Shown here one piece after another: positions 1 to 64,000 of a stretch of DNA of 64,000 nt (the first letter of the stretch is position 1; each line of letters begins with the position of its first letter). Under the pieces are notes generated by a model that saw only the letters and a program-made list of their open reading frames with translations, did not search any database and had not been told where the DNA came from. Both the position numbers and the translations under genes were made by a program. The stretch is from the NCBI RefSeq assembly GCF_963678975.1, contig NC_089272.1, positions 8,290,408 to 8,354,407 of the forward strand. The letters run 5' to 3'. Origin of the DNA: Dysidea avara (taxonomy: Eukaryota > Porifera > Demospongiae > Dictyoceratida > Dysideidae).

Positions 1-150
1 ATTATATTATAATTTGTACATTTACTGATAAATCAGAAATATTTAAAGTATTTAAAATCTGCTTCATCTTTTCTTCTTTCTGTGGTAAAGAAAAAAAGAT
101 AGGTTAAAAAAAGTCCATAAGCCGGGTATACAAATACAAAAAGAAGTGAA

Positions 151-478
151 ATCTAATCCAAAACATCCAAGCTGTAATAAAAGAGTGTGGCCCTCAAAAA
201 GGCTATGGTGAAAAAAGATGTGAAATCCAATGTGGCGGCCAAGAAATGGCTGTGATGGTAGGTTAATGGTAAAAATTTTAATAACGACAATTCAGGTGAA
301 TTTTGTGCCAAGACCAAGCGGCACCAAAATTCACTTGAATCGTCATTATTAAAATTTTTACCATTAACCTACCATCACAGCCATTTCTTGGCCGCCACCT
401 TGGATTTCACATCTTTTTTCGCCATAGCCTTTTTGAGGGCCGCACTCTTTTTTACAGCTTAGATGTTTTGGATTAGAT
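151..478. mobile_element. Foldback MITE, near-perfect 160 bp arms
   Basis: Positions 151-310 reappear reverse-complemented at 321-478 with only a handful of mismatches, leaving a loop of about 10 bases. The outer ends read ATCTAATCCAAAACATC and its complement. There is no coding capacity. The structure is that of a foldback or palindromic non-autonomous DNA transposon. The superfamily cannot be assigned because no clear target-site duplication was found. Confidence 0.85.
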
Positions 479-1517
479 AATAAGTATGTATAATATCTTC
501 AAACCAACTGATAGTTGATTGCATGTTGACCACACCATGCTTAATTTAATGTTAACATTTTGAAACGCTGAGTCTTGTTTTTGCTTATACCCATCCACGT
601 GCCTACAACTGTGGAATTTGTAATCATAGTAAAATGGATGCACACTAACAGTCATGCAGTCATAGTAAACAAGTACATACCTATGGTCAGATTACCACCA
701 GACCTTTAAAGTATAAGTTCATAGCCAATATGATATTTCCTTAAATGTATCTGATTACCTTCAACATTTTTCTTTTACATGCATGAGTGTGTAAACCATA
801 AAAATACATGTCCCGGTATGTCAATTAACCACATGACCATGGTGTTGGATTTTTCTGCACTCAACAAAGTTCCAATGTCAAATTCTGACTCCCTGCTATG
901 TAGGCTTCAACCTTCTTGCAAGGATAGTAATGAATAAAATGCTCAACTCTTGTGATGTGCAAAAAAGTTGTATTGCTCAAGTATGTAGGTTACATGCACA
1001 GAGACAGAATTCTGGAGTGTGGCTTCTAGAGCACTTACTTAGATTACTAGTTGTGTGATGATCAAGTCACCAGTTGGTCAGGGGATTTTTCTGTGTGTCA
1101 ATGTCACCCTACAATACAGGATTCTATCCCAACTTCTTGTGAGCACTGGTCCATGATGGGATTGTAATTTATAGACAATAATGATTAGCACACACCAGTA
1201 TCTATTAAATGAGCATGAATAAAATTCACTTGAGAAAATATTATCCAAAACATCATCAAAAACACACTATAATTATTTCTAGTACACTATATGATTGGTA
1301 TACTGACATTCAGAAATAGTAGAGTGGCTAAGCGAAAAAATCTTTCACTTTTTGATAAAAGCACCAAACTTGGTACAACTTAATTAATTCATACTATTTC
1401 ATATTAGATATGGTGCCATTAATGATATCATGCTCAAAGAACTTGACAAGTAAAATCAATAGAAAATGTATTTTGGAAGCCATAAAGTACTCCATAAGAA
1501 ATATTCTAAAACTTTGC

Positions 1518-1633
1518 TTCTGCATAGACAAGCATCTGCATAGACAAGCATCTGCATAGACAAGCATCTGCATAGACAAGCATCTGCATAGACAAGCATC
1601 TGCATAGACAAGCATCTGCATAGACAAGCAAGA
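1518..1633. repeat. 16 bp tandem repeat, about 7 copies
   Basis: The unit TCTGCATAGACAAGCA is repeated about seven times head to tail with essentially no variation. The matching place in the right inverted arm (around 11585-11610) has only one degenerate unit, so the array expanded after the arms were duplicated, or contracted on the other side. Confidence 0.9.
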
Positions 1634-2416
1634 GATGGTCATATTCAAAAGCTGATCAAGGGAGGTGTCCATCCAGGTCATCAGCTTGCCATGTTAAGAA
1701 GCACGAGGGTCATGGTATGTGCAGCCATAGATATTATTTCTATTGCATTGTGCCGGTACTTTTAAAACTAAAATATTGACTCCATTAGAAGTGTTTAAAA
1801 AACAGTTTATGAAGATTCTGAATGCACTTGTACGGCTTCCCGACCAGTTAAAATTTGGCTTATAACCCAGTTTTAAAGTTTCAAAACATTTCCTAAGGCA
1901 ATGAGTTTGACATGGCACCATATCTCAAATGATTTAGTATACCTTACTCAACTTCCACAGAAAATGTGGTGCGTTTATCATCAAGTGACTGATTTCATCA
2001 AAATTAATTGTTGTTTAGCTGCTCTACTAAAAGATACGGTATCACTAATGTAACTACTTACTGTAGTTGCTCATCTAATAGAACAGCCACATGTATACAT
2101 GCATAACTTAAAGTATACACACATTGTTAAAAAGAAAGTCTAGTTTCTATTATATATGATGTCTACGTAACTATAAAAAAGGAAGTGAGGAATTTGTAAC
2201 CAGATAACCTTGCGATCACAGTAAACAATTGCATATTAAATACTGTCATATTATAACCAATCTTTTAAAGTATAAATTTTCCACTGCTTTAACCAACGTT
2301 TCCCTAAATGCATACCCTTAATGTCAGACAAATGATCATTATTCTTTGACATGATTAGGATAATTAAATATGTATCTAGTTATTTTTCCTGCATGGGTGT
2401 AAACCGTATAATACAT

Positions 2417-2658
2417 ATGTGATCAGATCTGCGAAAAGGCATCTTATAGCCTTTCCAAATTTCCAAGTTTGACAAGTCATAACTTATCATGTGTTTAACC
2501 TCCTATTGTCTTATAATTACACACAGGAATAGCGCTATGTTAGGAGTATAAGGTGACTAAGTTTCAGGCTGGTACCATACACACAAGTCAAGTTATGGAT
2601 TGCCAAGTACATGCAATTGGAAAGGTTATAAGACCCCTTTTCATAGATCCGGTCACAT
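2417..2658. mobile_element. MITE, GTGACCGGATCTG family, copy 1
   Basis: Terminal inverted repeats read TGTGATCAGATCTGCGAAAA on the left and the complement of TGTGACCGGATCTATGAAAA on the right, about 240 bp overall and non-coding. Other copies lie at 10554, 19753, 24462, 30515, 38683 and 50361. Confidence 0.75.
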
Positions 2659-3441
2659 TATCCAAGTAGATTAAAGTACATGAAGCATGTTATTTTCTGT
2701 ATAAGTGTTGTGGTAATATATAAACACACGAAACAGTATAAGTAATCAAATCAACCTGGAGCAAAATAGTAAGTCAAATCGCCACCTGGTCTGGGAATTC
2801 AACAGAGTGTCAGTATCAGATCTCTGATTTTCTTCAATACCTGCAGTTCTGTCCCTGGAAGGAATGCAATCAACAAATCAATGACATCACACAATGCTTA
2901 CACACCTTAATTCATAGTCGACTCCTTGCAATTATGTGTTCCCAACAACCACTGACTGTGCCAAGTACAGAAACCTGCTAAGAACAACAAACAAGAGTTC
3001 ATAATAATGTGAACTCTAAATGCTAACAATTAACTAGAGATGGGATGGTCAGGGGGAAGAGCATGTTATAGGTTGCATGCAACACAAGCTCGATTTTTAA
3101 AAGTTTGCAATGTATATAAGAATAGCTATATATGCATTGAAATTCTTTCTAGTGCTCACACCAAGCATTATGGGTTACTGATCAGCAGACTTACACTACA
3201 CTTCTTACCTATAATAATTACATTATAATAAGGGGGAGTGAGGAAGTTTGTCAGCATCTGCTGTGGGGACATGCAAATAGGTGAATGGATTGGTAAAACC
3301 ACTTTTCTGTAGAACTTAATCTTGTTCATCTTAATAGATAAAGATAAATCAATTGGGAACAGGGGCAGTCAATAGTTGAGGGACCGATTCTATTAAAAAA
3401 GAAATGTCTACTTGAGTTACATACTATGTACTACTGTATTT

Positions 3442-3444
<3 letters not shown>

Positions 3445-3535
<91 letters not shown>
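3445..3535. repeat. CA dinucleotide microsatellite
   Basis: About 45 uninterrupted AC units. It lies exactly at the inner edge of the left inverted-repeat arm and is absent from the inner edge of the right arm. Confidence 0.95.
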
Positions 3536-3972
3536 GTATTTTTCTTACACAAATACACATAATAACGCTACACTACATCACATACACAACACAACATGCA
3601 TGCACCATTGACCATTGGCAAGAAGCCATCCACTGAATGACCATGCACTATTGGTAATGGACCAAACCACAGCTTAACATTTATTCCCTCGTGGACATGT
3701 CGTTTCACACCTGTGTACTGTGTCTTGCAATGTTTCAGAATTTTTTGGTGGCAAATATCAAAATTCAGCATTGTAAACAAAGCAGCATTCTGCACCTTTT
3801 TAGTCCCTCTCTTGGGTAAGGCAGGTTCAGCTCTACAGAACTGTCTCTCCAATGGAGCTTGTCTCCATGAGCTGTTCAAATCTGAGGCAACCACCCAAAC
3901 AGTATAGTCACTGGAGGTTTTAAACATTATCCACTCCCTCCTCATACCCGAGATACTCACACAAACACATAC

Positions 3973-4076
3973 TGGTGTGCAGCTACAGGCACTAGTTCAT
4001 TTAATTTAACAAACAATTAGGGGGGGGGGGGGGTGTGCAGCTGCAGGCGCGGCTACTAGTTCATTTAATTTAACAA
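3973..4076 (+). repeat. Imperfect tandem duplication flanking a G14 run
   Basis: GTGTGCAGCTACAGGC followed by ACTAGTTCATTTAATTTAAC occurs twice, at about 3973 and 4033. The second copy has a GCGGCT insertion. A run of about 14 G separates the copies. Confidence 0.8.
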
Positions 4077-6447
4077 ACACTACATACACTAATTACAAAA
4101 TTTAAAATAATGTTATAAACACTAACTATACATATTAACTTTAAAAACTCCCTACTTGTGCCTAACCAGGGTGGGGGCCTACGCAGTGCGATTAATTTAA
4201 GACCCACTGTGCCCAAGTGAGCCTAAGGGAAAAAACCGATAGGGGCTTTTTTTTTTTTTTAATTTAAGTTGTGGCTGCCCCTAACCGGAAAAAACCAAGC
4301 GTATCCACCCTATTAAATACAATGCGTGCTGTGTGCGAAAAGTCCAGAGTTAGCAGCAAAATCTTCACCATTATCTAAATCTGTTAAGGATATACACCAG
4401 ACACAACTGGGAGGGGGGGGGTGGGCCAGCCAACACTGTCGCACCTGTCAGCCTAGAATGAACATGCGTTCACACTTTAGCTATATAAATACTCACACAT
4501 GAATCACGTGCACTAACACACATGCGCAATGTATTACGGCGGGAGATTATTTTCTGTCTAATTCGCAAGCTCAACCGACATAAAATACATTTCTTGTTGT
4601 GTTACTAAGTGCAGTCTAATATCTTTCGCAAACATCTCCAATCCAAACATAGTTTAATCTGGATAATGGTGAGACGTCTCATACTGGGTAAGTGAGTTAG
4701 TATGGATATGAAAGTTGTTTGACTCTAGGAAAGCGTTATGCGTATAACTGAGGTATTAAAAATGGCATAGATCACATGAATTACAGTGAGCATTGCAAAA
4801 CCATTGCAGCATGTAAAAACTAGCAGTAGTGACCACACTTGTTTATTTGTGACGAATGCTTTTTACTTTCTTGGCTGCATGACTCACTACCATGAGTCTT
4901 AATTGATTAATATTTCAGCAGTATAGACATTGCTCATGAGGACATGACTAAAATGCGGGAAAATGGCCCCGTAAACAGACTGGCTCAAACAAACCTACAA
5001 CCAGTATTAATAACTCATAGCATAGCATCCCATGGTGATGATCATGCAAGTATGACAAACATGTAGCCATTTACATTTACAAGCAAACATAAATTTGAAA
5101 GTGTCAAAGAACACCGAAATTGCTTGACATACTGTAGTTTAAAAAAATAATAACACCGATCTGTTTATTCCCACACTTTTATAGTATACACAGAAGCAAG
5201 CATAAAGAAACAGGCTACAACACTAGACACGTGCATTCATCATATTGTACTCCACTAAGCACTCATTATTGACTTGGGCAAATCTGCATTGAGACAATAC
5301 AGTTACAAGCCTGAGGATCACTACTACATTGTGGTATGGAAATAATGGCTTTTGAATGTGGAACAGGAATCAAACACTGTTTAGCATATAGGTTATTTCC
5401 CTACGTTGACAGTAAAAACATTTATCATTCTTGCAATGTTCATAGTTGTGGTTAGTTAAATGTGGTCGGTGTAAACACCCTAATCTGCGATAATATTAAG
5501 CTTTCAGCACTACAACAATAACCTATATATGGGTATAATAATAACCAATCAAATCAGAAGCCATTTATGTAAGTGAAGCAAACAATGATGTGTCAAGATA
5601 TTTAAAGTCATACACGATCACCACTTAGAAGTTAATGGCCACACAGAATTTGATAGATGTTCACTGCAATACATGAAGGGTGGATGATAAGTAAGCAATC
5701 ACACACATTTATTTTATTGTACATGTAGCAATCAAAATTGTACTCAGCTTCACCACAACCTCAATAGAACTCAATGGCTTATTATAACAGTAGCTATTTC
5801 TTTATTTCGGGTAATATAAATGCACTACTAGTCAGGAGAGATTCCCTTGCTATCATTCAATGCTACTAAAGTAGGTACCCTGGCCCAGCCTTGGAATTTA
5901 CATAACTTCAAAAACAGTTGAGGTTGCTTTCAGGTTCTTTGCAAGACTGCTTATAGTTGAGGCAAAGTGGCCTGGTTAATTATATCCTTCTTAATTATTT
6001 ATATATATTGCTGAATAAATCTAAAATAGTTGATTTGAATTTCCTGTAACTTTATACCATTTCCAAGCTGCTTCTTTCAGATACCTTAGCTTCATGACTT
6101 TCTAGGGATAATGCTGCTTTGTCTTAGCAGGGTTATGAGTGCAGACTTTGGTAGCATTGGTCATAGTCTTAGTTAAGACACTCCCATGTAAGTTTCATAG
6201 ACATTGAAGCTTGTATTTGTAAGTCCCAATCAATTTCTTCTAGTATGCCAGAAGATACAGTCCTCTCCTATAATTTATCTACTGGATACATGAAAGTATC
6301 TAGAACAAGGCCAGTCATGGCCACCGGCCATAGCAGCTTGTAACACTCAAGATTAATACTTTATAATACTAAGCCTATAGTAAGAGGTGTTCCATCATTT
6401 TGTGATCTTCAAAGTGTTAGCAAGCAATGCCTCATAATTTTAATTAT

Positions 6448-6565
6448 TTAACCAGTGATGTCAATTGTACAGGTAGGATGTAACACTAATCCTTGCTAAG
6501 AGTCAGATGGTTTAAAGTACACTCTGACAAGTTACATTTAGCTACAATAATGTTGTACTCTGGTA
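6448..6565 (+). repeat. Direct repeat, copy 1 (partner at 8705-8835)
   Basis: The segment from CCAGTGATGTCAATTGTACAG to TACTCTGGTA recurs at 8709-8832 in the same orientation with moderate divergence. Its identity is unknown; it is probably a dispersed repeat. Confidence 0.75.
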
Positions 6566-7515
6566 GTCTTCTTAGAATAGCACTTAATAATGACTTAATC
6601 TAAATTCTGTTGAAGAAGTATAGGTTATTACACAAATCCAGGTCTCTACAATAGCATAGCCGGATACTGTGGATTTGCGCAATAACTGATTTATTGGACT
6701 ATGGCTTGTGCGGCTGTAGCTGAGCTGTGCTGGTCACTGCCAGAAATGGCAGCTTCCTGATCAAATTAGTGCTAAAGCAACTCACCCGTAGGTTTCCTAG
6801 ATGAATACGATCATCTTTATGATCCAGTGATGCACTCACTTGTTGTGATTGGAATCCAGCCGAAGCACGTGACAAAATTTTTTGCCATGGACCCGCTATT
6901 GCCAGTATTGGATTTTAAATACCTCATTGACGACTAAACTTCAAAACATACTATTCATGCCATAGTCTAATTAGATGTAGCATTTTTGGTACAAAACAAT
7001 ATCATCCTACAGTACTCCCTCTCCTGTGCTCTACTGGTTACAGCATAGCTCAGTATTACTTATAGTCATACTTTTTAAAATGTTTAAGATAATTAATATT
7101 AACCTTTAGACTATGGTACAGCTCATTTAGAGGGTTACTAAATCACTTAGTCACCTGACATGCTCATTTAGTCACCTACACATGTTCATTTAGCGAGTCA
7201 TTTAGTAACCCGCCCTCAGGCAATTTGTACTTGAAAAATAATTATAACACGAAAGATACACTGGAGTACTTGATAATACTGTAATACAATTCTTCTCCGT
7301 GTTCTGCGATATAATTCTGGACAAATAGTAGACTAAACGGCGTATCTACAGTAGCTCTAGCCGTTACTCTGGTTACCGGTAGAATAATTATTTTTGTGGG
7401 CGCCGTAAGGACTTCAGGAAGGAACCGTTCTGCCATTCTGCATTGCTCTTTCACGCCACCCTAATGCTCTGGCTATAAAGGTATGTACTTTAAACCATAG
7501 GTATGTACTTTAAAC

Positions 7516-7800
7516 TGATGCTGCTACTCAGTTTTATAAGAGATTGGCCAACCTTTTGATTGCAAAGCACAGTCTTTCCTATGGAATAGTGATGGGATGG
7601 CTGAGATGTAAATTGAGCTTCTCTTTGTTGAGGTCTGCAATTATGTGCATTCGCGGTGCCAGGTCCAGTTTGTGCTGTCCCATTGCTGAGGCACCGATTG
7701 CTGTGCAGGTCGCTGAGGCCCATATGTAAGATAATTTGTTTTTGTTTATTATGTACTTTTTTATCTTATGTCATTAATTTGTAAAAAAAAAAAAAAAAAA
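7516..7800 (+). mobile_element. 5'-truncated retroposed fragment with poly(A) tail
   Basis: An open frame runs from about 7517 to 7729 and includes QFYKRLANLLIAKHS and WLRCKLSFSLLRSAIMCIRG. That wording resembles the C-terminal end of uncharacterised retroelement-like proteins that I recall being common in marine invertebrate genomes; I cannot give the family with certainty. A stop codon, about 50 bp of T-rich 3' sequence and a run of about 20 A (7781-7800) follow. ACTTTAAAC precedes the fragment and recurs right after the poly(A), as expected for a target-site duplication made by LINE-type machinery. Confidence 0.6.
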
Positions 7801-7812
7801 ACTTTAAACCAT

Positions 7813-7980
7813 AGTCTAAATAAGTTAGACACCGCGACCAACGGGAACTAAGCGATTTAGTAACCCCTCTGGCCCTTAGTAGCGCCCTCGCTGCGCTCGG
7901 GACGCTACAGCCTCGGGCCATTGGGGTTACTAAATCGCTTAGTTCCCTTGGTCTTGGTGTCTAACTATTATTTAGGTGTA
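7813..7980. repeat. Hairpin with about 65 bp arms
   Basis: CTAAATAAGTTAGACACCGCGACCAACGGG..CTGGCCC at 7813-7880 is mirrored by GGGCCATTGGGG..GTCTAACTATTATTTAG at 7915-7975. The GC-rich loop contains GCGCCCTCGCTGCGCTCGGG. Part of an arm (GTTACTAAATC..TTAG) also occurs at 7130-7215, so this is a dispersed palindromic element. Confidence 0.75.
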
Positions 7981-8167
7981 TCATACAGTAGATACCTATA
8001 GCTTAACTAGTTAGCATGTGAAAACATGCATAATATTGGCCACAAAGTGATTATCAAACCTTATTTGAGATTTGGGTTGTTTATGTGGTAGCTCACTGTG
8101 GTCTATATACAGTGTAGCTATGGGTAATCAAAATAATGATATCACAGCTTGGTTATGATGGAACTCT

Positions 8168-8350
8168 TTGATCTCATGATCAGTAGACTATAATTGCTTA
8201 AGGTGCTATCCTAAGAATTGCAGCAGGCCTAGGATATGATCTCATTAACCATAATTGCCTAAGGTGCTATCCCAAAAATTGCAGCAGGCCTAGGATATGA
8301 TCTCAGTAGACCATAACTGATGAAAGTGCTATCCTAAGAACTAAAGCAGG
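8168..8350 (+). repeat. Tandem repeat, about 66 bp unit, 2.8 copies
   Basis: The unit GATCTCA..ACCATAATTGC..AAGGTGCTATCC..GCAGCAGGCCTAGGATAT is repeated three times, the last copy diverged and truncated. Confidence 0.85.
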
Positions 8351-8467
8351 ATATAGATAGCATATTTTAAAGCAGTTATCTGCCTGCTGTTTGTGATAGA
8401 CAATGAGATTTGTGGGGACATTTAATTTGTGTGTGAATAATGCATGTATGTAGTATGTATGTATGAT

Positions 8468-8528
8468 GTGTGTGCGTGTGCGTGTGTGCATGTGCGTGTG
8501 TGTGTGTGTGTGCGTGTGTGTGTGTGTA
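8468..8528. repeat. GT microsatellite, imperfect
   Basis: A GT/GC-alternating run of about 60 bp. Confidence 0.9.
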
Positions 8529-10553
8529 TTTATGTACAGTATGTACATATGCATGTATAGTGAACCTCATACTTTACAAAAAAATACAATAGTATATAAG
8601 ACTATAGTAAAACTGAGATGTTCCATCAATACTGCTGGTAAATTCCATCAGAATATCTGCTTTCATCTTCAAAACAGTAGTAAGTGGGCATACATACCTG
8701 GTACCTAACCAGTGATGTCAATTTTACAGGTGGGGGTATACTAGGTATGTGACACTAATCCTTGCTAAGAATCAGATGGTGTAAATTACGTATACACTCT
8801 GACAAGTTACACCTACACTAATGTTATACTCTGGTACTTTCTATATAGACATAAGTAATGGATAGTGCAGTTATTATTCTCATTAAAGATTCTTAGGAAA
8901 TGATCCGCTTTTGTTTGTTCCTTGTAGCAAACTGGTGTAGAGAAGACTCACTGAAAGTTGAGTGTTGAATCAATTTGGTGCTTGTGCACCAGAATGGTAG
9001 CCTCAAGTTATTAACCAACCCGAGTGCAACCTCTTCCTATCTCAAAATTGTTTTTATTTACTGAACCTTTTTGGTAGTAGAAACGTAAGGCTGGTTATTT
9101 TTTGACTGGAAAATTTAAACTGTTTTTTGTCCTATACTTCATACTATTTAGTACAACACGGTAGTGTGTCGTAAGCCCAGTGTGTCACACCAGTACTGGT
9201 ATTTTATTGACAAGAAGAACTACAAGGAGATTTTCATGTATACGTAGCTCTGTGCTTCCTTTATGAAACAGAACGATGTTTGCTATGGAAATTCCCTCCA
9301 CCCTCAGCATACCAGATTTAATCTTGGCACTAGAACACAATAAACAGTTGTGTAGTTATTTACAATTATTCACAAAGCAATACTATTTTGTCACACAAAC
9401 AGGTAAACCACTTATGGCAAGAATTTTAAACTCTGTACATGGCTAAGTTGCTGAACCCTGTGGTGTTTCTCAAGAGAAATAACATTTCAGCCAACCAGAT
9501 GATTAGTGGTGACAGAAAAGGTGTGAACAAACATGTTTAGCTCCATTACAAGTTTGGGAAAGGTTAGTAATGGATTGATTTCAATGGACTGATTTCAATT
9601 TTAGCTACTGTATGTATATGCTATAAATGGTGAGCTCTCAACATGGTCATATTGAAGTCACTCAAGCACCCTCTCCTTCCCTTGACATCACCAACTACTG
9701 TAGCATCACCTTTTCCAATGGATCTATTAGTTCTTCCACAAAATGGCAAGTGTTTGAAACACAGTAGTACGTAGTATGTAACTCAAGTAGACAATTCTTT
9801 TTTAATAGAATCGGTCCCTCAACTATTGATTGCCCCTGCCCCCGATTGATTTATCCTTATTTATTAAGATGAACAAGATTATTTTCTACAGAAAAGTGGT
9901 TTTACCAATCCATTCACCTATTTGCATGTCCACGCAGCAGATGCTGACAAACTTCCTCACTCCCCCCTCATTATAATGTAATCATTATAGGTAAGAAGTC
10001 TAGTGTAAGTCTAGTGATCAAATTTATTAGTAACCCATAACGCTTGGTATGAGCATTAGAAAGAATTTCAATGCATATATAGCTACTCTTACATACATTG
10101 CAAGCTTAAAAACCGAGCTTGTGTTGCATGCAACCTATAACATGCTCTTCCCCCCTGACCATCCCATCTCTAGTTAATTGTTTGCATTTAGAATTCACAT
10201 TATTATGAACTCTTGTTTGTTGTTCTCAGCAGGTTTCTGTACTTGGCACAGTTAGTGGTTGTTGGGAGAACAGCAAGGAGTCGACTATGAATTAAGGTGT
10301 GTAAGCATTGTGTGACGTCATTTATGGTTTGTTGATTGCATTCCTTCCAGGGACAGAACTGCAGGTATTGAAGAAAATCAGAGATCTGATATTGACACTC
10401 TGTTGAATGCATATAAAATCCCAAACCACATGGTGATTTGACTTACTATTTTGCTCCAGGTTGATTTGATTACTTATACTGTTTCATGTGTTTATATATT
10501 ACCAGAACACCTATACAGAAAAATATATGTTTCATTTACTTTAATCTACTTGG

Positions 10554-10786
10554 ATATGTGACTGGATCTGTGAAAAGAGGTCTTATAGCCTTTTCAATTA
10601 TGTGGCAATCCATAACTTGACTTGTGTGTATGGTACTAGTCTGAAATTTAGTCACCTTACACTCCTGACATACATAGGGGGTGTAATTTTAAGACAATGG
10701 GTTAAACACATGATGAATTATGAGTTGTCAAACATGGAAATTTGGAAAGGCAATAATACCCCCTTTTGCAGATCCGATCACATATG
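10554..10786. mobile_element. MITE, GTGACCGGATCTG family, copy 2
   Basis: TGTGACTGGATCTGTGAAAA at the left end and the complement of TGTGATCGGATCTGCAAAAG at the right end. It is the positional counterpart of copy 1 in the left arm, so the insertion predates the inverted duplication. Confidence 0.75.
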
Positions 10787-11287
10787 TATTCTATGGTTTA
10801 CACCCATGCAGGAAAAGTAACTAGATACATCTAATCACCCTAATCATGTCAAAAAATAATGATTATCTGTCTGACATTAAGGATATGAATTTAGGGAAAC
10901 GTGGCAATATATATTTTAACTGTGACCGCAAGGTTATCTGGTTACAAATTCCACACTTGCTGTTTTGTAGTTACGTAGACATCATAATGGAAACTAGGCT
11001 TACTTTTTAACAATGTGTGTATGCTTTATGTTACGAATGTATACATGTGGCTGTTCTATTAGAAAAGCAACTACAGTAAATGGTTACATTAGTGATACAA
11101 TATCTTTTAGTAGAGCAGCTAAGCAACAAAATTAATTTTGATGAAATCATTCACTTTGTGATAAAAGCACCAAATTTTCTGTGGAAGTTGAGTAAGGTAT
11201 ACCTAAATCATTTGAGATATGGTGCCATGTCAAACTCATTGCCTTAGGGCATGTTTTGAAACTTTAAAACTGGGTTATAATCCTATT

Positions 11288-11346
11288 CAGGAAACCACAC
11301 AAGTGCACGAAACCACACAAGTGCACGAAACCACACAAGTGCATTC
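11288..11346 (+). repeat. 18 bp tandem repeat, 3 copies
   Basis: GAAACCACACAAGTGCAC is repeated three times. The left arm has a single unrelated-looking equivalent around 1825-1845. Confidence 0.85.
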
Positions 11347-12628
11347 AAAATCTTCATTCTTGCTTAAATCACATGGAAGTATTTAAAATTAAAATAAGCT
11401 GCTTTTTAAACACTTCTAATGGAGTCAATATTTTAGTGTTAAAAGTACAGGCACAATGCAATAGAAATAATACATTGCCTATCTGGCTTCACATACCATG
11501 ACTCTCCGTGTTCCTTAACATGGCAAGCTAATGAATGACCTGGATGGACACCTCTCTTGATCAGCTTTTAAATACAACCATCTCTTGCTCATCTATGCAT
11601 ATGCAAAGTTTCATTATATTTCCTATGGAGCACATTTATGGCTTCCCAAATACATTTTCTATTGATTTTACTTGTCACATTCTTTGAGCATGATATGATT
11701 AATGGTACCATATCTAATATGAAATAGTATGAATTGAGTTGTACCAAATTTGGTGCTTTTATCAAAAAGTGAATGATTTTTCGCTTAGCAGCTCTTATAT
11801 TTCTGAATGTCAGTATTACCAATCATATATAGTGACCAGTGTACTAGCAATATAGTGTGCTTTGGATGTTTTGGATAATGTGTTGTCAAGTAAATCTTAT
11901 TCATGTTCATGTAATAGATGCTGGGACTAGTGCCCACAAGAAGTTGGGCTAGAAGCCGGATGACATTGACACACAGAAACATTCCCCGACCAGCTGGTGA
12001 CTTGATCATCAGACAACTTGTAATCTAAGTAAGTGTTTTAGAAGCCACATTGCCAGGGATCCAGAATTCCGTCTCTGTGCATGTAACCTACATACTTGAA
12101 CTGTACAACATTTTTGCACATCACAAGAATTGGGCATTTTATTCATTACTATCCTTGCAAGAAGGTTGACATTGGAACTCTATCAAGTGTAGCAAAATCC
12201 CACACCATGGTCAGGTGATTAATTGACATACTTGGACATGTATCCATGCATGCATGTAAAAGAAGAAAATTAAAGGTAATCACATATAATATATAGTTAA
12301 CCTATATTCATGTATAATGTTATCTGACATTAAGGGTATATATTTAGGGAAATGTTAACCATATTGGCTATGAATTTATACTTCAAAGGTTTGGTGGTAA
12401 TGTGACCATAGGTATGTACTTGTTTACTATGACTGCAAGGCTGTTAGTATGCATCCATATTTACTATGACTAAAAATTCCACACTTGTAGGTATGTGCAT
12501 GGGTATGAGCAAAAACAAGACTCACTGTTTCAAAATGTCAACATTAAATTAAGCATGGTGTGGTCAATACATGCATTCAACTATAAAAAGCTTCAGTTGG
12601 TTTGAAGATATTGTACATAGTTATTATG

Positions 12629-14480
12629 TGCATTTATAATTTACCAATTAAATTGGAGTACTTTCTTTCATATACACCAGGGTTGTAGAGCATGCATGCA
12701 GGCAAAAGAGTGGTGGCCAACTTTAGTAATGAAAGTATGTAGGGAACATATAATTAATGGGTGCTATTTTAAGAGGAGGGTAAGTTTTTTTATAGTTTAG
12801 AAGTTCTGAGGTGGTATATTTGAGACTATGTTTTTGTTAGAATAGTTGACTGCTCCATTAGAGTATATACCTTGACCTGTCAGTATAAGCATTGAACAGC
12901 AAAAGTGGAAGGGGTTGTTGGGTGAGTGGTTCAGCCCTCCTCACTCCAATTCAGGCTTGAGCCAATTATACTTTAAAATTAACCTTATGTACTTTTGAGC
13001 AGTGCTCAAAAATCTAGCCTATTATGCTCAAAATTTACGTATGCTTTAAAAATCAAGATTATGCTTTCAAAATCAAGATTATGCTGGCTGTTTTACTTTA
13101 TTACAGTATATCAGCCATTATAATACTACATGAAACTGCTGTCGTTCTGTGATAAGCACCTCTAAAATAATTATTGTCTTTATCTTCTAAAGCTATTACA
13201 GCAACTGTTAAAAGCTTTCTAAAGGCCTATTTAACAGTGAAACATTGCTGGGGAGTCTGCCATTAACATTGGAACTTCCCCTTTCAAAGGTCTGGATCCT
13301 GGCACGCCTGCATGTAGCTAGTGAACAGTGCCTTGGTCACAGCTGAAATGTTCAGAAACACAAGTAATTAAGCCGTTAACTTTGCCAAAAACAAAACACT
13401 TGGTCACAGCCGAAACATTTGGAAATGCAAGTAGTTAAGCCATTAACTTTGCTAAAAATATTGGACACCTCACTCAGCACTGCAATGCCTACAACATGTG
13501 TCCACGGGTGTACACATTATGAAATAATAATGTTGCCACGACCTGCGGTGTGGATGGAAGCCCTACTATTGATGAAGAACCTTCACCGGTACAGAAGGAT
13601 AAAAGGCAATATGCTTACCAATATGCCAAAGGTTTCTTCTTAAGTGAATTTGTAACACTTTCGTGAAAGAAGTAGCGCTGTAGCCCTACCCAGTTTTCTG
13701 CTATGTTTGACTGAACGCATCAGGAGAAAATTCTGTCAAATAATTTTTTTAAAATTCTGTAGCAACTTAACAAAAATGAGTCGGGTCGATCTGAAGGCAC
13801 TTGTGGGCTTGATTTTACTCAGCCAATACTATCATGTTGTTGTGAGGAAAAGTCGAGGCAGTGATATTTTATTGCAGGCCACATCCACACCTTCATTGTC
13901 CCTACTATACAGTACTATCGTACTGTATGATATAGGTTCTGTACTATACAGGCTGGTGTACATGTGTACACTAATTTATTATCATACCACTTGTCTTAAC
14001 AAATGATCTCTTCAACTACCGTAGACTCCGGTTATTAGGTGCATATGGTTATTAAACGCATATTGCCTGTGAAGCGCATATGATAGACTTGTGTTAGATA
14101 CCTGTTTGTTAAGCGCATATGGTAGAAATCGCCTCTGCCACCTCGTACTATGTAGAATTGTTGTCAGCATTTTACATACTACGGTATGCCAAAAGGCACT
14201 TCTAGGGAAAAGCAGTGTCAAACAGTGAAAAAATCAAGCCTGTAGCCTTAGCTGTTGTCAAGTTATGCTTCTGTCTGAAGGCATCACGCAGGCAGGCAGT
14301 TAGTCAGTCAGTAGAAATTTCCATTGATTTTTTTTAAATTGTAGCTACCTATTGGAAGCATTTAGATCATACTGAAGGGCATTTTGGGGGTTAGTTATAC
14401 CTCACCAATACCGCCAAGGCACCAGGATGGTATTTTAAAGCTATGTTTTTGGGTAATATTTTTGGCCAGAAGAACCCAAA
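12629..14480. other. Repeat-derived intergenic DNA
   Basis: No gene seen. From about 13000 the sequence resembles the inside of the hAT-like element at 24757 (CCTATTATGCTCAAAA). At 13140-13265 it resembles the inside of the element at 41693 (GCACCTCTAAAATAATTAT), so it looks like a truncated or chimeric MITE. 13330-13465 is a 2-copy tandem repeat of about 69 bp (CTTGGTCACAGC..GAAA..TTAAGCC). 13780-13960 is a diverged relative of 14380-14530. Confidence 0.5.
13330..13465 (+). repeat. Tandem duplication, about 69 bp unit
   Basis: CTTGGTCACAGCTGAAATGT..AAGTAATTAAGCCGTTAACTTTGCC is followed by CTTGGTCACAGCCGAAACAT..AAGTAGTTAAGCCATTAACTTTGC. Confidence 0.8.
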
Positions 14481-14484
14481 CCTC

Positions 14485-16775
14485 AATGATCCCTAATATA
14501 CAGTACTACCATACTGTAGGATTAGTTGGAGTAACCTTAGCCACATCTATGTGCAATAGCTACATACACCTACACTTTTATATGGATTCATTGGTTAATT
14601 AGATAAACTATGATTCAAGAATAGCTACAAGTACTTTCCTTTTCACAAGAAAAGGAAATAGTACTTTCAAGAAAGAAAAAGAAACAATGTAGGAATCTGA
14701 AAGCATAGGTATTGCAACAAGGAAGCAAAGCATGGTATAGTGAAATCATTTTAAAGATATCAAATGGTTTGGCCAAGATACAGTATCACTGTAGCTATCA
14801 GTTTTCCATAGGCTGTCATACCATAAAAGTCAACTTAAAGTTTAGCTTCCCATGCATGTATCAAGGAGTTAATTTATGTTAATTTAACAGTGCATCACAA
14901 TACTATATTCTAGGGGTAGTCACTATCAATAGTCACGTAGAACCATTTGTAACTAGAATCAAATCCAATCAAGTGATCTAAATACTAAAGGTTATTTTTA
15001 TTTCTATTTATTAATGCTTTACAGCACAAGTGCTGAAGGTCTGTAGGACACCTGGTCCTACAGCTTGTTTAAGGTTGTTACAGAAAGTGTGTTTGAAAAG
15101 GTGGAGAAAGAAGAAAAAACCCATGACTGGACCTGGGCAGCCTTGAACTTGCAGCCATCCAATTAATTCTCGAACGCTTATAAGAGTTTGCCGGGCGGTT
15201 AGGATGTTTTCTCCTTGTCAATTTCATGTGTATGGGTTAATTGACACTGAGTCAAGATGTCTTAAATGCGCAATCAAGCACCTTAGAAAGCCAGCTTGTA
15301 AGAAAATTGAGAATTTGCAAAGCTTTAATGTTAGATTGTTAAGCAATCAAACAATCAAGGTGTTGATCAAAATCTTGATCCCTGTCACAAAATTTCAACC
15401 TCCATGATCCTTAATAAAATTTTACAGTACGTAGGATTAGTTGAAGTAAACATAGCCACATCTATGTGCTATAGCTACATATGCCTACACTTTAATGTGG
15501 TTCATTGGTTAACTAGCAATAGATAAACTGAATAGCTACAAATGCTTTCCTTTTCACAAGAAAAGGAAATAATATTTTAGGAAACAAAAGGAATGAAGGA
15601 ATATGAAAGCGCAGGTATTGCAAAAGGGAAACAAAAACATAGTATAGTGAAATCATTATATATAAAGACATCAAAAGGTTTGGCCAAGACACAACATCAC
15701 TGTAGCTATCAGTATACCATAGGCTGTCATACCATAAAAGCCAACTTAAAGTTTAGCTGCCCATACATGTTAATTTATGTTAATTTAACAGTGCATCACA
15801 ATGCTATATTCTAGGGGTAGTCACTATCAATAGTCACGTAGAACCATTTGTAACTAGAATCAAATCCAATCAAGTGATCTAAATACTAAAGGTTATTTTT
15901 ATTTTTATTTATTAATGCTTTACAGCACAAGTGCTGAAGGTCTGTAGGACACCTGGTCCTACAGCTTGTTTAAGGTTGTTACAGAAAGTGTGTTTGAAAA
16001 GGTGGAGAAAGGAGAAAAAACCCATGACTGGACCTGGGCAGCCTTGAACTTGCAGCCATCCAATTAATTCTCGAACGCTTACAAGAGTTTGCCAGGCAGT
16101 CAGGATGTTTTCTCCTTGTCAATTTCATGTGTATGGGTTAATTGACACTGAGTCAAGATGTCTTAAATGCGCAATCAAGCACCTTAGAAAGCCAGCTTGT
16201 AAGAAAATTGAGAATTTGCAAAGCTTTTATGTTAGATTGTTAAGCAATCAAACAATCAAGGTGTTGATCAAAATCTTGATCCCTGTCACAAAATTTCAAC
16301 CTCCATGATCCTTAATAAAATTTTACAGTACGTAGGATTAGTTGAAGTAAACATAGCCACATCTATGTGCAATAGCTACATATGCCTACACTTTAATGTG
16401 GTTCATTGGTTAACTAGCAATAGATAAACTGAATAGCTACAAATGCTTTCCTTTTCACAAGAAAAGGAAATAATATTTTAGGAAACAAAAGGAATGAAGG
16501 AATATGAAAGCGCAGGTATTGCAAAAGGGAAACAAAAACATAGTATAGTGAAATCATTATATATAAAGACATCAAATGGTTTGGCCAAGACACAACATCA
16601 CTGTAGCTATCAGTATACCATAGGCTGTCATACCATAAAAGTCAACTTAAAGTTTAGCTGCCCATACATGTTAATTTATGTTAATTTAACAGTCCATCAC
16701 AATGCTAAACTCAAGGAGTGGTCACTACCAATAGTCATGTAGAACCATTTGCAAATCCAATCAAGTGATCTAAAG
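14485..16775 (+). repeat. Tandem duplication of a 901 bp unit, about 2.5 copies
   Basis: Matching landmarks sit 901 bp apart: GATTAGTTGAAGTAAACATAG at 15431 and 16332, and TCTCCTTGTCAATTTCATG at 15211 and 16112. The first copy starts near 14485 with more divergence and the third stops near 16775. The two inner copies are almost identical, so the duplication is recent. Short open frames in the unit are preserved simply because the DNA is nearly identical; none resembles a known protein. Confidence 0.9.
14990..15200 (-). mobile_element. Possible SINE-like unit inside the tandem repeat
   Basis: On the minus strand, GCTGCAAGTTCAAGGCTGCC resembles a Pol III B box, and the unit ends in an A-rich tail (the complement of TTATTTTTATTTCTATTTATT). 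A second copy lies at 15891-16100. The A box is not convincing, so this is tentative. Confidence 0.3.
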
Positions 16776-16914
16776 TATTGGTAGATTGTAAACGGAGACT
16801 TTTATTAGTTAATTCTCCACAGCACTAAATTTGTAGAAGCTCTAATCTAATGTTGCTAAACTGCTATAACTTTTAAATCATACAACATATATAAAATTCT
16901 TTTGAATTGAAAAT

Positions 16915-17123
16915 TACTCTTGAGTAATGAGTATATCTCATCTGTTTGGGATCCCCATGCTATCACAAATTTGAAGCCATCCAGAAGATTCTATCTAAAT
17001 AATTTTTCTAAATATTCTATAGTGTTTCTATCACACTTGATGTGCCTAACTACACTGCAACAAAGAAGACTCCAAGCTAAATTTATACTGATGTACAAGA
17101 TTATAAATTATGGTACTGAAAAT
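16915..17123 (+). pseudogene. LINE reverse-transcriptase C-terminal fragment
   Basis: One frame gives YISSVWDPHAITNL, then RRFYLNNFSKYS and LQQRRLQAKFILMYKIIN. This is the typical post-RT region of CR1/L2-like non-LTR elements (consensus style: VWDPHT..RRAARFVLNNFSR..LQQRR..LMYKIIN). The fragment is cut at its 3' side by the hAT-like element that starts at 17124, and the frame resumes after that element's target-site duplication. Short and defective. Confidence 0.65.
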
Positions 17124-18148
17124 TAGGGCTAAAACGAATAATTGTACTGAACATTTGAATTCATATTCGATTCGAATTTGTTCGAAGCAATTATTTTAAT
17201 TCAAAACATTGAAATTACAGTAAAGGTGGTGGACACTAGTAGTGAGGAATCTTTGTCAGTCTCTACAACCTCACCAACATCAGACAATGGACTAGAGATG
17301 TACCGATAATCGGACTGGTGATATCAAGGGTGATCAGATTGGTTGTTGATATGCCTTCCATAATCAGTAATAATGGGCACAAACACTATGAATCGAGTTG
17401 TTTGCATGGCCAGGTATGAAAAGCCTTTTTGCTCACTACAAACAAATAGAAAGCCTCTCTTAGTATTCTATAAAACCGGCGCTAAGTTACAAGAAGCCAT
17501 ACGATTGCGCACGTGAGTACTGCTATTAGTGTTGTTAAAATATTCATACCCAGAACACTAGCTGTTAGCTACACTTTAAGAATAAAAACTGCACTACAGG
17601 AAAGCTAAAGTGATCAACTGTGTATAACAACCATCTTGGTAACTAATCAAAACATGCCAGACAAGGGAGCATGTATTAAAATATTTGTGGTGCCTAATTG
17701 TCTGGGTTGTGTAATAGAGGCCACGCCACCATAGGTAGTTGTGCAATATAGCAAAGTTACATCACTTCTCTTCTCAATGCTACAAATCATTAAAATATAC
17801 ATCTATTTGATTTACATTTTACAGAATATTCAATAATTTAATCAGTATACAGTATCAGCTCATTTAGGTACAAATTAATTGAGTATTGATACAACTGAAA
17901 AATCCTTATCGGTACACCTTTAGTAGCTACCGGCATCATCAGACACTTTTACTTTATTTGAAAAGCTACCTATTGAGGTTTTAAGATACCAAATTTTAAT
18001 GATGTTTTACAATTGAATACAGATAATAAGAAATAACACATATACAATGTATTTCAGTATTACACTATAATTATATAGAATATTCTATTATTCGTTCTTG
18101 ACTAAAAATATTCATTCTCTTTCATTTAGAATATTCGTTTTAGCCCTA
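17124..18148. mobile_element. hAT-like element with 8 bp TSD
   Basis: Ends TAGGGCTAAAACGAATA and TATTCGTTTTAGCCCTA are exact inverted repeats. The flanks are CTGAAAAT at 17116-17123 and CTGAAAAT at 18149-18156, an exact 8 bp target-site duplication typical of the hAT superfamily. The element is 1025 bp and non-coding. A second inverted-repeat pair (AGAGATGTACCGATAATCGG near 17294, with its complement near 17905-17922) suggests another hAT-like insert nested inside. Confidence 0.85.
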
Positions 18149-18803
18149 CTGAAAATATTTCTTTATCCCTTGTGACCCTCAATTAAGGAATGGACATTAT
18201 CAGTAAAATGATGAGCATTGATGTTTATAGCTATAATTTTTCATTTCCCCTTTTTAATTGAACTTTGGATCTCCTTCCTTAGATCAGTTTTGTATAACAT
18301 CTGTGTGTTATAATCATGTGTGATTTTTTTTTGAACAAAAAATAAATTGGAACAAGAAACACATTATCTAGCTGTTTATGCAACAGTAACCCACAAGCAG
18401 TGTGACCACACAGCCATTATAGCTATAGCTGCAGTTTTTTAGGGGATTAATTATGTGGATAGCACAATCCAAAATCTTCAAGGGGGAAGGAATTTTTGCT
18501 TCGCAAGATCACTTTGTTGGGGATGGCTGCCATTCCTAAAATATTTCCTGCCATTGTAGAGTGAAACCACATGAAAAGCTTCACAACTCAACAATCTAGT
18601 ACTGTTTCTTTTTAATAATGCACTAAACATCACTAACCTTTTGAAAGACGGAAACAATGATCTCAAATCTGGTTTGGAATTTGACTAAGTACACATGCGT
18701 GTATACGTACAAGGCCACTGATTGCAGATGTACAAATGTACCAACACAACATGCTAACTTCTTACTGTTTCTCTATGTTAGTGTATGCCAGTATCATTGT
18801 AGA

Positions 18804-19276
18804 TAGAGGTGCGGTAATTATGCCGGAATAATTTTCAGCATAATTCCAGAAATCATTATTCTAGCATTATGCTAACATTTTGAAAGATTTTATTAAAGAT
18901 TTCATGAATAAACGATCGTTATACTCTAATAGAACAGTCATCAGATCGAGATACTCTAATAGAACATTCACCAAATCGAGATACTCTAATAGAACAGTCA
19001 CCAGATCGAGATACTCTAATAGAACATTCACCTAAAAATTTACTATAATAAAGCAATTAATCCTATTTTTTGTATACTACTCTATAGAACAATCAAATAG
19101 CTATCTTGTTTATGTGCAATAATTAACCATAGAATTTTAAATAAACAGTCAATTCTACATTTCTATTTCAATTTATTGAGAATAATGCAATAGTTTTGGA
19201 GCATAATGCAAGCTTTTTCCAGGAAATTCTGAATAGAATACTGTTAAGAATCATGAGCATAATTACCTCAACCCTA
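18804..19276. mobile_element. hAT-like MITE with 8 bp TSD and internal 30 bp array
   Basis: Ends TAGAGGTGCGGTAATTATGC and GCATAATTACCTCAACCCTA are imperfect inverted repeats, flanked on both sides by ATTGTAGA (18796-18803 and 19277-19284). The interior carries four 30 bp units starting ATACTCTAATAGAACA at 18921, 18951, 18981 and 19011. Non-coding, 473 bp. Confidence 0.85.
18921..19040 (+). repeat. 30 bp tandem repeat, 4 copies
   Basis: Unit ATACTCTAATAGAACAGTCA followed by CCAGATCGAG, exactly 30 bp. Single copies of the first 20 bases are scattered across the whole window. Confidence 0.9.
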
Positions 19277-19616
19277 ATTGTAGAACTATCTACAATGCTT
19301 ATTATCAACCATCACAAAGCATGTATTGATGTAATCTTACCCTAAACAGTGTGCAAGGGACTGGTTTCTCTGTTCCCATTTACTTTAAGGGCATGACTGC
19401 AACAGGATATGTGCATGGCTACTAAAATGTTAGACAAAATTTTCAGAGAACTTACTACTTAGAAAGTGATGGCACGATCATTTACAATCAGTCTGCCATA
19501 TGGCAGTTGTGATGGTCAGTGGGTTGTGTATTTCTCCTAACTGGGAGTGAGGTCTTACCCCTAATTTAATTTAATTTTGAATAATGCATGTACCTAAAAA
19601 ATGAGTGTGATATGCA

Positions 19617-20510
19617 TCATGTACAAAATGTCACAAAATTTAGCCTAAAATGATTAAGTCCATTACATAAACTATTCAAGTCCACTGCAATAACTAAGTT
19701 AACAGGTAATGAGTTCCAAAATTGAATTGAATGTGGGAGTAAAGAATGATAATATGTGACTGGGCCTGTGAAAATAGGGCATGTGGGCACAAACATAGAT
19801 AATATATACCTTATGCACAAACTACACCCCGTCACATAACATGTCATATCTCAGTACTGGGATAGAATATTTTCATTCTGTAACTTGTATTGTAAAGCCA
19901 ACTAAATGTTTAATAAGTGCTGAAACTTTCATGGCTACAGAGGCATGGAATACAAAGTTATGATACATCACAGTTTGAAAATGTAGGCAATTTGTATGTG
20001 CCCACATGCCCTATTTTTGCAGGCCAGGTCACATATGAGCTAATTCTAGCAGGTACACTGATGAATCTTTCAAGGTAGCCCCTAGTAGATGACATTACCA
20101 GTTGGAGATAATGTGAGAAGTCAGTAGAGATCAGATTGTTGATAAAACATGGTGACAATGGAATTAGTTATTCTTTCTTCAAGTGGTTACCAGTTTAACT
20201 GGGACAACATCGAAGTCACACTGGAGTATGTTGAGAAATTGTTATAAACAAAACGAGCAGTTTTATGTTAAACTATTTCTAATCTTTCAATATCTGAAAT
20301 GGGACCAAACAGTAGAAGCATACATACTCCAAAGTAGGTCTAACATACGTAGATAAGATACAGTGTATATACTAAGGGTCTAACCAAACTCTACAGTGAC
20401 TTCCTCAAATATCCTAGCTGCTATAACCATATCTGCCCTACAAGAACAAAATTAGAGCTGCATCATCAGCAAACAAGCACTCAATTATGACAAAATTTAA
20501 TGATGATGGT
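19617..20510 (-). pseudogene. LINE RT fragment interrupted by a MITE
   Basis: On the minus strand an RT active-site-like stretch, CLFADDAALIL, is encoded at about 20448-20482. The downstream region follows at about 20037-20330 with RLEIV..ARFVYNNFSTYSS and LNWYPLEER, and the distal tail is at 19640-19750 with YYHSLLPHSIQFWNSLPVN. These are hallmarks of the RT and post-RT region of CR1/L2-type non-LTR retrotransposons. Several stops and frameshifts are present. A MITE at 19753-20036 sits between SSYV and YYHSLLP, splitting what was one reading frame. Confidence 0.7.
19753..20036. mobile_element. MITE, GTGACCGGATCTG family, copy 3
   Basis: Ends ATATGTGACTGGGCCTGTGA and the complement of ATATGTGACCTGGCCTGCAA, about 284 bp. 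It is inserted in the LINE remnant described above. Confidence 0.8.
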
Positions 20511-20942
20511 CTTCTAGTACGCTCTCAATAAGTTTCCCACCTACCTTGTACAGTACCTCAATTCTTGCTACATCACAACGACTTAGCCAGCACTGAATGA
20601 CTGTCTACAAAGGAACCAAGTTGGTGCACAATGGCCAGGCCTGACTGTAAAGATGATGATTAATTTTGGATTGGATTCCTGAAAAATCCGAAGGTGAGCT
20701 ACATTTACAGTGTAGATTAAAGTTAAACTATACAAAAGTGTAATGAAGAACAAAATTATCTAATAGAACAGTCACTCAATGTTTCAGTGTCACTCTACCC
20801 TTTGGCCTTATTTTTTTCAAGAGCCTTCTAACATTAAATTGTGTTCTTTTGTACTATCATTTTAAAAGAAGGCTTGTATAAAAGTTATGCATAGTACAAG
20901 TCTTTTCCTATCGACACCTCACTACCTGAGCACAAGTTATTT

Positions 20943-21440
20943 ATGACATACAAAATTAATATTTATTCAGTTATGTGTAAGTTCTATTCAGATGTTGAGT
21001 GTGTTCCACAGAAAAAGTATCTCAAAAGAATGGCTACAGTGAGACCACCATCTAATTACAGAGACATCGTCGATGATGATAATGATAGCAGTAGCTGCAG
21101 TGACAGTGGCAGTAAAGATGATCAAATTTGTACGAATGATTGTCATAGTCAGAAGAAGGCACGTTTTACTGGAAATAAATCACAATAAAAATCAAGCAGT
21201 GAACTAACAGATGGGAACATTTTGTTTACTGATGATTTCCTAAGTAAATCAACTAGTAAATCAACTAGTAAACCAACTAGTCAATCAACTAGTAAATCAA
21301 CTAGTTAATCATCAGCAAACAAAATGTTCCCATCTGTTAGTTTACTGCTTTTTCGTAGTGGTACTAAAAGTCTGGTAAAACAGCCTTCTTCAAGCAGTGC
21401 AACTGTATTGTCTTTTTTCACTCCATGTGAAAGAGGCTAA
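20943..21440 (+). pseudogene. Decayed acidic/Ser-rich open frame, unknown
   Basis: One frame stays open from 20943 to about 21440 except for two TAA codons. It encodes an acidic serine-rich stretch (VDDDNDSSSCSDSGSKDD), a basic patch (SQKKARF), a Lys-Ser-Thr repeat from a 12 bp tandem array, and a tail SSSATVLSFFTP. No family is recognised. It may be a degenerate transposon-encoded protein or a chance frame; confidence is low. Confidence 0.25.
21196..21353. repeat. Hairpin with a 12 bp tandem repeat as its loop
   Basis: AGCAGTGAACTAACAGATGG..TTTACTGATGATT (21194-21238) pairs with AATCATCAGCAAACAAAATG..TTAGTTTACTGCT (21307-21351). The loop is six units of AACTAGTAAATC with point variants. Stem about 45 bp, loop about 70 bp. 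Confidence 0.85.
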
Positions 21441-24400
21441 GGCTTTTACAATTAAGTGTGTGTAACCTAGTGAGAAAGTGCACACCGAGTCAAAATGCTA
21501 CATACCATGTGTCAAACTATGCAAATTTTGTTATGCCTAGGGATTATCTATACACTCGCTCTCTCTGGCTGAAAAGAAGGTCATGGCTATTGATACCAAT
21601 TAATTTTTAAAAACTTAGACAAAAGCATCATAGCAAAAAAAAGCTGGCCTCTAGTCCATAGCCACCAAGGTAACACTGGCAGCATCGTCCCTTTTCTCTT
21701 TTCTCCCTACAAATAAATCAAGAAGAAAGCTTATTTTAAAAAAAAAAACAATAAGGAACCTATACACCCAATGAAAAAGGACATCAAGATTGAGCCAGAC
21801 CGCAACTATAACACTGAGATTTGTATGCAATCAAAATTATATCTTTCACTATTTAAATGAAGTGAGTTTAATGTGAGCTAGGGTTGGCCTGCCTTTGATG
21901 GGATGGGCTCCAAACCTTGAACTCATCAAAGAATTACTTTCATACAGTATAGTGTGTTGAGGCCAGTGTTGATAACTTGTGGTAACACTTATTCTGACAA
22001 CAACAATTGGTGCCAATAGCCACTGCATAAAATGAATACTTAGCCCATTCAATCACAATTATTATGTGCATATATTCTCTAGATTGTGATGGCCATAGTT
22101 TAGTTACTATGCCATGATGATAGTCCAGTACATGGTCCTCTAATACCTTTGGATGAATCCCGTGGGTGGGACCAAGACTCAAAATCCTTTACCAGTGTAC
22201 CAGTACCACTACAATTTACAGTGAAGATGTCCTCCATTATGAACACTGGCAAGGGAGTGTTTGCCAAAGAGTTTATACCCAAAAAGACTAAGTAGGTTTG
22301 GTCCCTACAAGAGAGAAGTGGCACAGAAAAAAAATGTAATTAATGAAACTTATTTCTAATAAGTTTCTGCTGTTAATAGATTAGGAGGGGTGCATGGTTC
22401 TGAGTCATCTACATTGATAGCAAGAATGAGGAACATCCTAGTTGGTTGAGATTTATCATATCCAACAATTAAGCGACTTCTAATAAAAAAATTTTATTGG
22501 CAAGATACATGCGTCTACACTGGAAGCAGGTTTTCAAGGCTCTAGCTGTTATGGAGCGTCAGATAACTTTTAAACCTTTCCCAGGTTCTAGCAGGAATGG
22601 CCAGCATGACATCTACTTTCACGTAAAATGTAACAGCTTAATACGGCCTTCTTCATGGTACAAAGTAGGGGGTTTAACATTACACATAGAACCATTGGCA
22701 ATGAAAATATTGGCTCACCCCAACAATCCAGGCGCGAACTTTTTAACGAATCCAGGTTATATCAGGCCAGATCTATCCTTTCTTGAATACTTCAGCTAGC
22801 TATACCGTTCGTGACGAACGTTTTACACGGTACAAATAATTTTATAAAAATCACCATCTCAATCCAATAGTCGCATACCCCGGCTGAGCACTGATTATTA
22901 GTGACGCGCGCGCTATATTGCGTGGGCGAGTCGCAATGGAGAACTATTCCGTTCTTGAATGTTTAATTCATCAACTTTTCAATGGTCAATAGTCCTTGTA
23001 CATCATGCTAATAACTTTTTTGATCACATGATACATCTTTGTATTTTGTACATGTAATCAAATAAATATTTTAAAAAATGGTCATTATAAAAATTTCAAG
23101 TTAGTTGTTTGCAGTTCTCCAACATATAAACCTGTGGAAAAAACAGTCACATTTAAATTGGTGAATTTAAAAAATCTTTATCACGCACACACTACACACA
23201 CACACACACACACACTACACACAAACACACAACACACACACTTCACTACATATTCACATAAAAATAAAACACTACAAGGTATGGTAATGGTTGTTTACAT
23301 TGGTTAATTTTGTGGTGCGCCACATATAGCAACAAGGGAAATGTGTATCTGTGATCAAGAATTTAATTTAGATTGTAATATCATAATTAGATGGTCACAC
23401 TATCTTTGTCAACTAGAGATGAACTGGCTTTTGGTAAAAAGCGAGGGGTAGCCAATGCCTTGGGAATCTTGTATGCTATGTGAGAAATCCAATCAGAAAC
23501 ACACAAATATATAAGAAACCAAATCCTAAATCCAAAATCATGTAAACTGTGAAATAATGGAGAAAGTGAGTTTAACAAAGTAGACATTGATCGATCATGA
23601 ATAACTAGAACAAGATGTAGATCAACAACTGTACAGGTAGTTACTAGTTAGCAATATCACTAAATGCTTTTAAAAATACATAAAGATTGGGAGTCTCGTA
23701 CACGCCATTTGGGTGCTTTGCGTGGGCATTGGCAACCCCTCTGGTACACCATTTCTGTGTTTTGCGCGGGTGTTGGCACCCCTCGGGAAAAATAAAATAA
23801 TGAAAGACTATACAGAAGCTGATCTGTACAGAAGATGAGCCCTGCACAGCTACGTGGGCTTCTTTTTACAAAGCATACACTCACCTTATTCGCACATTGC
23901 CCAATCGTCATCATGGACGCTTCCACCTCCCACCGTGCACTAAAGTAATAGAAACAAAATATAAGCATTAATATTATTATAGCATAACACAGCAGCACAA
24001 TATTACAGTATGATAAACAAACCAAAGTATTTATACAGAAAACTATGTCATAGACATTTAATCGTCTTTGAGCAAGGCCATTTTAACAAAGGCGCAAATT
24101 GGGCGTGGGCGGGAAATTCATTACATTCTTTTCGCCGTTTATAACTATCACTGGCAAGCTAATGCATATACAATATCAAAGAACGTATATATTTAAACAG
24201 TTGTATGATACTTATAGACTGTTTTTTCACTGTCAACCACTTCTTGTGCGTGGGCGGCCCACTGCCCCTCCCCTCCGCACCCTCCCACCCACCCACCCCC
24301 TATATGATATACGTGCTATACAGGTGAGCATATAAAAGTTGCTAAAATTAACAGGTTTTTGTAGAATCAGTTTTATTTTTTCTAATTGAACAAACAGTAC

Positions 24401-24461
24401 ATTTTCATACTGTAGCTGAATGACATTAAAATACATTGAATTGTCTGATATGTCAATTGTG
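21441..24461. other. Gene-poor stretch
   Basis: No gene could be supported. An open frame of about 100 codons at 22497-22799 has no recognisable motif. 23185-23245 is a CA-rich microsatellite. 23700-23790 holds two diverged repeats of a GC-richer unit (TTTGCGTGGGCATTGGCAAC and TTTGCGCGGGTGTTGGCACC). 24240-24300 is a C-rich low-complexity run. Confidence 0.5.
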
Positions 24462-24688
24462 CTAGGGCACAAACTACACCTGTCACATAACAAGTCATAT
24501 CTCAGTACTGAAATAGAATATTTTTATTCTGTAACTTTTAGTATAAAGACAATTAAATGTTTCAGATAGGCTAAAAATTACATGACCATAGCATGGTAGC
24601 ATTAAAAAGTTATGGGCAGTGAAAGTTTGAAAAAGTAGACAAATTTTATATGCCCACATGCCCTGTTTCTGTAGGCCTGGCACATGTA
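24462..24688. mobile_element. MITE, GTGACCGGATCTG family, copy 4 (5' eroded)
   Basis: The interior GCACAAACTACACC..GTCACATAAC..TCATATCTCAGTACTG matches copy 3, and the right end TGCCCTGTTTCTGTAGGCCTGGCACAT retains the terminal repeat. The left terminal repeat is largely lost. Confidence 0.65.
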
Positions 24689-24756
24689 TAGAACACAAAC
24701 TGGTACTACAAACTGGTACTACAAGCGTCCATGGATGCTTCTGTTAAATTGTTATG

Positions 24757-25182
24757 TAGGGACCCGCCGATTATGCTCATAATTTTACCTATTATGCTAT
24801 GCTGCACTGCTCAAAAATTTACCTATTATGCTTAAATTTATGCTCAATACTTACCCATTATGCTCAAATTATGCCCAATTATTTATGCCTCAGTTCACAT
24901 GCTCTGCTAATAATTTCCAATTTATGGATAATTAACGAGTGGCTGAAGCACCAACCTACTTGTCAAACTGCATATCACAGAAAAGATCGATATACTCTAA
25001 TAGAACAGTCAGCTATATGATTTTTCTATTAGAGTTACTGACAGTTCTATTAGAGTATATTGATCTTTCTGTGATAGCTATTTTGATAAGCAAATGTTCT
25101 ACCTATTATGCTAGCATTATGCTCAATGCTTTCAGACACCTATTATGCTCATAATTATGCCAGCATAATCGGCGGGTCCCTA
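24757..25182. mobile_element. hAT-like MITE with perfect TIRs and 8 bp TSD
   Basis: Ends TAGGGACCCGCCGATTATGC and GCATAATCGGCGGGTCCCTA are exact 20 bp inverted repeats, flanked by TTGTTATG at 24749-24756 and 25183-25190. The interior has many ATTATGCTCA-type words and one inverted pair of the TACTCTAATAGAACAGTCA motif (24985-25012 and 25040-25068). 426 bp, non-coding. Confidence 0.92.
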
Positions 25183-25599
25183 TTGTTATGCCCTGACAAA
25201 TATCTCTAGGTGGTGCTTTTTAATTAGCAGCCTAACTAATTATTCAATGCAACTATAAAGTAAACACTCAGCAAATGGTGTATCTTGTCCCCAATTATGT
25301 GTTCTTTTAAATTTATGTATGTTAGAGTGAATGTTATACTTAATTTAAATAAATTTGCTATAGCCACCTTTAGAAAACTCGAGAAGGGTAGAGACTGCAT
25401 TTTGTTCTGCAAGTTAAAGTACACTTTACTATAGTTAATGTATGTATATCCATATTCAGTTACCTGAACTCAACTACATGTAACAGCTCATTTTTGTCAT
25501 GTAATTTACTGTTAAACTCCTTTGCAAAACACTCACATGTACGTGCTTACTAGTTGATGTATTTCAATAGTGCACTGTCCCTTATAGCGCAAAACTACA

Positions 25600-26420
25600 C
25601 TTGCATCAGTTTTCTAATTTTGATCTTCACTTGAAGTACAGTCAAGCTTGTCATGATGCCAATCCACAAGTGTTCAAGTGTGGAAAATGTGGAGAAGTGT
25701 TTACTACACTGCATGGTCAACCTTCAACGACATAATTATCAGGAGACATGAAGAAAATGGACTTTACACATTTATCTCTCAAGAGATCTCTCCTTCTGTA
25801 TCAAAAGCTCCAACAGACATTATGGCCTACCAGTGTCAATATTACAATAAAGTTTTCTTAGACACTTACAAGCTAAAATGCCACATGCTAATTCATACAG
25901 GAGAAAGCCTTATCCTTGTACATATTGTAGTAAATTACAATCTCTGCATGGCAACCTTCAAATTCATATCAGAATTCAAACCCCCTACCAATGTCAATAC
26001 TGTAGCTGCAGATTTTCCGACAGTGGTAAGCTTAAACTTCACCTGCTAATTCATAAGGAGAGAAACCTTATCAGTGTAAATACAAATTTAGATATGATAA
26101 CTCTCTTCATTATCATCAACAACTTCATACAGGTGAGAAGCCTTACCAGTCAGTGTCAATATTTCCAAGACACCTCCACTATGAATTCTGCACTAAACAA
26201 TCATTTAAGATGCATACTGGTGACACTTACAAGTGCCAGTATTGCGGATAGTGCAATCTGCTAATTTATAATATCACTTGAAAGCTCATGCAAAAACCTT
26301 GTAAATACTGCCAGAAAGCATTTTACAAGTCTACAGAATTAAAACATTACTTAAAGGTTCATATAGGAATGAAATTCCACATGTATCAATACCGCAATTA
26401 TCAAGTCAACTATAAAAAAG
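25600..26420 (+). pseudogene. Broken C2H2 zinc-finger array
   Basis: Zinc-finger-like modules run in the plus strand across shifting frames: FKCGKCGEVF (near 25670), YQCQYYNKVF..KCHMLIHTGE (25828-25908), KPYPCTYCSKL..LQIHIRI (25905-25970), YQCQYCSCRFSDSGKLKLHL (25987-26046), YQCKYKFRYDNSLHYHQQLH then TGEKPYQ (26070-26150), and CKYCQKAFYKSTELKHYLKV (26300-26362). The TGEKP linkers and C-x2-C..H-x3-5-H spacing identify the C2H2 class, which usually binds DNA in the nucleus. At least two frameshifts (near 25905 and 26065), in-frame stops near 26250-26280 and lost cysteines show that it no longer encodes an intact protein. Introns cannot explain shifts that fall inside linkers. Confidence 0.8.
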
Positions 26421-26479
26421 CATTGATGAATTTTAAATACAAGCAAATCAATGTACCATGCAGTATTGACAGACAATAG

Positions 26480-28570
26480 TATATGTGCATCTAAACACAA
26501 AGTAACACACCCACATCACTGCGCTAGATATGTGGTTACGTAGCTGTAAAGATTTAATCACAAACACAGTTCAATATTACAGGAATGCACATAGCTAGCA
26601 ACATTCGTAAGTTGGTTATTACACATACACAGAATATTTGAGTACATTACTTCATTAATAATTAAGTATACATGTAGCTAGTTGGATTACACTGGTGATT
26701 TGTTTGTAGCTATTAATTGTTACTAGTACAATAGCATTGGGTACATGGCTACCAGATCTTGAAAGCTGATTAAAACTATTCTTTTCAATGTGACTAGAGA
26801 AAATATAACAGCCATGAAAATCTGGTCTGACTAAAGAATTTTCAGCAGCCCTTTTCTGTTACCACCCGAATGCATACATACACACATATTAATTATACGT
26901 TTATATAATTAAACATATATTAATTCACTAACCCATACATAAAATTGCCAGTCATATAATCCAAAGAGATATCCAGTGATGTCATTATCCTTGATACTAT
27001 GGAGACCTCAGAAACATTTCGGTAGAATTCAGTGAGAAACTGTGTATTGCCACAGGGCAGAGGCTGCCAGTTTTCTTTTAATTACAAATGATGACTGAGT
27101 AAAACTGTTCTTTTCTAGTACACTATACAAGTCAGTCATATACCTTCACACTCAGATTCCACCGAATGAGAACACTTTCTTTAAAATATGTACTTTAATT
27201 ATTTATTCTCTCATTTAATTAATTTCCCAACTAAAAAAGGTCTGACAGTGATTCAGACATGGAAGTACTAAATGATGGCCTGGATGACACCACCAGCAAG
27301 CAAACGACTCTGGGAGGAGTCTAATGCAGATTGGGGATTTCCACTGGGGGGATGAGGCCATCAGACTTACTGATGTTGTTAACAAAAGTATGATATTGAA
27401 ATGTCCCAATGTAAAATGATTGGGCACTTGTCAATAATGGTTGCATAATTTTCTGCATGGTAATGAAGTAATGCTAGTGTAAATTTAAGTTTGTCTACAT
27501 AGATCTCATGAAAACTGACATACTCTTATAGAACAATCTGTAACTTTTATAAAGCAGTCAGGCAAATGCCTGACGTGGCTGCAGTATAGCACTAAGGTTG
27601 CTTAGTCAGTATTTTCCATAGGGAATACAAGTGCTGTCCATCGTATTTATTGTAAACGGTTACTATACATTATCCTCTAACAGTATTATGAAAAGCTGAG
27701 CCATAAATATTATGTGTACACTGTATAAGCATAGCATAATAAAAGTAAAATAATGAAATGTCTAAAAGAGAGAGACAGAGATGAAAAATTCTTGCTTGAT
27801 GCCCAAAGGCAATAATTGCAACAAAAATTTTATCATCATGACTGTATGTGTACAGGTAGTAGAACATTCCAGGCATTTAGCACAAGATTGCAAAATGCAA
27901 CCACATAATTATGTGCAGTGAAATATGTTGATTTATCTTTTAAGGCAGTAAATGCACAACAGCATGATTGCTGTACGTGTTGTTGATGTTGCCATATTAT
28001 TTTAAGTACTTATATTGCTGATAATGAGAACTGTACAATATGTTTTTACAGTAAGAACTACATCTATCCTGCATGTATTACATAGCACATTAAATAATGA
28101 ACAATTACAGACTGTATACCGAAACCTTTATTTCTAATCCACACCAGTACACTCATAGTCATAGTAAATAACTACAATACACATGGCTACAAATGTGATA
28201 ATGTGCTAGCTAAAGTAAGTTTCTTCAACCTTACCATCATTACTGGCTAAGAAATCATTTATTGGCAGCCTATAGCATAGGATATATTATTATCATAACT
28301 GTTGATGTGCTAACTGATGCTCATGCCCGGCGGCCCACCTTGTTTCATTGTAAATATTACTCTTGTATGATAGATTAAGTCGCTTAGCAACACAATTGTG
28401 CCACCATGTTTTCATCTCCCCATACACTAGCCTGCTTAAAAGCTACAGAAACAAAAGAATACAGATAGCTGGTAGTTAGCTAATGGCATGCAAGACAGTG
28501 TAGAGCTACTTGACAAAGAAACTGTTGAGACAAAAAAATAGTACACCAAGGAAAAACATCAACTGGTGTG
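26480..28570. other. Gene-poor stretch
   Basis: No gene or clear repeat family supported. A short acidic open frame at about 27240-27322 (SDSDSDMEVLNDGLDD) is too short to call. One ATACTCTTATAGAACAATC motif lies at 27519-27541. Confidence 0.45.
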
Positions 28571-28579
28571 TTTTTATAA

Positions 28580-30508
28580 CAGGTCCGTAACCAGGGGGGT
28601 TCGAGTGGTTCGTACGAACCCCCTCCAGGATTACCAATTCTTTTAAGTTTCAGCAAGCTGGCGTATACATGGGCGCCTGAAAAGTGGAGAGGGGCTATAT
28701 GTAGGGCACTGAAGGCTACTGTGAGGTGCTAACTAAAGTGGAGCTAAGCCCCACCTCTACACAACTAAGATCTGGGTGGAGATGAAAATTCGTTAAATAG
28801 ATCGGTATACTCTAATAGAACAGTCACTAAAATACTCTAATACAACAGTCGCACAAATGCTGTAACAAAACAGTCACTCAAACATTCTAATCATTCATGG
28901 TTAAAGCTTTCAAACAATTAAGACCAAGCTGAACCTCTTCTATAATGTGCTTATCTGAACACTGTGCTATACCTATTTTTCAGATATGCAATCATGGCTA
29001 AAATCATCAGATTAGCTACTATCATTAGTAAAGTGTAGACAACCCAAATTATTAATTTGTGGCTCCTTAATGAATTGTACTGATGTAGCTGAAGAGGTCT
29101 GTGTTTTACATAGCTGCTAGACAACAAATAGTAGCAATAGTTCATAATATATATACTAAGGAGAGTATCCTACTCTCATATACCCCTGTAGAAAGGCGTA
29201 TCATGAAGTTATGACGTAACACTTCTGAGTTCGCCCGTTTTTCTTTGTATAATTAATGATGTCATTAGTTTAACATGGTATCGATTGAACGCGTGCCTAC
29301 CAACCAAATTAGCTCTAAGCGTTTCTCGCCCAACTACAATCGTTCCTTCATGGGTTAAGACCGCTTCGTAGGCGTTTCTTACTAGGCCATTCGCGAATAT
29401 GGCTATCCTGAGCGTCGCAAGTGTGAAACGGTGCTAACGATTCTTGCGCTTTTACGGCTTCACGTACGTCACAAACCACAACATCTTGTCGTTACAACTT
29501 CACGATACGCCTTTCTACAGGGGTATATGAGAGTAGGATACTCTCCTTAGTATATATATATTATGAACTCTTGATAGAAGTCACTGCTTAGTAGCTATAG
29601 CTACCTGATAAATGCTTGTGTGCATGTAATGCTCTTGATGTTCAGTTAAATGTTTAGTTAGTGGGATAGTGCTGGCCGGCTAACTATATAGCAAGGAGTT
29701 CACAATAAAAACTATCTGCATGACTATATTTGCAATGTCCTAGCTTGTGCAGGGGTGTATATGGGCAGGCATGCATGCATGGGGTTCTGGAAACTCCCCT
29801 AGCTCTGAAATTCATGCTAAAATAGCTGTAAAAATATTGATAAAAGACTAACCATACAATAAGAAATCATGAATCAATGTAAGTTTGAAGTATTTTCAGT
29901 GGTGGGGATATGCCCAAAGACCCCTGCACTTATGATATGGGAATCACTACCAAATATGTGAACCACCTTGGAAAAATGCCTTGCGTATTTGGCTATATAT
30001 ACTTGAATGTGCACTGTAAATCTACTAAATCTACTTAATTAGTCTCTGACCTAAAAAAACACAACATTGTACGGCCAAGACGTCACATGTGACCTAGATA
30101 GCTTATGTCACTTAAGTGTGACAAGGAAAAATAGCTATCGATTGAGTAGAGTAATACTGAGCATAACACTAGTTGTACTGATAAGTAGATAGTAAATGGA
30201 TAACTTCACGTGTTGATTATTTCAATGTATAGAAGAAATGTATCTAGTTAAAGCTACTAAAATTAACCCAAGCATGTGCAGTTGCTGCACATACTGAAGT
30301 TGAGATTAACTTCAGTATATATATGTCAGATTTGAAGGGATTATAGTCAGAATTATATACTTACAGCTGATCTTTGGAGTCATTACTTTGTCTATCAATT
30401 TTAGACCATTTAGGAGAAGTCAAATATAAAGCCCCCAGACCCCCGCTGATGTAAATGTCTACCGTGTCAAAGTTGAACCCCCTTTGACAAATCCTGGTTA
30501 CGGACCTG
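28580..30508. mobile_element. 1.9 kb terminal-inverted-repeat element
   Basis: The left end CAGGTCCGTAACCAGGGGGG and the right end CCTGGTTACGGACCTG are inverted repeats (16 bp exact, continuing as GGGTTC/GAACCCC). TATAA lies just outside on both sides (28575-28579 and 30509-30513), a likely 5 bp target-site duplication. No transposase frame is visible. Inside are several ACTCTAATAGAACAGTC motifs (28799-28880) and a nested foldback at 29140-29578. Confidence 0.75.
29140..29578. mobile_element. Nested foldback MITE
   Basis: TACTAAGGAGAGTATCCTAC..CTGTAGAAAGGCGTATC at 29153-29203 is mirrored by GATACGCCTTTCTACAG..GTAGGATACTCTCCTTAGTA at 29503-29552, and AT-rich GTTCATAATATAT extends the palindrome. 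Arms are about 65 bp around a GC-richer core of about 300 bp. Confidence 0.85.
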
Positions 30509-30514
30509 TATAAA

Positions 30515-30757
30515 ATGTTACTGGATTTGTGAAAAGGGTCTTCCACACACATCCAATTCTATGAATTTAAAAGACCATAACTAAGTACTTTAGTAACGCA
30601 TTAATGTGAAACTTTACCCAGCTACTAAACTATGCTGGTGCTCACTACTGATCAAATTGCAGGTCAATAGCATATTCCAATCTGAAGTTATGAGTCGTCA
30701 AAGTTGGTAAATTGGATGTGTGTGGAAGACCCCTTTTCGCAAATCTGATCACAAATG
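30515..30757. mobile_element. MITE, GTGACCGGATCTG family, copy 5
   Basis: TGTTACTGGATTTGTGAAAA on the left and the complement of TTGTGATCAGATTTGCGAAA on the right. The sub-terminal GGTCTTCCACACACATCCAA is mirrored by TTGGATGTGTGTGGAAGACC. It directly abuts the 1.9 kb element. Confidence 0.8.
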
Positions 30758-31709
30758 TGTTTTGAGTAAATTGAACCCCTAATTAAAATTGGCACAAATA
30801 CCAGGCATTATATCCCTACCAAAAGTTTAATTGATTATTTTAATTTTACACTGGTTGCTGGAATGCATTATGTAGAATTTAGACCTTTTTCAATGCACTG
30901 TGTTTTGCTTCTGTTCGCTTTCCTATAAGGATATTAATTTTCAGGAAATCAAAACTTAAACAATTATAATTATACCAAAGACTACATAATTATGAAAGAA
31001 TAAAATGCAATTAGTGTGTAAATATTGTACTATCCGTGGGAAGATCAAAGTGCCACTGCATACTGTATTTCCATACAGAACCAATTAGCTACATAACTGT
31101 AGTCTATGAGTCATATATACAGAATAATACAGTACAGTTATGTGGAAAATTTATGTACTGTAAGGATTGTTATGAAAACAACCCCACTCAAACAGCATCA
31201 TTGATCACATGCGTGGCATTCTAAATCACTAAACTTGCCAGACTAATCCTACCTGACTAGAAATGGATAACATGAACACTTACTGATAGTCGAATTGCCA
31301 AAAGTTGAGCAACAACCCCACACAGACAGCACAGTGGATCACATGCATGACTGATACTGAAACGCTAAAACTAGTTAAACTATAATCCTACCAGTTTGTT
31401 CTACAACTACAAATAGATTATATGGCAACTTACTGATAGCCTGATCACCAAAGATCGAAGTGATTCAGGTACTCAAGAAAACCACTCTGAGCAAGACAAT
31501 TATATAACACTTAAAGCATCGCCTATGTTAGCTTGTTTTTAATGTGCTACTGCAGGTATTTTACTGGGCTACGACGTTACCAATAGTGATCTCTTGTTTA
31601 ACCAATATGATAACTACAAAGCCAAGGCCACCACTAAACAGAAATTATTAAACTATGTCAGTGTGTAACTATCCTATACAATATTAATACTTTGCTGGTT
31701 CCTTTTCAG

Positions 31710-31795
31710 ATCACCATTAGATACAAAGCTTCACAGGGACCAACATATGGCCGCAGTATTCTTCTTACACCACTGTTCGAAGATGACTCAACAAG
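31710..31795 (+). CDS. Possible orphan exon
   Basis: An open segment of 28 codons plus two bases is bounded by a good acceptor (TGGTTCCTTTTCAG) and a good donor (AAG/GTATGT), and encodes ITIRYKASQGPTYGRSILLT then PLFEDDST. Codon-like composition and splice signals make it exon-like, but no protein family is recognised and no partner exon was found within several kb. Confidence 0.25.
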
Positions 31796-32724
31796 GTATG
31801 TTCACAATTCCCTGAATTTGTGGGAGTATATCAGTGTACAGGTTTATGAGTTATCATTGTCTACTCTATCCGAATGTGTCATGGTGCCAGAGATGATACA
31901 TTGTGTATCTACTTGTGCTAAATGTGTTTCTGCATGTATACATGTAACGTACAGTAATTCAAAACTATACCTTTTTGTATCATATTTCAGGTGAAGCCAT
32001 ATTCAATTCTGTTGGATGTTGTGTGTGCATGCATGGTACAATGCAATAGTTCCCAGTAACATTCTATGGATAAAATGGAAGCTACTGGGTGTAGGTGTTT
32101 GTTACCATCACCACAGTGGTAATAACCAGGTCAAAATGTATGATGTTTGTGTTGTTACAATAGGTTCTGTAAAACTATAAATGCAAAACTACAGCAAATA
32201 TTGGCTAAATTTGTTCTTGTCATAACAAATAATCTCTTCAACTATTACAGTATTTGGTCCATGTAGTGTGTATCTATATTTTCTCTGTATCACTTACACA
32301 ATTCAAAATTAATCCACAGACTTAAGGTTCCAGATCAATGCTTTTATTCTATTGCTGCTGTCAGTAGGTCCATAGCTTACACTGCTTTCAAGTTACAATC
32401 TATATCTATAAAGATGAAAAGCTATCCGTCTGTCTGTCTGGCTGCATTCCTTTGGCATTCAACAATTTTCTTGCCAGCTGATGATGCACATATTGAAACA
32501 TGGTTTGTGCCAAACAAAGCGCTCATTCTTTAAGAATCATCTTACTTTTAAATGAAGGTCCTAACTACTACTGTTTGTCATTTGCAGTGTGTTAAATGCA
32601 AGGGTCCGGGTGTAGAACAAAACTTGCTCGAATTGTCCTATGAAAACCACAAATAAATACATATTCCATTCAACTTAAGCATGCAAACACTTTTTAGAGA
32701 CACTGTAACCACAATTGCAAGTTA

Positions 32725-32805
32725 ATGTAGTCGATGTGGTAGAGCGTGAAGGTTGAAACTGGTATATAGAGTGCAAGATCAAATCCCAGCTGTATTACGG
32801 ATTTT
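32725..32805 (+). mobile_element. tRNA-derived SINE head, tentative
   Basis: TGTGGTAGAGCGTGAAGG resembles a Pol III A box and AAGATCAAATCCCAGC a B box about 40 bp downstream, followed by a T-rich stretch. The order and spacing fit a tRNA-like promoter; it does not fold as a clean tRNA. Confidence 0.4.
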
Positions 32806-33359
32806 TTTTGGTTTTTTACCTTTTGCCAAAACTTTTGGTTGCAACTTTATTATCCTTCAACAACTTGATAACCGTATGTGTTTTTTTCATGCTAGTTTTT
32901 CTCACTACCTTTCATGTCGTACCTTTATTCTCTCACTCGGTAGCTGTTTCAACATTGTTTTTTCTGCTTTTCTCCTTACCACATTATTAACCCTAATAGG
33001 GCAAGTAATACTTAGTCTAGAACCATGCACACTGTTTACACCTGTGTGGTAAACATATAAGCATACAAATATTACTACAGTTGTCTTAGCTTAGCTACAG
33101 CAATTCTGAAGGTTCAGGAGTACCTGCATGCTTCCCATCATTTTGGAACTCAACAGGATGTACCAACTTTCAACTATATACCAACTTTCACTACTCAGGT
33201 TTCTTTATACATGCTTTTTTATATATTTAAGAACCTAACAGCGATACACTTCAGATAATAAAATTAATGTACATTGTAATTATGAAGCAATAGTTAAAAC
33301 GCACAGCACAAGTTCATAATAGGATATAATATGTTGTGTCAGTCACATCATCCAGCCCT

Positions 33360-34382
33360 TCATGGTTGTGGGGCAACTGAGTTGACTTTGTTCAGTCTCT
33401 TCAAACACCTCATCATCTGCTCACGAACTTGTTTGAAATACAACCCGTATACGAGTGGTTGGAAAAATCTTATTACAAACCCAATGTTTGGAACCATAAC
33501 ATACTCTGTAAACTCTAGATACACCTGTGAACCAACCAGAAATCTTCCCAAAATGAGAAATGGTGTAAACAGCAGAGGGATGGATACACTACCCAAGATG
33601 ACCACAAATAGCGTTATGATTGGTTTCCTGTTTCGCTTGATGGTGCATAGTTTCTTCCTCAAAACAGAAAGATTTGTAGACTGGCTGTTGACTCCTGCTA
33701 ATCTGGTTTCCCTTTCGATTAGCCTGTGAACCTGAAAAGCTTTTATAGCTAACCGAACATTGAGGAGTATGGTAAGGATAGATGCCACTACCATTGGAAT
33801 TATAAAAATGACCACTGCTTCAACAAAGGCATTTCCCTCAAACAAGCAGGCACCGTATTGTGGTACATCAGTGACACCATCCACATCAAAGATGATCGTG
33901 TAAGCAGTAGGTATGATGGCTATCAGCCATGCTCCACTGATAACAGCAGCTACAACACGAGATGTCATCATTCTTTTGTGCTTGAAAGGAAATCTTATCG
34001 CTACCACCTTATCAGCTGCTATTATCACGAATGACATATTGTTGACATAAAAAGGGAGCAGTCGAAACTTCAATACAAAGCATCCAATAAAAGACTCCAC
34101 ACCAAGTGCAAAGCTGACGATCATTGTACTGGAAATCAAGCAGTCTGATAGTGAAGTTATCATACCAGACACCAGCAGGTTGGCAACAAATATATTATGA
34201 GGCTTGTGTAATGTTCTAGTGGTTTTGATAGTGTAGACCACCCAGCCAGACAGTAGTAAGATGACTGTTGTAGCGATCATCTTGAACAACAAGGATAGGT
34301 AGGGAACATGTCCTGGAAGAATAGAGCCTTGATCATCTATCTCCTGGTTGGTTCCTGACCCAGAGTAATCCATTCCACTCAT
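33360..34382 (-). CDS. Rhodopsin-class (class A) GPCR, intact, single exon
   Basis: This 340-residue seven-helix receptor should sit in the plasma membrane and couple to G proteins; its ligand is unknown. Hydrophobic segments lie at about 32-52, 63-85, 104-127, 143-164, 186-210, 254-278 and 295-316. C101 at the top of helix 3 and C179 in the second extracellular loop can form the class A disulfide. W152 matches the conserved helix 4 tryptophan. DRY is replaced by ADK (123-125) and NPxxY by QPLVY (308-312). The basic third loop (RRNRKP-like, 249-253) is typical. The start is the ATG at 34382, conserved in the paralogue at 53866. There is no signal peptide and no intron. The family looks like a lineage-specific invertebrate expansion rather than an orthologue of a vertebrate receptor. 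Confidence 0.85.
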   Translation of the reverse strand: MSGMDYSGSGTNQEIDDQGSILPGHVPYLSLLFKMIATTVILLLSGWVVYTIKTTRTLHKPHNIFVANLLVSGMITSLSDCLISSTMIVSFALGVESFIGCFVLKFRLLPFYVNNMSFVIIAADKVVAIRFPFKHKRMMTSRVVAAVISGAWLIAIIPTAYTIIFDVDGVTDVPQYGACLFEGNAFVEAVVIFIIPMVVASILTILLNVRLAIKAFQVHRLIERETRLAGVNSQSTNLSVLRKKLCTIKRNRKPIITLFVVILGSVSIPLLFTPFLILGRFLVGSQVYLEFTEYVMVPNIGFVIRFFQPLVYGLYFKQVREQMMRCLKRLNKVNSVAPQP

Positions 34383-34389
34383 CTCTCTC

Positions 34390-35600
34390 TTCTGTTGACT
34401 GTTGTATACTGCAGATACCTTTCACACTATACACATACACACTACTAAAACTCACACTAAAACTGACACATTACCAGTAAGTACTGTTATTTATTTACAA
34501 TGAGAAGCCTTTATTATTGTAACACATAGAATGTGATAGTTAACACAACTCATACCAATCAAGTACGTAGTGTGTATGTACATGCAGTTGGAATGTTTGA
34601 TCAAAGACTGCACAGAACCTGGGAACCAAAATTCTATATGAAACACAAACAATCCAAACCAATGGTGGCTTGATTTCTAGGCAGCTTACATTCTTCATTT
34701 TAGGCAAGTGCAGAAAGGAGCCACACAGCCTGGGATCTACATTTCCTCCAATAAGGGGTCTATCACACACAGCCACATTAATGTTTCCAAATTTGATTAT
34801 CTAAACTGAGAGAAATCAGAGAAATGCTTTTAGTTTGAAACTTGACCAGAAATGCTATCTCAAATAATATTGTTGGAGTGAAATTTCACATTTATTATAC
34901 CATGCAAATTAAAGTTTTAAGGAGGCCCCTCCAAAAAATTTTAGCAGCATGTCATTTGTGCCGCGACATGTCTCACCCAGCAGTACAGTGACGTTATCTT
35001 ATTTGTGACATGTTGCTACCAATCTTCATAATGTGATAAAAACCTGGATCAATATATTCTACTGTATATAGCCTAAATATTTCGAGGAGGAAGATTTTCG
35101 CTAATTGGGGGTTACTAGTGGAAATCATAGCCTTGCAATATTTAGACCTTCATATAGTCTAATACATTTTGGGAGTGTTTGCAAATCCGCAAATTTTACT
35201 TTTAGCAATATTGCTCAACCTCGAAAATTTTACCCCTCGAAGTATTTAGTAGAACAAAGTACTCTAATAGGCATCAAAGTGCTTCACAGAAATGTGTTCC
35301 CACAGTAAAAGACAAAAAAAATGCTACAGTGAGAATCAAACCACTGACCACTTTGAAACCCCCTCTCACTTCAACTATATACTTCCTCTGCTACTGCACA
35401 ACCACACCTATATTTATTTATTATACTAGCATAGGCAGTCAGCACAGCTGGTATATTCCCAGGAAACAAGTTTAACATATAATACATACAGATGATTATT
35501 GATGCATGCACCATATAGCCTCTATATGCATTCATAATTTTCTGTTCGTACTCATGCACATAAATACAAGGTGCATATTTTGCAGTTTCACAGGGGATTG
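34390..35600. other. Intergenic, nothing recognised
   Basis: About 1.2 kb upstream of the GPCR. Its first 50 bp include CAACAGTCAACAGAAGAG on the minus strand, partly shared with the 5' side of the second GPCR, so the duplication included some upstream DNA. No other feature seen. Confidence 0.4.
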
Positions 35601-35605
35601 TATAC

Positions 35606-35641
35606 CTGTCCTTGGATCAACTTCAGTGTCTGAAGGGAGAA
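35606..35641 (-). CDS. Small exon downstream of Ig-like copy 1
   Basis: A 36 nt segment between an acceptor (TTATTTATTTGCAG) and a donor (ACAG/GTATAC) reads LPSDTEVDPRTG in the frame that starts two bases in. A near copy beside the second Ig exon (39475-39500) differs by two silent changes in the EVDPRTG part (CCA/CCT and AGG/AGA), which supports this frame. The frame joins an upstream exon that ends in phase 1, which the open Ig frame does not provide. Confidence 0.45.
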
Positions 35642-35897
35642 CTGCAAATAAATAAAAGCAAGTAGTCTGTCACAATAAAATAAACATTAACATAAAATGA
35701 CTCTGTGAGCTACTCTCATCATGGTACGTAGCTATGAATATTAACAAGAGTTTACTCTTGATATTAGGCATACATATACAAACTTAGTACATATACATAT
35801 AGTCATTAACTTGTGAAAAGAATGTATAACATTATATAAAATATATATACATAGGCATGTAACATGGACTTGCTACAGATGTACATGTAGCCCTTAC

Positions 35898-36217
35898 CAC
35901 AAAGCCTGACAGATTTTCTGTAGAGGCTACTGCCTTGCATGTGCTTTTAAAGTGTATGTTCCAGCATCTGAATCTTTGATCTCTAGGGAAACGATTGTGT
36001 CCATATCTAAGAAAACTTGGACATTGTCTCCATCAATGGCCACACTATCCTTGTTGAATGAGTAGTTGACTGCTGTTCTAGGACCATCATAGTCAAAGTT
36101 CAGAAAGAAAGGATGTCCTCTGGTAACAACAGCTGAATCCTCCTCACCAGTACAGTCACTAGTTGCAATTACACCACTGCCAATTATCCCTAGTACATAC
36201 CGGTAGAGTAGCTTCAC
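35898..36217 (-). pseudogene. Signal peptide plus Ig-like exon, copy 1 (degenerate)
   Basis: The sequence is homologous to the exon at 40043-40359: a hydrophobic leader (YVLGIIGSGVIA), the linker TGEEDSAVVTRGHPFF, then an Ig-fold-like module with FNKDSVAIDGDNVQVFLD and the signature DSDAGTYT. The position of the start ATG in copy 2 is GTG here (36217-36215), and the frame meets TAG about 30 bp before the donor (TTTGTG/GTAAGG at 35898). Both suggest decay, unless an upstream exon supplies the start. The product would have been a secreted or membrane Ig protein. Both canonical Ig cysteines are absent. Confidence 0.6.
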
Positions 36218-36783
36218 ATTTTCAGTAACTTTTTATGTTCAGTTTGCTGCACACCTCAAATTGGCACTCTAGAACCACAGCAGTCAGTGAACTTTCTCTT
36301 TGACAAGTCCAGGTATTATAGGCCATACTATATATGGTACAGGATGTGATGTAATCAGCACACATCTAATTATAGCATAGAAGGATAATTCCATATAAGA
36401 TGGCAAGAATTAAAATTAACGTGTTTAAGTTTAGGCTGTGGCTGAATGCAGAGAAAGGTTCTGAATCAGATCCATAGGCTTGGTTTTATTTAGCCTGTAC
36501 AGGAGGCACCTACGTATATAGCTATACATTTACTACCTACCCCTTGCTCCTTTAGCTATATATTATGGATTCTACCAAAGCAAGTCATAAACAATATGCA
36601 CTGTATAATCGCCTACTTTGGGTGCTGTGCCTGTATTACTCTGTGTTATACTCAGAGGAACTAGAATGCAGTTTTACATATATACGCAACTTAATTATTG
36701 TCATCATGCAAATACTTTACAACTCTATTAATGTGTCTAAACAGTATAATCACACTCTAAAATGTCACAATGAGTTAATCTAA

Positions 36784-38672
36784 TTAGCACGTATCTCTCC
36801 AATGACCTAACTCTAAGCTTGGTAGACTATCACAGCTTTGTTCGTCTTGTCCGGTCTCAAATGCTTTAGGGATTATGGTAGTAATGTCATCAGCATTATC
36901 ACAGATCACTTTAGACAGTGTAATGTTACTCAGTATATTACACTGGCTTTCAGTGAATACATTTTCATCTGGGTTTTCCCAATAGAATCGGTCTCCATTA
37001 TGAATATTAACAAATGTCTTTCCAATGATGCATGCAAATGTAGGAGCTAAATTAGACCCGATCATTCTTTCTTCAGCCAATCCTCCAGCAAATAGATCAA
37101 TGCCATTTCTAAATCCAGTGATACCATAAAGTCTTCTTAATCTCCCTTCAGCACCTTGGCTGTGAAATCTCGATGGAACTTCATAAATGTTATAACAGTA
37201 TTCCTGAAAGCTCCTATAGGATGGTTGTACATGCTCACGACCACGTTGTATATTGCTAGATCTTGCCCAAGACCTGTACTGGTGGGTGCAAACAGTTGCT
37301 CGGTTAGTACCATGGTGAGAAATTTGTCAACTTCTTTTGACCTATCTTGCATGGGACCACATAATATAGGATCAGTCCCACCACTAATAAAATATTGCAA
37401 AGGGTTAAAGAAGGAATTGCGTAATGAGAGTGCTCCAATGTCTAAAGGTTTATTATCCTTGTTAAGACGAGTGAACTCTGGTCTGATCAAAGAATGCCCA
37501 AACCTAAATGCTGCAGTAGCAAAAGAGTTTGGTATAGTGACATCAGTATTAGGAGAATAGCCAGGATAGGATCTAATAAATGTACTGTAGCCATCCTCTC
37601 CAAAAATTAGTGGAAGGAATTCCTTGTAGGTAATGATTTGTATCATGGATCCAACAATTTTACGACCTTCTTGATAAAGCCTCTCATCATCCCAGCAAGG
37701 ATTGAGTTTAATTCTGTTACAATGACATTGTTTTGTCTTAGCCATATAGTGTGCATAATTGTTAAAGCAACGTTCTCATTAACCCTAACATCACCACCTA
37801 CAAAATGTGGTACACCACTATCAGAAGTTTCACTATCAGCTTGAGATTAAAATGGAAGGTTACCTTTCAAAGTACCAGTTACTCCACCCTGTTTACACAG
37901 GCCACCAGGAAATAGTCGAAGTCTGTCAGCTACTTGCTGGGTGGATCCATAGACCATGGAACCATCTAAAAAGTGTGTTATTTGATTGATCTGTTGTCTT
38001 GCCATGTCAAAATGTTTACTTTCACATGTTCCAACAGACCTAGTTAGAGGCAGGCACTCTCCTCTGTTTGGACCCCTTCTACCAAATACTGGATCTCGTG
38101 GCGAAACTTTAATGGGATAACATATCTGATTATATTATTCTATATCACAGATCTCCTCACACGTTTCAGTCTCAAATTCAGTAAACAAATCCAAATCGTG
38201 ATCAATAAATTGGCCCCACGTCATGACAAGATGGCTAAGCACTGTGCTTTGCAAGGGTAAGGCTCTAATAACTGCAGCACTAACACTTCTTGCACTAGGC
38301 CATGGAGGGTCACCATTCACTTACTGGTCATATCCCACAGGAAGAGAGATGCCATCTTCATATTCAGCTGGTTGAAGACGTTTGAAGGCAGTATTAGCAG
38401 CTGCTCTATGTGGATATTCAACGTTATTGCATATTCCATCAATTGAGTGGAATTTGTCTGTTACTGAGCAATTGGGTGCCGCTGGAGTGTTCACTACATC
38501 TGCTGAGCCAAAAACGTCTGCCAAAATCAGTTCAAATGTTGTTCTGGCTGTGCTGTGTAATCTTGCCATTCTTCCTAGTGGGTGTAGCCTTCTTCTTATA
38601 ATAAATGAAGAGGTAGCAGTACTCAAAGAAGGTCTGGAAAGTGTTTGAGTCTTCTTCATTTTGTCCATAGAA
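36784..38672 (-). pseudogene. Animal haem peroxidase, full-length domain, intronless, broken
   Basis: Homology to the myeloperoxidase/peroxidasin domain is continuous. In order: NCSVTDKFHSIDGICNN, LQPAEYEDGISLPVG, NGDPPWPSARSVSAAV, the distal-haem motif WGQFIDHDLDLF with the catalytic His and the haem-ester Asp, GECLPLTRS, FLDGSMVYGS, GGDVRVNENVALTIMHTIWL, WDDERLYQEGRKIVGSMIQI, the proximal-His motif AFRFGHSLIRPEF, RGREH, FACIIGKTF, DGDRFYWENP-like, KVICDN, and a C-terminal LELGHWRDTC before a stop at 36784. These enzymes use peroxide to oxidise halides or cross-link matrix proteins outside the cell. The frame is broken by three TAA stops (38321-38323, 38135-38137, 37847-37849) and two frameshifts (near 37700-37740 and 37240-37262). 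There are no introns, which fits a processed copy, although some animal peroxidases are intron-poor. Confidence 0.85.
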
Positions 38673-38682
38673 AAAATTCTTG

Positions 38683-38926
38683 ATATGTGACCGAATTTGC
38701 GAAAAGGGGTCCTCCACATACCCGATTCTATGAACTCAGAAGTCTATAACTCAGTGCTCAAGAAGCACATTAACCTGAAACTTTCTCCATCCACTAAGCC
38801 ATGTTGATGCTCACTTGTGACTACATTTCAGGTCAATAGCCTTTTCCAATCAGTAGTTATGAGTTGTCAAAGTTGATAAATTGGATGTGTGTGGAAGACC
38901 CTTTTTCGCAAATCCAGTCACACATT
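38683..38926. mobile_element. MITE, GTGACCGGATCTG family, copy 6
   Basis: ATATGTGACCGAATTTGCGA on the left and the complement of TGTGACTGGATTTGCGAAAA on the right. It lies immediately 5' of the peroxidase (minus strand), so the apparent N-terminal codons beyond 38680 come from the transposon. Confidence 0.85.
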
Positions 38927-39250
38927 GTCATTCTTACACGATCTATAGATGAGAATAATTAAGGATCTAAATATCATTATTAAATCTTACAGTGTGCAGA
39001 CACTTTACCGCACATACAGTACATTTACAATACTGCTACATTTATTAACTTCAAGATCTCTGTTCTTTACACTCCATGGCGTCCCCATTAACATGTAAAA
39101 TAAGGTCACATCAGACCAAAATCTACTCACAATTTGAGATTTGAGAAACCCCTTTGTGTTAACTACCCATTAATACAAACTACTGGGAAGCTACTTCCCT
39201 ACGTAGTTTAACACCAGCTCCCCATTAATACTGCTTAGTTCCTGCTGCAT

Positions 39251-39309
<59 letters not shown>
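39251..39309. repeat. CA microsatellite
   Basis: About 29 uninterrupted CA units, inside the stretch between Ig copy 2 and the peroxidase. Confidence 0.95.
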
Positions 39310-39314
<5 letters not shown>

Positions 39315-39509
39315 GTACTATACAAACACACAAGCAGGCACTGACATACATATACTTGTACATGCACACAGGCAGACTATATCTACAGCCGTATTATTAT
39401 CGGTTTGTCAGTATACTTACACATACATATTATACTTAGCATATTTTTACAGTTGTACAAGGAGTGTCCCATACCTGTTCTAGGATCAACTTCAGTGTAG
39501 TAGGCACAT

Positions 39510-39908
39510 CAGCGGCGGAGGAAGTAGTTGATATGAGGGGGGCTGGGCTAACCCAGACTTATTTCTATAGGTTGGTAAGGTGAGACCAAAAAAAAGAAAA
39601 AAAAAAAAAAGGTCACAACCAACTGACAAGAGCTTTCCACCTCACCAGCTACCATTTCTAGCTGATAAACTACATAAAAATCATTACATAGCTCGCTACA
39701 TACTGACTACTTTATTAGAGTGACTGCTCTATTAGAGAATAGAGTATCTTGATCTTTATCACGGTTTTCAGCCCCACTCCAAGAAAGATAATTTTGTTGT
39801 GATATCATTCTGAGGGGGGTTATGCCCCCCCTCAGCAGACTGAGGGGGGGGGGGGGGGGGGGCTTTAGCCCCCTAGCCCCCCCCCCCCCCCCCTTTCCGC
39901 CGCCTATG
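39510..39908. mobile_element. hAT-like MITE with near-exact 8 bp TSD
   Basis: The ends CAGCGGCGGAGGAAG and CTTTCCGCCGCCTATG are imperfect inverted repeats. The flanks AGGCACAT (39502-39509) and ATGCACAT (39909-39916) differ at one base. The interior has C- and G-runs (39840-39893) forming a long GC hairpin, and an inverted pair of the CTCTAATAGAGCAGTCA motif (39710-39753). It lies just upstream (minus strand) of the remains of the small exon of Ig copy 2. Confidence 0.75.
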
Positions 39909-40042
39909 ATGCACATTAAATGATTAGGCATATAGTCACCTATACATATCATTGTTCTGTACAGTGATTAACTTGTAGAAAGAATGTGTGTAACATTATA
40001 ATGCATATATACTTAGGTATACATGGAACATGGAGCCCTCAC

Positions 40043-40359
40043 CACAAAGCCTGACAGATTTTCTGTAGCCCTTTCTGCCTTGCACCCCTAAAAGTGTATG
40101 TTCCAGCATCTGAATGTTTGATGTTTAGGAAAAAGATCCTATCCATATCTAAGAAAACTTGGACTTTGTCTCCATCAATGGCCACACCATCCTTGCTGAA
40201 TGTGTAGCTGACTGCTGTTCTAGGACCATCATAGTCGAAGTTCAGAAAGAAAGGATGTCCTTTAGTAGCAACAGATGAATCCTCCTCACCAGTATAGTCA
40301 TTAGTTGCCACTGTACCACTGCCAAATATCCCTAGTATAAACCAGTGGAGTATCTTCAT
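40043..40359 (-). CDS. Signal peptide plus Ig-like exon, copy 2 (open)
   Basis: The frame starts at ATG 40359 and is open through the donor TTTGTG/GTGAGG at 40043 (105 codons plus two bases). A cleavable leader (MKILHWFILGIFGSGTVA) precedes the linker TGEEDSSVATKGHPFF and an Ig-fold-like module with TFSKDGVAIDGDKVQVFLD and HSDAGTYTF. The D-x-G-x-Y signature supports an Ig domain (I/V-set style), but both disulfide cysteines are replaced (F in strand B, T/F in strand F). The protein is probably secreted. The downstream partner exon is uncertain: the small EVDPRTG segment at 39475-39500 has lost its acceptor next to a transposon, and the peroxidase lies 0.8 kb further on. An Ig-peroxidase gene in the peroxidasin manner is an inference. 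Confidence 0.6.
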
Positions 40360-40489
40360 TATACTTCATATGTATCTTTGGTAACTCTTTAAGTTTGTTT
40401 GTTGCACACTTCAAGTTGGCACTTCTTTTTTACTAGAACCACAGCAGCCCTCTTTGACAAAGTCAAGGCATCATAGGATGTGATGTAAT

Positions 40490-41692
40490 CACATATTGTT
40501 ATCCACATAAATATGTGGGTTTGATAAATACAGAAAGCATTTCAATTTTAAATTACATAGGAAATGAAGAGAACTGTATAGTTTGTAGGCCTGCATGGGA
40601 TGTGCTGATAACTTGTCAACAATTATCTAGTTACGTGTATGTGTGATATGTGGACATAATCAAGTATATTATTACATACTAAGCATTTCAATTTCACCTT
40701 CCACCCACATTAAAAATATACTTTTGCCATCAATCTATGTGCATGTCTTTTGGATGTTGAACTAGACGTACATAACTATATTACACCCATGCTGGACAAC
40801 TGGCCCACAATAATATCGGTTTGATTGGAAATACACATGATATGTGTGCATGTAACAATGTGCATGTGGTTATGGCTGGCCTGGTAATGTACATTATGTA
40901 CTGTGCCTATAACATCATGATAAATGTTCAATACGGTAACTAATGTTGTTAGCAGCACCATCATGTGTAGCTAGTTTGTACAGAGGTTGATATATCTTCT
41001 ACCTTTGTGCACTGGCATGTACAGTATGTGGCTACCTTGCTACAGAAATGTAATTCAATCTCCCAGTCTTCAAAACACCAATGAAAGTACATTATCTTGA
41101 TGGCCTCTGAATTGAGCATATTCTGTTATCCATCCACTTGCTGAACTATAGGTTTATTTCTGACATTATGGTGATCTCAAAGATGCATAGCTATATATAT
41201 ATATACTGCACATCTTCAATGTTGGCTAAAGCTATATGTACGTAATAAAACTGTAAATGTGCTCCAAATGTTGTGAATTATTGGACCAAAATTTTGTGAC
41301 CTAATTAAGCAGATGGTTACATTCGGTAAGTCACAAATGAAACATTTCACAAAGATCAGTTTAAAAATTGACCATATTTTTTATGCAGTGGCCTGATTAG
41401 ACAGGTTTAACTGCATAATAGTGAATTCATACTGACAGTAACTTTTGTTGCTTTGAACATCATATATCAGTGCTAATGAAGTGCCATTAAACTGCATACT
41501 CAAACTCGCAGGACACATGTCTTCAAGGTTAATGGCCAGCTCAATAGCAAACACGGCAATGAAATAATTATGGTGTATAAGCTTTATTGCTTCACTGCTT
41601 CAGTCAAGTACATGGTGGATAGGCAATGTTGATGGCTGCAATAAGAAAATGGAGACTGCATAAGTCAGCCATGTATTGTAGCTGTAACTATA
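40490..41692. other. Intergenic, nothing recognised
   Basis: Read in both strands; no protein family, hairpin or tandem repeat of note. Confidence 0.4.
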
Positions 41693-42130
41693 CAATGGCG
41701 GATCCAGAATGGGGCATTTAGGGCAAATGCCCCCCCCCTCTGTGGGACAGACATAGCTACTTCTTTGATGGAGATTCTATATACCTTATCAGACCATAAT
41801 CAATTTATATAACTGCAAACTCACCCGAATCTAAAGTTAAAAGAGGCTAAAAAGCAGTCAAACTCGAGGTCAAACTGTCACCCGGCACCTTTGTACGCAC
41901 GAAGTGCCTCTAAAAATAATTATCATATTGCTAATGTTTAACACTTTTATAGCTTTTTAAACAGCTTTAAAGACTTCACAACCATCTGCAAAGGCCATAA
42001 TGACAAAAATCAACCTACTAAGGAGTGATCATTGCTGCTCAAAAAAAAATATACAACTAACAAGAGAATCTGCTATCCCCAACCAGCCTGTTTGTGCCCC
42101 TCCCCTTTCCAGCTCCTGGATCCGCCCCTG
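41693..42130. mobile_element. TIR element, CAGGGGCGGATCCAGG family
   Basis: The left end CAATGGCGGATCCAGAA and the right end TCCTGGATCCGCCCCTG are inverted repeats. CTATA lies directly outside each end (41688-41692 and 42131-42135). 438 bp, non-coding. The interior (GCCTCTAAAAATAATTATCA) is shared with 13140-13265. Confidence 0.8.
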
Positions 42131-43131
42131 CTATATATAGGTACATGGCTAGCCATAGACATGACTCCCTAATTGATAATTCATAGGCTTGCTGGTTGAT
42201 GTGATACTAAATAATAAACAACCCTTAATGGAAATTGCTGAAGAAATCCTGTGTCCCATTAAATTGTGTGGCTCTTCAGGCTTTTGCCTAGACTGCAAGC
42301 TGTCTGTGGCCGGATCAAGTCTCTACCTGGTCTAGGATTTTTTCTGCATTCAACAGTTTTTATTGTTATGTTTCTGACTAGACCTGCTGCTGGTTTATGT
42401 ATTGACACATACTTGACATTAATTTTGTTGTATGCTATCATCTGAGATGGGATTCCCATATTGTACTACAGAGCATGGCAGTCAAGCATCCCCACCTTTT
42501 CGCAATTTGTTATGACCTTAACAATCACAACTATACTCCATTGGGATGGCTCAACATACGTACAAGCATGCTAACTTAGCTACTTCAACATGTTTGTTGT
42601 ATAGGGTTTCCCAGACTTAGTGCATGCACAACTGTAACTAATTAATGATTAAAGTTAAAAGTTACATACACCAGCTACCAAATCAACCACCATCAGTAAC
42701 AGAAGCCGGCTATAATATAGTTAAATACTTCTTAATAATGTTAAAGTGGGTCATATTATATAGAGTATACCCAAATACATAAGGGAAAAAAGTGGTCTAC
42801 ATGGTCATGAGAATAGGACTTGTCAGGATGACCTTGTCACATGGTAGCCTTCTCTGAACTGAATGTATCATAATCAGTGCATAGCTAATCCTTGATGGGT
42901 CACTGAGAAGTGATGTCATGTGTATCATTAAGACCTTGAGATCATTGAGTACACTCAGCTAGTCTCTAATGGCCAAACTGCTATCCTGTCTGTCTTCTGA
43001 CTGCTGTCTTATACGATTTGGATTTCATCTCGAGTTCGGCGCATAAAGTGGTAGACTCTAAAAGTTAGGGTGCGCTCTACAATAAGCCTGATTTAAAGAA
43101 TATCAAACCACGTGATTTTGTAAGGGCCGCG

Positions 43132-43295
43132 ATGACAGAGGCAACAAACACACATATAGAGAAGGATCGGTTACTTAGCACAGAAGAAGATGATGATACC
43201 ATTATAATACAACATCACCGTTTACCCATCGGCATTTGGTTCGTTGAGCGACTGGGCGCGTTGTCAAGATTAGATCCGGTGGTCAAAAAGAAATG
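43132..43295 (+). CDS. SLC37 exon 1 (start codon, cytoplasmic N-terminus)
   Basis: ATG at 43132 follows CGTGATTTTGTAAGGGCCGCG. It encodes an acidic N-terminus with LLSTEEDDDT, an ER/lysosomal-type dileucine-like acidic patch, then LGALSRLDPVVKKK. It ends at TG/GTACGT in phase 2. Confidence 0.85.
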
Positions 43296-46200
43296 GTACG
43301 TAATTTTCTTTGTAGACGACGTACAGAATAGTGGATGGTCCTAGCCCTATGTAATATATTTATAACATTGTGTCTATTGTAAACTCACTGTTTGGGCCAT
43401 CTACATGTACTTCAATTAGACCACCCTAAAACTGCGTAGTGGATTCGCCCAGACCGCTTTTTCCCTTCTTTATTTGGAGGGCCTTTTACCACCACCCAAA
43501 TGCAATAAGGAAGAAAGAAGAAAAAAAGTGGTCTGGTCATGAGACCAGCAAGGGGGTGTCATGTAGATACGTGCTGTAGGTAGATCTTTGACCACAGTCA
43601 AAGTCTTGATCAGCCGAATTTTCACTGACTCTTATAACTAAGAGTTTTTTTGATCTTTGAATGGTGACTTAGCAACAATATTTCAGTGCTTTTCAATTGT
43701 GGGTTGGAAAATTTTTACCCTTGACTGTTGACTTGGCACAAATTTGGTGGCTTTGACCTTTCACTTGGAGTTTGACCACGGTCGCAGATCTACTTACAGC
43801 AAGTGCCCAGGTTGATCAACCACCTAAGGCTGTCGTGTGTTGTCACATGGTGGCAAATCAACTGTGGTCATGGAGTACACTCAGCTAGTCTGCATATGGC
43901 CAGACTGCTATAATATTATAGTTGTCTCTTTTTCCTTGTAATATCATTGGTCAGGAAGATAGGAAGTGTTCCGGTTGGGCATTTCCACCAAATTTGGTAG
44001 ATTTGATTTTTCATTGGCTAGCTGTACATTGGTGTAAACTTTACCGCAAAACTTCACAGACGCAACTTTGTCTGCATAACCTCCCTAGACAGTACCTCAC
44101 CAACCAATGACTCCACAAAATAGAGGACGTGAGATACACTACTGTGCTGTAGAGATATGGCCACACAAGACTGCAGTTTAGATGTGTTCAGTCACAATAG
44201 CAAGATAACTCCTTATTGTATTGGCACAAAAATTCAACCAGAATTTGCTGTCTACCATAAAGCAGGCTTTTTTCAAGGGTGAAAATTTTCATGAATTTAT
44301 AGCTAGTCATGAAAGTTTCTCTACGAAAGATTCCCCTACGAAAGATTTACTTATACTTTTGTCAAAATCATGTTGTGTACAGACATAACTGAGTCAACCG
44401 TCTCAGATTGTTGCTGTGGTAAAGCTAACTGAAACGGTCATTCTTGATGCAAATCAGAATATGTGCATGTCATAATACAGCTGTACCCACCAAGATAGTT
44501 GAAATCATGTGGCCAACTGCCGTGCTGTCTTTAAACATCATCAGTCTGTAACTAGTTTTCTGTCCAGTAGTGTTCTCCTCAAAATACTGTACGACATTGC
44601 ACAAAAAAAGTTTCCACCTGAAATAGAGTAATTTTCCCCTTAAAAAGACCCATTGATTGATTGTGTGTGTGTGTACACATGCGTAGTGTGCACTCCCACA
44701 CGTGCACTCCTATATGCATGGTATGTACAGAGGTTTTGAGGTTGCTTGATACACAACTACGTCACGCATGTGCAACAACTAGCCAGTGAAATTTAAGCAG
44801 CATATTTGAATTTCACAAAGAGTAAATTTCATTAGCTATATCTGTTGCACATGCGTAATAATATTATGATCATGCCATTTGTATCAAGCAACCTCAAAAC
44901 CTCTGTACATACCCATGCAGTGTGACTGTCTGAGATTCTTCTCATAATTATGGTGAACTCCTTTGTTACTGGACAATAGATGGGAGGGCAGAAAGGGGAA
45001 CTCATTACATACAGCAATATGTTTAGGATGATACTGTGCATGCATGAGTATTAACCACTTAGAAACGTAAATCTATTCCAAATACCTCCCACCCACCTAA
45101 GCAATAACCTTATTATCCTTTGTTAATATAGCTATTAAACACGACAGTTATTGCCTCTAGAAGCTATACTGTAGATGGTATACATACACACTAAACAAGC
45201 ACCACACACATTCATATGCATGTATGTAGGTATTTCCTTGTAGTCCTTGTGTGCTCCTAATTGTACTGTACAGAGTTATTGATAACACTTCACTTTACAT
45301 TGTCTCCCCCACAGCTATCAGGTTCTGATTGTGGTGTTGACTTTCTGTTGTTATACTACCTACCACCTGACCAGGAAAACTATCAGTGTTGTCAAGGTAA
45401 CAATGGTGTTACATCACAACCTACGTACAGTATGTGTAATAGCGTAAGTCGCCAATTATCGGCAGGTACCAATTATCAGCACTTGTAAACTATAGAGGCT
45501 ACAGGGTATATGGAGGATACCAAATTCCATAATGGGCTGTTATATCTTCTAAAATATTTCTTAGAGTTGTTTTAATTCAGTAATTATTGTTGTTAAAGCG
45601 CTATACAAGCTATGCTGGGTAAGGGGTGGAATTGCGTAAAAATACTTTTATATTGAAAACCAGTATGCTTTTACGTCTAACCTGAATATCTCTTGAACAA
45701 CTGGCCTCATCTTCGTAAAACTTCTGTGAAACGAAATTATCCAAGGACTGCACCTCCCATAAAAATTTCACAAAGAACCAACGAGGCATCATGGAGTGTT
45801 ACACACAAAATCGCACATTGTGCTGATAATTGGTCAATCACGAAAGTCCAATTGCCGATAATTGGCGCACGATAGTCATTGCAATTTTCCTTATAACAAG
45901 ATGTTCACTCACGTGAGATAATTAAAATTTGATGCGCTAAGAGACGAAGGACTGCTCTGTTGAATGGTTCAAACCGGAAGTTCATACGCCAATGAATTAA
46001 GAAATTACAATTGTGTGATGAAATGGTGCCGATAATTGGCGACTTACGCTACATGTGTGTATAAGTACAGTATTTTTTCATGTACAGGAATTTACACCCA
46101 AGCTGTAAGGCTTTTTATCCAACACAGGATGTTGAATTTTTTTTATAGGAGAAATTTGGGTCCTCTTTTGTATAGTCAGATTGCTATACAGGTACTATAT

Positions 46201-49200
46201 TACATCAGTTTGTGAGCATAGTGAGGGCCTGGGACTAGGACAATTTCAGCATGTGGACAAAGTAAAGCCTACGGCAGTCATGCAATTATACACAACTATT
46301 GCTGCCCAGCAAGCCAGCACTGGGATGCCTGTGCACCATTCAAGACGTTTGAGCCTTGTGCAGGCAAATCCTTCTGTAACAGGGCTAGTAACCACTGTCC
46401 AGGTCTCATGGAGAGAGGTCGTGGAACCCAAAGTTCCACAACAACCTCGACACTGCTAAGCAAGACATGAGACAAGGACAGTTGGGCATTTACTTCCCGT
46501 ATAAATGCCAGGTACCCATTGATGATACAGCTGGGTGGTATGTATGCCGAAAATAAATGCTGAAAATAAACTGTAGCATTTAAATATGTAACTTGCATGT
46601 ACATCGTATGCAGGTCTGCAGAGTTGGGAGTTGACTCAATGTGTTGAATAATCCACCAAGATATTAACAAATACACATAACATGTATGCCTTATGGGCTA
46701 TAGAAATGAACTACAGAAACAAGACAGTTATTTAGGCAAACAAGATACTCCGATGCTTTACTGAATAACAGAATTTTGATGTATAAATTAAGATCTATCA
46801 CAAGTTTTCTTATGTCACTCACTGAACTACAGGATGTAACCAAATTTTCAAGAACAGATCATACACACTGTAGTTATGAATCGTCATACCTCTGTAGGTG
46901 GAAAAGTGAATATACATGTACCCTTTTCACAAATCCTATTTAAGATACTTTGTGTCTTGATTGCTTGTGGGTCACATGTGCAGTACACTTCTGTGTGTTA
47001 CAGTACTATATAATCTGTTTTGTGTCACTGTCTAGAGTACACTACACCCAGACTGTAACTCGAGTGATGAAGAATGTGCTAACCCTTCTAACCATTGTAG
47101 AGGATGGGAACCATTTGGTGAGTACATGTATCGGTGCTTGAAATAATTAGAACAAGTTCTAAGATGATGTCTGAACATAACTACTGTTATGGAATTTATC
47201 CACAATGATGTCATGAGCAACAAGATGGCCGCATTATTTGGGGTACTAATGTACAGGCGCCTATGGAGAAATTGTTTTAATCGATCATATTTCACTCGTG
47301 AAGCAAGATACTGAGGAGTAACCAACAGGTATGGGTATAAAGTAACAAAAACTATTGAAAACAAGCATTATCTCGAAAAATTCCTGGTATGCGATACAAA
47401 TCATTTGTTGTACGATCTTGTAACCATACCTGTTGTTTAGAGCTCGATATCTTCTTCCCTGGCTGAAATATGATTAATCAAAAGAATTTCTCCATAGGCG
47501 CGTGTACATTAGTACCCCAAATAACACAATCATCTTGTGCTCATGACGTCATTGTGGATAAAGTCCATTGATCAAGCAGATCAAATCATATGTGGTACTC
47601 AGATCATAATTGCTGGGACCAGAGGGAAGGATACTGGTGAAAAATCTGCACATTAAAAACTGGGGGGAAAATCCCTGCCCATGCGGTTATGCTGGGTACA
47701 GTAGGATTATCTGAATTGAAAATGACTGTTCTATTAAGGTGTTTGTCACAGGGGCACTATAGTATGTAATTGAATAATAACTTTATATTGAACAACTTAC
47801 GTTTCTGAATGCTTTGTAACTGAACTAGTATGCTTGTGTTCATACGGGGTTCTATGGTACTTTTGTCATTGCATCCTTAGCAAATAATGATAGAACATGA
47901 CTGACTACAATCTTGCCGTGATGTGTACACTGTATGAATGCATGCGTCTAACAGCCAGACTCTATACACAGTACATACAGGTAACTGTATGTGTATTTAG
48001 GTACACATAAAGTGCACACATACCATACTACACATGCACTCTAAGGCTATCTGTATAAAATGAAGCTACCTGCATTAAGTATTGGTTCTAGGGTGACATC
48101 AGTTGTTTTAAAGTTGAATAGTTTGGACTCTTTACTGAGAGTAGATTATAACTAGAATGCACTACTTCTGAAATGTACACATACATACATACCATGAAAT
48201 GCATGTGTGTAAGCTACTTATACACACTGTATTACAGACTCCAGTGATGGTAAGACATTGTTGGGGACGCTGGACTATGCCTGGCTGTTCTCCTATGCTA
48301 TTGCTATGTTCTTCAGGTGAGCACTAAATGGATGGAAAATATTGTTTATTGCGCAGCCCTGTATATTTTGGCTGACTATGTTTCTATTTACTCACATACA
48401 ACTTTACTGCTACATATGACGTGCATACTGTACATGCATGGATTGTACCCCCATAGTATGGTCTGTATGCTGAAGTGTAGGCTGTCATCTTTGGGGAATA
48501 GCAAGTTTCCTATTTGTTCCTATATGTACTCCAAATTTCCTATACTACAGTATTTCTTCAAACTATCATTGCATTGTTGCATCTCTATACTCGGACTTTT
48601 AAAGTGACAATGTTTGCAGGGACTTCCCTTAAGAGCAGTAGAGTGGTGCAGCACTGCTCTACTTTACTCAAAACTCTTTTGATGTGGTAAAAAGAATGCA
48701 TATAATTAATGAATTGACTTTGATGTTGGTAGCATGTTGACAGTTTTACCGCTCTACTTTATTTTGCTGGGGAAAGTTCTGGTTTGTATTAACACTAGTG
48801 TGGCTGTTAATTTTATGATTAACAATTACAGTCATCATCTAATAACACTGGAACCTGTCAATGTGGACACTTAAGGACGCTTGTATAATCCCCAGACACT
48901 TAGTTAAGGCCCAAAAGTCCCTTATAGTACATTAACTGACCTGGAAATGATAATCACAATACTATTGATTGGTCCAAGGTGTACTATACCTGTATGTAGA
49001 CGTATGTTAGTGGTATTAATGTGTTGTTTCTTGGGACCATGTTAATGCACTATCCCCAGTTAATAGTCACGGTGACTTATTTTCCATACAGTGGTCAGTT
49101 AGCTGAAAGGAGTAACCTGAGGTACTTCCTGACTGTTGGAATGTTAGGTGGGTATGGTTGTGATGTGATGTGACGTCATTAAATTTGAACTGGTTGTCAC

Positions 49201-52200
49201 GGTTACAAGCTGCATACTAGTTTTACTTTCCCGTTGTAAAATAATTTTTGTATGTAAAACTAATGTAAAAATTTTATACACTTGCAACTGCAGTGGTGTA
49301 TATGTCGCTGTAAGAAAGTTTCTAAATATAAACTATGTGGCTACAGTACTTCCTTTCTAACTATTGGCTAGCTTTCAACTACACTAGTATGACACAATAA
49401 ACATCAAGTAAATCACTGTAGCTACCGGTAGCAAATGATCAAGATATTCTAATAGAGCATTCATGTAAAATATTTTGCATTCAGTGTAAATCAAATGACA
49501 GTATTTATAAACTAAACTTTTCATGAAATATTTTTGTATGAAAATGAAACATATGCATGTAGAAAACGTGAATGTTTAGGGACATTGAAAGGTTAACAAA
49601 TGAACTTCTGATTAGTAGTATTTGTTTGACTGTCAAATGTCTCTATTAAGGGACAGCACATCCATCCATACAGCTGTATGTGTACATACTTGTGTTTGTA
49701 CAGTATGAATTACGTAGTGCATTTCTTGTTTTGGTTGCTCTTTTACGTAATACAGGTAGTTCATTATCAGTGGCATTATTTGGAATGGGATATTTTCTAC
49801 ATATTCACAAGCTCTACTACTTTATATTAGTACAAGTTAGTTTGTGTCTGACTGTTTGTGTTGTGTGTGTGCATGTACCTGATGTGAACTGGAGAAGAAT
49901 ACAGGTATATTCCAACTGTTTACGGTACACACTGCACAAAAAGTAACGAAGTAGTCGCAATAGTTCGCACGAGTTTGTTAGGTGCGAGGCTTTGCGAGCT
50001 GCAGTCACATAGGCTTTACGAACAAGTCACATCTGTAGGCTTTATGAACATTATGGAACCTAATTGCTGTGAGCCTTGTTGTGCTGTGTTTACAAATTGA
50101 ATCAGACTATAAATCATAAGTTGTTGTGGGTAACCTAGTAACAGACAAACAGCCTGACCACTAATTGATCCTATTTCTTATTAGAGGTTTTATATGTGAA
50201 ACCCACCAAAACACACAATCTACATGTAAGAACTTAAATTTTTTTTGCAATCCTTTTCACATACCAATTGCAAGCTTTAAAAATCTGTTGGCAACCTACC
50301 AGAGTTTGCAAATATTCACAAACCTTCATAACTCTTTTGTTACTTTTTGTTCACTGTATCATATGTGACCGGATCTGTGAAAACAGGACATAATCGCATA
50401 TTTTTCGAATTCCTGTTTATGAAAGATTTATAATCTACTTAGCCAAGTGTACCCTCTAGCAAAGTTTCAGCTTCATATGCCAACAACTGTGGGAGTTAAG
50501 CCCTACAAAGTAGCAACTACAGAAAATCGATTTGTACAGCAACTATAAGGAAAATAAATTACAGGTGCTTACTAAAACGGTTGTAACTTACCAACAGATT
50601 GAGGTATGGAGCTGAAATTTTCACCATCGTGTTCGCCATGAATAGGGGAATCAATTACTGGGTAAGTTTTTCCTTTACTCACCCTTCTTCACTGCATACA
50701 AAGGTGCAATTTGTAATGAAAAATCTATCGTGTACGATCGCTTCAACGTGACGTAAACAAATGCTTATAACTTACGTATCCTTGGGTCCACTGCAACGAA
50801 ACAAAGATTTTCCAACTCCTCTTGCATAGGCAAATAAAGTGATATCCAGGTTTTTATTTTTAGTCCCTTCCTTCACTAAGAATAAGGCGTTCAAAAATTT
50901 ACGGAATTTTTTCAATAATATGCAAATATTTTGCTCAATGTATTCAATGCTTTATACTGTAAATTTAGGCTTGTGCGATTATGTCGTGTTTTCGCAGATC
51001 CGGTCACATATATCCCATAATGGGTGAGGCCTAGGATCAGGTGAGATTTGGGGTGCCCACACCTTTACCCCATAACACTAGGTACAGTACAACCTCTTGT
51101 TAGATACTGTAGTTCTGTCCCAGTAGAATTTCTGAGTGTTGTGTGTATGCATTTTAAACTTAATATATGTCTGTTTTAATTTTCAGATTGTTGGAGGTAT
51201 ATTTCAGGTTAGTGTCATACACACAAACACTCGCTATGTCTCATCATTACTCCTTACCGTTACAGTCCAGTGGCTGGCCAGGTGTAGTTGCTGTCATGGC
51301 TAACTGGTTTGGCAAAGGAAAGTACGTACACACTGTGTGTTCAGTGCAGATGTGGATTTGTTATGTATTTAAGTAAAGTACGTACTTATAATAGCACACA
51401 GTTGAGCTTCAGTTATTCAATTTCAATTGTTCTCAGGCATGTGTTCAGATTGATAAATGGATTTGTTTAAAGGATTCTATTTGCATACATATGGGAGTTT
51501 TATGATTGCTTGATAGATATGGTCGCTCTAGTAGAACACATCATGTGTGCTTCCCTAACTGAATATCTGAATATACTCCAATTGAATAGTCATACTCAAA
51601 TTTCAGGATATACGTACTGTAGTTTAATTTCTACTGAACTGTTGGTATTGTGCTCATGCTGTAAACTTGCCCTCAGATTTAGGATAAGGTTGGGTAATGG
51701 GACCTACTTGACATAGTCACTGTAATGAGGTGGTATTATTAAAGAGGTAATGTTATTTCACTGTATTAAGCTGTATTACTACACTTATAGACGTGGCTTC
51801 ATCATGGGAATATGGAATTGTCACACTTCAGTTGGTAACATTTTGGGCACTGTCATTCCAGCAATATGGGCCCATAATGACTGGTAAGAAACTACTACAA
51901 CCTTGTGTGTACACCATATATGGCATGCGTGCTGTATGTACATACACTAGTAGATGCATTAATGTAACGTAACGTCTGATTGGTATGTACATAGGTGCAT
52001 ATTGTGTATAGTACGTTTTACGATTTCTAATTGAACGGTTTACATATTTCCTCAACAGTTCATACGCACAGTGGCTGTAAATGTAAATGCTGTATAGCGG
52101 CAAATTTTCGAAAAGTTAATTTTCGTAAAAGAGTGTTTGATTGTAAGCTCAAAAAAATATTTTCGAAAAAAATTCTCTTTACCGCACTGCACCTTAGATA

Positions 52201-55200
52201 ATTATCTAGAAGAATTCGTGAACGCCGTGCACTAGTATTTAATTGGAGGAGGCTAGCAACGGTTGCATTGATCCTTTACATTAGAATTATGTTGCTCTGA
52301 TTGTAGCTACAGTTAAGACAAACAACCATCTGGCTTTGCTAGAGTTACCCCTTCCTCTTTCATAGCTTGACCAAACCTCAGGCTATTTTAATCCAAACAG
52401 TTTGCAGATTGATCCATGACTAGTTGACTTTCAGTCAGAGCTCTCCCTAGCAAAATATAATAGCTGTCAATTTGCTACCAGCATCAAAGTCAATTTGTTG
52501 ATTATATACATTCTTTTTACCACATCAAAAGAATTTTTAGTAAAGTAGAGTAGTGCAGCACTGTTTTACTGCTCTTTAGGGAAGCCTCTCCTTTCTTAGC
52601 TCAGGCTAGGAGGATAACTAGGTTTTAAGAGCCCTGGTGTTGCTCACGATTACAGCTCATATTTGTGAAGTTGAATCCTATGGCCACAGTGCCCCCTGTA
52701 GTAGAAAACAAAACACTCGAACTTTGTATATGCTCACGTGATTAGCACTTCTAAGATGTAGATAGATTACAAAAAAAAATCTAAAACATATTGTTTTTGA
52801 ATTTTACATAACCTTTCAAAGATTCCGTGTATCCATCTGACATTATGTACACCCAGTTTATACATGTCTGTTAAACAGTGTCTGTTTATAGTGTGTACTT
52901 ACAGTCTGTATAGTGTATCAGTTCAATGTCATTGTTATAGGGGATGGTCCTTTCTGGTATCATCATTTATTATGGTTGCTGTTACCATAGCAATATTCCT
53001 TCTGCTTGTCATAGGTGAGAAATGTTCAGCATACAGTAAACAATAATGACATTAATTTGAATAAAATAGTTAGCTACATAGTTTATGCAGTTGTATACTG
53101 TATGTCATAATATTGTATATTATGGTATACTGGAATATACTAAGATGATGCTAACATGATTTTAAACGTTTGATCTTTTGTGGTGAACATCTGGACATGC
53201 ACACATTTCATGCAGTTACACACTCACCATTAAATCTCACACCTGTCTCACAATAGTTAAATCATGTACATGTGTTTTGAACAAGTACCACCATGTCTGA
53301 TGTGGTACACAAAAAAATTTATTAAGAAAAAGAGCAATACAATATTGCAATTGTTATTACATATTGTTCTGTCATGTAGTACAGTAGTAGTGTATATTGG
53401 GAAAATTATTGTGAAATGCATTATATGTATTGAAGAGTAACATGAAACTTTACAGTCGCTTGGAAATGGGCTATGACAATATTGAAATTGTGCCCAGTTT
53501 CATAATTGAACACTTGTGTTTTTAATGATTTTGGGCTCCAGTTAGGCTGTTGTGTGGATAAATTTGTACGTACCTCAGGCAATGACCTCCCCTTTTTTTT
53601 TCAAAAAACTGGGTTACTGTTAAACCAATTGGCTGACCAACCAACCGACTGACTGACGGACCAACTGTCGCTCGCTCACTCACTCACCCACCCACTCAGT
53701 CACCCACTCACCCACCCACTCACTCACCCACCCACTCACTCAGTCACCTAACTAGCTTATCCAGAATAGTATACATAGTACTAGAATAAATTTGGGAACT
53801 ACTGTTGAATGTCTTTGAGTGCAATGAAGTTGCGTTAGTCATCACACTTATGTGCCATAACCACTATGGTTTCCTCTACTCAAAATATACTAGTGGGTAC
53901 TAGTGACACTTCAGCAAATAATTTGAACAGAAGAGTGTTTACTAGTAGATCAGGAAGAGACATGAGTGGAATGGATTACTCTGGGTCAAGAACCAACCAG
54001 GAGATAGATGATCAAGGCTCTGTTCTTCCAGGATATGTTCCCTACCTATCCTTGGTGTTCAAGATGATCGCTACAACAGTCATCTTACTACTGTCTGGCT
54101 GGGTGGTCTACACTATCAAACCCACAAGAACATTACACAAGCCTCATAATATATTTGTTACCAACCTGCTGGTATCTGGTATGATAGCTGCACTGATGAT
54201 GTGCTTGCTTTCTAATGTGATGATAATCAGTGTCCAATTGGGAGTTAAGTCTTTCATCGGTTGCATCATGTTCAAATGGATGATATTCCCACTTCATGTC
54301 AACAACATCTCATTCGTGATAATAGCAGCTGATAAGGCGATAGCGATAAGACTTCCTTTCAAACACAAAAGAAGGATGACAACTCTTGTTTTAACCACTG
54401 TTATCGGTGGAGCATGGCTGTTAGCTGTCATACCTACTACTGTCACAATCATACTTGATCTTGATGGCTATAAAGAAATTCCTGAATATGGCACTTGTGT
54501 GGCTACTGGACCTGCCTATCTTGAGTCTGTCTGGATCTTCATTATACCAATCATAATATCACCAATCGTCACGATAGTCCTCAATGTTAACTTAGCCATA
54601 AAATAATCAAAGCCTACCAGATCCACAAAGAGATCGAGAAAGAGACAAGATTATCAGGTCAGTCTGAGGGCATCACAGCCTTGAAGAAGAAACAGCACAA
54701 CATCAGACGAAACAGGAAGCCGATTATCATACTACTTGTGGTCGTTCTGGGAAGTGTATCCACCAATATCTCCTTCACAGCATTTTACGTTGTAGGTAGG
54801 CAACTGCTTGACTCAAATGTATATCAAGATTTCATGGAATATGCTGTCATCCATAATTTCATCCTCTTTGTGCTTTCCCTTCAGCCACTTGTGTATGGGT
54901 TATACTTCAAACAGATCCGTGAACCAATGATGAAATGCTTGAAGAGGGTGAACAAATTCAACTCAGTTTCCCCACAACCATGACGGACTGGATAATATGT
55001 ATATGAACGTTAACTGTTGTTGTAATACATAGTTTTGACACTTGTAATCCCTGAGTATTACTTATTGTACCCTTATGAACTTCATAATCAATTAGATTTA
55101 TGATGTTAGGCTTTTCTGACGAATGACTGAACTTGCACAGTGCTGGACAACAATTTATCAGCAACTAATGTTTCTATGGAGCTTGGGCAGTGCAACATGT

Positions 55201-58200
55201 CTTACAGATTATTTACTGCACTTTAATAACTGTTTTGAGAGCTTCTGTACACTTTATGGTAGGTTAACCACAAACAGATTCATTCATTGTTCCAGGCTTT
55301 GTGTGAGAATGAAACATTAATCTAAGGATGGGAATTATCTGTAACTCTGTAACTGGTTGTAGAAACCACACACACGCACACACATACGTATATACACACA
55401 TTCCTTGCTTCTCTGCTACTCCCTTCCGGTCACGTGACCTTCCTAATTGGAAGGGACAGACAGCAGCAAAAGTGGACAGTCATACCACCAGTGTACACCT
55501 GGTTTACTGGCAATGGTCATGGTGCAGCCACACGGAAACCAGAACACCCATTGAACACCAGCAGCAGCATGTGTCCTGGCATTATGACAATGTCCACCAA
55601 GCTGTACCTGTCCGAAGTGCAAACTTCAGTTTCCCCTTAGCAGACTTGCAAAAACCTTCACAGGGGCACCTGTGTACCACATGACACCATCAGGTGCTAT
55701 CCTGGACTTGGCACACAGTAACCCAACCTTGTGATCGTTGTCAGCTGAGCCAGCTATAAGTTGTTGCCCGTGGGTCACCTTGTGGAGGTGCTGACCAATC
55801 TGACACACATACACACACACAGAGCTCAGTATATACAGGGGTGTACATTACATTCTCATGTGGTATTGTTACAGATCCATCTCATATTGCTCTTCCTCCT
55901 CCTCGGCATCACGTGAGTTATCATTAACATATTGTATTGGTTAAAACTATATGCATATCCTGTATGTACAGTATATGCCTTAAGGGTGCTCGCGGCTATT
56001 TGAAGCCATACAACATGCAATTTTTGTATTGTTGCTAATACTCACATAATGTATAAAATGAATCCATATGCTACTTACGTTGGAAGTGCTTCTCTTTCTC
56101 TTCAACACAAACCAAACAGAATTCTTTTAGCCTATACCATTTTATAACTATGCGTAGTTCTTTATGAAGCGCTTAAATCGAAACTAGTCCTCCATTTTTC
56201 ACAGTAGCGCACTGGAAACCACGTTGAACAAACTTCAGCTTATAACTCACAACTCTATGTTTAGTATTAGTACACAGCGTACATAGAACTTAAGTTAGTA
56301 CTAAAAGTGTGCTACACCATTCAAAACCTCATGTTCTCGGTGCCGTAACTCATGAAGCCATAACGCTACGGACAAAATCTAAACATAGACCTCTGGAGAA
56401 TTTATCAGCGAATCTCCCTACAAAATTTGAAGCCTTCACGGCTATCACTCAATAACTAGTTTTATTTTTAGTAAACATGTGCAAAGATTGCGTGCGCCCA
56501 ACATTATTGATACAATAACCACACAAATTCCTATTGACCACAATCACCAACTTTTCAAAATAACATGTCATAAACGCTGTTCTAAACACAAAAAGCTCTG
56601 TTTTCTCTTCTTCACACACAGGAACTTTATGCTAGGCACGCCATCATCAGCAGCTTGTAACGCCTTGTGATTCCAGCTGGTAACATTGTCCCCTACATAA
56701 GCAGCTTACAATTACAATACTAACTACCAGCATACCCTATCACTCGAGAAAACAAGGCACGAATGCATGTTGCCTACAAGCGAAAAGTGCGTTCACACTT
56801 GTTGCCTTAAATAACACTTACTTTTAGATTAATTCATAACTGTTGATCCATCAGACAATCATTTGCTAACACTTCAGTGATGATTCTAAAGCAAAAAAAC
56901 ATGCTATTCTTGGAGCTATTCTTCGAGCTATTCTTCCTCGTGTTCTCTGGCGCAAAACATGTCCACTTAACACGGATACTACAAGTATGCATAGTAATGC
57001 CAATTATGATGCAATAGCCGCATGTGGTTTCTGGGCTAGCACTTAAACAGCTTCAAATATCAGCGAGCACCCTTAAGGGTATAAATGTGGCTAGTCAATT
57101 TTCCCTTTTCAATATCAAAGTTTGGTCTTTTCTCACACGTAGTTAGAATTTCCTATGCCATTATAACTGTGTCAACATTCTAGGATCTGCTATGAATAAC
57201 ATAATAAAGATCATAAGATACATTTTCCAATGTGCTAGTCTCGTAGGTATTATAGAAGTTTGGCTTAAACCGCTGCTTTAAAGTCCTACAGGTACACATT
57301 CATAATATTATATGGATACCCACCAATAATGACATTTCCTTTTAGCTGTGTTTGGGACCTATGGTCAGATGGTCGTATAAAATAAGGTCATAAAGTATTT
57401 AAAAATATATGTATGGAAGTTAGCCACTGTATCTGGGCTGTCTTAATACAGGGTCATGAAGAATATGTACTGGTACGTACTTGATATAGTAACTGTAATG
57501 GTCTTGTGTAGAAGAGCAGCACAGTGACATCACTGACATTTCACTTTAGTTATGCTATAATAATTCATGTGTATATACAGTGGAACCTCGATTATCCGAG
57601 CTATTTGGGGGAAAAGGGTGTTCATATAATCGAATGGTACGTAAAATCGAACATACAGAGCTTTGCTCAACTACTCTAATAAAGCATACACTTCTTGTCA
57701 AAATACTCTAATTGAGCAGTCAATTTGGTGTTCGGATATTCGAGTGTTCGGTTAATCGGTGTTTGGATAATTGAGGCTCCACTGTACGTACCTGCATATG
57801 AACATGTGTAGTTGGAGTCAAGAGAGTCGTCACCAATTAGTCCATTACCATCATCTCCAGCACCAGTCAATGGTGACTACAAATCTGATCATCAGAAACT
57901 AGACAGGAAGACCAGAGTTAAACATGTATGATGAAGAATTCCTTGTGCTGATTATTTTGTTTGTCCTACAGGGAGAGGAAAAGGCAATCAGTTTCTGGAG
58001 AGCCTTGCTAATCCCAGTGAGTATACCACTATACCCTGTCAATGTATTTACTGTACCATATACATACAAAGTCACTACTGACTAGTTCCATTTTAGCTTT
58101 GTGTTCACATCATGCCACATCAGGGGCTCTGAATAACGGAGTTCTGTGTTGGAACACGAACTATTCTCAACATTATAAATCTAACATCGTTAAAATTAAT

Positions 58201-61200
58201 CCAGTATTCATTAACTATCAGTGGTCTGAATACTTGGAGACCGCCTGGTGTCCGTATAACCGAAAATTACATGTCTTCTATTAGAGTTTGGCATTAAATG
58301 TGAGACAATATTAACCAGAACTGCCATGATATATGTAGGCTGATGCAGTTAGTTTGTGTCCTTATTTCTTGAACTGAGGGATATTTTTGCATTGTGCCAA
58401 TGGATGAATTTCATAATAACGAAGGTTGCCATAGCAACCTGAATTTTACAGTATTTGTAAGGGTAAATGTCTATAGTAACATCTCCAAATTTTAAAGGAT
58501 AGGTCATGAGATATAACATTTTAAAGTTGTCGTTTTTCCATACACTGAGGGGGTAACAGTTGCCCCTTCTGGGATTTAACATTATTTGTAGGTGTGAATC
58601 TCACAGTTAACCTCTCCAAATTTTAAAATGATAGAGTATCATACAGTTATCGTACTGTATAGTAGGGACCACAAAGATATAGGCATGGCCCACGAATATA
58701 ATCACACAAAAACCAGCCTCAACTTTTCCTGACGATCGATGATGAGGCAGTATTGGTTAGGTAAAACTAAGCCCAAACAAGTTTTCTGATCGACCCGGAT
58801 CACTTTCAACAACTTGCTATGGAATTTAAAAAAAAAAATCAAATGGAATTTTGTACTGACTGTCTGTCTGACTGACTGATTCCTTGAGACAAGTGTAACT
58901 TGATAACAGGCATTAAGGGTACAGGCTTGATTTTTTTACTGTTCAATGTCGCTTTGGTCCGAGAGATGTCTTGGCATACCGCAGTACGTACAATGCATTC
59001 TTCATGGACTTACCGGTGTCCTCCTTTGTGTCCCATTTATCTTTGCTGACAGCAAAGTGTCGATTTGGCGATAACACGTGATGGCTTCCATTCGTAATAA
59101 AAATCATCCGTATTTTCATAGTGACTACTTTGATTGCAAAGGTGCTTTATGAACAGTTCTTGATTCGTACTACTGTGTGTACTACTGTGTAATGGTACTT
59201 GTATAGATCATGAAATATGACATTTTAAAATTTGTGGTTTTCCCATACATTATCCATGTAATTGCAACTGTTACCTCCTCCCATAGATAACGTATGGGAA
59301 AACTACAAACTTTAAATTCAGGTTGCTAGGGGCAACGGGTTTAAAATTCATTGTTATGAATTGTAGATGTTGTTTAAAGTGTTTAACACTTTTAGGGAGT
59401 GATAGAATTCTCCATTGCTTTGTTCTTTGCCAAGTTGGTCAGTTATGCCTTCCTCTTTTGGCTACCTTATTACATCAAGAACACTCGTAAGTTGTTGTGT
59501 GTGTATTGTGCTTTTTACACATTAGTTAAATCATTTTCGTCTCTCTGTACTTTTTTCCAAGCTGTACGTACCTTCTTTATTTGTTCCACATTCGACAGGT
59601 ATTGGTGGGCATTGTTTGGACACATTTGAAGCTTCAGCATTATCCACAACATTTGATGTAGGAGGAATGATAGGTGAGCATGGAGCTGTATAAGCTATTA
59701 TTGTTTTATACTAGCAAGAGTTCATAGTAACATAATGAGGAGAGTGTCCTATTCCCAAGAGTGTATTGATGTACACTTACTAGTTTACCTATTGCACACA
59801 TTCCGGGCAACCCGAAAAATCCTAACTTGGCTCAGTGTTTCTCACTGAACTGCACCAGCTTGTGCACACATGTGTGTGATGTAGAAGCCATATAATCCAA
59901 GAGTCATTATCAATGCCACACGCATGCACGCATGTGCACACACACACATCTGCTTCAAACCTGCTCCACCGAGATCTTTGTCCTGGCCCCATGAGACACC
60001 GAGATCTTCTTTGTCCCGGCCCCATGAGACATGTCACTCCACCTATGGCCAGGGAACACTGAGTAACCCCTTTTATTTAGGGTAAGTGGACTCATGGAAG
60101 ATGGATGGGCCACGGGCAAAAGCAGGGACTTTGTTCCATTGAAGCTAAGCAACACATATGAAGTGTATGCATAGTGTAAACCCCGTCATTGGCTTGCAAG
60201 GCCAATTCTAGGGCACCCTGACTCCACCATATGGCCAGGGCCAGGGGTGCTACCATTAGCCACATTGCCAAAGGATGGTGTGTTACCACACACACACGCA
60301 TGCACGCACGCACGCACACATTGTTATTGTATCATGTACAGGTACATATATTAAAGTGCTCTAAACTTTCCACAGGTGGTATTCTAGCTGGTTTAGTGTC
60401 TGATTTGTTACAAGCTAGAGCCTTCACCTCTACAGCATCTCTCTACATGGCCATCCCTGCTGTAAGTGTTAAACGTGTTGGGCTAATAACAAGAACAATT
60501 CTTGGAGTGATGTTACAGTATTATAAGTAATACAATATATGTACAGTACAGGAATTCACAAGTTCATTACAGGGCCTCAGTTATTCGCTATTGAGGATTG
60601 TTCTATTAGAGTAGTTAGCAGTGTTTTTAGTACATTATAACTGTATCATACAGTATGGTACAGTAATTGATATAACTGGGCCATTTCTTTCTTTTGATGC
60701 GGTATGCGTGGGTTCACCAGTCATAATAATAATTATTTACAAAAAGGTTAACAAACAAGTACACGAAACAATTTGGAATTTTCAACTAGAGTAGGGACCA
60801 TAGCACATCGATAAAAAGTAATGAAACAAGTTGGAGTAGTGCATGATATTAAATCACAGTAAAACAATAAGAAATGTTATATCCCTACTGTGCATTTCCG
60901 TTATGCTATCTTGAGCACAGTAGGGATATAACACTTCGTATTGTTTTACTGTGATTTAATACCATGGACTACTCCAACTTGTTTCTGTACCTTTTATTAA
61001 TGTGCCTACTCTAGTTGAAAATTCCAAATTGTTTGTGTACTTTTCTATTTAGTTACAGTACTACAGTACCTTTGATTTTCATATGTTGAACTTCATGCCT
61101 CGATCAGCATTGTCATGTAATGTTGTGAGGTTAAAGAGAAGACCATAGGGTGCTTTTTGTTTTATTGATCATCTTGTCATGTATGTCACTGGATAGAATT

Positions 61201-61614
61201 GTTAGAAATTTATGACTGCATTAGTGTTCATTTAAGACCTGGCATGTGTTCAAAACCAGCCATTTTTTCTGATGTATATACCCTTTACCCCAAGCGACTG
61301 CAATCCCACAAGCTGTGAACCATTTAGTTAAGTGCGTATCTTAAAGCCAAGTTGTCCCATAAGTAATTGTGGTTCATTACATGAGGCACTTTCATGAGGC
61401 AATATTAATTTTTTTTAATTTTTTCGTTTCTTTTTTCTTGTTGAGACTCTTTCTAGCAATAATGCCGTACAGTAGTTTACTGTTGTGTGCTATACTTGTG
61501 TAACTATATGTGTTGTATCATTTTTGTCTTATATAGCTTTACTTGTATAGACAATTTGGAGGAGAAAGTTTAGCACTAAATATTAGTAAGTTTTGTATGT
61601 GTGTTGTGTACATG

Positions 61615-61657
<43 letters not shown>

Positions 61658-63728
61658 GGGGGGGGGGGGTGTAGCGTGTGTATGTGGGGGGGGTGCAGTG
61701 CGCGTGCTGTGATGCATCACGACTGTTCTAAAGTATCTACATACATACGTACGTACATTTTTTTAACGGTATTAAAAAATTACATATATACACAAATTTT
61801 GTTGTTTGCAGTAAATACTGTATAAGTATTGATTTGGCCACTGTATTGTTATGATACATGTATGGACATATTGTCAATGTTTCAACAAAACACTGTTATC
61901 ACAATGTCGATGACAATGACTTCTGTTTTTAATCCTGTAATATAAGCAAAGTTGTTCTACACACGATTGTATAATTGTACTAGAAAATAATTTACAGAAC
62001 TATAAGTGAGACATACTGTATGTACGTACAGTGGAACCTGTGTATAACGATCACTTGTGGACCAGGAAGTGTTGCCCTTTACGGATTGTTACAGAGAACA
62101 ACCTGCATTAGGCGGTCAGCAGAGCTATGACCATTATAAATAGGTAAATTAGGTAATTATCGAGGTTTGTGCTAACCGAAATAATTATATGGCAAGGTTA
62201 GCTTGTTGCCTGTTGTGAATGTTGCTAATGGCCATTGAATACTTTTAAACAATGAAACCAGACAGATTAATTGCGAGTTTATTTAAAGCTGGCACAGTTT
62301 TCATAAGGTTTCAGTTTTCATAAGGTTCAGCAGTGTTATGCAAGCAATCACATTAGTTGTGAGCAATCATTACTGTGGTTGACTACCAGTTCCTGTCATT
62401 TGCAAATGAATGTAATTATGTTGTGTAATGTAGCACAGATCATCACAGCATTTAATAAGATCGTCATGTGCTGTTATTACAAGCCTCGATACAAAATGAA
62501 CTAGTCACCAGTTTTTCAAGATACAGCTGTCAAATTTGGATGAAGTAAATAAGCTGCAATTATGCAGAAGCCAATACTCGTTTCTGCCTGGTAGTGACAA
62601 AGTTTTAAAAAAGTGTCTTTGATGGGTAGAATTAATGCGTGAATAATTAGGTAAATAGTGTCTTATAACAAGTCCAGTCCCATAGCGCCAAGCACAAAGT
62701 AAGAGTTCACAAGTTCGTGTAAAGGATAGAGAACAAAACACTTATAGATTTCTGTTAGTACAAGGTGCTTCATGGTGATACAGTAGCTTGCTTGTTTTAA
62801 GCCCTGTAAATTGTATGGTGAAGCCATACAAAACTGTTCTAAGCCACCTTAAAGGATGTCAATTGTAGATTGTGGTGGCAGATAAAAACAGGCCACCAAC
62901 TATTCTTTATGAGGCAACAACTGCTAGATGCTAGAGTTTAAGCTACAGGTATGTGTACAGTTATTCGTAGGTGAATTCTTGGCTGGCCGTGATACACATT
63001 AGACAGGTAATCACTTAGTACAGACCACAATGCATACATCAGTGTTGAAAAATATTTAGGACCTTGTGATAATGGCCATTATAAAGAGGTGACCGCTCAA
63101 TCCAGGTGACCGTTAACACAGGTTCTACCGTATTTCTGTTGCATTCTGTTAATTATTCTAATAAAGCAGTCACCTGAAAATGCCATCAAGTTTCAGACCT
63201 ATAAAGTATTGTAGACTGTATGTATACAATGGAACCTCTTCAAAGGAGCACTAGATTCCACCTCTCTACATGGGACTGTTTCTGTGTTACAGATCTCTAA
63301 AGTGAAATTGTACTGTACCTCAGACAACCTCTTCTAGTAATTAAAGTTCCTCAAAAACAGTCCTGCAAATAATATCTTTTATAGAGAGACCCCACTGTAT
63401 GCACAACTACTGTATTTACTTGGTTAAATGCCACACATTTAATAGTAGTCACATTTGAGTGGTGATTTTGAAAATTGAGGAGTTCAAACATTGTTTTCAA
63501 GGCCTGAGAGGTGGCCGATTTTCAATAGTCACCAAACTGATTTTAGGAAATAAGGTACATGTAATAAATTCTGCAGTGTTTAACCATGTAAATACTGTTT
63601 GTACAGCTACTACATTTACCAATTGCTGTTTACACAAACTATATTACACTACAGTATTGATGATTATCACTGGAGCATGCGTTAATGGTCCTTATGCCAT
63701 GATCACTACTGCAGTCAGTGCTGACCTG
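43132..63728 (+). CDS. SLC37A1/2-like: SLC37 sugar-phosphate/phosphate exchanger, 3' end beyond window
   Basis: Members of this MFS family (twelve helices, ER membrane) swap glucose-6-phosphate or related sugar phosphates for inorganic phosphate. Seventeen exons were placed by GT-AG signals, phase and homology: 43132-43295, 45315-45396, 47036-47117, 48238-48316, 49092-49147, 49756-49835, 51187-51207, 51266-51321, 51791-51883, 52941-53014, 55875-55912, 57972-58016, 59396-59486, 59599-59673, 60376-60461, 61537-61585 and 63655-63728. They sum to 1245 nt, exactly 415 codons, with every junction in phase. Landmarks matching SLC37A1/A2 are WFGKGKRGFIMGIWN, HTSVGNILG, FAKLVSY, FDVGGMIGGILAGLVSD and NGPYAMITTAVSADL. 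Roughly 90 C-terminal residues should lie to the right. The cytoplasmic loop between helices 6 and 7 looks very short unless an extra exon near 57812 is used. SLC37A3 or a deeper branch is not excluded. Confidence 0.93.
44716..44919. mobile_element. MITE with 32 bp perfect TIRs (SLC37 intron 1)
   Basis: GTATGTACAGAGGTTTTGAG plus GTTGCTTGATAC (44721-44752) is the exact complement of 44881-44912. GCATG/CATGC extends it. About 200 bp. Confidence 0.88.
45315..45396 (+). CDS. SLC37 exon 2 (helix 1)
   Basis: Acceptor CCCCCACAG, donor GTCAAG/GTAACA. It encodes YQVLIVVLTFCCYTTYH then LTRKTISVVK, the first helix plus the conserved [SR]RK-x-x-S-x-V-K loop of the family. Confidence 0.92.
45440..46051. 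mobile_element. TIR element in SLC37 intron 2
   Basis: TAGCGTAAGTCGCCAATTATCGGCA opens it and TGCCGATAATTGGCGACTTACGCTA closes it, about 25 bp inverted. Internal repeats CCAATTATCAGCA and TTGCCGATAATTGGCGC suggest repeated transposase-binding sites. About 612 bp, no transposase. Confidence 0.88.
46230..46460. other. GC-richer patch, open in both strands
   Basis: A block in SLC37 intron 2 with long overlapping open frames on both strands (plus-strand reading includes LYTTIAAQQASTGMPVHHSR). No family recognised. Confidence 0.25.
47036..47117 (+). CDS. SLC37 exon 3 (lumenal loop 1)
   Basis: Acceptor GTCACTGTCTAG, donor TTTG/GTGAGT. It encodes STLHPDCNSSDEECANPSNH then CRGWEPF. Cysteine-containing with an N-x-S site, like the long first lumenal loop of SLC37A1/2. 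Confidence 0.85.
47190..47568. mobile_element. Foldback MITE in SLC37 intron 3
   Basis: TTATCCACAATGATGTCATGAGCA..ATTTGGGGTACTAATGTACA..CCTATGGAGAAATT (47196-47274) is mirrored by 47486-47562, with inner arms continuing to CAACAGGTATGG/CCATACCTGTTG. Total about 380 bp. Confidence 0.88.
48238..48316 (+). CDS. SLC37 exon 4 (helix 2)
   Basis: Acceptor GTATTACAG, donor TTCAG/GTGAGC. It encodes GKTLLGTLDYAWLFSYAIAM then FF, equal to the LLGxxDxAFLxxYAxGMF block. Confidence 0.92.
49092..49147 (+). CDS. SLC37 exon 5
   Basis: Acceptor TTCCATACAG, donor TTAG/GTGGGT. It encodes SGQLAERSNLRYFLTVGML, matching the G-x-x-x-[ED]R-x-x-LRY-[FY]L loop and the start of helix 3. Confidence 0.92.
49756..49835 (+). 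CDS. SLC37 exon 6
   Basis: Acceptor CGTAATACAG, donor GTACAA/GTTAGT. It encodes SLSVALFGMGYFLHIHKLYY then FILVQ (helices 3-4). Confidence 0.92.
50361..51011. mobile_element. MITE, GTGACCGGATCTG family, long copy 7
   Basis: ATATGTGACCGGATCTGTGA on the left and TCGCAGATCCGGTCACATAT on the right; the sub-terminal ACATAATCGCA is mirrored by TGCGATTATGT. At about 650 bp it is much longer than the other copies and may be closest to a source element. It lies in SLC37 intron 6. Confidence 0.9.
51187..51207 (+). CDS. SLC37 exon 7, 21 nt microexon
   Basis: ATTTTCAG/ATTGTTGGAGGTATATTTCAG/GTTAGT encodes IVGGIFQ in phase 0-0. It fills exactly the seven residues expected between FILVQ and SSGWPG (VCNGLVQ in the human A2 protein, from memory). 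Confidence 0.85.
51266..51321 (+). CDS. SLC37 exon 8
   Basis: Acceptor CCGTTACAG, donor GGAAA/GTACGT. It encodes SSGWPGVVAVMANWFGKG, the signature TGWPxVV..NWF of the family. Confidence 0.93.
51791..51883 (+). CDS. SLC37 exon 9
   Basis: Acceptor ACACTTATAG, donor GACTG/GTAAGA. It encodes RGFIMGIWNCHTSVGNILG then TVIPAIWAHNDW, the most conserved block of the transporter (helix 5 region). Confidence 0.95.
52941..53014 (+). CDS. SLC37 exon 10 (helix 6)
   Basis: Acceptor TGTTATAG, donor ATAG/GTGAGA. It encodes GWSFLVSSFIMVAVTIAIF then LLLVI. The following 2.9 kb intron contains the second GPCR. Confidence 0.92.
53665..53755 (+). repeat. CACTCACCCACC low-complexity repeat
   Basis: An irregular 4-mer/12-mer array of CACT, CACC and CAGT words, preceded by GACTGACTGACGGACC. 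Confidence 0.85.
53866..54983 (+). pseudogene. Second class A GPCR, frameshifted, inside SLC37 intron 10
   Basis: A close paralogue of the receptor at 33360-34382, from MSGMDYSGS to the C-terminal NKFNSVSPQP. The frame can start 32 codons earlier (53866), but the ATG at 53962 aligns with the other copy. Helices 1-5 are read to 54603. There the sequence ATAAAATAATCAAAGCC carries 8 extra bases against the ATAAAAGCT of the intact copy, which brings TAA at 54604-54606 and shifts the frame. Helices 6-7, with RNRKPIIILLVVVLGS and LQPLVYGLYFKQ, continue in a new frame to 54983. The break is in the third cytoplasmic loop, so the five-helix product should not signal. The ADK and QPLVY motif variants are shared. 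It is on the same strand as the host gene and would be removed with the intron. Confidence 0.85.
55434..55850. other. GC-richer patch, open in several frames
   Basis: A block just upstream of SLC37 exon 11, clearly richer in GC than its surroundings and open for more than 60 codons on both strands. The minus-strand reading (IGQHLHKVTHGQQLIAGSAD then IAPDGVMWYTGAPVKVF) faintly resembles WD-repeat wording but then hits stops. Unassigned; possibly a decayed retrocopy. Confidence 0.3.
55875..55912 (+). CDS. SLC37 exon 11
   Basis: Acceptor GGTATTGTTACAG, donor CATCAC/GTGAGT. It encodes DPSHIALPPPRHH, which aligns with the HPEDVxCxPPxHH start of the central cytoplasmic loop. Confidence 0.8.
55984..57072. 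mobile_element. TTAA-flanked TIR element, 1.1 kb
   Basis: The left end GGGTGCTCGCGGCTATTTGAAG and the right end CTTCAAATATCAGCGAGCACCC are inverted repeats, flanked by TTAA at 55980-55983 and 57073-57076. A TTAA duplication is the piggyBac hallmark. No transposase frame was found. It lies in SLC37 intron 11. Confidence 0.85.
57578..57784. mobile_element. pogo/Tigger-like MITE
   Basis: CAGTGGAACCTCGATTATCC on the left, and GGATAATTGAGGCTCCACTG on the right, with TA on both sides (57576-57577 and 57785-57786). This is the usual terminal repeat of Tigger-type elements. Two ACTCTAAT..GCAGTC-type motifs lie inside (57672-57723). Confidence 0.88.
57812..57865 (+). CDS. Possible optional SLC37 linker exon
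   Basis: Between AACATGTGTAG and a weak donor (CCA/GTCAAT), 18 in-frame codons read LESRESSPISPLPSSPAP, a plausible cytoplasmic linker. A stronger donor 7 bp on (AATG/GTGACT) would break the phase with the next exon. The acceptor lacks a pyrimidine tract. Exon 11 also joins exon 12 directly in phase, so this segment is not required. Confidence 0.2.
57972..58016 (+). CDS. SLC37 exon 12
   Basis: Acceptor TTTGTCCTACAG, donor ATCCCA/GTGAGT. It encodes GEEKAISFWRALLIP, equal to the AISFxxALxIPGVVEFS lead into helix 7. Confidence 0.88.
59396..59486 (+). CDS. SLC37 exon 13 (helices 7-8)
   Basis: Acceptor CACTTTTAG, donor ACTC/GTAAGT. It encodes GVIEFSIALFFAKLVSYAF then LFWLPYYIKNT. Confidence 0.95.
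59599..59673 (+). CDS. SLC37 exon 14
   Basis: Acceptor CACATTCGACAG, donor ATAG/GTGAGC. It encodes LDTFEASALSTTFDVGGMI, matching the family's STLFDVGGI block. Confidence 0.93.
60376..60461 (+). CDS. SLC37 exon 15
   Basis: Acceptor AACTTTCCACAG, donor CCTGCT/GTAAGT. It encodes GGILAGLVSDLLQARAFTST then ASLYMAIPA, the G-x-x-AG-x-x-SD motif after helix 8. Confidence 0.95.
60758..61042. mobile_element. Foldback MITE in SLC37 intron 15
   Basis: AAGTACACGAAACAATTTGG..CAACTAGAGTAGG and its complement close a palindrome of about 285 bp centred near 60905 (ATCCCTACTGTGC/GCACAGTAGGGAT). Confidence 0.88.
61537..61585 (+). CDS. SLC37 exon 16
   Basis: Acceptor TTGTCTTATATAG, donor ATTA/GTAAGT. It encodes LYLYRQFGGESLALNI, equal to the LYNYIGQ..-type lumenal segment. 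Confidence 0.85.
61617..61668 (+). repeat. TG microsatellite followed by a G run
   Basis: About 18 TG units then about 15 G. Confidence 0.92.
62029..63130. mobile_element. pogo/Tigger-like element, 1.1 kb
   Basis: CAGTGGAACCTGTGTATAACG at the left and CGTTAACACAGGTTCTACCG at the right, with TA on both sides. Sub-terminal repeats continue (GATCACTTG with CAGGTGACC). No transposase frame is intact. It lies in SLC37 intron 16. Confidence 0.8.
63227..63397. mobile_element. pogo/Tigger-like MITE, short
   Basis: CAATGGAACCTCTTCAAAG at the left and TATAGAGAGACCCCACTG at the right, with flanking TA dinucleotides. 171 bp. Confidence 0.7.
63655..63728 (+). CDS. SLC37 exon 17
   Basis: Acceptor ATTACACTACAG, donor GACCTG/GTGAGG. 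It encodes LMIITGACVNGPYAMITTAV then SADL (helix 10). The next exon, expected to begin GT(H/N)xxLKGNxKAL, lies beyond position 64000. Confidence 0.93.
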
Positions 63729-63967
63729 GTGAGGACTATACAGTGTACATAGGAGTTCACTTATAGATATGTACACTGTATGTGCCAAAGAAATGCGTTA
63801 TCTTTGTCCAGAACTTGTAGTGTTACATTGCAAAGGTGCATTACTATTTTTTTGAATCTGTGAAATACCTACGTGTACCAATATTTTTAAACCAGGTGCG
63901 CACCCATAGCCAGCCAAAGGCCGGCTGTGGGCGCATGCCTGGTTTACTGAAATTGTTTTCATAAAAT

Positions 63968-63968
<1 letters not shown>

Positions 63969-64000
<32 letters not shown>
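63969..64000. repeat. GT microsatellite running off the window
   Basis: About 16 GT units reaching the last base. Confidence 0.95.

Follow-up and report, generated by a model that had tools for sequence, protein, structure and literature searches.

Short protein-binding sites can become very abundant by spreading within repeats, as the CENP-B box and transposon-borne CTCF sites have done. Closer to the case considered here, three reports describe non-autonomous Helentrons of the oyster (Cg_HINE) with satellite-like central repeats in common (PMC7492417), the foldback transposon Tetris of Drosophila virilis with its internal tandem repeats (PMC4079207), and MITEs that bear satellites or give rise to them (reviewed in PMC9659126). 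The original prediction for the locus, that no described element behaves as its motif does, is therefore too strong, as the oyster Helentrons share satellite-like repeats (PMC7492417).

The subject of our analysis is a 20-bp word, ATACTCTAATAGAACAGTCA, that recurs in a 64-kb stretch of the Dysidea avara genome (C1:8290408-8354407, hereafter the window) and throughout the scanned assembly (550,814,596 bp in 108 contigs). Because some 110,000 copies lie inside several kinds of small mobile DNA, our results suggest that jumping elements keep acquiring, and repeatedly spread, one small module. The explanation we lean towards is that many MITE families have recruited the word, a minisatellite-like module, and that their transposition has multiplied it, perhaps because it serves as a protein-binding site.

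Abundance and anatomy of the word

Scanning both strands of the window yielded 4, 7, 12, 17 and 22 copies of ATACTCTAATAGAACAGTCA at up to 0, 1, 2, 3 and 4 mismatches, compared with means of 0, 0, 0, 0.017 and 0.15 in 60 first-order Markov sequences, and a matrix scan retained 26 copies. The 17 copies at up to three mismatches, against an expectation of 0.017, bear out the claim that the motif exceeds chance, and base composition does not account for such a count. In an unbiased ranking of over-represented 10-mers, for which no word was chosen beforehand, the top eight were all words of this motif. Genome-wide, the exact word occurs 17,738 times (8,891 forward, 8,847 reverse) and its reversed control not once; allowing either A or G at position 14 and no more than two mismatches, the count is 110,805 (55,198 and 55,607), a density of one per 5 kb, against 4 for the reversed control. 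A genome sample of 20 stretches of 10 kb (13 on C1 and 7 on C2) contained 9, 20, 26, 36 and 50 copies at up to 0, 1, 2, 3 and 4 mismatches, with a control count of 0 at every level. The probability that the word arose by chance or from base composition is thus practically nil: the Markov and reversed-control counts rule it out, and the 10-mer ranking and the sample contradict it as well. As a practical warning, motif searches in this genome can be swamped by a single word of this kind. Pfam matches were to animal haem peroxidase and rhodopsin-type receptors; in the window, no Rfam model matched at its gathering score and no tRNA was found.

The core of the module is ATACTCTAATAGARCAGTCA, which contains the near-palindrome CTCTA-N-TAGAG, often has GATCGAG on its 5' side, and usually forms a short direct or inverted oligomer. 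Across 48 groups of sites (60 minus 12 dropped as family duplicates), the 20 core columns are rich in information, positions -7 to -1 are partly so, and columns beyond these carry almost none; because sites were picked by core similarity, the core information is inflated, which does not explain the absence of a common flank. The sequence common to word copies ends after 20-28 bp, and 20 of the 48 groups belong to the GATCGAG class by a loose criterion.

We also compiled 71 exact contexts, comprising 8 loci from the genome scan, 60 places along the initial 2.1 Mb of C1 and 3 window sites; paired exact copies counted as one context, and the exact copy at C1:1004192 was left out as a separate context because it lies inside L016. 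Of these contexts, 48 have a GATCGAG-like 5' extension, 8 a GTCAAA-like one and 15 one of another kind. In 51 of the 71, another word copy is present no more than 70 bp away (control 0); direct second copies number 44 on the 3' side and 5 on the 5' side. Among the direct steps in these contexts, 17 bp is the most frequent (18 cases, largely in a group that we call F1), while the 24- and 45-bp inverted steps (8 and 6 cases) come largely from MITE B, described below. Head-to-tail copies with changes in copy number resemble a minisatellite, but there is no single regular unit length: same-strand steps of 17, 21, 25, 30, 31 and 32 bp occur 6, 10, 4, 3, 2 and 5 times among 107 sites (the window, L008-L015 and L016-L035).

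The fixed polarity seen in many contexts, with the GATCGAG copy first and the second copy usually 3', is what might be left of one ancient mobile element that spread the word, became otherwise unrecognisable and now sits in unrelated hosts by nested insertion. We consider this very improbable: the common sequence ends sharply at column 20, the word resides inside end-to-end intact elements with duplications of their own, and a search for a companion word within 150 bp of the module gave nothing convincing. Within 400 bp, the recurring material is chiefly further pieces of the word itself.

Carrier elements and unlike surroundings

Two carriers in the window are hAT-like. MITE A (18804..19276) has inverted ends matching at 17 of 20 positions and, by eye, the 8-bp duplication ATTGTAGA on both sides; its word array (18921..19030, + strand) consists of four direct copies at a 30-bp step, starting at 18921, 18951, 18981 and 19011 with 0, 1, 0 and 1 mismatches. 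MITE B (24757..25182) has perfect 21-bp inverted ends and the 8-bp duplication TTGTTATG, and because it is only 426 bp long it carries no transposase. Its word cluster (24992..25058), which forms the core of a palindrome, has one copy on the + strand (24992) and two on the - strand (25018 and 25039), with 0, 4 and 1 mismatches; the starts at 24992 and 25039 had been placed at 24985 and 25040. At least 84 matches represent the MITE B family, with 40 of 2,297 candidates scored. Among 21 copies (the window copy and 20 fetched), the 8-bp duplications agree at 8/8 positions in 19, at 7/8 in one and at 3/8 in one, and all 21 contain the word. Together with the short terminal inverted repeats, this 8-bp target-site duplication is characteristic of hAT-type MITEs. 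One duplication is common to the window copy and L036, and another to L043 and L053.

Three further carriers have different ends. A MITE at 57578..57784 is flanked by TA on both sides and has CAGTGGAACCTCG-type ends, which we take to be those of Tigger/pogo, so that together with the TA duplication it can be classed as Tigger-like. Its family has at least 41 matches with 40 of 749 candidates scored; TA is present on both sides in 21 of 21 copies, and the copies carry two degraded words 32 bp apart, in the window a + strand pair at 57671..57722 (starts 57671 and 57703, 5 and 2 mismatches). The CAGGTCCG element (28580..30508; 1,929 bp) has perfect 16-bp inverted ends, with no target duplication seen, and its first 541 bp as query gave at least 45 matches with 40 of 166 candidates scored. 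It carries about 3.4 direct units at a 25-bp step (28807..28891, + strand; copies at 28807, 28832 and 28857 with 0, 2 and 4 mismatches), and 21 aligned copies have an array of units of about 25 bp that is partly lost in at least 7. The GCGGCGG-ended element (39510 to about 39905, the right limit being approximate) contains a word pair on the - strand at a 17-bp step (39704..39740; starts 39704 and 39721, 5 and 2 mismatches). Ends or duplications thus confirm four of the host elements named beforehand, MITE A, MITE B, the CAGGTCCG element and the Tigger-like MITE, while the GCGGCGG element has inverted ends by eye but no clear target duplication.

The other window copies lie outside these five elements. 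Single copies occur at 12847..12866 (-, 2 mismatches), with an ATTATGC-rich stretch resembling that of MITE B some 150 bp away; at 20755..20774 (+, 2 mismatches); at 47723..47742 (-, 3 mismatches), close to what may be a truncated Tigger-like end; at 49444..49463 (+, 3 mismatches), with the 5' extension GATCAAG; and at 51573..51592 (+, 3 mismatches), 60595..60614 (-, 3 mismatches) and 63153..63172 (+, 4 mismatches). Two degraded direct copies on the + strand form a pair at 27520..27560 with a 21-bp step (27520 and 27541, 3 and 6 mismatches), and a copy at 2070..2089 (+, 4 mismatches) lies within a repeat recurring inverted at 9750-11604, the other copy of which holds its partner at 11048 (-, 4 mismatches). 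At every position named in the original prediction a word copy is present within a few bases; the copies at 2070, 11048, 25018, 27541 and 51573 are additional to it.

Beyond the window, the word is also borne by a 191-bp element with the duplication TTAGTGGC (L016:3754-3944), by a family in L011 and L021 with the left end CAGGGGYRGATCTAGG and, in L011, the right end CCTGGATCCGCCCCTG, and by F1, the largest group of exact copies. No inverted ends were seen in F1, which has a 31-bp minisatellite downstream and an end near a small hairpin; in L022 and L031 its 3' end is close to ACAGCTTGGCTGT, though ends were seen in few copies. A Helentron/Helitron-like nature, for which a 3' hairpin without inverted ends or target duplication would be expected, was considered for F1. 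As to a possible origin of the word in the 31-bp array, the second word copy of F1 resembles the array unit (0 of 5000 shuffles reach the score), whereas no such resemblance was seen for the general module (score reached by 511 and 2607 of 5000 shuffles), and one F1 copy has a tandem duplication of a 54-bp unit bearing the word.

With the words masked, the 71 exact contexts fall into 30 flank clusters (one each of 21, 11, 4 and 3 members, six pairs and 20 singletons; Chao1 57 and Good's coverage 0.72), a number that would be reduced by weak homologies missed by BLAST, and in which chaining has in places joined unlike members (L133 and L148 in the largest cluster, the window site at 18921 in the second). 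These clusters agree with the expectation of unrelated surroundings, and no parent element common to all copies was seen, so that derivation from a single transposon family is unlikely, short of an old parent whose flanks have eroded. The further claim of a common interior with unrelated ends holds for three multi-copy families, MITE B, the Tigger-like MITE and the CAGGTCCG element, in each of which the word is present across the whole family. A crude test for inverted ends with target duplications around the word, in the direction of the proposed count inside versus outside TIR elements, showed no enrichment, which speaks against strong selection: 8-bp-type candidates were found at 2 of 51 groups and 6 of 200 random positions, and TA-type candidates at 7 of 51 and 24 of 200, with 8 distinct groups positive and a random yield that indicates many false candidates.

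Clusters F1 and MITE B-like together account for 32 of the 71 contexts; therefore many word copies are plain family amplification. This would also be expected if the word were a functionless minisatellite that entered a few MITE ancestors, formed oligomers through slippage or unequal exchange and became abundant through family bursts. The array losses in the CAGGTCCG element, the 54-bp tandem duplication in F1 and the recurrent steps between copies all suit such a neutral passenger; these losses and steps, together with the direct and inverted oligomers, likewise fit the minisatellite option offered in the original prediction. We nevertheless regard this neutral account as a lesser possibility and rather unlikely, since it must contend with 30 flank clusters over several element types, with the persistence of the word at a collinear locus in another sponge and with the reduced variation described next.

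In all three families, motif columns are 1.5 to 2 times less variable than the rest. Minority letters make up 13/1260 in motif columns versus 164/7514 elsewhere for MITE B, 30/837 versus 198/3728 for the Tigger-like MITE, and 26/826 versus 528/10162 for the CAGGTCCG element (nominal Fisher p 0.006, 0.043 and 0.008). Since these cells share ancestry, and of the 7 single word windows only 2 rank among the 2% least variable, the reduction is a modest hint, and its size speaks against strong selection. The CAGGTCCG word windows are ordinary in their variation (ranks 0.37 and 0.20), as the neutral account would have it.

The word in another sponge

Contig L003 of bin SP12ARB1, which belongs to a Lamellodysidea sponge metagenome (PMC7313196), contains an exact 19-mer of the word. 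The last 1.1 kb of L003 is AT-rich and has a single collinear place in Dysidea avara, C12:25852035-25853328, where 121 bp match at 84% and 588 bp at 77%; the remaining 18 of 20 L003 matches belong to a 70-bp dispersed repeat. We infer that this AT-rich end is DNA of the host sponge to which a bacterial contig has been joined. Three further word matches at up to 3 mismatches occur on two other contigs of the bin (control 0); L158 is AT-rich throughout, and L159 and L160 are partly so.

Between the aligned blocks lies a gap of 290 bp in L003 and 577 bp in Dysidea avara, probably an intron, in which the sole well-aligned block is the word in matching orientation (28 bp, 26/28, E 2e-7). Given how densely the word populates the genome, the probability that 577 bp would independently contain a same-strand copy (up to 2 mismatches) is near 6%. 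The letters just beyond the core also agree between the two copies, which would favour common descent; the C12 locus has a second, degraded copy 31 bp off. Because this locus was found via the word, it speaks more to age than to constraint.

These observations bear on the proposal that the word serves a DNA-binding protein of the sponge and that selection retains old copies whose transposon flanks have decayed. Its best evidence is the isolated match in a non-coding gap, together with the singleton contexts that lack flank matches: in a 264-kb sample, flank matches were found for 45 of the 71 contexts and 28 of 64 control pieces, and for only 4 of the 20 singletons, leaving 16 exact-word singletons with none. 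We judge host-level selection improbable as the main explanation, however, because preservation in L003 is conditioned on how the locus was found, young families carry the word as a regular component and the reduction in variation is small.

Viral contigs hold the exact word in one stretch (L001 and L002) and a 5' variant, inside an open frame, in another (L006 and L007). An origin in viruses or prokaryotes was rejected, as these contigs have only the word in common with the window. The same holds for L004 and L005, and further viral scans and a phage search for the word gave no matches.

A shared module among transposons

We return to the explanation that we favour, recruitment of a minisatellite-like module by many MITE families. 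Under this model, the module would reside inside many families of non-autonomous DNA transposons and be multiplied by their transposition, and new families would gain it from carriers by recombination, gap repair or nested insertion. Exchange between families would explain why 20-28 bp are in common without common flanks, and a fresh origin in each family is implausible because chance yields almost no copies. The module may have been retained since it is useful to the elements or to the host; its simplest role would be that of a putative binding site, given the near-palindrome in the core, and a protein-binding role is plausible. A bolder version, in which a 20-bp site for one protein was recruited by dozens of sponge DNA-transposon families, predates the split of the two lineages and today amounts to a genome-wide grid of some 110,000 sites, seems doubtful to us; if true, that grid would be a CENP-B-box- or CTCF-like network built by several superfamilies. 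If a protein does bind the word, the sponge would offer a transposon-built site network outside bilaterians. Our findings also raise the testable question of whether unrelated elements exchange, or converge on, a cis-module for their own amplification or for a need of the host.

Among literature titles and abstract beginnings we found no such word, and its letters, searched as 18-mers and as 14- to 15-letter words, did not appear in the open papers covered. The likeness to the CENP-B box and CTCF sites is one of way of working alone, and we claim no resemblance in sequence. The module resembles Cg_HINE in having short repeats inside many non-autonomous copies and related modules with different flanks, but the oyster repeats form long arrays in one superfamily, whereas here a 20-bp word forms short oligomers in several element types (PMC7492417). 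Tetris likewise illustrates how transposon-borne tandem repeats give rise to satellite-like DNA, although it is one element family (PMC4079207). The reviewed MITEs provide a parallel in that a tandem repeat inside a MITE amplifies along with it, but their repeats are tied to one family, and the consulted portion of the review yielded no 20-bp word common to many (PMC9659126). What is unusual in the present module is its 20-bp length, its abundance and its spread over different DNA-transposon types: what these transposons have in common is a word of 20 to 28 bp rather than a gene or a terminus.

A probable segmental duplication on the contig

The hAT-like MITE at window 24757-25182 (MITE B) has a second copy about 150 kb away on the same contig of the D. 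avara assembly (C1:8466946-8467371), with 99% identity and an identical target duplication. Near this second copy, at C1:8461887-8462399, lies a copy of the CAGGTCCG element that is 92% identical to window 28580-29120, and both copies are inverted relative to those in the window. Because the MITE copies are so similar and share their target duplication, and because a CAGGTCCG copy accompanies the distant one in the same inverted orientation, the pair probably represents an inverted segmental duplication.

The window itself contains other duplications. A repeat of about 1.9 kb occurs as two inverted copies (1612-3448 and 9750-11604; 83% identity), each of which carries a degraded word, and a direct duplication at 14479-16774 has 92% identity over 1.4 kb. 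Two rhodopsin-type receptor genes, at 33360-34421 (minus strand) and 53839-54983 (plus strand), form a related pair in opposite orientation.

Minisatellite arrays beside the word

In two stretches showing the 3' end of F1, the largest flank group of exact word copies, a 31-bp unit close to TCACCCTGTAGAGAGTTCAGCTACAAACAAA is repeated in large arrays (L022 4834-6305 and L031 84-1880). The L022 array lies immediately 3' of the word, and the unit resembles the second word copy of F1.

The word in a sponge metagenome

The word also occurs on L003, a contig of bacterial bin SP12ARB1 from a Lamellodysidea metagenome, and on further contigs of that bin. The contig end at 4242-5370 looks like host sponge DNA. 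A 70-bp stretch there (5301-5370) recurs 18 times in the D. avara assembly at 77-89% identity, and this repeat is common to both sponge sources.
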